Below are positions 1 to 64,000 of a stretch of DNA of 64,000 nt, piece after piece. Source of the stretch: Lentzea sp. NBRC 105346 (GTDB lineage: Bacteria > Actinomycetota > Actinomycetes > Mycobacteriales > Pseudonocardiaceae); the NCBI RefSeq assembly GCF_030269605.1, contig NZ_BSTQ01000023.1, positions 1 through 64,000 of the forward strand, written 5' to 3'. The first letter of the stretch is position 1, and each line of letters begins with the position of its first letter. The translations under genes were made by a program, and so were the position numbers. The notes under the pieces are model-generated. The model was not told the origin of the DNA. It searched no databases and saw only the letters and a list, made by a program, of their open reading frames with translations.

Positions 1-14
1 GGCAGACTATGAGC

Positions 15-81
15 CACGGCCACCACTTGTCATGATCGAGTTCTTTGGACGGAACCCGAAAATGATCAAGCGGTGGCCGTG
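15..81. repeat. imperfect inverted repeat at window edge
   Basis: Bases 15-29 (CACGGCCACCACTTG) pair with 67-81 (CAAGCGGTGGCCGTG) with one mismatch, around a 37-base loop. No gene is visible on this side of the MarR gene. It could be part of the end of a gene or element lying outside the window. Confidence 0.4.
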
Positions 82-97
82 CCCATGTCAAAGATCA

Positions 98-147
98 GGA
101 GCTTCCCGGTTAAAACACCAGCAAGCGCTGGGCGCTTGGAAAGCTCC
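98..147 (-). terminator. nested stem-loops downstream of the MarR gene
   Basis: An outer stem GGAGCTT (98-104)/AAGCTCC (141-147) encloses a perfect inner stem CAAGCGC (122-128)/GCGCTTG (132-138) with a 3-base loop. It lies 31 bases beyond the stop of the leftward MarR gene, so a terminator role is a reasonable inference. There is no clear U-tract. Confidence 0.4.
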
Positions 148-177
148 CCCCATAGCAACAGCACTATCCGAAAAGGA

Positions 178-681
178 CTAATCCTCGAAGTCGCCGGCCG
201 CGCGCCGGACCTTCGACAGCAGGTCGGTGAGCTGCTCGGTCTGCCGGTCGGTCAACCCCTTCAACCCGAGGTTGACGGAGATGACGGCCTCGGTGGCCGC
301 TTCCCGGCGTTCCCGCCCCGCGTCGGTGATCTCGACGAGCGTCGTGCGCCGGTCGGTCGGATGCGGGATGCGCTTGACCAGCCCGTCGGACTCCAGCCGG
401 TCGACGATGTTGGTCACGCTCGTGGGGTGCAGCTGCAACCGTTCGCCCATGACGCGCATGGGCAGGCTCCCAGCCCGTGAGAAGTACAGCAGCACCAACG
501 CCTCGAAGCGGGCGAACGTCAGGCCGTGCGGTTTGAGGGCGGCGTCGACAGCGGACTGGATGATCTGCTGGACTCGCATCACGCTCGTGACGGCGGCCAT
601 GGCGCCGGAGGGGCCGACGCGCTCGTCCCACAGCTCCGCCGCGCGGGCGATGGGGTCGAACGGCAGCGGCTGTGACGTCAT
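178..681 (-). CDS. MarR family transcriptional regulator
   Basis: A 167-residue winged-helix protein of normal MarR length. A helical N-terminal dimerisation region is followed by the winged helix (LPMRVMGERLQLHPTSVTN as recognition helices) and a basic wing (KRIPHPTDRRTTLVEITDAG), the DxRxxxV/T wing pattern of the family. The ATG at 681 is preferred over a TTG three codons upstream. The divergent thiamine-binding gene starts 38 bases away, so the two share a very short promoter region. Autorepression and control of the neighbour are likely by analogy with other MarR loci. The ligand cannot be read from sequence. Confidence 0.85.
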   Translation of the reverse strand: MTSQPLPFDPIARAAELWDERVGPSGAMAAVTSVMRVQQIIQSAVDAALKPHGLTFARFEALVLLYFSRAGSLPMRVMGERLQLHPTSVTNIVDRLESDGLVKRIPHPTDRRTTLVEITDAGRERREAATEAVISVNLGLKGLTDRQTEQLTDLLSKVRRAAGDFED

Positions 682-719
682 GAGGCCCAAAGCTACCAGT
701 GGGTACCAGGGAGGCAGTT

Positions 720-1022
720 GTGCTCGTCGCGTTCAGTGTCAGCCCGCTCGGCGGGGAGTCCGACGGGGTGGCCGAGGCGGTCGCGGAAGCGGTGCGGGTG
801 GTCCGGGAGTCCGGGCTGCCGAATGAGACGAACGCGATGTTCACTTTGATCGAGGGTGAGTGGGACGAGGTGATGGCCGTCGTGAAGCGCGCGACCGAGG
901 TTGTGCAGGCCACGGCCCCGCGGGTGGCCCTCGTGCTCAAGGCGGACATCCGTCCCGGCCACACCGGACAGATCAAGGCGAAGGTGGAACGACTTGAGGC
1001 GCACCTGAACGACACGCCATAG
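720..1022 (+). CDS. thiamine-binding MTH1187/YkoF-type small protein
   Basis: About 100 residues beginning [11 protein letters not shown], with the conserved segments [20 protein letters not shown] and KADIRPGH. This matches the MTH1187/YqgV family, whose crystallised members form ferredoxin-like tetramers that bind thiamine-like ligands. The GTG at 720 is chosen because GGGAGG lies five bases upstream; another in-frame GTG at 699 has no such site. Its role (thiamine buffering or delivery) is inferred from the family. The gene diverges from the MarR regulator. Confidence 0.8.
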
Positions 1023-1083
1023 TGCTGTGCCGTACTTTTAGGCCAGCCGCCGCCGTCGGGAACGTTGACGTGCGGAGGTCCCC

Positions 1084-2877
1084 GTGAGACTCGTGGCAGC
1101 CCTGCTGCTCACCCTGCTGGTCATCGCGCCGAAGGCGCAGGCGGCGCCCAAGTGGGAGAACATCGGTCCCAATGGGACGGGTGGGCGCCTGGCGTTCAGC
1201 AAGTCCCGTGTGTACGTCCTGCCGGGGGCGGGACAGCACGTCTTCCGGTCCGACGACCGCGGCCGGTCGTGGAGCCAGGGCGGCTACTTCCCCGGTGACG
1301 GGCTGCGTGGCAACGCGATCACGGCCGATCCGAACCAGCCGGACATCGTCTTCGTGGCCGGGTACGTCGGTGGCGGTGGCGCGGGGGCGATCCTGCGCAG
1401 CGCGGACGGCGGCCGGACGTTCAAGTCCGTGTTGGACACGCCGTCCGGTGTGGAGGACGTCGCCGTCGGGGCGGTGTCGTACGCGTCGGCCGAGGAGGGC
1501 GTGTACCGCAGCACGGACGGCGTGAAGTGGGAGCTGATGCCCGGTTCGCCGCCGAAGTCGGGCGACCTGCAGCTCGTCGGCGCCGACCTGTTCGTGGCGG
1601 CCGGTGACCTGTACGTGCTGCGCGACGGGGTGTGGGCGAAGTCCACGACCGCGACCGACTACGTGAGCGCGCAGAAGGACAACGTGCTCGCGCGCGACTT
1701 CAGTGCGGGCGTGCAGCTGTCGACGGACCGCGGGCGCACGTGGCGGGACGTCAAGGGCCCGTGGTCGGGCTGGACGATCTTCGCGGGGCTGACCGCGAAC
1801 GGGCAGATCCAGGTGCAGACGCTCGACGGGCACTTCGTCAGCCGTGACCTCGGCAAGACGTGGCTGCGCACGACCGCGCTGGAGACCGTCGACGTCTACG
1901 ACGACCTCGGCAGCTTCACCGACGACCCGTCGATCCAGGTCGTCGCGGCCGCGGGTGGCGTCTACACCACGCGCGACGCGTTCACGTTCACCCGCATCGG
2001 CGTGCCCGGCACCGACGTGTTGTCGCTGGCCGCCACCGGCTCGAAGCTGATCGCGGGCACGACTGTCGGGTCGTTCCAGACGACGCTGCCCGGCTCGCGG
2101 CAGGAGTGGGGTTTCGACGGCAAGGCGCCCGCGGTGATCGGCAACAAGATCGGTGCGCTCGCGGTACAGGCGCCCGGTGTGGTGCTGCGCGGCCGCAATG
2201 CCTACAAGGGCTCGCAGGACTACATCTACCTGGAGAAGTCGGTCGACTCGGGCAAGACGTGGACCACGCTGACCTCGGTCGCCGGCAACACGCGATCCAT
2301 CTCCATCGACCCGGTCAAGCCGAACCGCGTGTACGTCGGTGCCTATCTCGTCGACTGCTTCTACGTCTCCGAGGACGGCGGGCTGACCCTGCTGCCGCGC
2401 ATCCACCGGTTCCTGCGCGGCGTGAAGTCCGTCGCGGCGGACTCCGGCGGCGTGTGGGTCGGTGACGTCGGCGGGCTCTACCGGAGCACCGACGGCGGCG
2501 TCACGTTGACGAAGGTCCTCGACGCAGGAGTCAACGCCGTGCTGGTCGACCCGCGCGACGCGCACCACGTCGTCGTGCTCGGCAACACGTCGGTCTTCAC
2601 GTCGTTCGACGGCAAGACGTTCACCGAGACGCGCGACGTGACCAAGGAGCGGCTTGCGGCGGTCGCGATCGCCTCGAACGGCGTGCTGTACGCGGCGTCG
2701 CGGACGTTCTCCGGCACGACCGGGCCCGGCGTGCTGCGTTCGGTGAACGGCGGGCGCACGTGGTCGTCGCTCGGCGGCCCGAACGAGGGCATCGACTCGC
2801 TGCTCGTGTCGCCGGACGGCCGGTGGCTGTTCGCGGGAACCCAGTCCGGAAGCGTGCATCGGCGTGCGTTGAGGTGA
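1084..2877 (+). CDS. secreted BNR/VPS10-like beta-propeller protein
   Basis: A 597-residue protein with an N-terminal signal peptide (hydrophobic residues 4-15, cleavage likely after AQA near residue 21). The mature part contains repeated Asp-box (BNR) motifs of the form S-x-D-x-G-x-T-W: SDDRGRSW, SADGGRTF, STDRGRTW, SRDLGKTW, SVDSGKTW, STDGGVTL and SVNGGRTW. Asp-boxes stabilise beta-propellers in sialidases, sortilins and photosystem assembly factors. No sialidase catalytic Arg triad is evident, so a carbohydrate- or protein-binding propeller is safer than an enzyme call. The GTG start has GGAGG five bases upstream. It is followed within 12 bases by the next gene. Confidence 0.8.
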   Translation: MRLVAALLLTLLVIAPKAQAAPKWENIGPNGTGGRLAFSKSRVYVLPGAGQHVFRSDDRGRSWSQGGYFPGDGLRGNAITADPNQPDIVFVAGYVGGGGAGAILRSADGGRTFKSVLDTPSGVEDVAVGAVSYASAEEGVYRSTDGVKWELMPGSPPKSGDLQLVGADLFVAAGDLYVLRDGVWAKSTTATDYVSAQKDNVLARDFSAGVQLSTDRGRTWRDVKGPWSGWTIFAGLTANGQIQVQTLDGHFVSRDLGKTWLRTTALETVDVYDDLGSFTDDPSIQVVAAAGGVYTTRDAFTFTRIGVPGTDVLSLAATGSKLIAGTTVGSFQTTLPGSRQEWGFDGKAPAVIGNKIGALAVQAPGVVLRGRNAYKGSQDYIYLEKSVDSGKTWTTLTSVAGNTRSISIDPVKPNRVYVGAYLVDCFYVSEDGGLTLLPRIHRFLRGVKSVAADSGGVWVGDVGGLYRSTDGGVTLTKVLDAGVNAVLVDPRDAHHVVVLGNTSVFTSFDGKTFTETRDVTKERLAAVAIASNGVLYAASRTFSGTTGPGVLRSVNGGRTWSSLGGPNEGIDSLLVSPDGRWLFAGTQSGSVHRRALR

Positions 2878-2889
2878 ATCATCGCGGGG

Positions 2890-3705
2890 GTGGATCCCCG
2901 TCAGATGTGGTTTCGCTACGAGCCTTATCACGACGTCACGTACTTCACGCCCGAGTCGCGTGCCGCGACCGACGAGCTGGGGTGCAAGGGCGGATGGATG
3001 GGCTATTTCGGGATGCGGGCCGCACCCCTGGGTGCGGCCTCGCCCGAGCTCGTGACCGCGGTCTTCTACAACTTCGCGCCGCGCATGGTGCACCGTGCGC
3101 TACCTGACGCCTGGGCGGTCGCGTCTCCCGACGAGTTCCTGGAGACGCGGCTGCTCGGCGCCGACCGCGCGTTGCGACGGATGCTGGGTGACGTGTCGGG
3201 CCTCGAGGAGGCGGCCTCGCTCGCGCGTGAGGCCGCGCTGCTCGCCCCGATCGCCGGACGGCCGCTGGCCGCGGCGAACCGGGCCCTGCCGTGGCCGTCC
3301 GAGCCGCACCTCGTGCTGTGGCACGCGTGCACGATCCTGCGCGAGTCGCGCGGCGACGGTCACGTGGCCGCACTGGTCGCCGCCGGCATCGGCCCGCTGC
3401 AGGCGTTGGTGCTGTACGCGGCCGCGCACGGCCTCGATCCCGCGTACATGCGCGCGGCCCGTGGTTGGACGGAGGAGGAGTGGGACGCGACTTCTTCTTC
3501 GGGTGACCTGGCGGTCGTGGAACGTGCCACGGACCTGGCCGCCCGCGAGCCGTGGGACACCTTCGGCCACGACAGGACCGTGCGGCTGGCGAAGCTCCTG
3601 GAGCCGCTGGCACTGCGAATCGCGTCGCAGAACGAGGCGATGCGGGTTAACCCGATGGCCCTGGACCCGGTCCGGGAACTGGCCGTGCCAGGATGGAACA
3701 CGTGA
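2890..3705 (+). CDS. SCO6745/SalK-family protein
   Basis: A 271-residue cytoplasmic protein opening with [17 protein letters not shown] and a [15 protein letters not shown] motif, typical of the actinobacterial SCO6745 (SalK-like) family. That family is an all-helical fold of unknown biochemical role. No signal peptide or membrane segment is seen. The GTG at 2890 follows a purine-rich stretch (GCGGGGG). Its 3' end overlaps the next gene by 13 bases, suggesting translational coupling. Family assignment is from recognition, not a search; function is unknown. Confidence 0.7.
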
Positions 3706-4667
3706 CAAGGCCTGACCCTCGCAAGACCGCAGCTCTGTCCGCCGCGCTCTCCGGTGCCGTCGACCTGGGCGCACTGAAGGCCCGCGCCGAGGCCGCCGCG
3801 CGCCAACCGGCCGCCTCCGCCTCTGCCTCGAACGGTGCCGCCGCCGGCCAGGTGCCGTGGATCGTCGACGTCACCGAGGCCACGTTCCAGGCCGTGGTGG
3901 AACAGTCGTTGCAGGTCCCGGTAGTCGTGCACCTGGGTGCGTCGTACAGCCCCGAGTCGCAGCAGCTGGCCACCTCGCTCGAGAAGCTCGCGCAGGTCAG
4001 CGGTGGCGCGTGGATCTTCGCGCGCGTCGACCTGGAGCAGGCGCCGCGCATCGGCCAGGCGTTCGGCGTCCAGTCGGTGCCGACCGTGGTCGCCATCGCC
4101 GCCGGTCAGCCCATCGACGCCTTCGCGGGCCCGCTCGGCGACCCCGAGCTCAAGCAGTGGATCGCCCGCCTGCTCGACGCCCTGCGCGACCGCCTGCCGG
4201 GCATCCGTGCCGGTGAGGCCAACGCGGGCGCCGTCCCGGCCGACGAGGAGCCGCCGGAGGACCCGCGTTTCGTGGCCGCCGAGGAGGCGTTCGAGCAGGG
4301 CGACTACGCCGGTGCGCAGGCCGCCTACGAGCAGATCCTCGCCTCGGAGCCGTCCAACGAGCTCGCCAAGGCAGGCCTCGCCCAGGTCAAGTTCGCGGCC
4401 CGCGCCGAGGCCGTCGACCCGTCCGTGGTCGCGTGCGCCGACGCCGCCCCGGACGACATCGACGCGCAGCTCGCGGCCGCCGACGCGCAGATCGCCGCGC
4501 AGCAGGTGGAGGAGGCGTTCAAGCGTCTCGTGGACACCGTGCGGCGCGTGTTCGGCGATGATCGTGACCGCGTGCGCGAGCACCTGGTCGGGCTGTTCGA
4601 GCTGTTCCCGTCGGACGACCCACGCGTCGCGGCGGCCCGGCGCAACCTGGCGAGCGCCCTGTTCTGA
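3693..4667 (+). CDS. thioredoxin-fold/TPR co-chaperone (CnoX/YbbN-like)
   Basis: A 324-residue protein. An Ala-rich N-terminal tail (1-50) precedes a thioredoxin fold (about 55-165, with [19 protein letters not shown] and the cis-Pro segment [10 protein letters not shown]). TPR-like helices fill the C-terminal half ([19 protein letters not shown] and the [20 protein letters not shown] region). The redox CxxC is replaced by SPES, as in many actinobacterial YbbN relatives, so it is probably a holdase or protein-binding module rather than an oxidoreductase. It overlaps the SCO6745-family gene and is followed by a strong hairpin. Confidence 0.85.
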
Positions 4668-4681
4668 GTTCCGGCCGATGC

Positions 4682-4714
4682 GGTCCAGGTCGACTCCGTT
4701 GACCTGGACCCTTT
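4682..4714 (+). terminator. hairpin terminator after the CnoX-like gene
   Basis: A perfect 10-bp stem GGTCCAGGTC (4682-4691)/GACCTGGACC (4701-4710) with a 9-base loop is followed by CTTT. It begins 15 bases after the stop codon and looks like an intrinsic terminator with a short U-tract. Confidence 0.7.
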
Positions 4715-4762
4715 GGGCTGCGCCCCCCGGTTTCCAGCCTACCGATGGGGTCTGACAGTTCC

Positions 4763-4872
4763 GCGAGTCGTACGTTCCCGCCCCGTGTGTCGTACGTTCC
4801 CGCCCCCTGAGTTGTACGTTCCCGCCCCCCGATCGTGAGCTCCCAAGTCCCGATCGTGCGTTCCCACCCAGA
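4763..4872. repeat. five direct units of a 22-bp module
   Basis: The 313-base gap between the CnoX-like gene and the zinc protease holds five head-to-tail 22-bp units at 4763, 4785, 4807, 4829 and 4851. The first three share TCGTACGTTCCCGCCCC (unit 3 has TTG for TCG); the last two are degenerate (GATCGTGAGCTCCC and GATCGTGCGTTCCC). The same module recurs in inverted form at 46927-47019. No coding sequence was found in the rest of the gap; the downstream promoter should lie between about 4873 and 4980. Confidence 0.75.
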
Positions 4873-4980
4873 CCCGCGGGCCCGAACGGACAGTTCAGAG
4901 GTGTCGAGTGGGCAACTCACCAGGGCTGAATGTCCCACTCGCGCCAGGTGGGACCCGCCGGACAAGTAGGGTTCGGCCCC

Positions 4981-6417
4981 ATGGGGTTCGTTCGTCTCAC
5001 CGCGGCGGTGGCCGCGCTCTCGATGCTCTGCGCGTGCAGCTCGGTCGTCGAGGGCACACCGAGAGGCGAGCGGCCCGACCCGACGAAGGTCGCCGGACTG
5101 GACATCACCACGGGCGACAGCGGACCGAAGAAGGGCGTGCCCGACGCCGACCTGCACGTCGAGAACGGCGACGGCGGCGAGATGGACCGGCTGGCGATCA
5201 ACACGCTCGCCGACGTGCAGGAGTTCTGGACCGCGGAGCTGCCCGCGCAGTTCGGGGGTAAGGCGTTCGAGCCGGTGAAGCGGCTGGTGTCGTACGACTC
5301 GACGGGTAAGGGCGTCGAAGTCTGCAAGATCGACACCGCGGGCGTCGCGAACGCGTTCTACTGCTCGCTCGACGACAGCATCACGTGGGATCGCGGCGAT
5401 CTGCTGCCGATGTTGAACGACTCGTTCGGCCCGCTCGCCGTGGTGACCGTGCTGGCGCACGAGATGGGCCACGCCGTTCAGTACAAGCTCGGGTCCGCCT
5501 CCGGCATCACGCAGAACACGCCGTCGATCGTGAAGGAACAGCAGGCCGACTGCTACGCGGGCACGTTCTTCCGGTGGATGGCGGAGGACAAGGCCAAGCA
5601 CTTCCAGATCTCGACCGGGCCGGGGCTGAACAAGGTCCTGCAGACGATGTTCTTCATCCGCGACTCGGCCGGCCAGTCGTTCGAGAAGCAGGGGGCGCAC
5701 GGCAGCGCCTTCGACCGCGTGTCGGCGTTCCAGTTCGGGTTCGCGCGCGGCGCCAAGAGGTGTGCCGACATCGACGAGGCCGAGATCCAGCAGCGCATCA
5801 CCGAGCGAAAGTTCGACCCCAAGGACACCGACACCGGGCAGGGGCGCGGCAACGCCAAGGTCGACAGCGAGCAGTACCTGCAGGCGCTGGAACGGAGTCT
5901 GCGCGAGGCCTACAAGTCGTCCGGCGCCACGTTCCCCGCCCTCGACCGGGCCGGCACCAACGAGTGCAACGACGCCAAGACGACGAACCCCGCGTCCTTC
6001 TGCCCGGCCAGCAACCAGGTGGGGCTCGACCTTCCCGGACTGGTGCGCGTCGGCACGCCACCGAAGAAGGGACAGAAGGGCGGCATCGGCGACTTCGCCG
6101 CGTTCGCCGTCATCGCGTCACGCTTTTCGCTGTCCATTCAGAAGGCGACCGGGTTCCGGCTCGACGACGAGGCCGCCGGGCAGCGGACCGCGTGCCTCAC
6201 CGGGGCGTGGGCGGGCGAGACGAACAAGCCGACCGCGGAGCTCAAGCTGTCGCCGGGTGATCTGGACGAGGCGGTCGCGGAGTTGCTGGCGGACAACAGT
6301 TTGATCGCTGCGGACGTCAACGGGCAGACCGTCCCGTCGGGCTTCGCCCGGGTCGAGGCCTTCGGGGACGGGTTCTTCGGCGGGTCCAGCACCTGCGTGC
6401 GGAAGTACTCGAACTAG
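4981..6417 (+). CDS. lipoprotein neutral zinc metallopeptidase (copy 1)
   Basis: A 478-residue lipoprotein. The lipobox L16-C17-A18-C19 sets the ATG at 4981 as start (an in-frame ATG at 4930 would bury it). The zinc motif HEMGHAVQ begins at residue 160 within VTVLAHEMGH, followed by the ADCYAG segment expected to supply a third ligand region and by AHGSAFDRVSAFQFG. This is the arrangement of the putative neutral zinc metallopeptidase family (PF04228-like). It is probably exported and anchored to the outer membrane face. It converges on a paralogue, sharing four bases at the stops. Substrate is unknown. Confidence 0.85.
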   Translation: MGFVRLTAAVAALSMLCACSSVVEGTPRGERPDPTKVAGLDITTGDSGPKKGVPDADLHVENGDGGEMDRLAINTLADVQEFWTAELPAQFGGKAFEPVKRLVSYDSTGKGVEVCKIDTAGVANAFYCSLDDSITWDRGDLLPMLNDSFGPLAVVTVLAHEMGHAVQYKLGSASGITQNTPSIVKEQQADCYAGTFFRWMAEDKAKHFQISTGPGLNKVLQTMFFIRDSAGQSFEKQGAHGSAFDRVSAFQFGFARGAKRCADIDEAEIQQRITERKFDPKDTDTGQGRGNAKVDSEQYLQALERSLREAYKSSGATFPALDRAGTNECNDAKTTNPASFCPASNQVGLDLPGLVRVGTPPKKGQKGGIGDFAAFAVIASRFSLSIQKATGFRLDDEAAGQRTACLTGAWAGETNKPTAELKLSPGDLDEAVAELLADNSLIAADVNGQTVPSGFARVEAFGDGFFGGSSTCVRKYSN

Positions 6418-7784
6418 GACACACCGCACTTCTTGGCGCCCTCGAAGACGCCCACGCGGAACACGGCCACGCGCTGGAACCCCGGCTCCAGCGCCGAACC
6501 ACCGGAGCTGTCCCGCGCCGCGAAGTTGTACTCCAGCAACACGTTCACGGCCTCGTCCATGTCACCGGGTGACAACCCGAAGCCGTCCTTACGCGCCAGC
6601 ACCGTGCCCGTGTAGGCGCCGGCCAGGCACAACGCCGAACGAGCGGCCTCGTCTCCGGAGACCGGCTTGCCCAGCACGGCCAGCTCGGCCATGCCGTAGC
6701 GGGACGCGAGCAGCACGCCGGTCGCGTAGTCGCCCAGTTCCTTGTGCAGCTCGGGCAACGTCTGCTTCACGTCGACCTTGATGGTCTTGTCGGACGGGCA
6801 GTACGCGACCGGTCCTTGATCACCGGAACAGGTCGGCTCCTCCTGCGACGCCTCCGCCTTCGGTGCGGTGTAAGTCTTTCCGAGCTGCTGGGCCAGCGCT
6901 TCGTAGAACTTGTTGAGGTCCGGCGTGATCGACTCGAGCATGTCGGAGAACGGCAGGTTGCCGCCGCGCGCGCGGTCGTCGATGTTGGTGAACGCCGCCT
7001 GCGTGAAGACCCGGTTCTGCACGGTCATCGCGGCGCAGAACTTCGAGCCCTGCTGGTAGCCGTCCTGGAACGCGGCCACGCGGTCGAACGCGCTGCCGTG
7101 CGCCTGCGCGTCCGTGGGCGAGGTGCCGACCGGGTCGCGGAACGTGATCAGCGCGCCGAGCGCCGAGTCGAGGGTGTCGCTGCCGATGTCCAGGTGCGGC
7201 GCCTGGCCGTCGTTGACCCACTTGATGAACGAGCCGGCGAAGCAGTCGGCCATGGCCTCGGTGAGGATCGTCGGGAACCGGTCCGGCTCGCGGCGTTCCG
7301 CCTCGGGCGTGATGCCCATGCGGCGCTGCACGGCGTGGCCCATCTCGTGCGCCAGCACGATCACGACCGCGGCCTGGCCGAACTTGTCCTCCAGTACCGG
7401 CAGCAGCGCCGTGCGGTCCCACGCGATCGCGTCCGCGGCGGGACAGTAGAAAGCGTTGCCTTCGACGTCCGAGGCTTTCTCCGTACACGGTGGGGGTTTC
7501 GCCGAATTGTCCGAAGTGTCGACCGAGTAGTAACCGCCGGTCAGCTTCTGCCACGGTTTGCCGAAGGTCGACTTGAAGGCGTCCGTCCAGTACTGCTCGA
7601 TGTCCGTGAGCGCCGTCGCGGCCAGCTGGTCGATCCGGCCGCCGTCGGTGCCGCGCACCTCGGTCGTGCTCGAGCCCTCGTTGCGCACGACCTTCGCGGC
7701 GGTCGGCCGCCCTGGTATCGCGGTGGAGCATCCCGCGACGACGAGTGCCAGCACGACCAGCAACGCGATCTTCGACTGCCGCAT
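6414..7784 (-). CDS. lipoprotein neutral zinc metallopeptidase (copy 2)
   Basis: A 456-residue paralogue of the convergent neighbour. A signal peptide with lipobox VAGC at about residue 20 supports the ATG at 7784, which has AGGGTG just upstream. The zinc motif HEMGHAVQRRMG starts at residue 146, followed by MADCFAGSFIKWV and AHGSAFDRVAAFQDG, collinear with the first copy. Both proteins end with a Cys-containing segment and share the KLSPGDLDEAV/GLSPGDMDEAV motif near the C-terminus. The stop codons of the two genes overlap (6414-6417). Family placement is firm; function beyond probable extracytoplasmic proteolysis is not known. Confidence 0.85.
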   Translation of the reverse strand: MRQSKIALLVVLALVVAGCSTAIPGRPTAAKVVRNEGSSTTEVRGTDGGRIDQLAATALTDIEQYWTDAFKSTFGKPWQKLTGGYYSVDTSDNSAKPPPCTEKASDVEGNAFYCPAADAIAWDRTALLPVLEDKFGQAAVVIVLAHEMGHAVQRRMGITPEAERREPDRFPTILTEAMADCFAGSFIKWVNDGQAPHLDIGSDTLDSALGALITFRDPVGTSPTDAQAHGSAFDRVAAFQDGYQQGSKFCAAMTVQNRVFTQAAFTNIDDRARGGNLPFSDMLESITPDLNKFYEALAQQLGKTYTAPKAEASQEEPTCSGDQGPVAYCPSDKTIKVDVKQTLPELHKELGDYATGVLLASRYGMAELAVLGKPVSGDEAARSALCLAGAYTGTVLARKDGFGLSPGDMDEAVNVLLEYNFAARDSSGGSALEPGFQRVAVFRVGVFEGAKKCGVS

Positions 7785-8091
7785 CACCCTATTGTGCAGT
7801 GTGCGGCCCGGCCTGGCTGGTGTGTTCGGCGGCATGTTAGGGCCAACGTGTCCGGCGTCGCTCCGGTTCACCGCCACGGGTGATGACGATCGTCGGAACC
7901 TCACTCAGTGCGTTGTCTGAACCTTTGCGCGGTCTTGACGCGATAAATCCGATCGCAGGCGCGGTCGACGAACGAATTCACTCGGCTGGGTATCACCCGT
8001 AACGGGGATGAACGCGCGGGTAATGCGCTCACTTCAAATATATGTTTCACGTCCCATTTTCGTTGTTCCCACCGGAGCAGGGAGTCCTCCT
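7785..8091. other. divergent promoter region, no gene seen
   Basis: 307 bases between the leftward zinc-protease lipoprotein and the first giant surface-protein gene. The right half is AT-richer than its surroundings (around TTCAAATATATGTTTC at 8034). It ends with GGAG at 8081-8084, seven bases before the GTG at 8092. A CCCGTaACGGG dyad lies near 8000. No convincing sigma-70 pair can be named. Confidence 0.5.
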
Positions 8092-11000
8092 GTGAAGAGA
8101 TTGCTGTCCACAGTGGTCACGACCGCGCTCGTCGCCGGAGTAGCCCTGTTCGGTGCCGCCGCGACAGCGGTCGCCGCACAAGATCCGCCGGCCGGCTGTG
8201 TCGGCGGCGTCCTGTCCAATCCGAGCGTCGACCAGACGACGACGGGATCCGAGGGCGGCGCGCCGACCGGTTACACCTTCGTCCCCGCGGCCAACGTGCC
8301 GAGCGGGACGCCGAACAGCAAGAAGCCTCGGCTGTACACGGACGACACCTACACCCAGGACGGCTCCTTCTACGCGCTGATCGCCACGCCGGACAACCAG
8401 GTGTCCATGGCGTACGAGGAGGCGCCCGCGATCCCCGGCGGCGTCTACGACCTCTCGGTGTGGACCGGCACGCACGACACCGGCCAGGACAACATCACCG
8501 GCATCAAGTTCTACGACGCCAACGGTGTCCAGGTTGGACAGACCTACAGCCAGCAGGTCACCCACGACGTCGACGACGACCGGAAGCTCGGCCGGCAGAA
8601 CCTGTACGGCATGGTGGCGCCCGCGAACGCCGCCAAGGTCCGGTTCTACGCCCAGACCAACTTCAACTGGATCAAGTGGGACTGCGTGTACCTCCGCGTC
8701 TCCGCCTACACCATCCTGAAGGAGGTGCAGGACCCCGCGACCGGCAACTGGCTGGACGCCGACGCCGTCGCGGGTTCGCCGGGCAGCAACAACCCGGCGC
8801 CGGCCGCGATCCCGGCCGGTGGCACGGCCAACTACCGGATCACGGTGAAGAACGTCGGCACCGAACAGCTGACCGGAATCACCGTCAACGATCCGTGGTG
8901 CACCGCGGGACTCGACACAGCCGCGTTCTCGTTGAACGGCGGCGCGAGCAAGGTGCTCACCTGCAGCCACGCAGGGGTACAGGTAGCGGACAGCGGGCAC
9001 ATCAACACGGCGACCGCGTCGAACGTGAAGTACTGGAACGGAAATCTGCCCAACAAGTCCGAGACCGCCGCGATCACGGTGACCCCGCCGCCCGCGAACA
9101 ACAAGGTCGGCGACTACGTCTGGGTGGACACCAACAACAACGGTCTGCAGGACGATGGCGAGCCCGGCGTCCCGAACGTCACGGTGAAGCTGAGCGACGG
9201 CAAGACCACGACCACGGACGCGAACGGCAAGTACCTGTTCGACCAGCTGCCGGACGGCAAGTACTCCGTCTGCTTCGACCTCGGCACTCTGTCCGGCCAG
9301 TACGCCGGGTACGTGCCGACCAAGCCGGACGCGGGTGACGACGCCAAGGACTCCGACGCGGACGCGAAGGGCTGCACGCCGGAGACGACGCTGGGGCCGG
9401 ACAAGCGCGAGGACCTGACGCTCGACCTGGGCATCGTGCCGCCGGTCAACAACAAGGTCGGCGACTACGTCTGGGTCGACAACAACCGCAACGGTCTGCA
9501 GGACGCCGACGAGCCGGGTGTCGACGGCGTGCCGGTGAAGCTGAGCACCGGCGCGACCACGACGACCGCGCAGGGCGGCAAGTACCTGTTCGACAAGCTG
9601 CCCGACGGCAAGTACTCCGTCTGCTTCGACCTGAAGAACCTTCCGGCGCAGTACGCGGGTTACCTCGCGACGAAGCCTGATGCGGGCGACGACACCAAGG
9701 ACTCCGATGCGAATGCCGACGGCTGCACGCCGGAGACGACGCTCGGACCGGACAAGCGCGAGGACATGACCCTCGACGCCGGTATCCGCCCGCCGAACCG
9801 CCTCGGTGACTTCGTGTGGGTGGACAACAACCGCAACGGTCTGCAGGACGCGGACGAGCCCGGCGTTCCCGATGTGACCGTCAAGCTGAACACCGGCGCG
9901 ACGACGAAGACGGACGCGAACGGCAAGTACATCTTCGAGAAGCTGCCGGACGCGACCTACACGGTCTGCTTCGACCTGGCCAACCTGCCCGCGCAGTACG
10001 CGGGTTACCTGGCCACGAAGCCGGACGCGGGATCCGACGACGCAAAGGACTCGGACGCCGGAGCCGACGGCTGCGCGCCCGCGACGTCGCTCGGCCCGGA
10101 GAAGCCCGAGGACCTGACGCTCGACGCGGGTATCCGGCCGCCGAACAAGCTCGGCGACTACGTGTGGATCGACACCAACAAGAACGGTCTGCAGGACGAC
10201 GGCGAACCGCCGGTGCCCGGCGTGACCGTGAAGCTCGGTGACAAGACCACGACCACCGACGCGCAGGGCAAGTACGTCTTCGACAAGCTGCCCGACGGCG
10301 ACTACACGGTCTGCTTCGACCTGAAGGCGTTGCCGCAGCAGTACGCGGACTACGTTGCCACGAAGACGAATGCGGGAGATGACGCCAAGGACTCCGACGC
10401 CGACCCGGCCACGGGTTGCGCGCCGAAGACCACGCTCGGCATCGACAACCCGGAGGACCTGACCATCGACCTCGGTCTGGTTCCGCCGGTGAACCGCCTC
10501 GGCGACTACGTGTGGGTGGATGTCAACAAGGACGGCTTGCAGGACGCCTCTGACATCCCGGTCGAGGGTGTCACGGTCAAGCTGAACACCGGCGCGACCA
10601 CGACGACCGACGCACAGGGCAAGTACCTGTTCGACAACCTGCCCGACGGCTCGTACTCGGTGTGCTTCGACATCAAGAACCTGCCCGCGAAGTACGCGGA
10701 CTACGTGGTGACGAAGCAGAACGCCGGTGACGACGCCAAGGACAGTGACGCGGACCCGGCCACGGGCTGCACGGCGACCACGACGCTGGGCGTCGGCAAG
10801 CGTGAGGACCTGACGCTCGACCTGGGTCTCGTCGCGCCGCCGAACAAGCTCGGCGACTACGTGTGGGTCGACCTCAACAAGAACGGTGTGCAGGACAACG
10901 GCGAACCCGGTGTCCCGAACGTGCCGGTCAAGCTGAGCGACGGCAAGACCACGACCACCGACGCCAACGGCAAGTACGTGTTCGACAACCTGCCGGACGG

Positions 11001-12354
11001 CAAGTACTCGGTGTGCTTCGGACCGATGCCCGCGCAGTACGCGGACTTCCAGTTCACCAAGCCCAATGCGGGTGACGACGGGGTGGACTCGGACGCCGAC
11101 CCGGCGACCGGGTGCACGCCGGAGGTCGAGTTGGGTGTCGGCAAGCGGGAGAACCTGACGCTCGACGCGGGTATCTCGGCCCCGGTGAACCGCCTCGGCG
11201 ACTACGTGTGGGTGGACAGCAACAAGAACGGCCTGCAGGACGCCGGCGAGAAGCCGGTGCCCGGTATGCCGGTCAAGCTGAACACCGGCCAGTCGACGAC
11301 GACGGACGCCGGCGGCAAGTACCTCTTCGAGGACCTGCCGGACGGCACGTACACCGTCTGCTTCGGACCGATGCCAAAGGACTACGCCGACTACGCGTTC
11401 ACCAAGCCGAACGCGGGCGATGACACCAAGGACTCCGACGCCGACGACAAGGGTTGCGCGGAGCCGGTCACGCTGGGCGTGGGCAAGCGGGAGAACCTGA
11501 CCGTCGACGCCGGCATCGTGGCGCCGCCGAACAGGATCGGTGACCTGGTGTGGTTCGACAAGAACCGCAACGGGCTCCAGGACGACGGCGAGCCCGGCGT
11601 CCCCGGTGTCACCGTGAAGCTCAGCGACGGCACCACCACGAAGACCGACGCCGACGGCCGGTACCTGTTCCCGGACATCCCGGACGGCACCTACAAGGTG
11701 TGCTTCGACATGAACGCACTGCCAGGTGAGTACGCCGGGTACCTCGCGACGAAGCCCAACGCCGGCGACGACGCCAGGGACTCCGATGTGGACGGTGCGA
11801 CCGGGTGCACGCCGCCGGTGACGGTCGGTGTGGGCAAGCGGGAGAACCTGACCCTGGATCTCGGCATCGTGCCGCCGACGAACCGCCTCGGCGACTTCGT
11901 CTGGTACGACGACAACTCCAACGGGATCCAGGACCCGAAGGAGCCCGGTGTGCCGAACCTGCCGGTGTACCTGCAGGACGGCAACGGCAAGCCGGTTGCG
12001 TCCACCAAGACCGACTCCGACGGCAAGTACCTGTTCACCGACCTGCCCGACGGTGAGTACAAGGTCTGCTTCAACGCCGACCCGAGGTCGGGCCTGGTGG
12101 CCGGTCGCAAGCTGACCAAGGCCAACGTGGGCGAGGACGGCCGCGACTCCGACGCCGACCCAGCGACCGGATGCACGCCGGTCGTCAAGCTCGGCAAGGA
12201 CAAGCGGGTGGACCTGACGCTCGACGCGGGTCTGCTGCCCAAGCCGCTCGCCGCCACGGGCGCGTCGGTCTGGGGCCTCCTCGCGGCGGGGCTCGCCCTG
12301 CTGCTGGGTGGTGCGGCTCTGGTCCTGACGGGACGTCGCCGCCGCGAGTCCTGA
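8092..12354 (+). CDS. giant SdrD_B-repeat surface protein A, LAxTG-anchored
   Basis: 1420 residues. Sec signal peptide 1-29 (cleavage likely after AVAA). An N-terminal globular domain (about 30-225) resembles carbohydrate-binding beta-sandwiches. A DUF11-type domain follows (about 226-335, NYRITVKNVGTEQLTGITVN). Then come nine SdrD_B/Cna-B-like repeats of about 115-120 residues, each opening N-[KR]-x-G-D-x-V-W-x-D-x-N-x-[ND]-G-x-Q-D. The C-terminus has a sorting signal LAATG, a hydrophobic segment and GRRRRES, as for actinobacterial class E sortase substrates. Each repeat carries two cysteines (VCF and GC), suggesting one disulfide, and an Asp-rich loop suited to calcium. Start: GTG with GGAG seven bases upstream; the in-frame ATG at 8008 lacks this. 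No sortase gene lies in the window. Confidence 0.88.
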   Translation: MKRLLSTVVTTALVAGVALFGAAATAVAAQDPPAGCVGGVLSNPSVDQTTTGSEGGAPTGYTFVPAANVPSGTPNSKKPRLYTDDTYTQDGSFYALIATPDNQVSMAYEEAPAIPGGVYDLSVWTGTHDTGQDNITGIKFYDANGVQVGQTYSQQVTHDVDDDRKLGRQNLYGMVAPANAAKVRFYAQTNFNWIKWDCVYLRVSAYTILKEVQDPATGNWLDADAVAGSPGSNNPAPAAIPAGGTANYRITVKNVGTEQLTGITVNDPWCTAGLDTAAFSLNGGASKVLTCSHAGVQVADSGHINTATASNVKYWNGNLPNKSETAAITVTPPPANNKVGDYVWVDTNNNGLQDDGEPGVPNVTVKLSDGKTTTTDANGKYLFDQLPDGKYSVCFDLGTLSGQYAGYVPTKPDAGDDAKDSDADAKGCTPETTLGPDKREDLTLDLGIVPPVNNKVGDYVWVDNNRNGLQDADEPGVDGVPVKLSTGATTTTAQGGKYLFDKLPDGKYSVCFDLKNLPAQYAGYLATKPDAGDDTKDSDANADGCTPETTLGPDKREDMTLDAGIRPPNRLGDFVWVDNNRNGLQDADEPGVPDVTVKLNTGATTKTDANGKYIFEKLPDATYTVCFDLANLPAQYAGYLATKPDAGSDDAKDSDAGADGCAPATSLGPEKPEDLTLDAGIRPPNKLGDYVWIDTNKNGLQDDGEPPVPGVTVKLGDKTTTTDAQGKYVFDKLPDGDYTVCFDLKALPQQYADYVATKTNAGDDAKDSDADPATGCAPKTTLGIDNPEDLTIDLGLVPPVNRLGDYVWVDVNKDGLQDASDIPVEGVTVKLNTGATTTTDAQGKYLFDNLPDGSYSVCFDIKNLPAKYADYVVTKQNAGDDAKDSDADPATGCTATTTLGVGKREDLTLDLGLVAPPNKLGDYVWVDLNKNGVQDNGEPGVPNVPVKLSDGKTTTTDANGKYVFDNLPDGKYSVCFGPMPAQYADFQFTKPNAGDDGVDSDADPATGCTPEVELGVGKRENLTLDAGISAPVNRLGDYVWVDSNKNGLQDAGEKPVPGMPVKLNTGQSTTTDAGGKYLFEDLPDGTYTVCFGPMPKDYADYAFTKPNAGDDTKDSDADDKGCAEPVTLGVGKRENLTVDAGIVAPPNRIGDLVWFDKNRNGLQDDGEPGVPGVTVKLSDGTTTKTDADGRYLFPDIPDGTYKVCFDMNALPGEYAGYLATKPNAGDDARDSDVDGATGCTPPVTVGVGKRENLTLDLGIVPPTNRLGDFVWYDDNSNGIQDPKEPGVPNLPVYLQDGNGKPVASTKTDSDGKYLFTDLPDGEYKVCFNADPRSGLVAGRKLTKANVGEDGRDSDADPATGCTPVVKLGKDKRVDLTLDAGLLPKPLAATGASVWGLLAAGLALLLGGAALVLTGRRRRES
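9101..12237 (+). repeat. nine tandem SdrD_B repeats in protein A
   Basis: In-frame units of about 340-360 bp start near 9101, 9454, 9796, 10144, 10495, 10846, 11191, 11527 and 11881. Units 3-5 end in GIRPP, GLVPPV and GLVAPP. Units 6-9 match units 9-12 of protein B one-to-one by their linkers (GISAPV, then variable, then GIVPP/GIVSP, then GLLPKP). Confidence 0.85.
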
Positions 12355-12362
12355 TGTAGGTG

Positions 12363-12413
12363 CCGTCATGGCCACCTTCACGGACCTCAGGTCCGTGAAG
12401 GTGGCCATAACGG
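12363..12413. repeat. GGCCACC palindrome, copy 1 (AGGTCC loop type)
   Basis: A 51-bp palindrome centred on 12388, nine bases after the stop of surface protein A. Arms begin CCGTCATGGCCACCTTCAC and close through GGACCT-C-AGGTCC. There is one C/A mismatch near the base of the stem. It probably terminates transcription of the surface-protein gene, although no U-tract longer than TCTTCTC follows. Confidence 0.8.
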
Positions 12414-12718
12414 TCTTCTCACCCGAACGGTGGGCACCGGCGTGGGTGAGTGTCCACTGTGTACTCGCGGGTTGGCGACTCTCCGTTGATGACGACGCCG
12501 CTAATGTGTGGCGTGTCGATCGGACATATCGCACTCTCATTTACGGAATGTGGTTATTGCTTGTGGTAAACGGGTGGGTTTGAGGCAGTTAATTCACCCG
12601 TTGTAGTGACAATGCGTTATCCCTCAGTGATCGCGAACCTTCGATAGTGCAAATAAAGTGTCGTTTTGCGAAATTCCCGCAGTGAGTCCCCGTCCTGCTG
12701 CACAAGGAGCGTCTTCTC
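12414..12718 (+). promoter_or_regulatory. AT-rich leader/promoter region of surface protein B
   Basis: 305 bases without a gene between the palindrome and the second surface-protein gene. Composition drops well below the local GC level around 12535-12670 (for example CTCATTTACGGAATGTGG and GCAAATAAAGTG). It ends with AAGGAG at 12704-12709, nine bases before the GTG. A promoter is expected here; no exact -35/-10 pair is claimed. Confidence 0.5.
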
Positions 12719-15700
12719 GTGAAACGACCACTTGCCGCCGCGCTGGCAGCCTTGGTGGCCGCCTCGTCCGCGGTGGCGATGCCCGTCCAAGCGAACGCCG
12801 GACCAGGCGACGGCACGCTGACTGTCAAAGTCGTGCGTGACGTCAACGGCAACGGGACGTACGAGCAGGCGCTCGAGGTGGGTGTCGCCGGCGCGAGCGT
12901 GCTCGTGACAGACCCCGCGGGCGCCACCGCGGCCGGCACCACCGACGCCGCCGGTTCGGTGGCCGTCGGCCTCGGCTCGGTCACCGGCGGCAAGTACCGG
13001 GTGCAGGTCAGCCCGCCCGCCGGCAGTGTCCTGCAGCCCGCCCCCGCGGGCGCGGGGCTCGAGAGCAACACGATGTTCGTGGACGTCTCCGGCGGCAAGA
13101 ACGTCACCGTCACCACGGGCCTGTGGAACCCCGCCGATTACTGCCAGGCCAACCCGACCCTGGTCACCGCCTGCCAGCGCGCCACCCGCAAGCGCGACGG
13201 CAGCAGCAACGTGGACAACGGTTCGCGCTCGCTGGTGAGCTTCCCGTTCACCCAGCGCGGCGACGCCGACGCGACGCAGATCGCGAACCAGGGCCAGACC
13301 GGCTCGGTCTACGGCATCGGCTACCGCAAGCAGGACAAGCGGATCTTCTCCGCCGCGTTGGCCAAGCGGCTCACCAACTACGGTCCCGCCGGACCGGGTG
13401 GCATCTACGTGACCCCTGCGGGCGGTGGTGCCACGACGACGTTCGCCACCGTGCCCAACGCGGGCACCGGTGCGCATAACCACGGCACCAACTTCGACGG
13501 GCCGTTCTTCCCGTTCGTCGGCAAGCAGGCGCTCGGTGACCTCGACGTCACCGAGGACGGCAGCGAGCTCTACGTCGTCAACCTGAACGACAAGAAGCTC
13601 TACGCCTACGACGCGACCGGCGCGACCGCCAGTGCCCCCAAGGGTTCCTGGGCGATCCCCGGCACCGCGTGCGCCAACGCCGCCGACTGGCGGCCGGGCG
13701 CGCTCGGCATCCGCGACGGCAAGATCTACGTCGGTGGTGTCTGCTCGGCGCAGTCGTCCCGCAACGTCGCCGACCTCAAGGCGGTCGTGATGACGTTCGC
13801 CGGTGGCACGTTCAGCGCGCCGGTGCTCGCCAAGACGCTGAACTTCCAGCGCGGCATGGCCAAGGAAACCCGGCCGAACAGCAACAAGTGGTACCCCTGG
13901 ACGGACAACTGGGACCAGACCGAGGTCGACGACAAGCACGAGACCTACCCGTCGCCGTTCCTGACCGACATCGGCATCGAGAACGACGGCGACCTGGTCC
14001 TCGACTTCCGCGACCGGTTCGGCGACCAGGGTGGCTACAAGATCCCCGCGCCGGACGGCTCCGGCGGCGAGCACGAGACCATGACCGGCGGTGACCTCAA
14101 CCGGGCGTGCCTCGTCAACGGCGCCTTCGTCTGGGAGGGCACCTCTGCGGCCTGCCCGGACAACCAGACCGCCTCCAACGGCGGCAGCGAGCCCGCCAGC
14201 GTGGTCGAGTACTACCCCGGTGAGTTCTACGCGAACTCGGAAGGCCTCGGTCAGCACCAGGAGACCTCGCAGGGTGGTCTCGCGCTGGTCTACGGCCAGC
14301 AGCGGATGCCCGCGATCGTTCTCGACCCGGTGGCCGTGCGGTCCGGCGGTGTCGGCTGGTTCGATCGCACCACGGGTGACATGCAGAACCCGCAGCACAG
14401 CAACAGCTACCAGATCTCCAAGCTGGAGAACGACCCCGAGGGCTGGGGCAAGGCGAACGGCCTCGGCGACCTCGAGGCGCTGTGCGACCTGGCCCCGGTG
14501 CAGATCGGTAACCGCGTCTGGTTCGACACCGACGGCGACGGCATCCAGGACGGCGACGAGCCCGCGGTCGCGGGTGTGAAGGTCACCGCCACGCCGTGTG
14601 CCGGTGGTGCCGCACTGGGCACGAAGACCACGAACGCCAAGGGTGAGTACTACTTCGGCGCCGCGGACGGTCTGAAGGCCGAGACCTGTTACAACCTCGC
14701 CTTCGACTACAGCGCGGTGAACACGGCGACACTGCCGGGCGCTCCGGCCGCGGCCGATCTCAAGTGGACGGTCAAGGAGGCCGGGCCCGACCGGGTTCCG
14801 GACTCCAATGTGGACGCCGCGGGCAAGGCCTCGGTGACCACCGGCAAGGCCGGCACCGCCGACCACACCATCGACGCCGGCATCGTCGCGAAGATCACCA
14901 ACAAGCTCGGTGACTTCGTGTGGATCGACACGAACCGCAACGACGTGCAGGACTCCGGTGAGCCGGGCGTCCAGGGCGTGACCGTGGTGCTCAAGGACGG
15001 CAGCGGCAACCCGATCGGATCGCCGAAGCAGACCGACGCCTCCGGCAAGTACCTGTTCGACCAGCTCGCGGACGGCACCTACAAGGTGTGCTTCGACCTG
15101 TCGACGCTGCCCGCGCAGTACGCCGGGTACGTCTACACGACGAAGGACGCACCGAGCGACGACGCCAAGGACTCCGACGCCGATCCGGCGGACGGCTGTA
15201 CGCCGCCGACGACGCTCGGGCCGCAGAAGCGCGAGGACCTGACGCTCGACGCGGGTCTCGTGCCGCCGAACAACAAGCTCGGCGACTACACGTGGGTCGA
15301 CAACAACCGCAACGGCCTGCAGGACGACGGCGAACCGCCGGTGCCCGGCGTGACCGTCACGCTGAAGGACGGCACGGGCGCCACGGTCGGCTCGCCGAAG
15401 ACGACGGACGCGCAAGGCAAGTACCTGTTCGACCAGCTGCCGGACGGCACCTACCAGGTGTGCTTCGACTTCTCGACCGCACCGGCCGAGTTCCAGGACT
15501 ACCTGCTGACGAAGCCGAACGCCGGCGATGACGCGAAGGACTCCGACGCCGATCCGGCGACGAAGTGCAGCGCCACCACCACACTCGGCCCGAACAAGCG
15601 TGAGGACCTCACGCTCGACGCGGGCATCCGGCCGCCGAACAAGCTCGGCGACTACGTGTGGATCGACACCAACAAGAACGGTCTGCAGGACGACGGCGAA

Positions 15701-18700
15701 CCGCCGGTGCCCGGTGTGACCGTGAAGCTGAGCGACGGCAAGACCACGACCACCGACGCGCAGGGCAAGTACGTCTTCGACAAGCTGCCCGACGGTGACT
15801 ACACGGTCTGCTTCGACATCGCGAACATGCCGGCCCCGGTGGCCGACTACCAGGTGACGAAGCCCGCCGCCGGCGACCCGGCCAAGGACTCCGACGCGGA
15901 CCCGGCCACGGGCTGCGCGCCGAAGACCACGCTGGGCATCGACAAGCCGGAGGATCTGACCATCGACATGGGTCTGATCCCGCCGGTGAACCGCCTCGGC
16001 GACTACGTGTGGATCGACGTCAACAAGGATGGTCTGCAGGACGGCTCGGACATCCCGGTCGAGGGCGTGACGGTGAAGCTGAACACCGGCGCGACCACGA
16101 AGACGGATGCCCAGGGCAAGTACCTGTTCACCGACCTGCCGGACGGCACCTACACGGTGTGCTTCGACATCGCGAACCTGCCGGACGCGGTGAAGGACTA
16201 CAAGGTCACCACGAAGGATGCCGGTGACGACGCCAAGGACTCCGACGCCGATCCGGCGACGGGTTGTGTGCCGCCCACGACGCTGGGCACCGGGAAGCGT
16301 GAGGACCTGACCCTCGACATGGGTCTGGTCTCCCCGCCGAACAAGCTCGGTGACTTCGTGTGGGTCGACGCCAACCGCAACGGTGTCCAGGACGCCGGCG
16401 AAGCGCCGGTGCCGGGTGTCTCGGTGACGTTGAAGGACGGCAGCGGCAACCCGGTCGGCCAGCCGGTCGTGACGGACGCGCAGGGCAAGTACCTGTTCGA
16501 CAACCTGCCGGACGGCACGTACTCGGTCTGCTTCGACATGGCGAAGCTGCCCGCGCCGTACACGGCGTACCTGCCGACGCGTCCGGACGCCGGTGGCGAC
16601 GACGCGAAGGACTCGGACGCGGGTGCCGACGGCTGCACGCCGCCGACCTCGCTCGGGTCGGCCAAGCGTGAGGACATCACGCTGGACGCGGGTATCCGGC
16701 CGCCGAACAAGCTGGGCGACTTCGTGTGGGTCGACACCAACAAGAACGGCATCCAGGATCCGGGCGAGCCGGGTGTGCCGGGTGTGACCGTGAAGGTGGG
16801 CGACAAGACCACCACCACGGACCCGAACGGCAAGTACGAGTTCCCGGACCTGCCGGACGGCGAGTACCAGGTGTGCTTCGACATCGCCAACATGCCCGCG
16901 CAGTACGCGGACTACCAGGTGACGAAGCCGAACGCCGGTGACGACGGTGTGGATTCGGACGCGGACCCGGCCACGGGCTGCGCGCCGAAGGTCACGTTGA
17001 ACGTGGACAAGCCGGAGGATCCGACGATCGACATGGGTCTGATCTCGCCGGTGAACCGCCTCGGTGACTACGTGTGGATCGACGTCAACAACGACGGTCT
17101 GCAGGACGCCACCGACAAGCCGGTCGAGGGCGTGACCGCCAAGCTGCTCGACGGGACGGGCAAGGAGCTCGGTACCACCAAGACCGACGCTTCGGGCAAG
17201 TACCTGTTCGACAACCTGGCGGACGGCACCTACAAGGTCTGCTTCGACCTCAAGGCGTTGCCGGCCGCGGTCGCCGACTACAAGGTGACCAAGCAGGACG
17301 CCGGTGACGACGCCAAGGACTCGGACGCGGGTGCGGACGGTTGCACGGCGACGACCACGCTCGGGACGGGCAAGCGTGAGGACCTGACGCTGGACATGGG
17401 TCTGGTCTCCCCGCCGAACCGCCTCGGTGACTACGTGTGGGTCGACACCAACAAGAACGGTGTGCAGGACTCCGGCGAGCCCGGTGTGCCCGGTGTTCCG
17501 GTCAAGTTGAGTGACGGCAAGACGACGGTTACCGACCCGCAGGGCAAGTACATCTTCGAGAACCTGCCCGACGGCAAGTACTCCGTGTGCTTCGGTCCGA
17601 TGCCGGCGCAGTACGCCGACTACCAGTACACGAAGCCCAACGCGGGCGACGACGGTGTGGACTCGGACGCCGATCCGGCGACCGGCTGCACGCCGGAGGT
17701 CGAGCTGGGCACCGGCAAGCGCGAGAACCTGACGCTCGACGCGGGTATCTCGGCCCCGGTGAACCGCCTCGGTGACTACGTGTGGATCGACGCCAACAAG
17801 AACGGGCTGCAGGACGCCGGTGAGAAGCCGGTGCCCGACGTGCCCGTGAAGCTGAGCAACGGCGCCACGACGAAGACGGACGCTTCCGGTAAGTACCTGT
17901 TCTCGGATCTTCCGGACGGGACTTACTCGGTCTGCTTCGGCCCGATGCCGGCGGCGGTCGCCGACTACACGTTCACCAAGCCGAACGCGGGCGCCGACGC
18001 GACCGACTCGGATGCCGATCCGGCCACCGGGTGCACGCTGACCACGACCCTCGGTGTGGGCAAGCGTGAGGACCTGACGCTGGACGCGGGCATTTTCGCG
18101 CCGGAGAACTACATCGGCGACCTGGTGTGGTCGGACAAGAACCGCAACGGTCTGCAGGATCCGGACGAGCCCGGCCTGCCGGGTGTGCCGGTGCGCCTGT
18201 ACGACCCGTCCGGCAAGCCGGTCGGCGACCCGGTGAAGACCGGGCCGGACGGCAAGTACGCGTTCGACGACATCCCGGACGGCACCTACAAGGTGTGCTT
18301 CGAGATGGGCGCGCTGCCTGGTGACTACGCCGGTTACCTCGCGACCAAGCCGAACGCGGGTGACGACGCGAAGGACTCCGATGTGGATCCGGCTTCCGGG
18401 TGCACGCCGCCGGTGACGGTCGGCGTGGGCAAGCGGGTCGACCACACCGTGGACCTGGGCATCGTCTCGCCGATGAACCGCGTTGGTGACTTCGTCTGGT
18501 ACGACGACAACTCCAACGGTCTGCAGGACCCCAACGAGCCGGGCGTGCCTGGTCTCCCGGTGTACCTGCAGGACGGCAACGGCAAGCCGGTGGCGTCCAC
18601 CAAGACCGACAAGGACGGCAAGTACCTGTTCACCGACCTGCCCGACGGTGAGTACAAGGTCTGCTTCAACGCCGATCCGAAGACGGGCCTGGTGGCCGGC

Positions 18701-18967
18701 CGCAAGCTGACCAAGCCGAACGCCGGTGACGACGGTAAGGACTCCGACGCCGATCCCGTCTCGGGCTGCACGCACGTCGTGAAGCTCGGCCGGGACAAGC
18801 GGGTGGACCTGACGCTCGACGCGGGTCTGCTGCCCAAGCCGGTCACGGCCCAGCCGCCGCTCGCCTCCACGGGTGCGACGATCTGGGGCTTCCTCGGGGC
18901 CGCGCTCAGCTTGTTGCTGGCCGGTGCGTTCCTGCTCCTGATGGGCAGGCGCCGCCGGGAGTCCTGA
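12719..18967 (+). CDS. giant SdrD_B-repeat surface protein B, LAxTG-anchored
   Basis: 2082 residues. Signal peptide 1-27 (cleavage near VQANA). A Cna-B-like domain with DVNGNGTYEQALEVGVAGA comes first (about 30-130). A large globular region (about 140-590) follows, with propeller-like segments such as QTGSVYGIGYRKQDKRIFSA and LGDLDVTEDGSELYVVNLND. Then come twelve SdrD_B repeats, the first divergent (NRVWFDTDGDGIQDGDEPAV), and a C-terminal LASTG, hydrophobic segment and GRRRRES tail. It is a paralogue of the upstream gene, with different head domains but a nearly shared repeat stalk. GTG start with AAGGAG upstream. Probably a long wall-anchored stalk or adhesin; ligand unknown. Confidence 0.88.
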   Translation: MKRPLAAALAALVAASSAVAMPVQANAGPGDGTLTVKVVRDVNGNGTYEQALEVGVAGASVLVTDPAGATAAGTTDAAGSVAVGLGSVTGGKYRVQVSPPAGSVLQPAPAGAGLESNTMFVDVSGGKNVTVTTGLWNPADYCQANPTLVTACQRATRKRDGSSNVDNGSRSLVSFPFTQRGDADATQIANQGQTGSVYGIGYRKQDKRIFSAALAKRLTNYGPAGPGGIYVTPAGGGATTTFATVPNAGTGAHNHGTNFDGPFFPFVGKQALGDLDVTEDGSELYVVNLNDKKLYAYDATGATASAPKGSWAIPGTACANAADWRPGALGIRDGKIYVGGVCSAQSSRNVADLKAVVMTFAGGTFSAPVLAKTLNFQRGMAKETRPNSNKWYPWTDNWDQTEVDDKHETYPSPFLTDIGIENDGDLVLDFRDRFGDQGGYKIPAPDGSGGEHETMTGGDLNRACLVNGAFVWEGTSAACPDNQTASNGGSEPASVVEYYPGEFYANSEGLGQHQETSQGGLALVYGQQRMPAIVLDPVAVRSGGVGWFDRTTGDMQNPQHSNSYQISKLENDPEGWGKANGLGDLEALCDLAPVQIGNRVWFDTDGDGIQDGDEPAVAGVKVTATPCAGGAALGTKTTNAKGEYYFGAADGLKAETCYNLAFDYSAVNTATLPGAPAAADLKWTVKEAGPDRVPDSNVDAAGKASVTTGKAGTADHTIDAGIVAKITNKLGDFVWIDTNRNDVQDSGEPGVQGVTVVLKDGSGNPIGSPKQTDASGKYLFDQLADGTYKVCFDLSTLPAQYAGYVYTTKDAPSDDAKDSDADPADGCTPPTTLGPQKREDLTLDAGLVPPNNKLGDYTWVDNNRNGLQDDGEPPVPGVTVTLKDGTGATVGSPKTTDAQGKYLFDQLPDGTYQVCFDFSTAPAEFQDYLLTKPNAGDDAKDSDADPATKCSATTTLGPNKREDLTLDAGIRPPNKLGDYVWIDTNKNGLQDDGEPPVPGVTVKLSDGKTTTTDAQGKYVFDKLPDGDYTVCFDIANMPAPVADYQVTKPAAGDPAKDSDADPATGCAPKTTLGIDKPEDLTIDMGLIPPVNRLGDYVWIDVNKDGLQDGSDIPVEGVTVKLNTGATTKTDAQGKYLFTDLPDGTYTVCFDIANLPDAVKDYKVTTKDAGDDAKDSDADPATGCVPPTTLGTGKREDLTLDMGLVSPPNKLGDFVWVDANRNGVQDAGEAPVPGVSVTLKDGSGNPVGQPVVTDAQGKYLFDNLPDGTYSVCFDMAKLPAPYTAYLPTRPDAGGDDAKDSDAGADGCTPPTSLGSAKREDITLDAGIRPPNKLGDFVWVDTNKNGIQDPGEPGVPGVTVKVGDKTTTTDPNGKYEFPDLPDGEYQVCFDIANMPAQYADYQVTKPNAGDDGVDSDADPATGCAPKVTLNVDKPEDPTIDMGLISPVNRLGDYVWIDVNNDGLQDATDKPVEGVTAKLLDGTGKELGTTKTDASGKYLFDNLADGTYKVCFDLKALPAAVADYKVTKQDAGDDAKDSDAGADGCTATTTLGTGKREDLTLDMGLVSPPNRLGDYVWVDTNKNGVQDSGEPGVPGVPVKLSDGKTTVTDPQGKYIFENLPDGKYSVCFGPMPAQYADYQYTKPNAGDDGVDSDADPATGCTPEVELGTGKRENLTLDAGISAPVNRLGDYVWIDANKNGLQDAGEKPVPDVPVKLSNGATTKTDASGKYLFSDLPDGTYSVCFGPMPAAVADYTFTKPNAGADATDSDADPATGCTLTTTLGVGKREDLTLDAGIFAPENYIGDLVWSDKNRNGLQDPDEPGLPGVPVRLYDPSGKPVGDPVKTGPDGKYAFDDIPDGTYKVCFEMGALPGDYAGYLATKPNAGDDAKDSDVDPASGCTPPVTVGVGKRVDHTVDLGIVSPMNRVGDFVWYDDNSNGLQDPNEPGVPGLPVYLQDGNGKPVASTKTDKDGKYLFTDLPDGEYKVCFNADPKTGLVAGRKLTKPNAGDDGKDSDADPVSGCTHVVKLGRDKRVDLTLDAGLLPKPVTAQPPLASTGATIWGFLGAALSLLLAGAFLLLMGRRRRES
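14503..18834 (+). repeat. twelve tandem SdrD_B repeats in protein B
   Basis: Units start near 14503, 14902, 15271, 15640, 15991, 16339, 16705, 17053, 17419, 17762, 18106 and 18478. Linkers of units 3-5 (GIRPP, GLIPPV, GLVSPP) repeat in units 6-8 (GIRPP, GLISPV, GLVSPP), and both triplets match units 3-5 of protein A. This reads as an internal duplication of a three-repeat block. Confidence 0.8.
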
Positions 18968-18974
18968 TTTAGTG

Positions 18975-19025
18975 CCGTTAAGGCCACCATCACTGCGCTC
19001 AACGCAGTGATGGTGGCCTTAACGG
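18975..19025. repeat. GGCCACC palindrome, copy 2 (TGCG loop type)
   Basis: A perfect 23-bp stem (18975-18997 with 19003-19025) and loop CTCAA. The left arm runs CCGTTAAGGCCACCATCAC then TGCG. It sits between the convergent surface-protein B and small secreted-protein genes, 7 and 4 bases from their stops, so it probably serves as a bidirectional terminator. Confidence 0.85.
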
Positions 19026-19029
19026 TGTT

Positions 19030-19422
19030 TCAGCCGAGCGGTTGTGAGTTGAGGGCCAGGTCGAAGTCCTCGGAACCGGGGTTCGACTTGACCACGCACG
19101 CGTGGAACAGGAAGTTGCCCGACGGCGGCACCGTCTGGCTGACGTTGCGCCCGGTCGTCTGGAAGACGAGCTGTGGCGCGCTCTGTGAGGACACCGAGAA
19201 GACCTGCCAGGTCAGGTCGGCGTTGCCGTTGGTGAAGCCGGAGATCTGCACGCCCTCCGCACTGCTCGGGGAGAGTGGGCCCACACACGTGGTGGCGCCC
19301 CGCACGATGGTGCCGAAAGCGCGTTTCTGGTCGATGGACGTAGTGGTCTGCGCGGAGGCGACCGCGGCGCTGCCGGTGAGCACGACGCCGACGACCGCCA
19401 GCCAGCTGGCCAGTCGTTTCAC
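19030..19422 (-). CDS. small secreted protein, unknown function
   Basis: A 130-residue protein with a clear signal peptide (VKRLASWLAVVGVVLTGSAA, cleavage after ASA near residue 27). The mature part is about 100 residues, predicted beta-rich, with two cysteines (TTCVGPLS and FHACVVKS) likely to form a disulfide. The GTG at 19422 is preferred because it starts exactly at the signal peptide and follows GAGGGGG. I do not recognise a named family. It converges on surface protein B with a palindrome between them. Confidence 0.65.
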   Translation of the reverse strand: MKRLASWLAVVGVVLTGSAAVASAQTTTSIDQKRAFGTIVRGATTCVGPLSPSSAEGVQISGFTNGNADLTWQVFSVSSQSAPQLVFQTTGRNVSQTVPPSGNFLFHACVVKSNPGSEDFDLALNSQPLG

Positions 19423-19571
19423 CGTTACCCCCTCGGGGAGTTCGTGTCGGCGCCTCGACGCTAGACCCGCGCGATTGGGCTGTTGGTGGGACGTTCGGCC
19501 GATCTCCAGGCACCCGTTGGCCTTTCGGTGCGACTCTGATTGGAGGGAGCGCAAACGGAGGGGGAATCCAC

Positions 19572-20336
19572 ATGCGTTATCGACCGATGGACACCGACCC
19601 TGCTGACCCGCGTCTTGGCCGGTATGTGCCGGACGACTGGCGTCACGTCGACAGCTATCCGCTGAGTGCCCTGGAGGCGCCGCCGACCCGCGTGCCCGTG
19701 GTGATCGGCGTCAACTGGTACGCCGAGATGGACAAGCCGGCGAAGGACGAGCGGTCCGGTGAGCTGTTCCTCGCGCGGGACAAGAAGCTGAGCCGCATCC
19801 GGGGCGGGCACTGCGTGTGCCTCGAGCCCGGCGAGGGACCGGACCAGACGGAGTGGCAGAAGTTCTACGACCAGGGGCAGGAGGGCGCCTGCGTCGGGTT
19901 CGGGTGGTCGCGCGCCATGTCGATCCTCAACGGCGGGAAGTACGCCGCGCGCTGGTTGTGGTCGCGGGCAAAGGAGAAGGACGAGTGGCCGGAGACCAAG
20001 CCCGGTGACAACGAGGGCACGTCGGTGCGCGCGGCCGGCGAGCAGCTGGTGGCGCTCGGGCACGTGCCGTGGCAGGAGTCGTATGCGGCGGACGACTACC
20101 AGAAGCGGTTCGGGTACAAAGCCGAGGCACAGCACGGGATCGCGGCGTTCCGGTGGGCCAAGACCGTGGACGAGGTGCACGCCGTGCTCGGCAACAAGCG
20201 GGCTGACGAACTCGGTGCCGTGCCGATCCTCAACTCGTGGGGCACCGGTTACCCGATCCGGGTGTGGCTGCCCGACGAGGTGTTCGCGCGGTTGATCAGC
20301 GAGGACGGCGAGATCGCCGTCCCCACCGACCGCTAG
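19572..20336 (+). CDS. papain-like (C1-type) protein with reordered catalytic segments
   Basis: 254 residues, no signal peptide. Motifs of actinobacterial/phage C1-like peptidases are present: YDQGQEGACVGFGWSRAMS (Q101 or Q103, C107), EGTSVRAAGE (149-156), VVIGVNWYAEM (43-53), RGGHC (H80) and ILNSWGTGYP (N221). In ordinary C1 enzymes the order is Gln/Cys, then the VVIG-NWY/GGH block, then Asn-Ser-Trp-Gly. Here the VVIG-NWY/GGH block precedes the Cys. All four catalytic-type residues remain, so activity is plausible but unproven. The ATG has GGAGGGGG upstream. The substrate is unknown. Confidence 0.65.
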   Translation: MRYRPMDTDPADPRLGRYVPDDWRHVDSYPLSALEAPPTRVPVVIGVNWYAEMDKPAKDERSGELFLARDKKLSRIRGGHCVCLEPGEGPDQTEWQKFYDQGQEGACVGFGWSRAMSILNGGKYAARWLWSRAKEKDEWPETKPGDNEGTSVRAAGEQLVALGHVPWQESYAADDYQKRFGYKAEAQHGIAAFRWAKTVDEVHAVLGNKRADELGAVPILNSWGTGYPIRVWLPDEVFARLISEDGEIAVPTDR

Positions 20337-20383
20337 CGAACGTGACGTTCGGGGACATAGAAGTCCCTGAACGTCACGTTCGC
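20336..20383. terminator. GCGAACGTGACGTTC hairpin between convergent genes
   Basis: Stem GCGAACGTGACGTTC (20336-20350)/GAACGTCACGTTCGC (20369-20383), extended by GGGAC/GTCCC across a G-T pair, loop ATAGAA. The sequence is unrelated to the GGCCACC palindromes but occupies the same kind of position, between the convergent papain-like gene and glgB. A bidirectional terminator is likely. Confidence 0.75.
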
Positions 20384-20390
20384 TGGTCGG

Positions 20391-22721
20391 TCAGATCGCT
20401 TCGGTGGGTTTGTCGGTGGCGGACCGAGGTGGCTCGGGGCGGGCGATTTCGGAAGGGGCGGGCCGCTCGGCGCCGGTGCCCAGTGGCTCGGCCTCGGCGA
20501 TCTCCGAGGGGTCGGGCCACTCGGCCGCCAGGGCCTCCTCGGCCGCCGCCGGGGTTGCCTCGACCGTGGGCGTGGGCTCGTGCTCCGGCATCAGGTAGAG
20601 CACGCCGGCCGGCGGGAGCTGCAGGACCGCCGACGCCGGGCGGCCGTGCCACGGCTTCTCCTCGGCGACCACGCCGCCCATGTTGCCGACCCCGGAACCG
20701 CCGTACACCGCGGCATCGGTGTTCACGACCTCGCGCCAGCGTCCGGCGAGCGGCAGACCCACGCGGTAGTCGTGGTGTGGCATGCCGGAGAAGTTGGCGA
20801 CACAGGCGAGCACGGAGCCGTCCTCGCCGATCCGCAGGAACGACAACACGTTGCCGCCGGAGTCGTTGGCGTCGATCCACGAGAACCCGTGCGGCGTCAC
20901 GTCCGCGGAGTACAGCGCGGGCGACGAGCGGTACACGGAGTTCAGGTCGCGCATCAGGGACTGAATTCCGGCGTGCAAAGGCTGATCCGTGAGGTGCCAG
21001 TCCAGCGAACGCGACTCGGACCACTCCTGCTGCTGACCGAACTCGCCGCCCATGAACAGCAGCTGCTTGCCGGGGTGCGCCCACATGAACGCCAGCAACG
21101 AGCGCACGCCGGCGGCCTTGTTCCAGTCGTCGCCGGGCATCCGGCCCCATAGCGAGCCCTTGCCGTGCACTACCTCGTCGTGCGACAGCGGCAGCACGAA
21201 GTTCTCGCTCCACGCGTACACCAGCGAGAACGTCATCTCGTTGTGGTGGTACGACCGGTGAATGGGTTCGCGCGACAGGTAGTGCAGCGTGTCGTGCATC
21301 CAGCCCATGTTCCACTTGAAGCCGAACCCGAGGCCGCCCAGGTGCGTCGGCCGCGTCACGCCGGGCCACGCGGTGGACTCCTCGGCGACCATCACGACAC
21401 CGGGGTGGCGCCGGTAGACGGTCGCGTTGAGCTCCTGCAGGAACCGCACCGCGTCGAGGTTCTCGCGGCCGCCGAACTCGTTGGGCAGCCAACCGCCGTC
21501 CGGGCGGGAGTAGTCGAGGTAGAGCATCGACGCGACGGCGTCCACGCGCAGGCCGTCGAGGTGGAACTCCTCGATCCAGTACAGGGCGTTGGCCACGAGG
21601 AAGTTGCGGACCTCGTTGCGGCCGAAGTCGAAGACGTACGTGCCCCAGTCGAGCTGCTCGCCGCGGCGCGGGTCCGCGTGCTCGTAGAGCGGCGTGCCGT
21701 CGAACCGCGCCAGGGCCCACTCGTCCTTCGGGAAGTGCGCGGGCACCCAGTCGACGATCACGCCGATTCCGGCCTGGTGCAACGTGTCCACGAAGTGCCG
21801 GAAGTCGTCCGGCGAGCCGAAGCGGGACGTCGGCGCGTAGTACGACGTCACCTGGTAGCCCCACGAACCGCCGAACGGGTGCTCGGCGACGGGCAGTAGC
21901 TCCACGTGCGTGAAGCCCAGGTCCTTCACGTACTCGGCGAGCTGAACGGCCAGCTCCCGGTACCCGAGACCGGGCCGCCACGAGCCGAGGTGCACCTCGT
22001 AGATCGACATCGCCGCGCCCGCCCACTGCGTGGCCTCGCGCCGCGTCTCCCACTCCGCGTCGCGCCAGCGGTAGGTCGACTGCGTCACGACCGACGCGGT
22101 CGCCGGGGGAGTCTCGGTGGCGAACGCCAGCGGGTCGGCCTTCTCGTGCCAGCGGCCGTCCTTGCCGAGAATCCGGAACTTGTAACGGGATCCGACCGGC
22201 ACGTTCGGGATGAAGATCTCCCAGACGCCCGAGGAACCCATGGAGCGCAACGGGTTCGCGCGGCCGTCCCAGCCGTCGAAGTCACCGGTGACGCGCACGC
22301 CGTTCGCGTTCGGCGCCCACACGGAGAACGAGACGCCCGAGACCGCACCGGTCGGTGTGTCGTACGTGCGCACGTGCGCGCCCAGTACGTCCCAGAGCCG
22401 CTCGTGACGGCCCTCGCCGATCAGGTGCAGGTCCAGCTCGCCGACGGTGGGCAGCCAGCGGTACGGGTCGTCGACCTCGACGAGGTTGCCGTGGTAGTCG
22501 ATCTCCAGTCGGTAGTCGCCGGGATGTTCGGGCAGCTCGCCCTCGAACAGGCCCTCGCGCAACCGGGAGAGCTCGATGCGCTTGTCGCCGGCCAGCACGG
22601 CGACCGACGCGGCCCCCGGCCGGAACGCGCGGGCGACGACCTTGTCGCCGACGTGGTGCACACCCAGCACCGAGTGCGGGTCGTGGTGCGATCCCGCCAG
22701 GATCCGATCCAGGTCGTTCAC
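20391..22721 (-). CDS. glgB: 1,4-alpha-glucan branching enzyme GlgB
   Basis: 776 residues, GH13 subfamily 9. It makes alpha-1,6 branches in the linear glucan produced by GlgE. Order: N-terminal modules (1-220, including [10 protein letters not shown] and the CBM48 region [20 protein letters not shown]), the catalytic barrel with [14 protein letters not shown] (nucleophile Asp near 393), [14 protein letters not shown] (acid/base Glu) and [13 protein letters not shown], then a C-terminal beta domain. A low-complexity Pro/Glu/Ala tail of about 55 residues follows the usual end. The GTG at 22721 is chosen because GGAGG lies just upstream and it starts one base after the mak stop. Last gene of the glgE operon. 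Confidence 0.95.
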
Positions 22722-22722
22722 G

Positions 22723-24035
22723 TCACTCGCCTCCACTGGTGATCCGGGCGATCGACGACAGCGGGATCGTCAACCACTCCGGCCGGTTCGCGTGCTCGTA
22801 CGCGACCTCGTATACCGCCTTGTCCAGCTCGAACGCCTTCAACAGGTACTCGTTCGCGCGCGGGTCGGCGGCCACCTCCGCGTAGCCGTCGCAGAACGCC
22901 GTGCGGTTGCGCTTCGCCCACTCCAGCGCGCGGTAGGCGAGCTGGTCGTCGTCCTGGCCCACCAGCATCTGGTGTGCCGCGTAGTCGAAGGATCGCAGCA
23001 TTCCGGCCACGTCGCGCAACGGCGAGCGCATCGCCAGGCGTTCGGACATCGGCGCCGCGGGCTCGCCCTCGAAGTCGATCAGCAGCCAGCCCTGCACGGT
23101 CCGCAGCACCTGACCCAGGTGCAGGTCGCCGTGGATGTGCTGGATCGGCACGTCGCCGATGTGCTCGCGGGCCTGTTCGAACGTCGCCCGCAACGCGGCC
23201 TCGTGCTCGCCCAGCTCCGGCACCGACCGCAGCACACTGTCCAAACGGGACTGCATGCCCGCGATGGCAGCCGCGATCTCCTCGGCCCCCGCGGTCTGGG
23301 TGCCGAGCGCGCGTGCCAGGTCGGCGTGCACGGACGCGACCGCGTTGCCGAGGCGGCAGGCCTCGGCGGCGAAGTCGCCGCCGACCTCGTCGGCGTGCAG
23401 GTCGGCCTCGGCCATCAGGTCGCGCACGCTCGTGGTGGCCATGGCCCAGCCCTCGACGGCGTCCGGCATGTACTCCTGCAGCATGCCCAGCGTCACCGGC
23501 GTGCCGTCGAGATCGGTGCTGATCGACCCGAGCGGCTGCGCGATGTGCGTGCTGCCCGCCTGCCGCAACGCGCGGTGCAGCACCAGGTCCGGGTTCTCGC
23601 CCGGCGACAGCTTGCGGAACAGCTTCAGGATGTACTGCTGGCCGTAGATCACCGAGGTGTTGGACTGCTCGACGCCGATCGGCCGGCCGCGCAGTTCCGT
23701 GCGCAGCTCGGTGTCCGGCTCGTGCGCGAACACGAGGTCGCCGACGCGCTCGCCGCGCGCCATCAGGTCGAGCAGCACGCCGTTGAGCTCCGGGTCGGCC
23801 GCCGAGTCGAACTGCTCGGCGTGCTCGGACACCAGCAGCTGGTACGGCGAGGACCGGTCGTCCTGCTCGACCTCGACGATCACGTGCACCAGGTCGTCGC
23901 TCAGCACCGTCGTCCGAAGTGGACGGACGGCGGTGACGTGCCGGTCCTTGCCCCCGAACCAGCGCAGGTTCGGCAACAGGTCGGGCAGCGCGGTGACCAG
24001 CTTCTCCACGAGTTCCGTCGGTTCGATCATCCGCA

Positions 24036-24036
<1 letters not shown>
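22723..24036 (-). CDS. mak: maltokinase (Mak/Pep2)
   Basis: 437 residues. It phosphorylates maltose with ATP to give maltose-1-phosphate, the GlgE substrate. N-terminal cap ([14 protein letters not shown]), then an aminoglycoside-phosphotransferase-like kinase core with [13 protein letters not shown] (catalytic Asp near residue 305) and LIDFEGEP (metal-binding Asp). The stop of treS and the ATG overlap as TGATG at 24036, and glgB begins one base after the stop, so all three should be translated as a unit. In some actinobacteria TreS and Mak are fused; here they are separate. Confidence 0.93.
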
Positions 24037-25850
<1,814 letters not shown>

Positions 25851-25884
25851 TGTGTTCCCACCTCGTCGGGGGCGGTTTGTACAC

Positions 25885-27861
<1,977 letters not shown>

Positions 27862-28054
27862 GCGCAGCGCCCCTCTCGCCGTGTTTGTGCCAATCCTGCC
27901 TTGCTCGATCCAGCAGGCCTTCATCGGGGGAGGCCGTCTTCTGTTCGTACCCCGTCCTAGTCGATCGCACACCCTTGGTCGTCACGTGTCCAGGGGAGGT
28001 CTCGAAAACTGGTGACGACGATTCCGGAGGAGGGGCGGAACGTGCGAGATCCTC

Positions 28055-28219
28055 ATGTCAGGCGTGCGGCCGAAGATCGCCCCGGAGCAGGCGTGGGGGC
28101 GGTACCGTGCCGGTGTGGACGAGTCGCGGGACGTTGATCGACGGCGCCTTCAGCGCGACGAGCTGCTCGCGTCGATCGTGGCCGAGGACGCGGACCTCCT
28201 CGAACGCCTGGCCCGGTGA
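28055..28219 (+). CDS. possible 54-residue protein
   Basis: A short reading frame reading MSGVRPKIAPEQAWGRYRAG, then a charged helical stretch ending LLASIVAEDADLLERLAR. Third positions are strongly G/C as in neighbouring genes, and the composition (Arg/Asp/Glu/Leu, amphipathic) is protein-like. It lies in the gap between divergent glgE and the convergent end of the pgs-like operon, 12 bases from that operon's last stop. No strong ribosome site precedes the ATG (only GAG); GGAGGAGGGG is 19 bases away. Function unknown; could be a fragment or spurious. Confidence 0.4.
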   Translation: MSGVRPKIAPEQAWGRYRAGVDESRDVDRRRLQRDELLASIVAEDADLLERLAR

Positions 28220-28231
28220 TCGATCCGCCCC

Positions 28232-29149
28232 TCAGAGGCGGCGTGCGGCGCGCAGCACCAGCCCCGTGTCGTCGGTCAACGCCGGCCCAGCCGTCTTCTT
28301 CCGGCTGGCGATCAAACTCGGCCGCCCGGCCCGATCGAGCCCGGTGAAGATCCCGACCAGGTCAGCCTCCCCCTGCCCCCGCACGGACACCCCGAAAAAC
28401 AGCAGGTCACCGGGCTGCAGCACGAGCCGCTCGGGCGCCACAGCCGTCCCGAGCGAGGCCATCTCCTTGAGCGACCGAGGCAGCCCCGGCCCGGACGAAC
28501 CGCGCAACGGATACCCGAGCCGATACCCGTAGACGAGCCGCACGAACCCGGCCGGATCGACCGTCCCGTACTGGTCCGGCGCAGGAGTGGCGGTCGTCCC
28601 GTCCGGGAAGGTCCAGTTCACCCCGAGGTAGTCGGTGAAGTCGCCCTTGCCGAACGCCGCGTCGCCGCGGAACCGCACGGCCTTGCCGTCGGTGGCAGAA
28701 ACCGCGCCCTCGAGGTACTGGGCCGCGACGGCGAGTACGTCGTCGGAGCGGTCGGCGAGCGCGCGGTCCAGCCAGGGGCGGAACCAGTCCTGTTTGTCCA
28801 GGTCACGCTGCCACGGCTGGGGCAGTAGCCGGACCCACGACGGGGTCGTGGCGACCGCGCGGGGGCGGGCCGGTTCGGCGAAGGTGCGCGCCGGTCCGAT
28901 GAGGACGGCCGTGCGGGCGCCGTCGGTGAACGTCGCCACGATCGCGCCGCGGTCGTCGCGGACGACTGTGCGTGCGGGGGCGGTCAGGCGTTCGTAGCGG
29001 TAGGCCCTGGCCGGTTCGGGCAGGCTGCGGATGCGGGCGACGGCCTCGTGCCCCGACCGTTCCTGGTCGTGGGTGACGGCGAGGTAGCCGACGGCCGCGC
29101 CGGATGAAGCGATCACCACAGAGACGACGGCCAGGTGCAGCAGACGCAT
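28232..29149 (-). CDS. membrane-anchored NlpC/P60-like protein, catalytic residues lost
   Basis: 305 residues. An N-terminal signal anchor (4-23) precedes an extracellular region of about 160 residues with a predicted SH3-like beta section (VVRDDRGAIVATFTDG), then an NlpC/P60-like fold. The Asp-Cys-Ser-Gly-Phe motif of active enzymes reads D198-P-A-G-F here, and the histidine expected in the H-V-G-I-Y strand is L264 (ADLVGIFTG). QPGDLLFFG (245-253) is canonical. Catalysis by the usual Cys/His pair is therefore excluded; a binding or structural role is inferred. It follows pgsC by 11 bases with GAGGGG upstream. Active NlpC/P60 enzymes degrade gamma-glutamyl bonds, including poly-gamma-glutamate. 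Confidence 0.7.
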   Translation of the reverse strand: MRLLHLAVVSVVIASSGAAVGYLAVTHDQERSGHEAVARIRSLPEPARAYRYERLTAPARTVVRDDRGAIVATFTDGARTAVLIGPARTFAEPARPRAVATTPSWVRLLPQPWQRDLDKQDWFRPWLDRALADRSDDVLAVAAQYLEGAVSATDGKAVRFRGDAAFGKGDFTDYLGVNWTFPDGTTATPAPDQYGTVDPAGFVRLVYGYRLGYPLRGSSGPGLPRSLKEMASLGTAVAPERLVLQPGDLLFFGVSVRGQGEADLVGIFTGLDRAGRPSLIASRKKTAGPALTDDTGLVLRAARRL

Positions 29150-29160
29150 GATGAAACCCC

Positions 29161-29643
29161 TCAGACCGTCGGGACCATGCCGACGAGCACACCGCTCACC
29201 AGCACGCCGTAGGTGACGAGGCTGACCGCCCCGGTCGCGATCACGGTCGCGGCGGGCGGTTGCCGCACCAGTTGGTAGGCGATCAGGCCCGGCACCACGA
29301 ACCCGAGCGTCTCGTGCACGTAGAGCAGCGGGTAGTCGTTCTGGATGAGGATGAACAACGAGGTCTGCAGCAGCACGCTCAACAGCACCACGGCCGCGAA
29401 CAGGCGCTTGCCGTAGAGGATCACGGCGCGCTGCAGCCCCTTCGTGCCGACGTAGGTCAGCGCGGTCATCAGCACCACGATCGCCGCGCGCCGGTAGTCC
29501 TCGACCATCGTCAGCGCCAGCCAGCCCGGGGTGATCATGCCGCCGGGCGAGAGGTTGGACGTGAGGTAGCACGTCAGCGAGAACAGCAGGCCCAGCGCCA
29601 GGCCGAGTGCCGCCACCTCGGGCTGCAGGCTGCCACTGATCAT
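29161..29643 (-). CDS. pgsC: poly-gamma-glutamate synthesis membrane protein PgsC/CapC-like
   Basis: 160 residues, almost entirely membrane-spanning (about five segments), the size and character of CapC/PgsC. Recognisable segments are ALGLALGLLFSLTCYLTSN, LSPGGMITPGWLAL and YVHETLGFVVPGLIAYQL. In Bacillus, PgsC partners PgsB to form the ATP-dependent ligase that builds poly-gamma-glutamate at the membrane. Its ATG overlaps the pgsB stop (29640-29643), the same coupling as in Bacillus. Confidence 0.85.
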   Translation of the reverse strand: MISGSLQPEVAALGLALGLLFSLTCYLTSNLSPGGMITPGWLALTMVEDYRRAAIVVLMTALTYVGTKGLQRAVILYGKRLFAAVVLLSVLLQTSLFILIQNDYPLLYVHETLGFVVPGLIAYQLVRQPPAATVIATGAVSLVTYGVLVSGVLVGMVPTV

Positions 29644-30815
29644 CGGGTACTCCCCAGTCGGTCGAGCTCCGCCAGCAGCACTTCGCCCTGGCCGTGGATG
29701 TTGCCGATGGCGGCGAGCGACACGTCGGTGCCGCCTTCCAGCACCCCGCGTAGCAGCTCAGCAGGTGGACGCCGGCCGCCCAGATCGAGCACGCGGTCCT
29801 GCCACTCGCCGGGGATCGCGGCGAACGCGCTGCGCGTCGGCTCGCCGATGAGGATCACGCGGGCGGGGTCGAGTCGCGGGATCAGCGCGCCCATCTGGCC
29901 GTTGCGTTCCACCCGGTCCGGGCGGCAGTTGATCACCACGTGCAGCGGCTGGCGGATGGCGCCGCGGGAGAGTAGGAGCTCGATGTTCATCAGCGTCGAC
30001 TCGGGGTCGTTGGCCGCGAACACGTTCGCGAACCGCACCTGCCGGTCCTCGACGGCGTACCGGTGCACCCGCAGCACGCCGGGGTCCGGCGGCGCGGCCC
30101 ACATGCCCGCGATCGCGTCCGCCCGCGACACCCCGCACAGCGAGGCCACGGCGATCGCGATCGCCACGTTCTCCTTGAACGTGATCCAGCTGAACCCGCT
30201 CATCTCCTCGTCGGTCACGGTCGAGGGGTCCACCGCGATCAGCTCGCACCGCCGCGCGCGCGCCTCCGCGCGCAGGATGTCCAGGCGCTCAACCTCCGCT
30301 GTGACGCACACGCCGCCGACCGGCATGGACCGGCACAGCGACCGCGCCACGTCGTCGAGTGTCGGGCCCATCTCCGCGAGGTGGTCCTCGCGCACGTTGC
30401 ACAGCACGCCGATGGTCGAGTGGATCAGCTTGGTCTGGTTGATCTCCTGCAGGTCCGGCGCGACGGCCATGCACTCCATGACCAGCGCGTCCGGCTCGTA
30501 CGCGGCCGCGCGTCGCACGATGCCGATCTGCTCGACGATGTTGGCGATGCCGAACTTGCGGTACACCGGTTCCTCGGTGGCGTCGGGGTGGATGAACCGG
30601 GCCGCGGTGCCGGTGGTCTTCGCGACCGTGACCAGCCCGCCGCCGCGCAGCGCGCCCGCGCACAACCGTGTGATCGAGCTCTTGCCCCGGATGCCGTTGA
30701 CCAGGATGCGGAACCGGATGCGCCGGATGTTCACGTAGTGCCTGCGCTGCTCGACGAGCCCCGAGACCAGCAACACCAGGCACGTGACCAGGTAGACCGC
30801 GTGCAGGAAGCGCAT
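29640..30815 (-). CDS. pgsB: poly-gamma-glutamate synthase PgsB/CapB-like ligase
   Basis: 391 residues. An N-terminal membrane segment (4-20) is followed by a Mur-ligase-like domain: P-loop VNGIRGKSSITRL (G41-S46), PDALVMECMAVAPDLQEINQ, VLCNVREDHLAEMGPTLDDV and VHVVINCRPDRVERNGQM-type segments. These are hallmarks of CapB/PgsB, the amide ligase that activates glutamate carboxylates with ATP. Its ATG directly follows the stop of the HAMP membrane-protein gene, with AAGGGG upstream. Polymer identity (glutamate or another gamma-linked acid) cannot be decided from sequence. Confidence 0.88.
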   Translation of the reverse strand: MRFLHAVYLVTCLVLLVSGLVEQRRHYVNIRRIRFRILVNGIRGKSSITRLCAGALRGGGLVTVAKTTGTAARFIHPDATEEPVYRKFGIANIVEQIGIVRRAAAYEPDALVMECMAVAPDLQEINQTKLIHSTIGVLCNVREDHLAEMGPTLDDVARSLCRSMPVGGVCVTAEVERLDILRAEARARRCELIAVDPSTVTDEEMSGFSWITFKENVAIAIAVASLCGVSRADAIAGMWAAPPDPGVLRVHRYAVEDRQVRFANVFAANDPESTLMNIELLLSRGAIRQPLHVVINCRPDRVERNGQMGALIPRLDPARVILIGEPTRSAFAAIPGEWQDRVLDLGGRRPPAELLRGVLEGGTDVSLAAIGNIHGQGEVLLAELDRLGSTR

Positions 30816-32888
30816 TCACTGCCCCTTAGCGTTCCGGAGGGTGCCGTTATGGCCACCATCACGGACCTCAGGTCCGTGATGGTGGCCATAACGGTCTTTC
30901 GCTTGCCGGTGGAGTTCGAGGCAGCGGGCGACGGTGCCGATCTCGTCGGGGCGCTGCGGGTAGATGACCGTGCGGGTGTCACCGGCGGCGAAGCGGTCCG
31001 CGACCGACGCGAGCCGGCGCAGCGGCAGCACCAGGACCAGCAGGTGCCAGCCGAGCATCCCGAGCGCGACGACGGCCGCCACCAGCGCGGCCAGCCACGC
31101 GCCGCGCCGGATGTGGTTGCCGGGCAACGGGAGCTGGCTCACCGGCTGCTCGATGACGACCGTCCACTGCAGCTCGTTGGTCGCCTGCGAGCCGTAGATC
31201 GCGGCGGCCGCGACCACGGACAGCCGGCCGTCGACCTCGTGCACGGCGGGCTCGGCGGCGCCGTGCATGGCGCTGGTCACGCTGCGCCGCAACGGTTCCG
31301 CGGTCAACTCCTCGTACGCGCGGAAACCGACGGTCGCGGCGACCGTGCGCAGACCCGAGTCGACGAGCCGGCCCACGCCACCCGGCTTGCGGGCCAGGGC
31401 GGACAGCTTCACCACGTCCAGTTCGCCGATCACCACGTGCTTGCCGTCGGCGAGCTGGGCCGCGGCGTAGATGATCGGCACCCGGCCCGCGGTGTCCTGC
31501 TGGTGCAGGCCGAACCCGTCGGGCGGCGGTTGCTCGGCGCGCAAAGGCTTGCGGCCCGCCCGCGCCAGTATCACGCCCTGCGGGTCGATGACGTACACGC
31601 TGCGGTAGCGCGGGTGGCGCGCGGACATCTCCTGCAGCACCGGGTCGAGCTCGTCGGTGTCGGTGATCCGCGCGGCCATCGCCCGCAGGTCGGTCAGGCT
31701 CTGCTGCAGGCTGCGGCGCAACGTGTGCGCGGTGTTCGCGGCGAGGCTCTGGGTGATCTCCACCGCCTGTTGCGGTACGCGCACCTCCTGCCTGCCCAGC
31801 GTCCACAGCACCCCGCCGGACCAGCCGATCAGGACGAGGAACGCGAGGACGACCGCGACCAGTGCCGAACACCGGCCGGGCGGGCCCGTCGCGCCGAACG
31901 CGCCCGCGATGCGGCGGGTCTCCGAGATCCGGTACCGGCGGCCCGGCCAGGACTGTCCGGATGCGACGGTCATCGCGTCGCGGCGCAACCGCCGGACCGG
32001 CCGCACCAGGCCTCCGCCGATCAGCAACGCGACCACGAGCGTCACTCCGAGCAGCGAAAGAGCGGGCCACAGGCCGCCCACCGTGACCGCGTCGTCGTCC
32101 GGTGGCGTGGCGCCGGACAGCAGCACGGAGATGCCAAGCCGGGCCTTGGCCGTGCCCGTCGTCACCGGCGAGTAGGCGACGATCGGCACGACGGCGCGCC
32201 CATCCGCCAGCGCCTGCTCGGCGCCGACCAGGTGGCCGCCTGTTCCGGACGTGGCGGCAGCGGCGGCCCGCGTGATCAGCTCATCGCCGGCGCTGGAACC
32301 GATCACCTCACCGCCGTCGGTCGCCAGCAGCACCGTGGACGGCAGCCGCAGGCTGTCCACGGCGGGCGCGGGGACGGCGAGGTCCATCGACATGATCACG
32401 AGCCGGTCGGTGCCGGTCAGCACGTCGGCGATCACCGTCTGCACGCCACCGTCGTGATCGGCCACCACGCGCACCGCGGACCCGGTGACCTCGCCGATGG
32501 CCAGCGACTCGATCGGCACGGCCTCACCGGCGGACGCCAGCAGCTTCCCCGACGACCGGTTGACCACGGCCAGCCCACGCGACCGCGGGGTGTTCTTCGC
32601 GAAGAACTCGATGGTCTGGTCCGTGCCGTAGTCGGGCCGGACGCCGTAGCGCCGCACGGCCGCCGCCAGGTCGCCCGCGGCCTCCCGCACCGACTCGCCG
32701 ACCGAGCGCGCGAGGTTCTCCGCGAACCACTGGTGCGAGCTGGCGACGACCTCCACCGACGAGCCGTCCTGGTGACCACCGAGCCGGACCCCGCAGAACA
32801 CCGCGAGCGACAGCAGCGCCACCACGGTCACGGCCAGCGGAACCCTTGCGCCCGAAGGAAAACCAGCTTCGGTGAGTGGCCGGCTCAT
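30816..32888 (-). CDS. duplicated TM-sensor-TM-HAMP membrane protein in pgs-like operon
   Basis: 690 residues with an internal duplication. Module 1: TM 16-35, extracytoplasmic Cache-like sensor (about 40-265), TM 272-294 and a short HAMP-like stretch (RPVRRLRRDAMTVASGQSW). Module 2: TM 341-364, a second Cache-like sensor (YRSVYVIDPQGVILARAGRK), TM 597-621 and a HAMP domain (618-662, PLRRLASVADRFAAGDTR). No kinase, cyclase or methyl-accepting output domain follows. The last 25 residues (RYGHHHGPEVRDGGHNG and a short tail) are mostly encoded by a GGCCACC palindrome, so the native C-terminus may have been replaced. Probable role: sensing or regulating polymer synthesis at the membrane (inference). 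Confidence 0.75.
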   Translation of the reverse strand: MSRPLTEAGFPSGARVPLAVTVVALLSLAVFCGVRLGGHQDGSSVEVVASSHQWFAENLARSVGESVREAAGDLAAAVRRYGVRPDYGTDQTIEFFAKNTPRSRGLAVVNRSSGKLLASAGEAVPIESLAIGEVTGSAVRVVADHDGGVQTVIADVLTGTDRLVIMSMDLAVPAPAVDSLRLPSTVLLATDGGEVIGSSAGDELITRAAAAATSGTGGHLVGAEQALADGRAVVPIVAYSPVTTGTAKARLGISVLLSGATPPDDDAVTVGGLWPALSLLGVTLVVALLIGGGLVRPVRRLRRDAMTVASGQSWPGRRYRISETRRIAGAFGATGPPGRCSALVAVVLAFLVLIGWSGGVLWTLGRQEVRVPQQAVEITQSLAANTAHTLRRSLQQSLTDLRAMAARITDTDELDPVLQEMSARHPRYRSVYVIDPQGVILARAGRKPLRAEQPPPDGFGLHQQDTAGRVPIIYAAAQLADGKHVVIGELDVVKLSALARKPGGVGRLVDSGLRTVAATVGFRAYEELTAEPLRRSVTSAMHGAAEPAVHEVDGRLSVVAAAAIYGSQATNELQWTVVIEQPVSQLPLPGNHIRRGAWLAALVAAVVALGMLGWHLLVLVLPLRRLASVADRFAAGDTRTVIYPQRPDEIGTVARCLELHRQAKDRYGHHHGPEVRDGGHNGTLRNAKGQ
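30844..30894. repeat. GGCCACC palindrome, copy 3, inside a coding end (AGGTCC loop type)
   Basis: A perfect 51-bp palindrome: 25-bp arms (left arm CCGTTATGGCCACCATCAC then GGACCT) around a single C at 30869. Unlike the other copies it lies inside an open reading frame, encoding 17 residues near the C-terminus of the HAMP protein, 28 bases before that gene's stop and just ahead of pgsB. It could lower read-through into pgsB-pgsC or stabilise the upstream message. Confidence 0.85.
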
Positions 32889-32983
32889 AGCTCGGTGCTC
32901 CTCCACATCGCAGTGACGGGACGACTACGCACTGTGGTTGCGCGAGTGCATGGCACAACCGTTGACAGAATTGGAGATCCGTC

Positions 32984-35404
32984 TCAGGACGCCTGGCGCA
33001 CGAGCGCCGAGAGGGTTCTCGGTCGCACGTCGTTGTTGCGCGCCAGCGTGAAATCGCCGAACGAGCCGGTCATCCCGTCGGCGCCGCGCCATTCCACGAA
33101 CCGCACGTCGTCGAGGTCCAGCGACGCGCTCTGCCGGTCCGGCCGCTCCTGCAGCCCGGCGTACAGCATGATCATGTTCCCGTCACCCTCGGCGGTGTCC
33201 AGGTCGGCTGTGGACAGGTCGATGCTCACCTGGTGCCAGCCGCCGTCCGGCGGCACCTCGACCGCACGCGTGATCGTCGTGAGCAACGTCGACGTCGGAT
33301 CCTCGGTCGGGTTGCTGTCGTCGAAGTGGTAGACGCCGAACCGGAAGTACGCGGTGCTCGCCGCCGAACCGCGCACGACCGCCCGCATCGAGTAGGAGGG
33401 CGCCGGATCCAGCGGCCGGGTGTCGGCGCCGAACAGCCGGTGCCTGGGCAACGCGATCCGCGCCACCGCACGCGTCTGCACGGACTTGCCGGGCGCCGCG
33501 GTGAGGTGCAGGAACCGGCGGCCCTGCGGGGTGGGGCCGGTCTGCGCGCTCTCGGCGCTGCTGTCGGTCGTCCAGTGCGTCGCCGAGTCGACCTGCCCGT
33601 CGGCGGTCTCGTCCTCGAACCGGCCCCACCCGAACAGGTCACGGCCCAGCTCGACGCCGGCGCCACCGGTCGGGCGGGTCAGCGCGCCGGGCGGTGTGCC
33701 GAGATCGAGCACACCCGGTGGCACGACGAGGTCTTTGGCCGTGTCCGCGGGCGCCGTCGCCGTGATCCGGCCGGTGTTGTGCTCGAACACCACCTGGCCC
33801 GGCACGGTGTCCTCGGGCTGCGGCCGGGGGAACGCGCGGACCGCGCCGGTGCGGTCCCGGTCGGTCGCGGCCGGGCGCATGCCGCGCTCCCAGATCCGGC
33901 CGAGCACCTGCCGCGCCGCGTCACCGGTCAGCGGGACCGGCCGGTACCCGACGAGCTCCAGCGGCAGCAGCCTCGCCTCGAGCAGCCGGGGGCCGTCCCA
34001 CACGGTCCGCAGGATCGCGCTGGAGAACGTGGCGAGGAAGTTCTGGTCGAACACGAAGTTGCCGAGGCTGTAGACGATCAGCCTGCCCTTGTACCACTCG
34101 ACGCCCTGCAGGACGTGCGGGTGATGGCCGACCACGATGCTCGCTCCGGCGTCGATCGCCGCGTGCGCGATCGCGCGCACGTTGTCCGAAGCGGAGTCCT
34201 GGAACTGAAAGCCCGCGTGCAGCTGGACGACGACGACCTGGTGTTGTTTGGACAGTTCCGCGACCTGCGCCGGTGAGGACACCGCGTCCCACGCGGCGGC
34301 GCCGCCGTGCCCGCGCCGGGCGACCCAGTCCTGCAGCTCGGGGTACACCTGCACCAGCGACCCCCAGAGCGCCGCGCGGTCGGCTTTCGGCTCGGCGCGC
34401 TGGAACTCCTGCCACGCCTGGCCGATGCGTCTGGGCTTCGTCGGCACGTGGACGCCGGCGCCGCTGAACCCCCAGGTGCGCTGCTCGTACTGCCAGGCGT
34501 TGTCGGGCGACGCGGGCGTCCCGCTCGTCGGGTAGGCGCGGTTGACGAAGTCACCGTCCACACTGGTGAAACCGGCGACCGCGAGGCTCGTGCCGTTGAC
34601 CGTCGTGCGGAACGGCACCGCGGCGCCCTCCGCGGTCACGTCGGCGCCGACCATGCCGATCCCGGCCTTGGTCAGCGCGGCCCTGGTGTCGGTGATGCCC
34701 TGCTCCAGGAAGTCGCGCGAGTGGTTGTTCGCCAGCACCGCGCAGTCGACGCCGAGCTTGCGCAACCCGGCCGTCGTCGCCGTGGCGGACTTGAGGATGA
34801 ACCGCTTCTGCGGGTAGGCCGCGTTCGCGGGCAGGTCGCTGACGACGCTCTCCAGGTTGACCGTGCGCAGGTCGGCGGCCGAGAACATGGGCGCCACGGC
34901 CGACACCACCTGCTCGGCACCCCGCTCGGGCGCGGACTCCGGGATCAGCGGCGAGCCCTGCTCCGGTGCCGCGTACCGGCGTCCGAACATCACGTCGCCC
35001 GCCGAGTGCATCGCGAACCGGGTCCGGTCGAAGAGCCGCACCTCGACCGTGCGGCCGGCGTCGGCCCAGCCCAGCGGCACCGGTTCGGCGAGGTGGCCCG
35101 GTGCGCGCACCACGGCGAGCACGGGTCCGCGCAGCACCGGCGTGCGCATGGTCGCGCCGCTGACCTGGACCGGTGTGCTGTCCGCGCCGAGTCCGTGCAG
35201 CTCGGCCGAAGCGCCGGTGACCTCGGCGCCGTTCTCACCGACGGCGTGCAGCGCGACCGAGAAACCGGCCGCCGGTCCGGCCGGGCAGCCGGCGCAGCCA
35301 CCGCCGGCGTTGAGGACACGGAAGGCCACGACCAGGCCGAAGATCAGGCAGACCACCAGGCCGACGACGAGCAGTACCGGCCGGGCGAACCCCAGACGCC
35401 TCAT
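32984..35404 (-). CDS. CapA-family (PgsA-like) protein with C-terminal beta-sandwich
   Basis: 806 residues. N-terminal membrane anchor (8-30), a Cys-containing linker (GGGCAGCPAG) and an Ig-like region, then the CapA metallophosphatase-like domain with HSAGDVMFGRRY (about 133-144), VNLESVVSDLP, ANNHSRDFLEQGITDTR, VVVQLHAGFQFQ and GHHPHVLQGVEWY (about 425). CapA/PgsA proteins are needed for polymer transport or assembly in Bacillus. An extra region of about 280 residues ends in a jelly-roll-like module (YSMRAVVRG, YFRFGVYHFDDSN, GGWHQVSIDLSTADLD). ATG at 35404 after GGTGGGTG. First gene of the operon, divergent from glgP. Confidence 0.8.
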   Translation of the reverse strand: MRRLGFARPVLLVVGLVVCLIFGLVVAFRVLNAGGGCAGCPAGPAAGFSVALHAVGENGAEVTGASAELHGLGADSTPVQVSGATMRTPVLRGPVLAVVRAPGHLAEPVPLGWADAGRTVEVRLFDRTRFAMHSAGDVMFGRRYAAPEQGSPLIPESAPERGAEQVVSAVAPMFSAADLRTVNLESVVSDLPANAAYPQKRFILKSATATTAGLRKLGVDCAVLANNHSRDFLEQGITDTRAALTKAGIGMVGADVTAEGAAVPFRTTVNGTSLAVAGFTSVDGDFVNRAYPTSGTPASPDNAWQYEQRTWGFSGAGVHVPTKPRRIGQAWQEFQRAEPKADRAALWGSLVQVYPELQDWVARRGHGGAAAWDAVSSPAQVAELSKQHQVVVVQLHAGFQFQDSASDNVRAIAHAAIDAGASIVVGHHPHVLQGVEWYKGRLIVYSLGNFVFDQNFLATFSSAILRTVWDGPRLLEARLLPLELVGYRPVPLTGDAARQVLGRIWERGMRPAATDRDRTGAVRAFPRPQPEDTVPGQVVFEHNTGRITATAPADTAKDLVVPPGVLDLGTPPGALTRPTGGAGVELGRDLFGWGRFEDETADGQVDSATHWTTDSSAESAQTGPTPQGRRFLHLTAAPGKSVQTRAVARIALPRHRLFGADTRPLDPAPSYSMRAVVRGSAASTAYFRFGVYHFDDSNPTEDPTSTLLTTITRAVEVPPDGGWHQVSIDLSTADLDTAEGDGNMIMLYAGLQERPDRQSASLDLDDVRFVEWRGADGMTGSFGDFTLARNNDVRPRTLSALVRQAS

Positions 35405-35680
35405 CTCACCCACCAAGACTCGACTCTCAGTTCGGGCGACGGACTTTCATTCGTACTCGCATGATCTTGATGACGGATCAGCCTGGAGTAGGTACTCCAC
35501 AGGCCACCCGGCGAGACCATTGCCGACGGCTGGCGGGGGTCGCTTTGTGTAGGCTCGCGCACACCCGCGAAGGTTTTCGCAGGTCGCGGGCTTCGTCGTC
35601 TTGATCGGTTCTGCAATTCGTTGCAGGCTTGGCCGGGAATCTTGTCGGGCCCGCATAGGTGGGAGATAAGGTCGCTCGCC

Positions 35681-38266
35681 ATGCGAGCACTTCGCCGGTT
35701 CACCGTCCGAGCCAGCCTGCCCGAGTCCCTCTCCGCGCTGGCCACGCTCGCCACCAACCTGCGCTGGACGTGGCATCCACCGACGCAGGACCTCTTCTCC
35801 TCGATCGACCCGAAGGTCTGGTCCGAGACTGGTGGCGATCCGCTGCGCCTGCTGTCCGTGGTCGACGCGGGGCGGCTCGAGACACTGGCTCGGGACGAAC
35901 AGTTCCTCCTCCGCGTCCGGGCGCTGGCCGACGACCTCGACCGGTACGTCACCGGGCCACGCTGGTACCAGCGGCGCCAGGACGAGATCCAGCAACGGCG
36001 GGAGCACGGCGTCGGCGACGACAAGCCGTTGCCCACGGCCGTCGCGTACTTCTCGATGGAGTTCGGCGTGCACGAGGCGCTGCCGAACTACTCCGGCGGC
36101 CTCGGCATCCTCGCCGGTGACCACCTCAAGGCGGCGAGCGACCTCGGCGTGCCGCTGATCGCGGTCGGCCTGCTCTACCGGTCCGGCTACTTCCGGCAGT
36201 CGCTGTCGCTGGACGGCTGGCAGATCGAGCACTACCCGGTCCTCGACCCGCGCGGCCTGCCGCTGGAGCTGCTCACCGAGCCCTCCGGCCTGCCGCTGCT
36301 CGTGCACGTCAACATGCCCGGCGGCCGCGTCCTGCGGGCGAAGGTGTGGAAGGCCCAGGTGGGCCGCATCCCGTTGCTGCTGCTGGACTCCGACGTCGAG
36401 ACGAACGACGAGGACCTGCGCGGCGTCACCGACCGGCTCTACGGCGGCGACCAGGGCCACCGCATCCGCCAGGAGATCCTGGCCGGCATCGGCGGTGTGC
36501 GTGCCGTGCGCACGTTCTGCGAGCTCACCGGGCACGCGCAGCCCGAGGTGTTCCACACCAACGAGGGCCACGCCGGGTTCCTCGGCCTGGAGCGGATCCG
36601 CGAGTACATCACCAACGACGGCCTCGACTTCGACCAGGCGCTGGCCGCATCGCGGGCCGGTGCCGTCTTCACCACGCACACCCCGGTGCCCGCCGGCATC
36701 GACCGCTTCCCGGTCGACCTGGTGCAGCACTACTTCGGCGACGAGCAGCTCGTCCCCGGCGTGAACACGCAGCGGATCCTCGCGCTCGGCGCCGAGGACA
36801 ACCCCGGCATGTTCAACATGGCGCACATGGGCCTGCGGCTCGCACAGCGCGCGAACGGCGTGTCCAGGCTGCACGGTGAGGTCAGCCGCGACATGTTCCG
36901 CGGCCTGTGGCCGGGCTTCGACACGACCGAGGTGCCGATTGGCTCGGTGACCAACGGCGTGCACGGGCCGACGTGGGCGGCGACCGAGATCAGCAAGCTG
37001 CTCGGCGGGTCCGATGCGGACACCGCGTCGACCAACACCGGCTTCGGCTCGTTCGAGCCGGTCACCGACAAGCTGCTGTGGGAGCTGCGCTGCCAGCTGC
37101 GCGAGCGGCTCGTCAACGAGGTCCGGCGGCGGCTGCGCGAGTCGTGGCTGCAGCGCGGCGCGTCGGCGCTGGAGCTCGGCTGGACCGGCTCGGTGTTCGA
37201 CCCCGAGGTGCTGACCGTCGGCTTCGCCCGGCGCGTGCCGACGTACAAGCGGCTCACGCTGATGCTGCGCGACCCGGAGCGGCTGCGGTCGTTGCTGCTG
37301 CACCCCGAGCGGCCCGTGCAGCTGGTCGTCGCCGGCAAGTCGCACCCCGCCGACGACGGCGGCAAGGCGCTGATCCAGCAGATCGTCCGCTACGCCGACG
37401 AGGCGGGTGTGCGGCACCGGATCGTGTTCCTGCCCGACTACGACATGTCCATGGCCCGGTACCTGTACTGGGGCTGCGACGTGTGGCTGAACAACCCGAT
37501 GCGCCCGCTGGAGGCGTGCGGCACGTCCGGCATGAAGGCCGCGCTGAACGGCGGGCTCAACCTGTCCATTCGCGACGGCTGGTGGGACGAGCTGTACGAC
37601 GGCAGCAACGGCTGGGCCATCCCGACCGCCGACGGCGTCGCCGACCCGATCCGCCGCGACGACCTGGAGGCCAACGCGCTCTACGAGCTGCTCGGCTCCC
37701 AGGTGGCGCCACTGTTCTACGACCGCGGCGAGGACGGCGTGCCGACCCGCTGGATGTCGATGGTGCGGCACACGCTCGCCTCGCTCGGCCCGGTGGTCCA
37801 GGCGTCGCGCATGGTCCGCGAGTACGTCGAGACCTACTACGCGCCCGCGGCCGCGTCCGCGCGGACCGTGGTGGGCGAGGGCTACCGCGGCGCCAAGGAG
37901 CTGTCGGCGTACCGGCACCGCCTGCGCGCGTCGTGGACCCGCGTGCGCGTGCTCGACAGCGACCTCGCCATCACCGGGCCCGCCGTTCCGGTGCTCGGCG
38001 CGCCCGTGCACGTCACCGCGCGGGTCGAGCTGGCCGGCCTGGAGCCGTCCGAAGTGGACGTCCAGGTGGTGCTGGGCAAGGTCGGCGACAGTGACGAGCT
38101 GTACGACCTCGTGTCGCACCCGATGCACTACGCGGGCAACGGCAACTACGAGGTCGACGTGCCGTTGCCGCACGCCGGAACCCTCGGCTACACCGTGCGC
38201 GTGCTGCCCCGGCACAACCTGCTGGCCACGCCCGCGGAACTCGGTCGCGTCGTACTGGCGTCTTGA
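35681..38266 (+). CDS. glgP: alpha-glucan (glycogen/maltodextrin) phosphorylase GlgP
   Basis: 861 residues, GT35. It releases glucose-1-phosphate from alpha-1,4-glucan ends. N-terminal DUF3417-type region (RFTVRASLPESLSALATLATN) as in actinobacterial and archaeal-type phosphorylases, then the SMEFGVHEALPNYSGGLGIL segment and the PLP-lysine motif GTSGMKAALNGG (about residue 612). LNNPMRPLEACG precedes it. A C-terminal beta-domain ends the protein. Start ATG at 35681. Divergent from the pgs-like operon across 276 bases containing a CCCGCGA/TCGCGGG hairpin at 35564-35590. It complements the nearby GlgE operon on the degradation side. Confidence 0.93.
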   Translation: MRALRRFTVRASLPESLSALATLATNLRWTWHPPTQDLFSSIDPKVWSETGGDPLRLLSVVDAGRLETLARDEQFLLRVRALADDLDRYVTGPRWYQRRQDEIQQRREHGVGDDKPLPTAVAYFSMEFGVHEALPNYSGGLGILAGDHLKAASDLGVPLIAVGLLYRSGYFRQSLSLDGWQIEHYPVLDPRGLPLELLTEPSGLPLLVHVNMPGGRVLRAKVWKAQVGRIPLLLLDSDVETNDEDLRGVTDRLYGGDQGHRIRQEILAGIGGVRAVRTFCELTGHAQPEVFHTNEGHAGFLGLERIREYITNDGLDFDQALAASRAGAVFTTHTPVPAGIDRFPVDLVQHYFGDEQLVPGVNTQRILALGAEDNPGMFNMAHMGLRLAQRANGVSRLHGEVSRDMFRGLWPGFDTTEVPIGSVTNGVHGPTWAATEISKLLGGSDADTASTNTGFGSFEPVTDKLLWELRCQLRERLVNEVRRRLRESWLQRGASALELGWTGSVFDPEVLTVGFARRVPTYKRLTLMLRDPERLRSLLLHPERPVQLVVAGKSHPADDGGKALIQQIVRYADEAGVRHRIVFLPDYDMSMARYLYWGCDVWLNNPMRPLEACGTSGMKAALNGGLNLSIRDGWWDELYDGSNGWAIPTADGVADPIRRDDLEANALYELLGSQVAPLFYDRGEDGVPTRWMSMVRHTLASLGPVVQASRMVREYVETYYAPAAASARTVVGEGYRGAKELSAYRHRLRASWTRVRVLDSDLAITGPAVPVLGAPVHVTARVELAGLEPSEVDVQVVLGKVGDSDELYDLVSHPMHYAGNGNYEVDVPLPHAGTLGYTVRVLPRHNLLATPAELGRVVLAS

Positions 38267-38544
38267 GATCAACTCAGGGCATCCGGTTCGCTGGTTTGAA
38301 GCGGACTGGATGCCCTGATCCGTCTATCTTGCGGGTTGTGCGGTAACCGCAAGTTACCTGGCTCGTGCTTGCGTGCTCTTTCGTGCCCTTCCCTCATTCG
38401 CATGAAACCGATTCGTTCGGGTGATTTCTCTATCTCCGCTGGTAGACATGGGTATGCGGGCATACGCTCTGTCGCATGGAATGAGCAGATACCGGCATTT
38501 AAGGTCGGTTTATCTGAAATGCGCACGGATGAAAGCAGGTAGCC

Positions 38545-39087
38545 GTGAAGAAAACAGTTACCGTAATCTCGCTCGTCGCAGTGATGTTTACCGCCTCGGT
38601 TGTCCCCGCCGCCTCGACGCCTGACCGCGATGATCCACCCGCTGCCTGCGCCGGACTGGTGACCCAGCTCGTCGACACCTTGAAGAAAGTGATCGGCTCG
38701 CTCACGGCGATCCCGCCGAATCCGGGCAACGCTGCTGCGCCGCTTGGGGACATCCTCGGGGTGTTGACCGCGTTGCAGGGCGCCAAGTGTTTGCCTACGC
38801 CGCCGGTTAGTGCTCCTGCCGGGTTGCCCGTGCCTGCTGGTGCGTCCTCGGACGTTGCTTGGCAGGGGCCGGAGGAGTGCCTGCCCGTTGTCATGAGTCT
38901 GTTCTCCAACGTCTTCGGGCTGCTCGGCAAGGTGTTGCCGGGGGCTGGGCTGCCGGATCCGACCAAGCTGTTGTCGCTGGTTACGGATTTGTTGAAGACG
39001 CTTACCGACGCACTGCAGAAGTGCGGTCTGCCTGCGCCGCCGGGTGGTCTCCCGACGGTGCCGGGCTTGCCTGGTCTGCCTACCTGA
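38545..39087 (+). CDS. small secreted Cys/Pro protein, unknown
   Basis: 180 residues with a signal peptide (VKKTVTVISLVAVMFTASVV, cleavage after PAA near residue 23). The mature part has four cysteines (AACAG, AKCLP, EECLP, QKCGL), two amphipathic helical stretches that resemble each other (VTQLVDTLKKVIGSL and VTDLLKTLTDALQ), and a Pro/Gly-rich tail. The pattern suggests two related halves, each closed by disulfides. No named family is recognised. The upstream 278 bases are AT-rich and probably hold its own promoter; a hairpin terminator follows. Confidence 0.65.
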   Translation: MKKTVTVISLVAVMFTASVVPAASTPDRDDPPAACAGLVTQLVDTLKKVIGSLTAIPPNPGNAAAPLGDILGVLTALQGAKCLPTPPVSAPAGLPVPAGASSDVAWQGPEECLPVVMSLFSNVFGLLGKVLPGAGLPDPTKLLSLVTDLLKTLTDALQKCGLPAPPGGLPTVPGLPGLPT

Positions 39088-39098
39088 CGCGGGGTAGG

Positions 39099-39140
39099 GA
39101 AAGGGGTCGCTCTCTCTCGTGGGGGCGGCCCCTTTCTCTT
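39099..39140 (+). terminator. intrinsic terminator after the small secreted protein gene
   Basis: A 12-bp stem GAAAGGGGTCGC (39099-39110)/GCGGCCCCTTTC (39125-39136) with one T-G pair, a 14-base loop, and TCTTT after it. It starts 12 bases past the stop codon. Confidence 0.8.
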
Positions 39141-39154
39141 TGGGGGCGTGGCTG

Positions 39155-39271
39155 CCGGTTTGTGTTGACGCGGCGGCTTTCGTGGGTGGTCCGGTTTGTG
39201 TTGACGCGCTGACTTTCCTTGGCTGCCGGTTGGGTGCGTGGTTGCGCCTTGGCTGCCGGTTTCGTGCGTGG
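39155..39271. repeat. short degenerate tandem repeats
   Basis: CCGGTTTGTGTTGACGCG occurs at 39155-39172 and again at 39191-39208 (36-base spacing). CCTTGGCTGCCGGTT plus GTGCGTGG occurs at 39217 and 39247 (30-base spacing). A GGGGCTCCGCCCC palindrome lies just to the right (39287-39299). No gene was found in the 272-base gap between the secreted protein and the next leftward gene. Confidence 0.6.
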
Positions 39272-39359
39272 TGCGTTTCCTGCTCGGGGCTCCGCCCCGG
39301 ACCCCGGCTCAGCTCAAAGAGGGGCCCACCACCTGGTGGTTGTGTGCGCTGGCGCGCGG

Positions 39360-40475
39360 TTAGCTGATCGACAGCCTTGCGTTTGTGGTTGCCACGCGCG
39401 GTAGCCAGCCTGCCAGGGCGTGCGCTTCCGCCATGATTTCGCGGGCTTTCTTGTTGTTCCCGGCCGCCATGTGCGCTTTCGCGACTGTGGTCAGGTCGTC
39501 GGCGCGGTCCACTGCCTGGTGGCTCGACTCCGCAGCGCGGTTGCCCAGTTCGATCGCCGTGTCCGTGTCGCCTTCCAGCAACGCGATCAGGGCCAGCGTG
39601 CCGTGTGCGCGGTAGGTGGGATAACCGGCTTCCAGCGCGCCCGTGAGCGTGCTGCGGGCCGTGGCGATGCCGATCTCCGCCGGAAGCTGGCCGGACTCGA
39701 CCGCCAGCGCGGCCAGCCCAGCCGTCGTCGCCATTACGAATGCGATCTCCCTCGGGGTGAGACCGTCCCTGCCCGCGAGGGTTGTGATCAGGCCCAGTGC
39801 CTCGGCGTGGCGGCCGCTGACGGACATCGTCGTGACCTTGAGCCCGATGACCGTCACCAGTTCGGGGTGCGTGGTGGCCAGCTCGTCCGCGATCCGTCCG
39901 GCGGTGTCCAAGTCCCCGGCGTTGAACGCCTCGATGGCCCGCGTGACGTGCGGCGCCGCTTCCAGCTCTGCCAGTTCGCGCCCGGCCAGCCGGGGCAGCG
40001 CGAAGACGTACCAGCCCGCGGAGGTGTTGCCCGGACGGCGAACGGGGATCAGCTCGTTGAGCAGTGTGGCGGTGGCACCCAGGGCTAGCCCCTTGCCGAC
40101 GTCGGCGCCGGTGGTGAGCCACAGGGTGCCCGCGGTCGCGGTCGCGATCACCGCCGAGAAGATGCCCGCGCCCACCATTCGGCCGCGCACCGGAGTTCGT
40201 TCGCCGGTGATGCCGACCGCGGTGAGGATCGGGATCGAGCGCAGGACTACGCGGCGCCTGGCCGAGGTCCACTCCTTGATCACGCCGCCTACGCCGATGA
40301 TCACGTGGTTCACCCGGAGTCCGAAGAGGACGGCTCCGATGAACAACCCCAGCTGGAACGCCGCCAGCTCCACCAGCAGTCCGGCCAGCGCGCCGGCGAG
40401 ACTTGCGAAACCCGGCGCCCACACGAGCGACCCTACGACGACCAGCGCCGCCGACCCCCACCTCACATACCTCAC
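39360..40475 (-). CDS. membrane protein with C-terminal TPR-like region
   Basis: 371 residues. The N-terminal half has about three to four membrane segments (8-35, 38-55, about 100-120 and 125-140), including LGLFIGAVLFGLRVNHVIIG. That part is reminiscent of M50-type peptidase scaffolds, but no HExxH is present. The C-terminal half (170-360) is helical with TPR-like pairs (RAIEAFNAGDLDTAGRIADEL, TLALIALLEGDTDTAIELGN). No specific function is claimed. GTG start; it is separated from the upstream serine hydrolase gene by a short GGCCACC hairpin. Confidence 0.6.
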   Translation of the reverse strand: MRYVRWGSAALVVVGSLVWAPGFASLAGALAGLLVELAAFQLGLFIGAVLFGLRVNHVIIGVGGVIKEWTSARRRVVLRSIPILTAVGITGERTPVRGRMVGAGIFSAVIATATAGTLWLTTGADVGKGLALGATATLLNELIPVRRPGNTSAGWYVFALPRLAGRELAELEAAPHVTRAIEAFNAGDLDTAGRIADELATTHPELVTVIGLKVTTMSVSGRHAEALGLITTLAGRDGLTPREIAFVMATTAGLAALAVESGQLPAEIGIATARSTLTGALEAGYPTYRAHGTLALIALLEGDTDTAIELGNRAAESSHQAVDRADDLTTVAKAHMAAGNNKKAREIMAEAHALAGWLPRVATTNARLSIS

Positions 40476-40521
40476 GGCAACGAGACGCTACCGGCCCGCG
40501 TCCGGTTCCGTGGTGCGGTTG

Positions 40522-40551
40522 GGGCCACCTTCACCGGGGTGAAGGTGGCCC
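40522..40551. repeat. GGCCACC palindrome, copy 4 (short form)
   Basis: A perfect 14-bp stem GGGCCACCTTCACC (40522-40535)/GGTGAAGGTGGCCC (40538-40551) with a 2-base gap. It keeps the core of the longer palindromes but lacks the CCGTTA outer arms and the TGCG/GGACCT inner part. It lies five bases beyond the serine hydrolase stop and probably terminates that gene. Confidence 0.75.
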
Positions 40552-40556
40552 GGACT

Positions 40557-42047
40557 TCACCGGATGGCGGGGACCGTGTCGACCGAGGCCTGGAGGGAGC
40601 GCATCAGGTTCGGCACGGTGTCCGGCAGGCGCTTGCCCATGATCTGGGCGGTCTGCTCCCAGCCGTCCAGCACGCGCAGGAAGAACCGGGGTGACTTGCG
40701 GGCCAGTTCCATCACGCTGTCCGGCACTGAGGTGAAACCGGCCCACTCCGCCGCCTGCACCTCCTGCAGGAACCTGACCGCCTCCGTGGTGCTCGGGTCG
40801 CTGCCGCAGCCGGCGAACGTGCAGCCCTCCGGCGCGCCCGGACCCAGTTGCAGCGCGGCCAGGTTGTCCTCGGGGTTGACGATCAGGCCTACGTCCACCG
40901 AGGTCGGTGTGGGCGCGACGTAGTCGCCGGCGGGCTGGCCCGCGGCGTGCATGATCAGCTTGAAGAACTCGTACTCGATGCGGCCCGGCTGGCTGGAGGT
41001 CGCGGCCGTCGTCAGGTCGCCCACGTCGGTGCGGCTCGGTGTCCACATCAGACTGCCGGACGAGCGCGTGACCACCATGTGCAGTTTCGGCAGGACGAAC
41101 ACGAACTGGCCGTGGAAACCGGCCGAGAAGTACATGTCCGGGGGTGCGCTGCTGATCATGTGGCCCTCGTTGGTGGCTTCGGCGAAGCCTGAGGCGTTGA
41201 CCCAGTACGCACCCGAGTTGACCCACGTCAGGTAGCCGTAGGCGGGGTTGGCCTTCGTGCCGGTGTGCAGCTTGCGGAGGTAGCCGCTGGAGATCAGGCG
41301 TTTGCCGGCTACGACGCCGTCGTTGGTGAAGAGCTCGCCGAAGCGGCGGAACTGGTCGCCGGGCAGGAACAGGTGCGCCCAGCCCTCGGTGTGGCCCGCG
41401 CGGTCGCGCAGCCAGAACCACTTGTCGCGCGGGATGCCCAGTGGGGTGAAGAACTCCCGTTGCGCGAACTCCTGCAGGTCCTCACCGACCGCCTGCTCCA
41501 CGACGTACGCGAGGACCGTCGGCCCGGTCTGGTCGTAGCGGAAGTACGTGCCGGGCTCGTGGTCGATCGGCAGCGACATGAACTCCGCGATGCGGTCGGG
41601 CATCTCCGGGTTGAGCTCGCGGGACCAGTTCATGTGCACGCCGCTGGTCTGGGTCAGCAGGTGCTCGATCGTGATCGCGCGGTGCGCCTCGTCGCCGAGA
41701 CCGGGCGGCAGGTACTTGCCGATGGGGTCGCTGACCTGCAGCTTCCCCAGCGTGACGGCCCGGCCGGTGAGCAGCGCGGTGACCGTCTTCGTCTGGCTCC
41801 AGTTGTTGCCCGCGAGGTCGCCCAGCACCGGGTCGTAGACGCCCTTCCCGACCTGGCAGCCGTCCCGGTACACCTGGACGGTCTCGGACCCGTTGACGCT
41901 CAACAGGTTCAGGGCGTGGTCCAGGAGAACGGAATCGAGCCCCGCCTGCGCGGGAGTGCAGACGGGGCTCGAGGTTTCGGCGGTGGCGGCGGTATTGCTC
42001 GCGGCGACGAGCGCGGTGAGGGTGATCGCCAGCATCGTGAGCTTCAT
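40557..42047 (-). CDS. secreted serine hydrolase, beta-lactamase/CubicO-like
   Basis: 496 residues with a signal peptide (1-23, cleavage near ATA). The penicillin-binding-protein/beta-lactamase-like core has the catalytic S-x-x-K as SQTK within NNWSQTKTVTALL, and YDQTGPTVLAYVVEQ where the family usually has Y-x-N. ITIEHLLTQTSGVHMNW is the typical CubicO/esterase segment. Such proteins include esterases, D-aminopeptidases and beta-lactamases; substrate cannot be told. The extended C-terminus of about 120 residues (after VVTRSSGS) carries a Cys pair (GCTFAGCG). No obvious ribosome site precedes the ATG. Confidence 0.75.
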   Translation of the reverse strand: MKLTMLAITLTALVAASNTAATAETSSPVCTPAQAGLDSVLLDHALNLLSVNGSETVQVYRDGCQVGKGVYDPVLGDLAGNNWSQTKTVTALLTGRAVTLGKLQVSDPIGKYLPPGLGDEAHRAITIEHLLTQTSGVHMNWSRELNPEMPDRIAEFMSLPIDHEPGTYFRYDQTGPTVLAYVVEQAVGEDLQEFAQREFFTPLGIPRDKWFWLRDRAGHTEGWAHLFLPGDQFRRFGELFTNDGVVAGKRLISSGYLRKLHTGTKANPAYGYLTWVNSGAYWVNASGFAEATNEGHMISSAPPDMYFSAGFHGQFVFVLPKLHMVVTRSSGSLMWTPSRTDVGDLTTAATSSQPGRIEYEFFKLIMHAAGQPAGDYVAPTPTSVDVGLIVNPEDNLAALQLGPGAPEGCTFAGCGSDPSTTEAVRFLQEVQAAEWAGFTSVPDSVMELARKSPRFFLRVLDGWEQTAQIMGKRLPDTVPNLMRSLQASVDTVPAIR

Positions 42048-42103
42048 GGCGGCAGAGTTAAGACGCCGTTCGGCTCACCACCCTGTAGTGCTTTCTCAGC
42101 AAC

Positions 42104-42496
42104 TTAGGTGACAGCCTGGGAACCGCCCTCGCGAATCGGCAGACCGGCCGCCCGCCACGCGCGGAAGCCGCCGATGAGGTCGGTCGCCTGCTTCAGCCCG
42201 ATGCGCTTCAGGTCGCGCGCGGCGAGGCTGGACGAGTACCCCTCGTTGCACACGACGACGACGGGCGTGTCGGCGGTGAAACCGGGCAGCCGCCAGTTGC
42301 CGGTCGGGTCGAGCCGCCACTCCAGCACGATCCGCTCGACGATCACGGACCCCTCGATCTCACCCTCGGCGAGCCGGTTGTGGTGCGGCCGGATGTCGAC
42401 GATCAGGCCGCCCTCGCGGCGCAGTTCGTCCGCTTGTTCGGGGGTGACCCGGTCGATCTCGGCACGGGCATCCTCGAGGAACTCTTCGACGCTCAC
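42104..42496 (-). CDS. rhodanese-like sulfurtransferase
   Basis: 130 residues, a single rhodanese domain: GGLIVDIRPHHNR (CH2A-like), EGEIEGSVIVER, the active-site loop VVVVCNEGYSSSLAA with catalytic Cys, and DLIGGFRAWRAAGLPI. It overlaps the cysteine dioxygenase gene by four bases (GTGA), so the two are co-translated. Actinobacteria often pair these genes. The pairing suggests sulfane-sulfur or sulfite handling during cysteine catabolism. Confidence 0.88.
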   Translation of the reverse strand: MSVEEFLEDARAEIDRVTPEQADELRREGGLIVDIRPHHNRLAEGEIEGSVIVERIVLEWRLDPTGNWRLPGFTADTPVVVVCNEGYSSSLAARDLKRIGLKQATDLIGGFRAWRAAGLPIREGGSQAVT

Positions 42497-43068
42497 GGAC
42501 CCTCCAGGTCAGCCAGAATGCGCAGCTCGGACAACGGTAGGCGCTGCGCGGGCAGCGGGGGGATCTCCGCGGGGATGTCCAGCAGACTGCGGTACTCGCG
42601 GGTCGGCACCAGCGGCGGCGAGTAGGCGTGCACGGTCGCCGCGCCGCGCGTGCCGAGGTTGCGCACCTGGTGCGCGCGCCCGGAGCCGAACCCGATCGCG
42701 TCGCCGGTGACTCGCGTGACCGTGCGCACCGGGCCCGAGGGGTAGCGGTAGTCCTCGGTGAGCTCGCCGGTGAGGACGGTGAAGCTGCCGGCCGCGCCGC
42801 CGTGGTCGTGCGGCTCGGTGCCCTGGCCGGGCAGCCAGCTCAGCAGCCACAGCTCGACGCCCTCGGTGAGCCCGAGGCGTTGCCACCATCGTTGTTCGGG
42901 CACGTAGTCGAGGATCTCGAGCAGCGGTGTGGTCAGTTCGGTCGCGACGGTGGCCGTGAGCTCACGCAGCTCACGCGGCGTCCAGAGGTCGCGTTCCGGG
43001 TGGATGATGTCGCGCAGGAGCTGGACGTCCAGCGCGGGATGCAGGTCGGCTCCGAGCAAAGTGGTCAC
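42493..43068 (-). CDS. cysteine dioxygenase, type I
   Basis: 191 residues, cupin fold. It oxidises L-cysteine to cysteine sulfinate with Fe(II) and oxygen. Cupin motif 1 is WLPGQGTEPHDHGGAAGSF (two His ligands), and cupin motif 2 includes GRAHQVRNLG (third His). ATVHAYSPPL carries the conserved H-x-Y region. GTG start at 43068 with GGAG eight bases upstream. Co-transcribed with the rhodanese gene, whose start overlaps its stop. Confidence 0.9.
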   Translation of the reverse strand: MTTLLGADLHPALDVQLLRDIIHPERDLWTPRELRELTATVATELTTPLLEILDYVPEQRWWQRLGLTEGVELWLLSWLPGQGTEPHDHGGAAGSFTVLTGELTEDYRYPSGPVRTVTRVTGDAIGFGSGRAHQVRNLGTRGAATVHAYSPPLVPTREYRSLLDIPAEIPPLPAQRLPLSELRILADLEGP

Positions 43069-43313
43069 GGGTGCGCTCCATGATGGCTACGACTGCTGGG
43101 GTAGCGATCGGCGGCGCGAGAAGTCAGCGCCGCGGGCGGCTACACGCGCTCGACGCGACCAGGAGCAGGTCGATCGGGCGGTTGGACCAGAGAAGAGCCA
43201 CGAGCGCATGGTGGCACGGGTGTGTCCGCCTCGGCCAGCGCTCCCATGGGATGGACACAAACGTTGCGCTGTCCGGTGGATGTGCACCTCAATCGGTGTC
43301 TCGATTGGAGAAT

Positions 43314-43354
43314 ACGTCTTCGGATTCACCCCACCGCGGTGAATCCGAAGACGT
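43314..43354. terminator. perfect 17-bp inverted repeat spanning a gene end
   Basis: ACGTCTTCGGATTCACC (43314-43330) pairs perfectly with 43338-43354 across the 7-base loop CCACCGC. The right arm is the last codons of the leftward membrane-protein gene and the stop codon sits in the left arm, so the structure duplicates the coding end in inverted form. It probably acts as a terminator; no U-tract follows. Confidence 0.7.
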
Positions 43355-43805
43355 AGTGGTCGTCCTCCCGTTCGATCACCCACAGCCGCACGATGCCCCG
43401 GCACCCGGCGGTCCGCGAGATCACCCGGCCGTTGAGCATCGCGACCCGGCTGACCACCACCGGTGGGTCGAACCGCACGTGCGCGTCCTCCGGCCAGGTG
43501 CGTTCCACCAACTCCGTCGCGAGCCGTTGCGCCTCCGCCAGTGGGTCAGCTCCCCTCGGGATCATCCACTGGAGCGGCACGGCCTGGATCGTGCTGGTCG
43601 CCGGGGACTCCCGTGGTGCGGTCTCCCGCCCGCGGGCGAGCGTCACCACGACCAGACTGATCGTCACGAAGACCAGTGCCACGCCGATCACGGTCTGGTT
43701 GTTGACGTGGATGCCGCCGTGGACGGTGCGCGCCTGTGCGGCGACCTCCGCGCTGCCGCTGAGGTCGTTGTGGCAGGCCGGGCCTGCCGCTTCGCGCTCC
43801 GCCAT
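43326..43805 (-). CDS. single-pass membrane protein with VHGGIH motif
   Basis: 159 residues. The short N-terminal region ends in VAAQARTVHGGIHVNN, immediately before one membrane segment (TVIGVALVFVTISLVVVTLA, about 41-60). The C-terminal domain (about 70-159) is predicted alpha/beta (EAQRLATELVERTWPEDAHV, CRGIVRLWVIEREDDHYVFG). The motif resembles the 'QAGxxHGGVH' element that precedes or forms short beta-stretches in many actinobacterial small proteins of unknown role. ATG at 43805 with GAGGGGACGGG upstream. Function unknown. Confidence 0.6.
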   Translation of the reverse strand: MAEREAAGPACHNDLSGSAEVAAQARTVHGGIHVNNQTVIGVALVFVTISLVVVTLARGRETAPRESPATSTIQAVPLQWMIPRGADPLAEAQRLATELVERTWPEDAHVRFDPPVVVSRVAMLNGRVISRTAGCRGIVRLWVIEREDDHYVFGFTAVG

Positions 43806-43925
43806 CCCGTCCCCTCGATGCCGTTCCACATCCGTGAATACGCCCGGATGCTGAGACCAACGGCAGGGAATCCTGAGACGTTCCTGAGCTGGTCATGAGG
43901 TGCCGCAGGGGTGCGGGATCGTGTC

Positions 43926-46028
43926 TCAGCGCGGCATCCGCAACAGGACAAGCGACCGCGACTCCAGCGTGAGCTTGGCGCCGGGCCGCAGCGGCGTCGG
44001 GTCCACGGGCGTGCCGTCGAGCGTGGTCGTGTCGAGGTACGGCTCGAACGCCGAGCCGTACTGCGCGGCGGGCAGCGTGACCACGACCGGCTCGGCCCCG
44101 GAGTGCATGAGCAGCAGCCACGAGTGGTCGGAGATCAGCTCACCGTCGCGCGTGCGGGACAGACAGTTCGAGCCGTCGATGAACATCCCGAGGGTGCGGC
44201 GGCCCTCGTCGAACCAGTCGGTCTCGGCCATCTCCTCGCCGTCCGGGCGGAACCACACCAGGTCCGGGTTGCCCGACGGCGTGGTGCGGCCCTCGAAGAA
44301 CTCCGGCTGGCGCAGCGCGGGGGACGTGGCGCGCACGTCGATCACCCGGCGGGCGAACGCGAGCAGTTCGCCGGGATCGCCCCACCGCACCCAGGACACC
44401 TCGTCGTCCAGGCAGTACGGGTTGTTGTTGCCGCCCTGCGTGCGCCACATCTCGTCGCCGCCGACGAGCATCGGCGTGCCGGTCGACAGGACCAGCGTCG
44501 CCAGCAGGTTGCGGGCCTGGCGGGCCCGCAGCGTCAGCACGGCGGGATCGGTCGTGTCGCCCTCGGCGCCGCAGTTCCAGGAGCGGTTGTCGTCCGTGCC
44601 GTCGCGGTTGTCCTCGCCGTTGCCGAGGTTGTGCTTCGTGTTGTACGACACGAGATCGCGCAGCGTGAACCCGTCGTGCGCGGTGATGAAGTTGATCGAC
44701 TGCCACGGCCGGCGCAGGTCGTCGGCGTAGAGGTCGGAAGACCCGGAGAGGCGGTAGGCGAGGTCGCGCACGCCGGTGTGGCCGCGCCAGTAGTCGCGCA
44801 CGGTGTCGCGGTACCGGCCGTTCCACTCGGCCCACTGCACCCCGAAGTCGCCTACGCGGTAGCCGTCGCCGGTCGCGTCCCACGGCTCGGCGATCAGCTT
44901 GGCGCGGCACAGCACCGGGTCGGTGGTGATGGCCGTGAGCAACGCCGAGTCGCGGTCGAAGAACCCGCCGCGCGGCCGGCCCATCGTGGACGCCAGGTCG
45001 AACCGGAAACCGTCCACGCCGAGCTCGGTGACCCAGTACCGCAGCGAGTCCGTCACCAGCCGCACCACCTGCGGCGACCCCGCGTCGAGAGTGTTGCCGC
45101 ACCCGGTGATGTCGACCGTGCTGCCGCCACCGGCGTGCAGGTAGTAGCCGGGCGCGTCGAACCCGCGGTAGCACAGCGTCGGGCCGTCCGGCCCGCCTTC
45201 GCAGGTGTGGTTGTAGACGACGTCGATGATCACCTCGATGCCCGCGGCGTGCAGGGCCGCGACCATCGTGCGGAACTCCTGGATCTCCCGCCCCGGCTCG
45301 GAGGCGTACGCCGCGTGCGGCGCGAAGTACCCGAGCGGCGAGTACCCCCAGAAGTTCGACCGGCCGCGCCGCAGCAGCGAAGGCTCGTCCTGGAACGCCT
45401 GCACGGGCAGCAGCTCGACCGACGTCACGCCGAGCCGCACCAGGTGCTCAATCACCGCCGGATGCGCCAGCCCGAGGTACGTCCCCCGCAGCCGCGCGGG
45501 CACGTCCGGGTGCAGTCGCGTGAACCCGCGCACGTGCAGCTCGTAGATCACCGCCTCTTCGAACGGCACCTCCGGCTTCACCCCGGTGTCCGCCCCGCCC
45601 GGCGACGACACGACGGACAACGGCACGCTGCCCAGCGAGTCGGCACTCGACGCCGGCCCGTGCATCGGGTCGCCGACGTACCCGAGCGCCGCGTCGAGGT
45701 CCGTCACCTTGCCGGTGATCTGCGTCGCATACGGGTCCACCAGGAGCTTCGCCGGGTTGCACCGCAGCCCGCGCCGCGGGTCGTACGGCCCGTGCACCCG
45801 GTACCCGTACCGCTGACCCGGCGTGACGCCGGGCACGAGCCCGTGCCACACCCCGAACGTCCGCTCGGTGAGCTCGATCCGCTTCTCCGACCCGTCGTCC
45901 GAGATCAGGCACACCTCGACCGCGTCGGCCACCGACGATGTGACCGCGAACCGCACGCCACCGTCCTCGGCGTGGGCGCCCAGCGGGAACGGGCGGCCTG
46001 CGAGGACTTCGGACGGTGAGTCGGCCAT
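43926..46028 (-). CDS. glgX: glycogen debranching enzyme GlgX
   Basis: 700 residues, GH13 subfamily 11 (isoamylase type). It hydrolyses alpha-1,6 branches of phosphorylase-limited glucan. CBM48-like N-terminus (PFPLGAHAEDGGVRFAV), then barrel motifs VIIDVVYNHTCEGG, VDGFRFDLASTMGR (nucleophile Asp), KLIAEPWDATGDGY (acid/base Glu) and NFITAHDGFTLRDLVSYN. The ATG at 46028 is the natural start, but GGAGGT abuts it directly with no spacer, which is unusual and may mean weak initiation or use of another site. Works with GlgP encoded 5 kb away. Confidence 0.93.
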   Translation of the reverse strand: MADSPSEVLAGRPFPLGAHAEDGGVRFAVTSSVADAVEVCLISDDGSEKRIELTERTFGVWHGLVPGVTPGQRYGYRVHGPYDPRRGLRCNPAKLLVDPYATQITGKVTDLDAALGYVGDPMHGPASSADSLGSVPLSVVSSPGGADTGVKPEVPFEEAVIYELHVRGFTRLHPDVPARLRGTYLGLAHPAVIEHLVRLGVTSVELLPVQAFQDEPSLLRRGRSNFWGYSPLGYFAPHAAYASEPGREIQEFRTMVAALHAAGIEVIIDVVYNHTCEGGPDGPTLCYRGFDAPGYYLHAGGGSTVDITGCGNTLDAGSPQVVRLVTDSLRYWVTELGVDGFRFDLASTMGRPRGGFFDRDSALLTAITTDPVLCRAKLIAEPWDATGDGYRVGDFGVQWAEWNGRYRDTVRDYWRGHTGVRDLAYRLSGSSDLYADDLRRPWQSINFITAHDGFTLRDLVSYNTKHNLGNGEDNRDGTDDNRSWNCGAEGDTTDPAVLTLRARQARNLLATLVLSTGTPMLVGGDEMWRTQGGNNNPYCLDDEVSWVRWGDPGELLAFARRVIDVRATSPALRQPEFFEGRTTPSGNPDLVWFRPDGEEMAETDWFDEGRRTLGMFIDGSNCLSRTRDGELISDHSWLLLMHSGAEPVVVTLPAAQYGSAFEPYLDTTTLDGTPVDPTPLRPGAKLTLESRSLVLLRMPR

Positions 46029-46117
46029 ACCTCCGATCTTGTCATCCCGCACCGACAATCTGGGCGTTGATAACCCCACTGGACGGTCGGTCGAAGGGCT
46101 TCGGAAACAATGGGGCC

Positions 46118-46921
46118 GTGGCGGACGTCGACGTGACAGATCTGGTCGTGCACATGGCGGGCGTAGCGGTCCGCCGGGGAAAGAACACCCTGGTCGGCAA
46201 CATCGACTGGGCGGTGGAGCTGGACGAGCGCTGGGTGGTCCTGGGCCCCAACGGCGCGGGCAAGACGACCCTGCTCAGGCTGGCCAGCGCGGAGCTGCAC
46301 CCGACCAAGGGCAAGGTGCACCTGCTGGGCGAACGCCTGGGCAAGACGGACGTCCAGGAGCTCAAGCCGCGCATCGGCCTGTGCTCGGCCGCTTTGAACG
46401 GCCGCATCCCCGGTGACGAGACGGTCGTCGACCTGGTGGTCAGCGCCGGGTACGCGGTGCTCGGCCGCTGGCGCGAGGAGTACGGCAAGCTCGACACGGA
46501 CCGGGCCAGGGAGCTGCTCGGCTCGCTCGGCATCGCGCACCTCGCCGACCGCACGTTCGGCACCCTGTCCGAAGGCGAGCGCAAGCGCACGCTCATCGCC
46601 CGCGCCCTGATGACCGACCCCGAGATGCTGCTGCTCGACGAGCCGGCCGCGGGTCTCGACCTGGGTGGCCGCGAGGACCTCGTCGCCAAGCTGTCGGAGC
46701 TGGCCATGGATCCCGACGCGCCCGCGACCGTGCTGGTCACGCACCATGTCGAGGAGATCCCGCCGGGTTACACGCACGCCCTGCTGCTGCGTGAGGGCAG
46801 CATCGTCGCGCAGGGCCTGCTGGACGACGTCCTGACCGAGGACAACCTGTCGAAAACCTTCGCCCAGGACCTGGAGCTGACCCGTTCCGGGGACCGATTC
46901 TTCGCCCGCCGCCGCCCCTGA
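46118..46921 (+). CDS. ABC transporter-type ATPase
   Basis: 267 residues. Walker A GPNGAGKTTLLRLAS, signature LSEGERKRTLIARAL, Walker B MLLLDEPAAGLDL and the switch His in TVLVTHHVEEIP are all intact. No permease gene is adjacent, so it is an orphan ATPase. Close relatives are annotated as iron-siderophore or molybdate-type ATPases, but substrate cannot be inferred. GTG start at 46118. Divergent from glgX; a 22-bp-module array follows it. Confidence 0.88.
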   Translation: MADVDVTDLVVHMAGVAVRRGKNTLVGNIDWAVELDERWVVLGPNGAGKTTLLRLASAELHPTKGKVHLLGERLGKTDVQELKPRIGLCSAALNGRIPGDETVVDLVVSAGYAVLGRWREEYGKLDTDRARELLGSLGIAHLADRTFGTLSEGERKRTLIARALMTDPEMLLLDEPAAGLDLGGREDLVAKLSELAMDPDAPATVLVTHHVEEIPPGYTHALLLREGSIVAQGLLDDVLTEDNLSKTFAQDLELTRSGDRFFARRRP

Positions 46922-46926
46922 CCCGC

Positions 46927-47019
46927 GCGAGTCTTACGTTCCGGACCCCCGTGTCTTACCTTCCCGCACTTTGACGGGGTCGGAACGTAAGACACGAGGG
47001 GCCGGACGGTAAGACTCGC
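46927..47019. repeat. inverted 2+2 array of the 22-bp module
   Basis: Two direct 22-bp units (46927-46948 and 46949-46970, carrying GAGTCTTACGTTCC and GTGTCTTACCTTCC) face two inverted units (46976-46997 and 46998-47019), with only TTGAC between. The arms form a stem of up to 44 bp with mismatches. The module matches the direct array at 4763-4872 (GAGTCGTACGTTCC). It lies five bases past the ABC ATPase stop and 75 bases before the enoyl-CoA hydratase start. Confidence 0.75.
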
Positions 47020-47094
47020 GCGCTCCCCGGCCTCGAACGGCCGGGGTTACCGGCGGGTAGTGTGCACGCGGAAGCTCAACGAGGAGGACACGCC

Positions 47095-47874
47095 GTGGCT
47101 GAGTTCGTGAGGCTCGAGGTCGAGGACGGGATCGGCACGATCCGCCTGGATCGCCCCCCGATGAACGCCCTGAACCGCCAGGTGCAGACCGAGCTCGCGG
47201 CCGCCGCCAAGGAGGCGACCGACCGTGCCGACGTGTACGCGGTGATCGTCTACGGCGGCGAGAAGGTGTTCGCGGCCGGCGCCGACGTCAAGGAGTTCGC
47301 GACCATCTCGCACGCCGAGATGACCTTGCGGGCCAAGGGACTCAGCGACGCGCTGGGTGCCCTCGCGAACGTGCCGAAGCCGACGGTCGCGGCCATCACC
47401 GGCTACGCGCTGGGCGGCGGGTTCGAGGTCGCGCTCGGCTGTGACCGGCGGATCGCGGGCGACAACGCCAAGCTGGGCCAGCCCGAGATGCTGCTGGGCC
47501 TGATCCCGGGCGGTGGCGGCACGCAGCGGCTCGCCCGGCTGATCGGCCCGTCGAAGACCAAGGACCTGATCTACACCGGCCGGTTCGTCACCGCCGAGGA
47601 AGCCCTCAAGATCGGCATGATCGACGAGGTCGTGGCGCCGGACGACGTGTATGAGGCCGCGAAGCGGTGGGCCAAGCAGTTCGTCAACGGCCCGGTGCTC
47701 GCGCTGGCCGCCGCCAAGGCCGCCATCGACGGCGGGCTGGACACGGACCTCGAGAGCGGTCTGAAGCTGGAGAGTCACCTGTTCGCGATGCTCTTCGCCA
47801 CCGAGGACAAGAAGTCCGGTGTCGAGTCGTTCATCGCCAACGGTCCCGGAAAGGCCAAGTTCAGTGGCAACTGA
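47095..47874 (+). CDS. enoyl-CoA hydratase/isomerase (crotonase family)
   Basis: 259 residues. Oxyanion-hole segments VFAAGADVKEF and ITGYALGGGFEVALGCD, and the catalytic-loop segment KLGQPEMLLGLIPGGGGTQRLARLIG, match enoyl-CoA hydratases of fatty-acid beta-oxidation. One catalytic Glu lies in GQPEM; the second expected position is occupied by Gly in the GGGGTQ loop, as in many hydratases. GTG start at 47095 with GAGGAGGA six bases upstream. It overlaps the following methyltransferase by 11 bases. Confidence 0.88.
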   Translation: MAEFVRLEVEDGIGTIRLDRPPMNALNRQVQTELAAAAKEATDRADVYAVIVYGGEKVFAAGADVKEFATISHAEMTLRAKGLSDALGALANVPKPTVAAITGYALGGGFEVALGCDRRIAGDNAKLGQPEMLLGLIPGGGGTQRLARLIGPSKTKDLIYTGRFVTAEEALKIGMIDEVVAPDDVYEAAKRWAKQFVNGPVLALAAAKAAIDGGLDTDLESGLKLESHLFAMLFATEDKKSGVESFIANGPGKAKFSGN

Positions 47875-48829
47875 CCCCGCACCTCACCCGCACGCCAGCG
47901 CCGAGGAAGTCGAAGCGGCGTACAAGGACCCCAAGCTCGCCAACGTGCTGTACCACGACTGGGAAGCCGGCACGTACGACGAGAAGTGGTCGATCTCCTA
48001 CGACGACCGCTGCATCACGTACGCGGTGGACCGCTTCAAGGCCGTCGCGGGCGACACCGGCCCGTACGAGCACGCGCTGGAACTGGGCTGCGGCACGGGT
48101 TTCTTCCTGCTGAACCTGATGCAGGGTGACGTGATCAAGAAGGGCAGCGTCACCGACCTCTCGCCCGGCATGGTCGAGGTCGCACTGCGCAACGCCCAGC
48201 ACCTCGGCCTGGACGTCGACGGCCGGGTCGCGGACGCCGAGCGGATCCCGTACGACGACAACACCTTCGACCTCGTCGTCGGGCACGCCGTGCTGCACCA
48301 CATCCCGGACGTCGAGGCGGCGATGCGCGAGGTGCAGCGGGTGCTCAAGCCGGGCGGCAAGTTCGTGTTCGCGGGCGACCCGACGAACATCGGCAACTTC
48401 TACGCGCGCAAGCTCGGCCAGGCGACCTGGTGGCTGACCACCAACGTCACCAAGGCCATCCCGGCGCTCAACGACTGGCGCCGCCCGCAGGAGGAGCTCG
48501 ACGAGTCGTCCCGCGCCGCCGCGCTGGAGGCCGTCGTCGACCTGCACACGTTCGATCCGGGTGACCTGGAGAAGACGGCCCGCAGGGCGGGCGCGGTCGA
48601 GGTCAGGGCCGTCACCGACGAGCTCACCGCCGCGCTGTTCGGCTGGCCGGTGCGCACGTTCGAGGCCGCGGTGCCGCGCGAGAAGCTCGGCTTCAGCTGG
48701 GCGATGTTCGCCTACCGCACGTGGCAGAACCTGTCCTGGGTGGACCAGAACGTGTTCGCCAAGGTGCTGCCGCGCGAGGTCTTCTACAACGTCTCGGTGA
48801 CGGGCAAGAAGCCTGCCAAGAGGGACTAA
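47864..48829 (+). CDS. class I SAM-dependent methyltransferase
   Basis: 321 residues. Motif I LELGCGTGFFLLNLMQG, motif II-like VADAERIPYDDNTFDLVVG, then HAVLHHIPDVEAAMREVQRVL and LKPGGKFVFAGDP. This is a UbiE/Methyltransf_11-type core with a long C-terminal extension (about 210-321, ending in the PREVFYNVSVTGKK strand). The GTG at 47864 lies inside the hydratase gene, 11 bases before its stop, so the pair is coupled. Acceptor substrate unknown; lipid-related context is suggested by the hydratase only. Confidence 0.82.
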   Translation: MATDPAPHPHASAEEVEAAYKDPKLANVLYHDWEAGTYDEKWSISYDDRCITYAVDRFKAVAGDTGPYEHALELGCGTGFFLLNLMQGDVIKKGSVTDLSPGMVEVALRNAQHLGLDVDGRVADAERIPYDDNTFDLVVGHAVLHHIPDVEAAMREVQRVLKPGGKFVFAGDPTNIGNFYARKLGQATWWLTTNVTKAIPALNDWRRPQEELDESSRAAALEAVVDLHTFDPGDLEKTARRAGAVEVRAVTDELTAALFGWPVRTFEAAVPREKLGFSWAMFAYRTWQNLSWVDQNVFAKVLPREVFYNVSVTGKKPAKRD

Positions 48830-48835
48830 CACAGC

Positions 48836-50005
48836 GTGGGCTACAGCTTCACTTTGGACGACGTGGCGTACCTGCGCTCCGAAGCCGGGTGCGCCGCGTT
48901 GTCCGAGGTCGCCGCGCTGCCGCTGACCCCGCGGACGCGGCTGCACGACATCGAACGGGCGCGGAAGATCACCGACCGGTTCGCCGCGGTCGTCGAGACC
49001 GTGCTGCTGCGCCGCAAAGCCGAGTCCAAAGTGGACAGCGCGGGCGACTGGCTGTTCACCGACGACGCCCTCCAGCAGGCGACGGCGACGCCGGTGGCGA
49101 AACACCGCGCGCGACGGTTCGCCGGACGCGACGTGCACGACGTGACGTGCTCGATCGGCGCGGACCTGAAACAGCTCGGCGAGGTCGCGAACCGCTGCAT
49201 CGGTTCGGACCTCGATCCCGTCCGATTGGCCATGGCGCGCAACAACTGTGATCTGCCGCTGGTGCGGGCGGACGCACTGCGGCCGGTCACGAGGGGCACG
49301 GCCGTCACGGCGGACCCCGCGCGCCGCGACTCGGCGGGCCGCCGCACGTGGCACCCAGCGGACTTCGTGCCGCCGTTGGACGAACTGGCTGACACGTATC
49401 AGAACTCCGATCTCGCGGTGAAGTGCGCGCCGGGCATCGACTTCGCCGTCGCGCCCTGGGCGGACGAGATCGAGCTCGTGTCGCTCGACGGGCAGGTCCG
49501 CGAGGCGTGCCTGTGGACGAGAGGCCTTGCGACACAAGGGGTTTCGCGCCGCGCGACCGTCTTGCACGGACAGCGCGAGTGGACGATCACCGACGCCGAA
49601 CCGGACGACTGCCCGGTGCGCGAGCCCGGTCAGTGGATCATCGACCCGGACGGTGCGGTCGTGCGCGCGGGCCTAGTACGGCACTACGCGGCGCGCCACG
49701 GGCTGTGGCAGCTCGACGAACGCATCGCCTATCTCACCGGCGACGCGCCGCCGCCGGGCATCCGCGCCTTCAAGGTCGTCGAGCACGGCCACTACGCGGA
49801 GAAGGCTCTGCGCGCGCTGCTGCGGAAGCACGACGTCGGCCGCCTCGAGATTCTGGTGCGTGGGCTCGACGTCGACCCCAACACGCTGCGCAAACGTCTC
49901 AAGCTCGCCGGCTCGGACGAAGCGACCGTGGTGCTGACCCGCATCGGACACCGGCCAACCGCCTTCCTGTGCGAAGCCGTACGAGTGCATGAGAGCGCTC
50001 TCTGA
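48836..50005 (+). CDS. methyltransferase-like protein with THUMP-like C-terminal domain
   Basis: 389 residues, the actinobacterial THUMP-like SAM-methyltransferase family. N-terminal helical region (1-90), Rossmann core with VHDVTCSIGADLKQLGEVA and IGSDLDPVRLAMARNN, and a catalytic-type region with VTADPARR. A C-terminal THUMP-like/PUA-like section (AEKALRALLRKHDVGRLEIL, LARLxL-type repeats) ends the protein. The SAM loop has C-S-I-G where many have D-x-G-x-G. It is probably an RNA- or small-molecule-directed enzyme (inference). GTG start six bases after the preceding stop. Confidence 0.78.
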   Translation: MGYSFTLDDVAYLRSEAGCAALSEVAALPLTPRTRLHDIERARKITDRFAAVVETVLLRRKAESKVDSAGDWLFTDDALQQATATPVAKHRARRFAGRDVHDVTCSIGADLKQLGEVANRCIGSDLDPVRLAMARNNCDLPLVRADALRPVTRGTAVTADPARRDSAGRRTWHPADFVPPLDELADTYQNSDLAVKCAPGIDFAVAPWADEIELVSLDGQVREACLWTRGLATQGVSRRATVLHGQREWTITDAEPDDCPVREPGQWIIDPDGAVVRAGLVRHYAARHGLWQLDERIAYLTGDAPPPGIRAFKVVEHGHYAEKALRALLRKHDVGRLEILVRGLDVDPNTLRKRLKLAGSDEATVVLTRIGHRPTAFLCEAVRVHESAL

Positions 50006-50099
50006 CCCCGGAATACTACGTAGTGGATACGCGCTGGCACCAGGCGTAATCTTCGAGCCAGCCCCCAGTGCCGCCGCCTCGCTGTGAGCAAGAGGCGCC

Positions 50100-50927
50100 A
50101 TGCCCAAATGCATGCGGTCAACGAGGATCGCAGTGCTGTGTTGGGACCGTTTGACGGGCGACGCGATCGCCAGCTGGCTCGACGCGTTGCCCGGCTGGCT
50201 CGTCGTGGGCTCGACCGTCACCGTCGACGACCTGATCCTGCTGTGCCGTCTGCGTCCACCGGATGTCGCGCTGTGCCAGCTCGAACCGGTCGAGGTCGGC
50301 CTGCCGCGGTTGCTCAGCCGCAAGCTCCCCGAGCTGCACGTGATCGCGCTGAGCCCGGCGTCGCGCGACGAGGACGTGGTGCGGCTGCGCGAAGCCGGTG
50401 CGCACCAGGTGGTCTGTCTGCGCGGTGGCCTGGCTTCGTTGCGCGGCGCGCTGGACCGCGCGTGGTGCGGGCGGGCGCCCCGGTCGGCTTCCGGCGCCCT
50501 GACCGATCGCGAACTGGAGGTGCTGGCACTGGTGTGCGCGGGCCTCACCGCGTCGCAACTCGGCGAAACACTGCGGCTCAGCCCGCACACGGTCGTCAAC
50601 TACAAGCGCCGGATCTTCGGCAAGCTGGGCGTGCAGAGCCGCGCGCAGGCCGCCGCCGAGGTCGCGCGGCTCGGGCTGGTGCGGCCGAACGGCCGGGTCG
50701 TGGGAGCGCGGACAAGCCCGGACGGACTACCGGAACTGACGCATCGCGACGCGGACATCCTCGAATCCATCGCTCGCGGCGACTCCGTCCGGCAGACCGC
50801 GCAAGCGCTTGGTATAGCGGTGAAAACGGTTGAGGCCGAACAAAGACAGCTCTTCTTCAAGCTGCGCGTGCACAATCGCGCGCAGGCGCTGGCCGAGGCG
50901 CGTCGGCTCGGACTCGTGGACACCTAA
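50100..50927 (+). CDS. regulator with receiver-like domain and two LuxR HTH domains
   Basis: 275 residues. A receiver-like domain (8-122) has RPPDVALCQLEP where response regulators carry the phospho-Asp, so it is probably not phosphorylated. It is followed by two complete LuxR/GerE helix-turn-helix domains. HTH1 spans 134-193 (LTDRELEVLALVCAGLTASQ, SPHTVVNYKRRIFGKLGVQS) and HTH2 213-272 (LTHRDADILESIARGD, AVKTVEAEQRQLFFKLRVHN). A 20-residue linker joins them. Two binding modules in one chain suggest recognition of paired or long operators as a monomer or dimer. ATG start after AAGAGG. Targets are unknown; the neighbouring peroxidase gene lies 68 bases downstream. Confidence 0.8.
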   Translation: MPKCMRSTRIAVLCWDRLTGDAIASWLDALPGWLVVGSTVTVDDLILLCRLRPPDVALCQLEPVEVGLPRLLSRKLPELHVIALSPASRDEDVVRLREAGAHQVVCLRGGLASLRGALDRAWCGRAPRSASGALTDRELEVLALVCAGLTASQLGETLRLSPHTVVNYKRRIFGKLGVQSRAQAAAEVARLGLVRPNGRVVGARTSPDGLPELTHRDADILESIARGDSVRQTAQALGIAVKTVEAEQRQLFFKLRVHNRAQALAEARRLGLVDT

Positions 50928-50995
50928 GAGTTTCGTGTCCCCCTAGGACTTCTTCGTCCGTGCCGGACCGGTCATTGGTCTGAACAATCCCGGCC

Positions 50996-52513
50996 ATGGG
51001 ACATCTGAATAGGAGGAATTTCCTGGGCGGCGTCGGCGCTGGTGCCATCGCGCTGCACGCCACTCCAGCCGTAGCGGATCCGCCGGCCGCTCCGACCTCG
51101 CCGCGGTTCTTCGGCCGGATGTTCAAGCTCGCCCCGTTCGCCGACAACACCCCGCGCGTGCAGGAGGCACTGCGGGCGATGGGCGCGCCGGGTGGGCTGC
51201 TGGACGCGAAGGATCCGTTGCACGAAGGGCCGATCCGGCTCATCACCAACCCCGAACTGAGCCCGAACAACCGGGACAACCCGTTCCACACCGCGGGCAC
51301 GACGTTCCTCGGCCAGTTCATCGACCACGACTTCACGTTCGACATGCACTCGAAGCTGGCCGTGCCCGCCACGCCCGAGCAGTCGCCGAACACGAGAAAC
51401 CCCACCCTGTCACTGGATTCCGTGTACGGCGCCGGCCCCATCGGAAGTCCGCAGCTGTACGAAACGAGCGACCGCGCCAAGTTGCGCGTGGAGAGCGGCG
51501 GCGCGTTCGAGGACGTGCCGCGCCGGTCCGACGGCGTCGCGATCATCGCCGATCCGCGCAACGATGAGAACATGATCATCTCGGGGCTGCAGGCCGCGTT
51601 CATCAAGTTCCACAACAACGTCGTGGACCGGCTGCGGTCGCAGGCCGTGCCGAACGACCGCGTGTTCGCCGAGGCGCAACGGCTCGTCGTGTGGCACTAC
51701 CAGTGGATCGTGCGGCACGAGTTCATGCCGCAGGTGGTCGGCCACGGCATCACCGAGGACATCTTCGCCAACGGCCGGAGGTTCTTCAAACCCCGGCCAG
51801 GACAGCACTTCATGCCCGTCGAGTTCCAGGGCGCGTGCTACCGGTTCGGGCACAGCATGGTGCGTCCCTCCTACCGGGCGAACCTCAAGGGCGATGCGAA
51901 CGGCCAGCCGTTCTTCGGGTTCATCTTCGACCCGGCGGGCGAGGGCCAGGCCGACCCGGTCGACCTGCGCGGCGGACGGAGGGCGCGCAGGCGGTTCATC
52001 GGGTGGCAGACGTTCTTCGACTTCGGCGACGGCCAGGTGAAGCCGAACAAGCGGATCGACACGAAGATCTCCACGCCGCTGTTCAAGCTGCCGCTCGGCG
52101 CGATCGCGGACGGCAGCCCGCCGACCGCGTTGCCGCAGCGGAACCTGTTGCGGCACTTGACGTGGTCGCTGCCGTCGGGTCAGTCGATCGCCAAGGCGAT
52201 GGGGATTCCCGTGCTCACCGCGGACATCTTCCCCGAGCTGAAGCAGTTCGGCGTCGGCCTCGACGCCAGCACTCCGCTTTGGTACTACACGTTGAAGGAA
52301 GCCGAGTTCCTCGGCGACGGCATCTCGCTGGCCGGCATGGGCGCCCGGCTGGTCGGTGAGGTCTTCGCCGGCATGCTGCAGCTGGACCCTGACTCGTACC
52401 TCTCCCAGAACCCGAACTGGAAACCGACCCTGCCCAGCCGCACCCCCGGCACCTTCAAGATGGTCGACCTCCTCACGTTCGCCAAGGTCGACCCCACCAG
52501 CCGCGGCCAGTAA
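50996..52513 (+). CDS. Tat-exported heme peroxidase (animal-type family)
   Basis: 505 residues. The N-terminus HLNRRNFLGGVGAGAIAL is a twin-arginine signal, with cleavage after AVA near residue 27. The mature protein has the distal-His motif FLGQFIDHDFTFD, the RSDGVAIIADPRNDENMI segment and the proximal-His segment CYRFGHSMVRPSYRAN. These are the diagnostic order for the peroxidase-cyclooxygenase (animal heme peroxidase) superfamily. Substrate is unknown; bacterial members are often secreted defence or halide-oxidising enzymes. A palindrome lies three bases past its stop, between it and the convergent mannosidase. Confidence 0.88.
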   Translation: MGHLNRRNFLGGVGAGAIALHATPAVADPPAAPTSPRFFGRMFKLAPFADNTPRVQEALRAMGAPGGLLDAKDPLHEGPIRLITNPELSPNNRDNPFHTAGTTFLGQFIDHDFTFDMHSKLAVPATPEQSPNTRNPTLSLDSVYGAGPIGSPQLYETSDRAKLRVESGGAFEDVPRRSDGVAIIADPRNDENMIISGLQAAFIKFHNNVVDRLRSQAVPNDRVFAEAQRLVVWHYQWIVRHEFMPQVVGHGITEDIFANGRRFFKPRPGQHFMPVEFQGACYRFGHSMVRPSYRANLKGDANGQPFFGFIFDPAGEGQADPVDLRGGRRARRRFIGWQTFFDFGDGQVKPNKRIDTKISTPLFKLPLGAIADGSPPTALPQRNLLRHLTWSLPSGQSIAKAMGIPVLTADIFPELKQFGVGLDASTPLWYYTLKEAEFLGDGISLAGMGARLVGEVFAGMLQLDPDSYLSQNPNWKPTLPSRTPGTFKMVDLLTFAKVDPTSRGQ

Positions 52514-52515
52514 GA

Positions 52516-52566
52516 CCGTTAAGGCCACCTTCACTGCGTTGAGCGCAGTGAAGGTGGCCTTAACGG
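52516..52566. repeat. GGCCACC palindrome, copy 5 (TGCG loop type)
   Basis: A perfect 23-bp stem (52516-52538 with 52544-52566), loop TTGAG; the left arm starts CCGTTAAGGCCACCTTCAC then TGCG. It lies between the convergent peroxidase and GH92 genes, 3 and 10 bases from their stops, and is a likely bidirectional terminator. Confidence 0.85.
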
Positions 52567-52575
52567 CACACCGTG

Positions 52576-55500
52576 CTAGGCGGTGGCTACCGCGAAGACG
52601 TGCAGGTCCTCGTCGGTGGGCAGCGTGATGCTCTTGAGCTGCTTGCCGTCGGGGACGACGAACGTCTTCGTGGCGAAGATGTGCGTCGCCACCTTCTCGT
52701 TGCCGCCGCCGGACTCGTTGCGGTACGGCGTGTTCGCGATGATCACGTTGCCGTACGACGGGGCCTGCCCGCCGCCGCCGAGCGTCCAGTCGCTGAACCC
52801 GATGTCGACGGTCGCCGTGGTGCCGTCGGTGAACGTCACCGTGGCCGTCTTCGTGCGGGCACCGTTCGTGGCCGCACCGATGAACGACAGCTTCGTGCCG
52901 GTCAGGGCGAGCACCTGACCGTTGGCGGTCGCGTTGTCGGGCCGGCCCGCGGGCGAGTTCGGCCACGCGAACGACAGGCCGTCCACCGTCGACGTCTCAC
53001 CCGGCTTCAGGCCGGCCGCGGCGAGCGCCTGCTTCGAGTAGCTGTAGCCGCCGCCGTCGAAGTCCGCGTCACCGGTCTCGTCGTCGGAGATGCCGACGTT
53101 GTTGACCGCCGCGAGGAGGCTGCCCACGGGAGCGACCTTGACGACCCACGGGATCACGACGGGCTTCGCGCCCTCGACGTTCACCGTCACGGTCACCGGG
53201 TAGAAGCCCTGTGCCGTCCCGGCGGACGCGGTGATCGTGATGTCCGACGGCACCGGCCCGGTCGCCGGGCTGAACGTCAGCGCCTCCGGCCCGGAGATCG
53301 TGTACGTGGCCTTCGGGTCACCGTCGTACAGCTTGGTCTTCGTGATCTTCGCGGTCAGCGACGACCCCGGCGCGACCGACGGGCTGTTCGGCTGCACCTC
53401 CAGGAAGTACGGCTGGTCGTGCTTGATCGGCTGCTCGCCCTCGCGGAACGACGGCGGCGCGTCCGACGCCCCCGCGCCCCACGACTTGTTCGGCGTGGTC
53501 CCGAGCGCGAAGTCCAGCCTGCCGCCGTTCTCCACAAAGGACTCCGGCAGCCAGGTCTTCGTCGTGGCGCGGCCGTTGACCTTCAACGACTGCACGTACT
53601 TCGCGTTCGCCGACGCCTGCGGCGCGTTGATGACGATGTCCTTGCCGCGCCCGCGGTTGACCTTCACCGACGTGAACAGCGGGCTGCCGACCACCAGCTC
53701 GGCGCGCGCGGGCACCTGCGGGTACAGGCCGATCGCGGCGAACACGAACCACGACGACATGGCGCCGAGGTCGTCGTTGCCGGGGATGCCGCCGGACTGC
53801 GTGTTCCACAACGTGTTGACGACCTCGCGCACGGTCTCCTGCGCCTTGTACGGCTGGCCGGTGTAGTTGTAGATCCACGGCACGTTCAGCGACGGCTCGT
53901 TGTCCAGTTCGGACTTCTCGCCGCCCTTCTTCGACAACGCCCAGCTGCCGTCGGCGTTGTGGAAGAAGTCGTCCAGCCGCTTGTTCACCCGTTCCGGGCC
54001 GCCCATCTCCGCGACGAGCCCGGCGATGTTGTGCGGCACCATCCAGGTGTACTGCGCGCTGCTGCCCTCGACGAACCCGTTACCGGTGCCGGGCGTGAAG
54101 TTCGGCGCCCACGTGCCGTCGGCGTTGCGGTTGCGGATGTAGCCACCCGTCGAGTGCGCGACCGGGTCGTAGTTGTTCTGCCACCACTGGGCCCGCTCCT
54201 GGAACTCCTTGGCGGTCCTGCGATCGCCGGTCCGTGCGGCGAGCTGGCTGATCGCGAAGTCGGCGCCGGACATCTCCAGCGTCTCCGCCGCGCCGCCCCA
54301 CGCGTTGGAGATCGACGGCATGTAGTGCAGCTTCAGGTACTTGTCGAGCGACGGCCGCTGCCCGACGGACATGACCGCCCAGCCGTCCTTGCTGAGGTCG
54401 AGCTTGGTCGGGTTCTTGGCCGCCTTCACCAGTGACTGCAACGAGGTCCGCACGTCGAACCGGTCGCCGCCGAACGCGAGGATGCCCGCAAGCGATTGCG
54501 TGGACGGGTCGCCGTTCATCACGTGCGTGGTGCCGCTGTTGTGCGTCCAGCGGTCCCACACGCCCTCGTTCTGCTCGGCCTGGTTCAGCAGCGACTGCGC
54601 GATGTCCGAGCCGATCTCCGGTTCGAGCAGCGTCACGAGCTGCAGCTGCGAGCGGTACACGTCCCAGCCGGAGAACGTGCCGTACTGCGCCTTCTGCCGA
54701 TACCTGTTGATCCGGTGGACCTTGCCGTCCATGCCCCAGTACTGGCCGTTGACGTCGCTGAACAGGTTCGGGTGCAGCAACGCGTGGTACAGCGCGGTGT
54801 AGAACTTGGTGCGCTCGTCATCGGAGCCGCCGCCGACCTCGATGCGCCTGAGCTGCTTCTGCCACGCGATGTAGGCGTTGTCGCGCAGGTCCTCGAACGC
54901 CTTGCCGGTGTTCTCCGCCTTGAGATTGGCTTTGGCGTTCTCCTGGCTCACATAGGAGATGCCGACCCGCATCCCGACCTTTGAGCCGGGCGCGAAGCCG
55001 AGGTACGCGCCGGATCCCTTGCCCAGCACGGGCCAGCCGTTGGTGCCGTAGGTCGTGCCGCCCTTCGACGACGTGCCACCGGGGGTGACAACGTTGTCCT
55101 CGTACGTGCCGACCTCGGTGAACGGCTGGTCGAACTCCGCCACGAAGTGCAGCGTGTAGTAGGACTTGCGGCCGACCTGGTTGATGTAGCCGCAGAAGTT
55201 GCCGGCGGTGACGCTGCCGCTCACGGTGCGGTTCGCCTGGTCGATCGTCGTCTGCGCGTCGCTCGACCCGACCTGCGACTTGGACGTGTTGATCAGCACG
55301 GTGGCCGGCTTGTCCGCGGGGAACGTGAACCTGCCCGCACCGGTGCGTTCGGTGGCGGTGAGCTCGACTTGGGCGCCGGACTTGAGCTTCACGTCGTAAC
55401 GGCCGGGCTTGCCGACCTCGTCGGCGTGGGCGAAGTCGCTGGCGTAGACCTCGTCCTTCGCGTCGGTGGTCGGCGACGTGGTGACCGTGCCGACGTGCGG

Positions 55501-55836
55501 GAAGATCGGGATGTCGCCGGATCCGCCCGCACAGCCCGTGCCGGACATGTGCGTGAGGCTGAAGCCCCTCGTGCGGGTGGCGTCGTACCGATACCCGCCG
55601 GGTGCCGCGGCGCGCAGGGTGTTGCCGCGGGTGCCTTCGGGGCTGAACGAGAACATGCCGAACGGCAGGACCGCGCCGGGGAAGACGTTGCCCAGGTTCG
55701 TGGTCCCGATGAACGGGTTGACGTGTGCCGCGGGATCCGGCACCACCTGGACCTGCGGTTGCGCCATGGCAGGGACCGCGCCGCTCAACGCGAGCGCGGC
55801 TGTCACAGTTGTGATCAGGACGCTTCTTCGCTGCAT
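52576..55836 (-). CDS. secreted GH92 alpha-mannosidase
   Basis: 1086 residues with a signal peptide (1-25, cleavage after AMA). GH92 core: VNPFIGTTNLGNVFPGAVLP, GFSLTHMSGTGCAGGSGDIP, ISNAWGGAAETLEMSGADF and the catalytic region GIPGNDDLGAMSSWFVFAAI. These enzymes are calcium-dependent exo-alpha-mannosidases acting by inversion. About 300 C-terminal residues form extra beta modules: an NPCBM-associated/Ig-like stretch (about 790-900) and a final NPCBM-like or galactose-binding-like domain (YSYSKQALAAAGLKPGETST). It probably trims mannans or glycoproteins outside the cell. Confidence 0.92.
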   Translation of the reverse strand: MQRRSVLITTVTAALALSGAVPAMAQPQVQVVPDPAAHVNPFIGTTNLGNVFPGAVLPFGMFSFSPEGTRGNTLRAAAPGGYRYDATRTRGFSLTHMSGTGCAGGSGDIPIFPHVGTVTTSPTTDAKDEVYASDFAHADEVGKPGRYDVKLKSGAQVELTATERTGAGRFTFPADKPATVLINTSKSQVGSSDAQTTIDQANRTVSGSVTAGNFCGYINQVGRKSYYTLHFVAEFDQPFTEVGTYEDNVVTPGGTSSKGGTTYGTNGWPVLGKGSGAYLGFAPGSKVGMRVGISYVSQENAKANLKAENTGKAFEDLRDNAYIAWQKQLRRIEVGGGSDDERTKFYTALYHALLHPNLFSDVNGQYWGMDGKVHRINRYRQKAQYGTFSGWDVYRSQLQLVTLLEPEIGSDIAQSLLNQAEQNEGVWDRWTHNSGTTHVMNGDPSTQSLAGILAFGGDRFDVRTSLQSLVKAAKNPTKLDLSKDGWAVMSVGQRPSLDKYLKLHYMPSISNAWGGAAETLEMSGADFAISQLAARTGDRRTAKEFQERAQWWQNNYDPVAHSTGGYIRNRNADGTWAPNFTPGTGNGFVEGSSAQYTWMVPHNIAGLVAEMGGPERVNKRLDDFFHNADGSWALSKKGGEKSELDNEPSLNVPWIYNYTGQPYKAQETVREVVNTLWNTQSGGIPGNDDLGAMSSWFVFAAIGLYPQVPARAELVVGSPLFTSVKVNRGRGKDIVINAPQASANAKYVQSLKVNGRATTKTWLPESFVENGGRLDFALGTTPNKSWGAGASDAPPSFREGEQPIKHDQPYFLEVQPNSPSVAPGSSLTAKITKTKLYDGDPKATYTISGPEALTFSPATGPVPSDITITASAGTAQGFYPVTVTVNVEGAKPVVIPWVVKVAPVGSLLAAVNNVGISDDETGDADFDGGGYSYSKQALAAAGLKPGETSTVDGLSFAWPNSPAGRPDNATANGQVLALTGTKLSFIGAATNGARTKTATVTFTDGTTATVDIGFSDWTLGGGGQAPSYGNVIIANTPYRNESGGGNEKVATHIFATKTFVVPDGKQLKSITLPTDEDLHVFAVATA

Positions 55837-55893
55837 GGCGCGGACCCTACTTAGCGTCGCCGCCCAACCCCAGACCGTGAGTCGATCCTGTCG

Positions 55894-56733
55894 TCAACCG
55901 GACAACCGCTTTCCGAGAAGCGCCTTCAAAGCTTCCCAATCCGTGGACTCCGCGACCTCCACCTGGTGTTTCCCGTCGACCAGGGCACCCGTGTCCTCGA
56001 CGTCGAGCAGGTGCGTTCGCGTGGTGAGCGTGCCCGGCCAGATCGCCTCGGCGACGGCCACCGCGTCGTGGATCAGGATTCCGTCCTGGCCTGTGCGGCC
56101 GTGCAGATGCCGCCGGTATTGGGGTGTGAACGAGTTCAGCACCGGGTCGAGCGTGTCCAGCCACGGGCCGTCGGCCAGGCACTGCCGGGTGAGGTTGATC
56201 GGCACGACCAGCGGGTTGGTTCGGAGGACCCGGCTCGCGGATTGTGGGTCGCTCCAGAAGTTGAACTCCGCCGTCTCTGTGACGTTGCCCTGGCCGATGC
56301 CGCCGCCCATGACGATCAGCCGCTTGATGTGGGTGCCGGTGTCGAGGAGGCGGGCGATGTTGGTCAGTGGGCCGATGGCCGCGACCGTGGCGTCCGGGTA
56401 TTCCTTCAGCTTGGTTTTCAGGAAGGTCACGGCATCGCGTTCGTCCAGCTCATCGTGCTCGGGCAACGTGTGCGCCAGGCCCGACAGGCCGTCCTCGCCG
56501 TGTACCTCCCTGGCGTCCCGTGCCGGTCCGGCCGCGCCCTTGGCCACCGGGACGTCGGTGCGGCCCAGGTGGGCGAGCAGGCGCTGGGCGTTGCGGGTCG
56601 TCTGCTCGACGTCGACGTTGCCGAACACCGTGGTGACGCCGATCAGGTCGACCTCGGGGGAGCGGGCGGCCAGGGCCAGCGCGAAGGCGTCGTCCACGCC
56701 GGGGTCGGTGTCGATGAGAAGCGGAATCGCCAT
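55894..56733 (-). CDS. nucleoside hydrolase (inosine-uridine preferring type)
   Basis: 279 residues. Calcium-binding N-terminus PLLIDTDPGVDDAFALALA, then GVTTVFGNVDVEQTTRNA, KRLIVMGGGIGQGNVT, AEFNFWSDPQSA and GILIHDAVAVAEAIWP. This full set of active-site motifs identifies a ribonucleoside hydrolase that splits nucleosides to base and ribose. The ATG at 56733 starts the conserved N-terminus and has no evident ribosome site. The divergent acyltransferase begins only 17 bases away. Confidence 0.92.
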   Translation of the reverse strand: MAIPLLIDTDPGVDDAFALALAARSPEVDLIGVTTVFGNVDVEQTTRNAQRLLAHLGRTDVPVAKGAAGPARDAREVHGEDGLSGLAHTLPEHDELDERDAVTFLKTKLKEYPDATVAAIGPLTNIARLLDTGTHIKRLIVMGGGIGQGNVTETAEFNFWSDPQSASRVLRTNPLVVPINLTRQCLADGPWLDTLDPVLNSFTPQYRRHLHGRTGQDGILIHDAVAVAEAIWPGTLTTRTHLLDVEDTGALVDGKHQVEVAESTDWEALKALLGKRLSG

Positions 56734-56750
56734 GAAGTTAGGGTGCCCGC

Positions 56751-57521
56751 ATGACCAGCATGTGGGGCGCTCCCGTGTGGACCAGATGGCGGAGATCACG
56801 CCGCGACCCGATGCAAGCGCGCTTCCTGACCCTGGCGTCACTGCGCTGGGTGCTGCGCCACCGCGCGTACACGCCGTGGTACCTCGTCCGCTACTGGAGG
56901 CTGCTCAAGTTCCGCCTGCTCAACCCGCACGTGGTGCTCAAGGGCATGGTCTTCTTCGGGAAGAACGTGGACATCATGTGCCGCCCCGGCTACGGCCGCC
57001 TGGAGATCGGGCGCTGGGTGCACATCGGCGACGGCAACGCCATCCGGTGCCACGAGGGAAGCCTGCGGATCGGTGACAAGGCCGTGTTCGGCAAGGACAA
57101 CACGGTCAACTGCTACCTCGACATCGAGATCGGCGCGGCCACGCTCGTCGCGGACTGGGTCTACATCTGCGACTTCGACCACGTCACCGCGGACATCAAC
57201 CTGCCGATCAAGGACCAGGGGATCGTCAAGTCACCCGTGCGGATCGGTCCCGACTGCTGGCTCGGCGCCAAGGTCACCGTGCTCAAGGGCACGCGCGTGG
57301 GGCGCGGGTGCGTCCTCGGGGCGCACGCGGTCGTGCGCGGGGACGTGCCGGACTTCAAGATCGCGGTCGGCGCGCCTGCCCGCGTGGTGCGGGATCGGCG
57401 CGCCGACTACGAGGCCGACGCTCAGCGGCGGGCCGACATCGCGGACATGGCGCGCAAGGCCAAGGAGGCGCTCGCCAAGTCGCTCAACGGACAGGCAGCA
57501 GATCGGGGCGCTTCGGCTTGA
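56751..57521 (+). CDS. acyltransferase, left-handed beta-helix (hexapeptide) type
   Basis: 256 residues. A helical/basic N-terminal region (1-60) precedes hexapeptide-repeat turns from VLKGMVFFGKNVDIM through GYGRLEIGRWVHIGDGNAI, CYLDIEIGAATLVADWVYI and CWLGAKVTVLKGTRVGRGCV, ending GAPARVVRD. A conserved CDFDHVTADI loop carries the His typical of the active site. A charged helical tail (VRDRRADYEADAQRRADIAD) follows. It could acetylate a sugar or antibiotic; the acceptor is unknown. Its 3' end overlaps the convergent SGNH hydrolase by 38 bases. Confidence 0.85.
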   Translation: MTSMWGAPVWTRWRRSRRDPMQARFLTLASLRWVLRHRAYTPWYLVRYWRLLKFRLLNPHVVLKGMVFFGKNVDIMCRPGYGRLEIGRWVHIGDGNAIRCHEGSLRIGDKAVFGKDNTVNCYLDIEIGAATLVADWVYICDFDHVTADINLPIKDQGIVKSPVRIGPDCWLGAKVTVLKGTRVGRGCVLGAHAVVRGDVPDFKIAVGAPARVVRDRRADYEADAQRRADIADMARKAKEALAKSLNGQAADRGASA

Positions 57522-58233
57522 AGCCGTCGCCCGGCGAGCGGCCGATCAGGCGGTTGCGCAGCCGCGTGTAGGCGACCGGCAGGACCTGCGTGCGCAGCCA
57601 GTCCCAGTGATCCAGCAGCGAAGCCGGCGCGGCCTGGCCGGGCAGCGGCGCCAGCCACTCCGCCGGGAACGGCACGTCCAGCGCGGACAGCAGGTGGCCG
57701 GCCAGGCGCAGGTGGCCGAGCGTCGACAGGTGCAGGCGGTCCGGGCCGAAGTAGCGCGAGTCGTGCACGCAGTCGTCGGCCCACACGTCGACCAGCACCG
57801 CGTCGTAGCGCGCGGCGGCGTCGCGGACCGCGTCGTTCAAAGCCTGGATCCGCGGGCGCATGCGCCAGCCGAACGGCATGCGGCGCGAGATGTCGCTCAA
57901 CGTGAAGACCGCGACCGTGGGCGCCAGCTCGGTGGCCTTGCGCACGGCCACGTCGACGCGCCGGGTCACCTCAAGCGTGTTGTACCCGTGCGACATCAGG
58001 TCGTTGCCGCCGCCGAACAGCGCGATCAGGTCGGGCCGCAACGTCGCGGCGACCGGCATCTGCTCGGCGGTGATCTGGTCGAGGCGGCGTCCGCGCACGC
58101 CGAGGTTGGCGTACTGCTCGGCCATCAGCTCGGCCGCGAAGTCCGCCCACCCGCGGTAGACGCCATCAGGCTGCAAGTCGTCCAGACCCTCGGTGCAGCT
58201 GTCCCCGAGGGCCACGAAGCGTTGGTATCTCAT
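57484..58233 (-). CDS. SGNH/GDSL-family hydrolase
   Basis: 249 residues, no signal peptide. Block I FVALGDSCTEGLDD (nucleophile Ser), block II-like YANLGVRGRRLD, block III LFGGGNDLMSH and block V DRLHLSTLGHLRLA (catalytic Asp/His) are all present. Such proteins are esterases, often deacetylases of sugars or lipids. It converges on the acyltransferase gene with a 38-base overlap, an arrangement that may allow opposing acylation and deacylation activities, though this is speculation. ATG at 58233. Confidence 0.9.
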   Translation of the reverse strand: MRYQRFVALGDSCTEGLDDLQPDGVYRGWADFAAELMAEQYANLGVRGRRLDQITAEQMPVAATLRPDLIALFGGGNDLMSHGYNTLEVTRRVDVAVRKATELAPTVAVFTLSDISRRMPFGWRMRPRIQALNDAVRDAAARYDAVLVDVWADDCVHDSRYFGPDRLHLSTLGHLRLAGHLLSALDVPFPAEWLAPLPGQAAPASLLDHWDWLRTQVLPVAYTRLRNRLIGRSPGDGFKPKRPDLLPVR

Positions 58234-58299
58234 TCAGTTCCCAGTAACCCGGCGTTCACGTAGCCGGGCACTGTAGCGGGTCTAGATGAACAACCATGG

Positions 58300-58356
58300 G
58301 TGCCGTTATGGCCACCTTTACTGCGTTCAGCGCAGTGAAGGTGGCCATAACGGCAC
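58300..58356. repeat. GGCCACC palindrome, copy 6 (TGCG loop type)
   Basis: A 26-bp stem (58300-58325 with 58331-58356) with one T-G pair, loop TTCAG; the left arm begins GTGCCGTTATGGCCACC, then TTTACTGCG. The longest arm of the family here. It lies four bases beyond the GT4 stop and 66 bases upstream of the leftward SGNH hydrolase start. Confidence 0.85.
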
Positions 58357-58359
58357 CTC

Positions 58360-59604
58360 TTAGATGAACGCGTTGCCCGTCGCGATCTTGGGGCGGCCCA
58401 GCGGCGGGTGCTCCATCACCGACGCGCGCGCGTACACCTCAGCGGTGTCCGCGGCGATCTTCGCCCAGTCGAAGTCCGTCGCCAGCCGGGCCTTCGCGGC
58501 CTTGGCGCGACGCAGGGCGGCCGGTCGGTCCGACAACACTTTGCGCACGGCACGGGCCAGGCCGTCGATGTCACCGGGTGCGAAGGACAGACCGGTCTCA
58601 CCGTCCAGCACGACCTCGCCGAGCCCACCCGCGGTCGACGCGACCAACGGCGTGCCGGCCGCGGCCGCCTCCAGGGCCACGATCCCGAACGGCTCGTACT
58701 TCGACGGCAGGACAACGGCGTCGGCTGCGGACAGCAACGCAGCCAGCGACCGGTCCGGCAGGTGCCCGGCGAAGTGCACCGCCCGCAGCACCTTGTGCTT
58801 GCGCGCCTGCTCGGTCAGCCACTGCTTCTGCGACCCGTCACCGGCCACGACGACGCGCGCGCCACGGTGGTGCCGCCGCACGCGGGGCAGCGCGGCGATC
58901 AGGTCCTGCACGCCCTTCTCCCACTCCAGCCGGCCGAAGAACAGCAGCAGCGGGTCGCCGTGCGGGCTGTACTCCTTGCGGGCGGCGGCGACGTCACGCG
59001 GCCGCACGCGCCAGCCGTGCGGCTCGATCCCGTTGTGCAGCACGGTGATCGTCGAACTGTCCACTTCGAACAGATGCGCGACCTCGAGACGCATCGCCGA
59101 GGAGCACGTGATCAGTGAGTCGGCGCGGTTCGCCAGCCACCACTCCACCGAGTGCACCTGCTGGTTCAACGGATGCGACAGCCAGCCGCTGTGCCGCCCG
59201 GCCTCGGTCGCGTGGATCGTCGCCACCAGCGGCACGCCGTAGGCCTCGGACAGCGCCACGGCCGGGTGCGTGACCAGCCAGTCGTGCGCGTGCACCACGT
59301 CGGGCCGCCAGTTCAGCGCCAGGCCCGCGCGGGTCATCGCGTGGCCCATGGCGAGCGTCCACGCGACGAGGTCCTTCTCGAACACCAGGTGCGCCGGGTC
59401 CTCCGCGACGCGCACGAGCCGCACGCCTTCGGACACCAGGTCCGTCGTCGGGTGCGTGATCGCGTCACTGCCCGACGGCTGACGGCACAGCACGACGACC
59501 TCGTGCCCCTGAGACGCCAGTTGTGTCGCGAGTGCATGCACGTGCCGACCGAGCCCGCCGACGACCACGGGCGGGTATTCCCAAGACAGCATCAGGATGC
59601 GCAT
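58360..59604 (-). CDS. GT4 glycosyltransferase, Rv3032-like
   Basis: 414 residues, GT-B fold. N-terminal MRILMLSWEYPPVVVGGLGR is the diagnostic motif of glycogen-synthase-like and Rv3032-type enzymes. The GT4 donor site has LLFFGRLEWEKGVQDLIAAL, VVAGDGSQKQWL and PSKYEPFGIVALEAAAAGTP (E-x7-E). Rv3032 is the alpha-1,4-glucosyltransferase that elongates the methylglucose lipopolysaccharide precursor and contributes to glycogen in mycobacteria. Its ATG overlaps the GH57 gene by 13 bases. Donor sugar (UDP- or ADP-glucose) cannot be determined here. Confidence 0.88.
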   Translation of the reverse strand: MRILMLSWEYPPVVVGGLGRHVHALATQLASQGHEVVVLCRQPSGSDAITHPTTDLVSEGVRLVRVAEDPAHLVFEKDLVAWTLAMGHAMTRAGLALNWRPDVVHAHDWLVTHPAVALSEAYGVPLVATIHATEAGRHSGWLSHPLNQQVHSVEWWLANRADSLITCSSAMRLEVAHLFEVDSSTITVLHNGIEPHGWRVRPRDVAAARKEYSPHGDPLLLFFGRLEWEKGVQDLIAALPRVRRHHRGARVVVAGDGSQKQWLTEQARKHKVLRAVHFAGHLPDRSLAALLSAADAVVLPSKYEPFGIVALEAAAAGTPLVASTAGGLGEVVLDGETGLSFAPGDIDGLARAVRKVLSDRPAALRRAKAAKARLATDFDWAKIAADTAEVYARASVMEHPPLGRPKIATGNAFI

Positions 59605-61055
59605 GCAAGTCCTCTCGCGTCGAGGTGGCCGAACGGCCCGTCGGCGGCGCGCAGTTCAACTGCTCGCTGGTGGCCGCGCCCCGCCCGCACCAGCGCCGCC
59701 AGCTCGCTGAACCGGTCGCTGTGGATCTTCGCGCGGTACCGGGCGTAGTCCGCGGCCGAGTCCTTCGTGACCATGAACGCCCAGTCGCTCGACAGCGCCA
59801 GCAACGCCTCGCGCACCGCCTGGTCGAGCACCGGATCCCTGGTGTCACCGTCGAACGACAGCTCCAGGAGTTCCCGCTGCACCTGAGTGTTCAGAGAAAC
59901 GATGTCCGCGACCTGCGCGCCGTCCCAGACGCGCCAGTCCTTGCCACTGCCCCACGACGAGGCGGGCAGCTCGATCGGCGTGCCGACGTGCCCGGCCTCG
60001 ATCGCACCGCGCAACGTGGTCACGTGCACGCCGGCCAAAGGCAGGGCGCGCAGCACGGCTTCGAGCCACTGCGGACCCTCGTGCCACCAGTGCCCGTACA
60101 GCTCGGTGTCGTACGCCGCGACGACGAGCCCGCCGTCGATGGCGCGCAGCCGGCGCACGACGGTGTCGACGAAGTCGGCGACGTGGCGTTCCAAAGCCTC
60201 CGCGGCCAAAGCGGGTTCGTAGGGCCGCTTCTCGTGCGGCGCCACGTGTTTGCCGGTCACCCGCGCGGGCTTCAGACCGGTGGGGTGGTCGTAGGTGTGG
60301 AAGTCGCGGTACGCGGCGTCGCCGGGATAGCCGACCTTGGGCGACCACACGCGGTAGGACACCTCGAGGTCACGCGCGAAGGCGAGCACATCGGAAGAAC
60401 CGACGGGTCGCGCCGCCGAGGTGTCGCCGTGCATCGCGGGTCCGTCGACCATGAACCGCTGGACGCCTGCCCGCGCGTAGTCGTGCTCCATGCCGGGCGA
60501 GTAACCGCATTCCGGCGCCCAGATCCCCTCGGGCGCCCGGCCGACCCGTAACGCGGTGTCCGCCAGGCCGGTGTCTAACGCGAACGCGCGGACGCGCGGG
60601 TCGAGCAACGGCTGGAAAGGGTGCGTCGCCGGCCCGCCGAGCAGCTCGATGGTGCCGGTGTCCACCAAGGACCGCAGCAGCGGCGAGAACCCGTGCCGCC
60701 AGTGCGTTTCGAACTGCGATAGCGCCCACGTCGACGCGCGGTGCTCGTAGGCGGACAGCTCGCGCAGCCGGGAACCGGCGTACTGGGCGCGCAGGTGCCA
60801 GTTGCCCAGCCAGTCGTGCACGCCGCGCAGGCAGTACGGGTCGTCGAGCTGCGCGGCCAGCACCGGCGTGACGCCCAGCGTCAGCACGTCGGTGCGGCCC
60901 TCGTCGGCGAACCGCCGCAGCATGTCCACGACCGGAAGGTAGGAGTGCGCCCACGCCTGGTACAGCCACTCCTCACCGACCGGCCACGTGCCGTGGTGCG
61001 CCAGCCACGGGAGATGGCTGTGCAGCACCAGGCAGAACGTCCCCTCCGACTTCAC
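59592..61055 (-). CDS. GH57 1,4-alpha-glucan branching enzyme, Rv3031-like
   Basis: 487 residues. GH57 motifs in order: LHSHLPWLAHHG, TLGVTPVLAAQL, IELLGGPATHPFQPLL, GIWAPECGYSPGME (nucleophile Glu) and YDTELYGHWWHEGPQWL (acid/base Asp). C-terminal helical domain ends near SDRFSELAAL. Rv3031 in M. tuberculosis is a GH57 branching enzyme tied to methylglucose lipopolysaccharide. The GTG at 61055 overlaps the upstream methyltransferase stop by four bases (GTGA) and its end overlaps the GT4 start, so the three genes form one tight transcript. Confidence 0.9.
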   Translation of the reverse strand: MKSEGTFCLVLHSHLPWLAHHGTWPVGEEWLYQAWAHSYLPVVDMLRRFADEGRTDVLTLGVTPVLAAQLDDPYCLRGVHDWLGNWHLRAQYAGSRLRELSAYEHRASTWALSQFETHWRHGFSPLLRSLVDTGTIELLGGPATHPFQPLLDPRVRAFALDTGLADTALRVGRAPEGIWAPECGYSPGMEHDYARAGVQRFMVDGPAMHGDTSAARPVGSSDVLAFARDLEVSYRVWSPKVGYPGDAAYRDFHTYDHPTGLKPARVTGKHVAPHEKRPYEPALAAEALERHVADFVDTVVRRLRAIDGGLVVAAYDTELYGHWWHEGPQWLEAVLRALPLAGVHVTTLRGAIEAGHVGTPIELPASSWGSGKDWRVWDGAQVADIVSLNTQVQRELLELSFDGDTRDPVLDQAVREALLALSSDWAFMVTKDSAADYARYRAKIHSDRFSELAALVRAGRGHQRAVELRAADGPFGHLDARGLACAS

Positions 61056-61780
61056 GGGCGCACCGCCACGGAGACCAGGTCCAAAGAGGTGTCGAGGTCG
61101 CGCGTCGTGATCTCGAAGTCGGCGCACGTCACCGACTCGACTGCGGCCAGCAGTTCCGCGGGCCACGGTTCACCGGACACGGCGACCTCCACCTGCCGTT
61201 CGATGATCTCTCCGTCCAGCAGGGACTCCAGCCGCGGACCGTGCCGCAGCCCGGCGAGCAGTTCGACGGTGAAGCCCGCCTCGACGAGGAGATCGTTGAG
61301 CTCGGAGGGTGCCAGCTCGCGCGTGTGGAACGGGTTCAGCGGCTTGTCCAGACCGGGCGAGAACGTCAGCCGGTTCGGCGTCGTGACGATCAGCCGGCCG
61401 CCGGGGCGCAGCACGCGGAAGCACTCGGCGAGGAAACCCTCCTGATCCCACAGGTGCTCGATGACCTGCAGGTTCGCCACGACGTCCACACTGGAGCCCG
61501 CGATCGGGAGCGACGCCAGGTTGCCGCGCAGCACGTCGAGCGACGGGTACTTCCCAGCAACGTGTGCCGCCGTCAGCTCGTCGTAGTCGAGAGCGATGAC
61601 CCGCCGCGCCGCGCGGCGGATGAGCTGAGCCCCGTAGCCCTCGCCGCAGCCCGCCTCCAGAACGACCGCGTCCGTGCAGTGGCCGAGCAGGTCGAGGTAC
61701 GCCACCTCGTGGCGGCGGAACCAATAATTTTCCTCGGCGATCCCGGGGACGGTCCGCTCGCCGGTCAGTGGCAAAGTCAC
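61052..61780 (-). CDS. SAM-dependent methyltransferase, Rv3030-like
   Basis: 242 residues. Motif I VVLEAGCGEGYGAQLIRRAA, acidic loop ALDYDELTAAH, motif IV-like VVANLQVIEHLWDQEGF and post-motif FRVLRPGGRLIVTTPNR. Its position directly upstream of GH57 and GT4 genes is the same as Rv3030 beside Rv3031-Rv3032, where the enzyme is proposed to methylate the glucan. Sugar O-methylation is therefore inferred from context rather than residue evidence. GTG start. Confidence 0.82.
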   Translation of the reverse strand: MTLPLTGERTVPGIAEENYWFRRHEVAYLDLLGHCTDAVVLEAGCGEGYGAQLIRRAARRVIALDYDELTAAHVAGKYPSLDVLRGNLASLPIAGSSVDVVANLQVIEHLWDQEGFLAECFRVLRPGGRLIVTTPNRLTFSPGLDKPLNPFHTRELAPSELNDLLVEAGFTVELLAGLRHGPRLESLLDGEIIERQVEVAVSGEPWPAELLAAVESVTCADFEITTRDLDTSLDLVSVAVRP

Positions 61781-61810
61781 TCGCGCAGGTTACTCGTCGG
61801 TAGTGTCCGG

Positions 61811-62653
61811 TCAGAAGGGGGAGACGGTCACGGCCAGCGCGCCGGGACCGAGGTTGGCGCCCAGCGTGGCGCTCACCTGGGTGAGCACGAACTCGCGTGC
61901 GTGCGGGATGCGGGTGCGCAGCTCGGCCAGCGCCTGCTCCGACCGTTCCTCGGCGGCGAAGTGCTCGACCGCGATGTCGACCTGCTTGTCCTTCGCGAGC
62001 TCGACGGCCTGGTCGACGAGCCGGGACAACGCGCGGTCCGGGCCGAAGACCCGGCCGAACGGCGCCAGCTCCCCGTCGTTGACCGTGAAGAGCGACTTGC
62101 GCGGCAGTGCCTTGCCGATCATCTTGGCCGTGCCGCTGACCTGGCCGATCCGGTGCAGGTAGGCGAGGTCGTCCACGTAGATCAGCACCTTGGCGTTGCG
62201 TCCCCGCTGCTCGGCGACGCCCCGGACGTGGTTGACGTTGCCACCTGTCTGAGCGATGCGCGCGGCCGCCATCGCCGCGAAACCGAGCGTCATGCCGGAC
62301 GAGTGCGAGTCGACGATGTGCACCGGCACGCGGGCCTTCGCGGCGGCCGCCTTCGCCGAGTCGGCCGCGGGGGACAGGTGCGGGGTGACGTGCACCGAGA
62401 CGATCGTGTCCGCGCCCTTGGCCCACGCGTCCTGGTACGCCCAGAAGAAGGCGTCGGGTGCCGGCGGCTGGGTGGTGATCGGCACCTCCGCACGCATCGC
62501 CGCGAGGAGGCGCTCGGTGGGAACGTAGGCCTCGTCGATCAGGTCCTTGCCGATCTGCAGCTGCATCGGCACGGTGATGATCTCGAACCGCTCCGCCAGT
62601 GAGGCGGGTAGTGACGCTGTGGAGTCGGTGACTACGGCGACGCGTGGGGACAC
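61811..62653 (-). CDS. DegV family fatty-acid-binding protein
   Basis: 280 residues. Starts VAVVTDSTASLPASLAERF, with the family pattern PITTQPPAPDAFFWAYQ, VHVTPHLSPAADSAKAAA, VHIVDSHSSGMTLGFAAMAA and KVLIYVDDLAYLHRIGQVSG. DegV/FakB proteins bind a fatty acid for phosphorylation by FakA. No fakA gene is visible here. The GTG at 62653 has no strong ribosome site. It reads in the same direction as the glucan trio, 30 bases upstream of it. Confidence 0.9.
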   Translation of the reverse strand: MSPRVAVVTDSTASLPASLAERFEIITVPMQLQIGKDLIDEAYVPTERLLAAMRAEVPITTQPPAPDAFFWAYQDAWAKGADTIVSVHVTPHLSPAADSAKAAAAKARVPVHIVDSHSSGMTLGFAAMAAARIAQTGGNVNHVRGVAEQRGRNAKVLIYVDDLAYLHRIGQVSGTAKMIGKALPRKSLFTVNDGELAPFGRVFGPDRALSRLVDQAVELAKDKQVDIAVEHFAAEERSEQALAELRTRIPHAREFVLTQVSATLGANLGPGALAVTVSPF

Positions 62654-62901
62654 AGGCAAGAAGGTTAACGATGTGTGATCGTCATGGCCACCAACGAACG
62701 ATGGCAATTCGTGTGATGTTTGGCGGAGTGGTCGCAATGCGTGAACAGCGAACGCGGCGAGTGTTCAACCCGAAATTGCCGAGAGCTTGACACAATCGGG
62801 TGACCGCCGGTCGCGTTCTGTTGATCTTCTTGATCGGTGTTTCTGCTGGAAACACTGGACATTCGCCGTGTTACGCACTTGCGAAGGCAACGATTCGGCC
62901 G

Positions 62902-62931
62902 TTGGTTGGTGCTAGATCACGTCGGTATCCT
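62902..62931 (+). promoter_or_regulatory. possible promoter of the DivIVA-like gene
   Basis: TTGGTT (62902-62907) and TATCCT (62926-62931) are spaced by 18 bases and lie 30 bases upstream of the coiled-coil gene. The rest of the 307-base gap (62654-62960) has no gene that I can support and is AT-richer than average near 62690-62770. Confidence 0.3.
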
Positions 62932-62960
62932 CGCCCAATCTTCTCCAGGGTGAGGTGGCC

Positions 62961-63926
62961 ATGGGTGCAAAAGAGCAGGAGATAGTTCCGCTGCACGCTG
63001 GTTTCGACGTTGTCTACCGAGGATTTCACCGACGTCAGGTCATCGACCACATCGAGAATCTCGAAGAGCAGCTCCGGTTCACCAGCATGGACCGCGCCGA
63101 GGCGCTGGCCCAGTCGGCGGATCTGCGCAAGCTGCTCGAGTCGACCCGCAGTGAGCTCGACGAGGCCCGGACCCGCATCGGGCGGCTCGAGGCCTCACCG
63201 GTCACGCACGCCGGCGCCACCGAGCGCATGCATCGCATGCTGCGACTCGCCGAGGACGAGGCCGCCGAGCTGCGCCTGCAGGCCGATCGCGACGTCGCGG
63301 ACCTGCGGCAGCGCGTCGAGGCCGAGCTCACCGAGCTGCGTGCGCGGGCCGTGCGCGAGGCGACCGAGATCCGCGGTGAGGCCGAGGCCGAGGCGCATCG
63401 GCTGCACCAGGCGTGTGCCAGTCGCGCGGCGCAACTCGACCAGCGTGAGGTCGACCTGGAACGCCGCAGTTCCGATCTCGAGGCGCAGCACGCCCAGCGC
63501 GCGACGCAGGTCGAGGAGGAATGTGCGGCGGCGATGAAGCAGGCGCAGGACGACGCGAACCGATTGCTGCGGGAGACCGCGGAACAGTGCAACCGGCTCG
63601 AACTCGAATCGGAGCACAAGCGCGAGAAGGCGCAGCAGATCTTCGACGAGACCATCACGCGCCGGACCAATGAGATCACCGCGCATCTGGCCGAGCAGGA
63701 AAAGCTCGCGAAGGCGCGCGCGGAGTTCGTCGTGAAGCTCGCCTGCCGCGAGGCCCAACGCCGTATTGCGGAGATCCAGGAGAAATCCGAGGAGCTCAAG
63801 GAACTGCGGCGCACGGTGCAGTCTCAGCTCGCGTCCGCGCGGGCCGCGTTGTCGATGGCCGCGGAACGCGTCGGGCCGATGATCCCCGAACAAGTGACCG
63901 CGCAGGAACAAGTGGCCGCTTCGTGA
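62961..63926 (+). CDS. DivIVA-like coiled-coil protein
   Basis: 321 residues. A short N-terminal DivIVA-like segment (HAGFDVVYRGFHRRQVIDHI) precedes a nearly continuous coiled coil to about residue 300 (ENLEEQLRFTSMDRAEALA, then long Glu/Ala/Arg-rich heptads such as ELTELRARAVREATEI). This is the organisation of Wag31/DivIVA relatives that recruit cell-wall machinery at poles or septa. This copy lacks the usual long linker. The ATG at 62961 follows AGGGTGAGG. The next gene overlaps its stop by the GTGA pattern. Confidence 0.8.
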   Translation: MGAKEQEIVPLHAGFDVVYRGFHRRQVIDHIENLEEQLRFTSMDRAEALAQSADLRKLLESTRSELDEARTRIGRLEASPVTHAGATERMHRMLRLAEDEAAELRLQADRDVADLRQRVEAELTELRARAVREATEIRGEAEAEAHRLHQACASRAAQLDQREVDLERRSSDLEAQHAQRATQVEEECAAAMKQAQDDANRLLRETAEQCNRLELESEHKREKAQQIFDETITRRTNEITAHLAEQEKLAKARAEFVVKLACREAQRRIAEIQEKSEELKELRRTVQSQLASARAALSMAAERVGPMIPEQVTAQEQVAAS

Positions 63927-64000
63927 ACAGATCGTGGATTCCGCTCGCCGTCGGGGTCGTGCTGGTTCCGGCGGCGCTGACGGCGTTCGGTTTCACCGTC
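63923..64000 (+). CDS. start of a membrane or secreted protein, cut by window end
   Basis: Only the first 26 codons are in the window (GTG start at 63923 overlapping the upstream stop). They read VNRSWIPLAVGVVLVPAALT and then AFGFTV, a basic start followed by a hydrophobic segment, so an exported or membrane protein translationally coupled to the coiled-coil gene is likely. Identity unknown. Confidence 0.6.
   Translation, partial: MNRSWIPLAVGVVLVPAALTAFGFTV

Follow-up and report, generated by a model that had tools for sequence, protein, structure and literature searches.

Neighbouring Lentzea surface-protein genes with SdrD_B stalks partly matched by position and different tips

Two long SdrD_B proteins are encoded side by side

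The window analysed here is a 64,000-nucleotide stretch from the divergent Lentzea genome NBRC 105346. Two genes on its forward strand, A (8092–12354) and B (12719–18967), encode long repeat proteins, and the ORF list confirms the coordinates given in the original prediction. By eye, the likely start of A is GTG 8092; the mechanical ORF list places it at ATG 8008, with the stop at 12354.

Protein A is differentiated into a signal-peptide-like start (by eye), a DUF7850 head with a weak DUF11-like domain, nine SdrD_B units and an LAATG anchor (Pfam PF25235 and PF17210). Protein B has a signal-peptide-like start (by eye), an Ig-like domain, a predicted propeller, twelve SdrD_B units and an LASTG anchor, as judged from the ORF, Pfam, a model and structure matches. 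SdrD_B (PF17210) scores 849 bits in A and 1161 bits in B (gathering cut-off 29.7), and every unit exceeds the cut-off individually (9/9 and 12/12). The nearest structures to the units by sequence are the solved B domains of SdrD and UafA. SdrD_B domains bind calcium in staphylococcal relatives. Each of the 21 units contains two cysteines; staphylococcal B domains are not known to have them.

The head of A (8197–9099) holds DUF7850 at residues 64–229 (206.5 bits, cut-off 27; numbering from ATG 8008), followed by a DUF7617/DUF11-like stretch at residues 270–349. The latter scores just under the DUF7617 cut-off (26.4 against 27.4 bits), and B_ant_repeat is likewise under its own (20.8 against 24), by Pfam and NCBIfam models. 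A single-sequence model of the A head was poor (pLDDT 42) and was left unused.

Both proteins close with an LAxTG motif, a hydrophobic stretch and a positively charged RRRR tail, at 12232–12351 in A (LAATG) and 18827–18964 in B (LASTG). The NF058582 cut-off of 27 bits is passed by B only (29.4, against 23.1 for A). Five sortase-family genes are present in the genome, the best of which, the single one classified, is class E (249 bits against 160). Class E sortase of Streptomyces is described as using LAxTG substrates (PMC5148588), and the Lentzea genome shares this pairing of motif and enzyme class; unlike the substrates described there, A and B have very long stalks, and their anchoring is predicted from sequence. 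Both proteins are probably anchored to the wall, and their tips may serve an adhesive or sensing role. Literature searches found no paper on a Lentzea sortase and none joining SdrD, propeller and Streptomyces; those on Amycolatopsis sortase adhesins and on SdrD B-like domains in actinobacteria gave nothing on topic, judged by title.

Stalk units correspond in part by position

The stalk of A is formed by units 1–3 (9100–10143), 4–5 (10144–10842) and 6–9 (10843–12231). That of B begins with unit 1 (14498–14899), a divergent class of its own by identities and trees, and unit 2 (14900–15271), placed by identities and the unit tree; there follow units 3–5 (15272–16339), 6–8 (16340–17416) and 9–12 (17417–18829). 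The original prediction paired A6–A9 one to one with B9–B12, and this pairing stands: they are reciprocal best matches, with protein identities of 90, 75, 76 and 87%. The full collinear pattern that it described scores 784.7, a value reached by none of 200,000 shuffles of B unit order.

A3–A5 had been equated with both B3–B5 and B6–B8, as two copies of one block. This holds for A4 and A5, which fall into classes 4 and 5 of the B stalk, with respect to the first copy (A4/B4 86%, A5/B5 81% protein identity) and, less closely, to the second (A5/B8 78%; A4/B7 just 73%, lower than the 77% of A4/A1). Within B, the B4/B7 and B5/B8 pairs are both 78% identical. Unit 3 belongs to the pattern by its linker only. 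The best match of A3 is A2 (78%, against 66% for B3 and 70% for B6), the two being sisters in the unit tree, and 7.5% of shuffles reach the unit-3 part of the pattern. Units 3 and 6 are 64–70% identical in four 12-unit B genes, units 2 and 3 no less so (69–73%). The linker GIRPP is indeed common to A3, B3 and B6, as predicted, but also closes A2. A1–A3 have no one-to-one partner in B, and likeness by position starts at the A3/A4 boundary, where an 89-nt stretch of A (10132–10220) is an exact match to B 15626–15714.

A tree of 79 units, built without the unit-1 rows of B-type genes and without units from Crossiella, Allokutzneria and Amycolatopsis, clusters them mainly by position; the original prediction, which named clustering by gene as its refutation, so survives its own test. 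The class-7 units, drawn from six Lentzea genes, make up one clade (support 95/85) that excludes the class-4 units; these do not group as a single clade themselves. Positions 5 and 8 are mixed, and the sister of unit 3 is unit 2 (97/93), not unit 6. In the protein tree, A4 joins unit 4 of L. atacamensis and L. flava (99/95) and not B4, A5 falls outside the 5/8 clade and A8 lies outside the rest of class 11. Order and linker, and not the tree, put unit 6 of L. atacamensis in class 9. With class 4 not monophyletic, positions 5 and 8 intermingled and A4, A5 and A8 placed in this way, neither the donor nor the timing can be drawn cleanly, nor how far the duplicated block extends. Taken as a whole, the predicted unit correspondence is partly confirmed and the interpretation put upon it partly supported.

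The block duplication is probably older than predicted

Genomes were sampled at one per species, many of them drafts, and length variation is read between species. Six complete Lentzea orthologues of B have 8, 9, 9, 12, 12 and 12 units. The 12-unit form of the window is found in L. alba, L. kentuckyensis and L. flava, with the 4/7 and 5/8 pairs present in all three. Units 6–8 are missing from the B-type stalk of L. atacamensis, units 3–5 from that of L. aerocolonigenes NBRC 13195, and units 2 and 4–6 from that of L. terrae. In L. aerocolonigenes NRRL B-16140 contig ends interrupt the gene within the array, and just the initial units entered the analysis. Species differ by three or four units, in agreement with the predicted change of stalk length, and the 9- and 8-unit forms seem to have arisen by loss. 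Predicted gene conversion also finds support, in that units 5 and 8 are 97% identical within L. alba and likewise within L. kentuckyensis.

The original prediction took A to be the older gene, with B arising from it recently by duplication of block 3–5 and bearing a different head. B does contain twice the units (4–5) that A contains once. Against this order of events, the class-7 clade spans six Lentzea genes and three other species have 12-unit B genes; the duplication is therefore older, and a B-type stalk without units 6–8 is the better description of A. None of 23 other Lentzea has the A head at full length (10 match it in part), against a B head in 7 of the 23 plus one fragment, and fourfold sites are diverged in four of the six matched units. 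The unit tree and the 12-unit B genes already largely refute an older A, which we regard as very improbable. The duplication itself appears to extend to the 4/7 and 5/8 pairs only, and not to 3/6.

None of the window's neighbour genes was found at the B loci of other species, nor were the Lentzea flanks at those of Crossiella, Allokutzneria or Amycolatopsis; the ZnP2–GlgB slot was looked at in 20 loci and one contig of G002. The 3′ flanking sequences of the two genes are 77.5% alike over 80 nt; this stretch proved to be a dispersed palindrome, found elsewhere in the window too, and was therefore dropped as a sign of segmental duplication.

The distal stalk of A pairs with that of B

At fourfold sites, four of the six matched A/B units are 0.56–0.71 identical, where chance gives 0.42. 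Values are higher for A4/B4 (0.83), A9/B12 (0.76) and the anchors (0.83, 19/23), which look younger by this measure. Synonymous sites are thus too diverged for most of the A/B exchange to be called recent, as the original prediction had it.

The same values bear on whether exchange took place at all. Both genes could descend from one ancestral long gene, their positional likeness being old inheritance kept by purifying selection at each position. The position classes are indeed old, the four diverged units stand about as far apart as B and L. flava do (0.46–0.67, four units), and A4, A5 and A8 singly do not pair with B. Simple inheritance sits poorly, however, with the joined data: the last four units give an A+B clade (100/99) against six other Lentzea genes, as do six units (98/99) against four other genes, with units 4–5 alone pairing weakly (38/73). 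Nor does it sit well with the lack of positional partners for A1–A3, or with genome G482 (genus of Amycolatopsis), the only other genome in which a long A-type gene was found. There, the B-type gene lies about 655 kb from the A-type gene, and the two stalks have no match by position (best 73%). We consider inheritance without exchange distinctly unlikely and favour exchange, in which the distal stalk and anchor of A would be derived from, or homogenized with, those of the adjacent B, and the junction would lie close to the A3/A4 boundary.

A1 and A2 both reach 71% identity with units 1 and 2 of the G482 long A-type gene; equally close are A1 to B4 (72%) and A2 to an Amycolatopsis B-type unit (73%). 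Import of A1–A3 from short A-type proteins of the other genus was considered and rejected, these units being no closer to those proteins than other units are.

The B tip is a predicted propeller with a history of its own

B opens with a β domain (12809–13126, residues 31–136; Ig-like by eye from the strands in the model) that is kept among Lentzea B proteins, as judged by identities. The cassette that follows (13160–14482, residues about 148–588) has a history of its own. The B head matches no Pfam family, and a PDB sequence search with it returned one short match, to a surface-layer protein (residues 245–280, 1.7e-6). Its model (pLDDT 88, pTM 0.91) superimposes on the nidogen propeller 1npe (Z 24.4, rmsd 2.7, 256 aligned); Foldseek agreement is weaker (best E 1.9e-7; 1npe TM 0.37 by query, 0.74 by target). 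At the level of fold only, the B tip is a predicted β-propeller, set between conserved Ig-like domains; we take it to be six-bladed from the matched folds. Compared directly, the heads of A and B have no similarity (best E 0.70), in keeping with the different heads predicted.

Head exchange is supported in another form, the propeller's sequence history conflicting with that of the adjoining domains. Between the window and G482, the N-terminal domain, propeller and unit 1 are 61, 70 and 73% identical; between the window and other Lentzea, they are 81–85, 62–65 and 82–85% identical. Lentzea monophyly is rejected for the propeller (p-AU 0.0009, with groups picked after the identities were seen), and recovered for the adjoining unit 1 (100/99). 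The window propeller lies beside three Amycolatopsis propellers (86/98, not starred), and four Lentzea propellers are sister to Amycolatopsis (100/100).

Long-kept alleles under balancing selection, or uneven rates, could give such a conflict in place of transfer between genera. Several propeller classes, 57–65% identical, do occupy one site in Lentzea, and deep nodes of the propeller tree have modest support. Within a class, however, the propeller does not outpace its flanks (propeller 91%, N-terminal domain 77% and unit 1 91% between L. aerocolonigenes and L. terrae), four Lentzea propellers have the sister grouping with Amycolatopsis given above, and recombination at the domain borders would be needed even for old alleles. 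We hold this account to be unlikely, if less so than inheritance without A/B exchange. Somewhat ahead of it, and still tentative, we place a modular exchange involving Lentzea and Amycolatopsis: the propeller may be swapped as a cassette across species and genera, with stalk blocks allowing shortening by three domains and copying of a neighbour's stalk.

Discussion

Our main reading, to which we give a probability of about 0.6, is that A and B are secreted, wall-anchored rods whose SdrD_B stalks hold different tips, the repeats serving as recombination handles for change of stalk and tip. The stalks would hold DUF7850 and a weak DUF11-like domain (A) or a β-propeller (B) away from the cell. 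The short forms would come from unequal crossover between the 4/7 and 5/8 pairs, with the alignment shifted by three units.

Periscope Proteins (SasG, Rib and Sgo_0707) are described as carrying a tip on a tandem, sortase-anchored stalk whose repeat number varies among homologues, with homologous recombination the proposed cause (PMC8201768, PMC9704523). A and B resemble them in tip, tandem stalk and predicted sortase anchor, and the Lentzea B orthologues in variable repeat number (8–12 units). They lack the very high repeat identity of that group as described: B units 2–12 are mutually 52–78% identical in protein and keep their position identities, the variation seen is between species and not within one, and lengths differ in a way compatible with steps of three units and one loss of a single unit. 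Staphylococcal Sdr MSCRAMMs (SdrD, SdrC) have SdrD_B stalk units in common with A and B. Unlike these, A and B have different heads and, by eye, no SD-repeat region, and they score below the NCBIfam cut-offs for SdrD (572.5 and 948.4 against 2500) and SdrC (451.1 and 701.8 against 1700). The arrangement of an N-terminal tip on a C-terminal stalk is shared with fibrillar adhesins, described as carrying their tips on many different proteins (PMC8286594, PMC10952558); here the candidate tips are a propeller or DUF7850, and the proposed exchange falls within a single gene, between two conserved domains.

Differences in stalk length, together with tips of separate history, show how proteins of this kind may alter both reach and target. 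Surface rods of variable length, as described in the papers cited, have near-identical repeats, whereas the repeats of these soil actinomycetes keep distinct positions. Single crossovers, conversions and tip exchanges therefore leave a readable trace in the sequence, so that the mechanism by which stalk and tip change can be tested directly.

Architecture and setting of the A and B genes

The window covers bases 1-64000 of contig 23 in a genome of 9.39 Mb and 67 contigs. Across four locus proteins this genome averages 82.0% identity to 20 other Lentzea, the others averaging 89.5-92.9%; judged by these proteins, it is a divergent member of the genus. Gene A (8092-12354) is followed in tandem by gene B (12719-18967). 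Both contain SdrD_B according to Pfam, every stalk unit (9 in A, 12 in B) exceeding the cut-off; the A head has DUF7850 plus a DUF7617/DUF11-like stretch that scores just under that family's own cut-off. Two cysteines are present in all 21 units, and a simple pattern detects an EF-like acidic loop in 118 of 123 extracted units. Among solved structures, the SdrD and UafA B domains are closest in sequence. Staphylococcal B domains are described as binding three calcium ions each, with very high mechanical strength (PMC6232131), properties that by analogy may extend to the A and B units.

A is oriented divergently to a zinc-peptidase gene, and GlgB lies beyond B. Among the genomes examined, only that of the window holds an A-B pair in this slot. 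Surveying 21 other Lentzea (20 loci and genome G002), we found that this slot contains a small DUF7850 protein lacking SdrD_B units in ten, a 41-residue remnant in one and no match in ten. Full-headed B occurs in seven other Lentzea at a different site, with a common upstream flank. One gene of the B flank has an orthologue (at least 86% identity) in 23/23 other Lentzea, the window genome possessing only a 55% relative; for the other, a search at 1e-100 found nothing in the window genome, G011 or G015. The zinc-peptidase side (4930-7904) comprises two diverged PF04228 genes, which belong with GlgB, TreS and GlgE to a block conserved across Lentzea; the two are on opposite strands in the window and on the same strand in 20/20 other loci.

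A dispersed palindrome, starting GGCCACC and ending GGTGGCC, occurs as 37 bp at 12370-12406, 18982-19018, 30851-30887, 52523-52559 and 58310-58346 and in shorter form at 40523-40550, with two copies directly after the A and B stops. Its half-sites give 13 matches against 1.0 expected (at most one mismatch), one inside B; the strict pattern is absent from four other Lentzea loci. These palindromes may be terminators or a mobile repeat. Beyond B, the 254-aa ORF at 19572-20336 has no Pfam/NCBIfam match at 0.001 and none at 1e-30 in 23 other Lentzea.

Stalk units correspond mainly by position

Distal units of the two stalks pair closely (protein identity 90% for A6/B9, 75% for A7/B10, 76% for A8/B11 and 87% for A9/B12), as do A4/B4 (86%) and A5/B5 (81%); within B, B4/B7 and B5/B8 are each 78% identical. 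A4/B7, at 73%, falls below A4/A1 (77%). The collinear A/B sum was reached by 0 of 200,000 shuffles, its unit-3 part alone by 7.5%. The partner of A3 is A2 (support 99/88). The predicted correspondence mostly stands, for units 4-5 and for 6-9 against 9-12, and is doubtful for the third. A tree built from 79 units of nine Lentzea genes groups them mainly by position and not by gene. There are exceptions: class 4 is not a single clade, A7 and B10 lie next to the remaining class-10 units rather than inside them, L. atacamensis unit 6 has no placement, and positions 5 and 8 intermix. Units 5 and 8 are 97% identical inside each gene in L. alba and L. kentuckyensis, as if homogenised.

When compared with six other Lentzea genes, A and B form a clade over their last four units (100/99); with units 4-5 joined to these, support is 98/99 in a set of six genes; units 4-5 by themselves (38/73) do not resolve the pairing, and A4, A5 and A8 taken singly do not pair with B in the 79-unit tree. 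A-type heads are present in 66 of 80 genomes of another genus, which we take to be Amycolatopsis, and in 64 of these the reading frame is no longer than 670 aa; one or two units follow the head in the 12 first examined. G482, one such genome, has an 11-unit A-type gene with an LAKTG anchor and, ~655 kb away, a 14-unit B-type gene; the two stalks show no positional match (best 73%). Thus, comparing two genomes, positional matching is seen only where the two genes adjoin.

Stalk length, direction and age

The original prediction read B as A plus a recently duplicated block, units 3-5 giving 6-8. Sequence supports such a block for 4/7 and 5/8; identity between units 3 and 6 is 64-70%, not above that between units 2 and 3, and the sister of unit 3 is unit 2 (97/93). 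B genes with 12 units are found in L. alba, L. kentuckyensis and L. flava as well as the window, and class 7 is a clade over six genes (95/85), so the duplication predates these species. B has nine units in L. atacamensis (classes 6-8 absent) and L. aerocolonigenes NBRC 13195 (3-5 absent) and eight in L. terrae (2 and 4-6 absent), most simply through losses. A has classes 4, 5 and 9-12 and hence also lacks 6-8.

Matches at fourfold sites (chance expectation 0.42) are 45/54 for A4/B4, 36/53 for A5/B5, 40/56 for A6/B9, 27/48 for A7/B10, 34/52 for A8/B11, 44/58 for A9/B12 and 19/23 for the anchors, so four of the six matched units are old, with a few stretches of younger age. At 89 nt, the longest exact match between A and B is at the A3/A4 boundary, where positional likeness starts. 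The proposed mechanism survives in general terms, its direction does not, and its recency fails for most units.

The propeller has a separate history

The B head is modelled as an N-terminal β domain and a propeller (pLDDT 88, pTM 0.91), matching 1npe with a Z of 24.4 and a Foldseek TM by query of just 0.37. Direct comparison of the A and B heads found no similarity. Across Lentzea species, unit 1 and the N-terminal domain are conserved, at 76-95% identity; propellers sort into classes with 57-65% identity, and the change at unit 1 is sharp. Between L. flava and L. atacamensis, identity is 95, 96, 86 and 93% for four upstream proteins, 91% for the N-terminal domain, 63% for the propeller and 83% for unit 1; the propeller rejects a pairing of these two species (p-AU 2.9e-5). 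Propellers of L. alba, L. kentuckyensis, L. aerocolonigenes NBRC 13195 and L. terrae are sister to those of two named Amycolatopsis (100/100), and that of the window groups with genomes G482, G473 and G423 (86/98). With other genera added, the propeller rejects Lentzea monophyly (p-AU 0.0009). Unit 1 recovers a single Lentzea clade (100/99) and rejects the window grouping with G482, G473 and G423 (0.013); groups for these tests were picked after identities were seen. The window shares 61% (N-terminal domain), 70% (propeller) and 73% (unit 1) with G482, against 81-85%, 62-65% and 82-85% with other Lentzea.

In L. indica (L049, G012:C120, 7653-8174), a broken B-head piece with four in-frame TGA codons lies between B's usual neighbours and is a decayed copy. 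L. aerocolonigenes NRRL B-16140 encodes another large SdrD_B protein (locus L092, 4055-9388), cut by the contig end and, judged by eye, also containing DUF11-like domains. Propeller relatives occur at 13 loci (L062, L065-L075 and L077) of Streptomyces, Kitasatospora and Actinorhabdospora, where one SdrD_B unit was detected per frame (15/15 frames), at the place of unit 1; L074 has three such single-unit frames in a row. The long unit array may have grown later, in Pseudonocardiaceae.

We read the propeller identities and trees as probable cassette exchange; the main alternative explains the conflicting histories by old allelic variants that recombined at the domain borders. A larger finding than the repeat correspondence is that the propeller has its own history.
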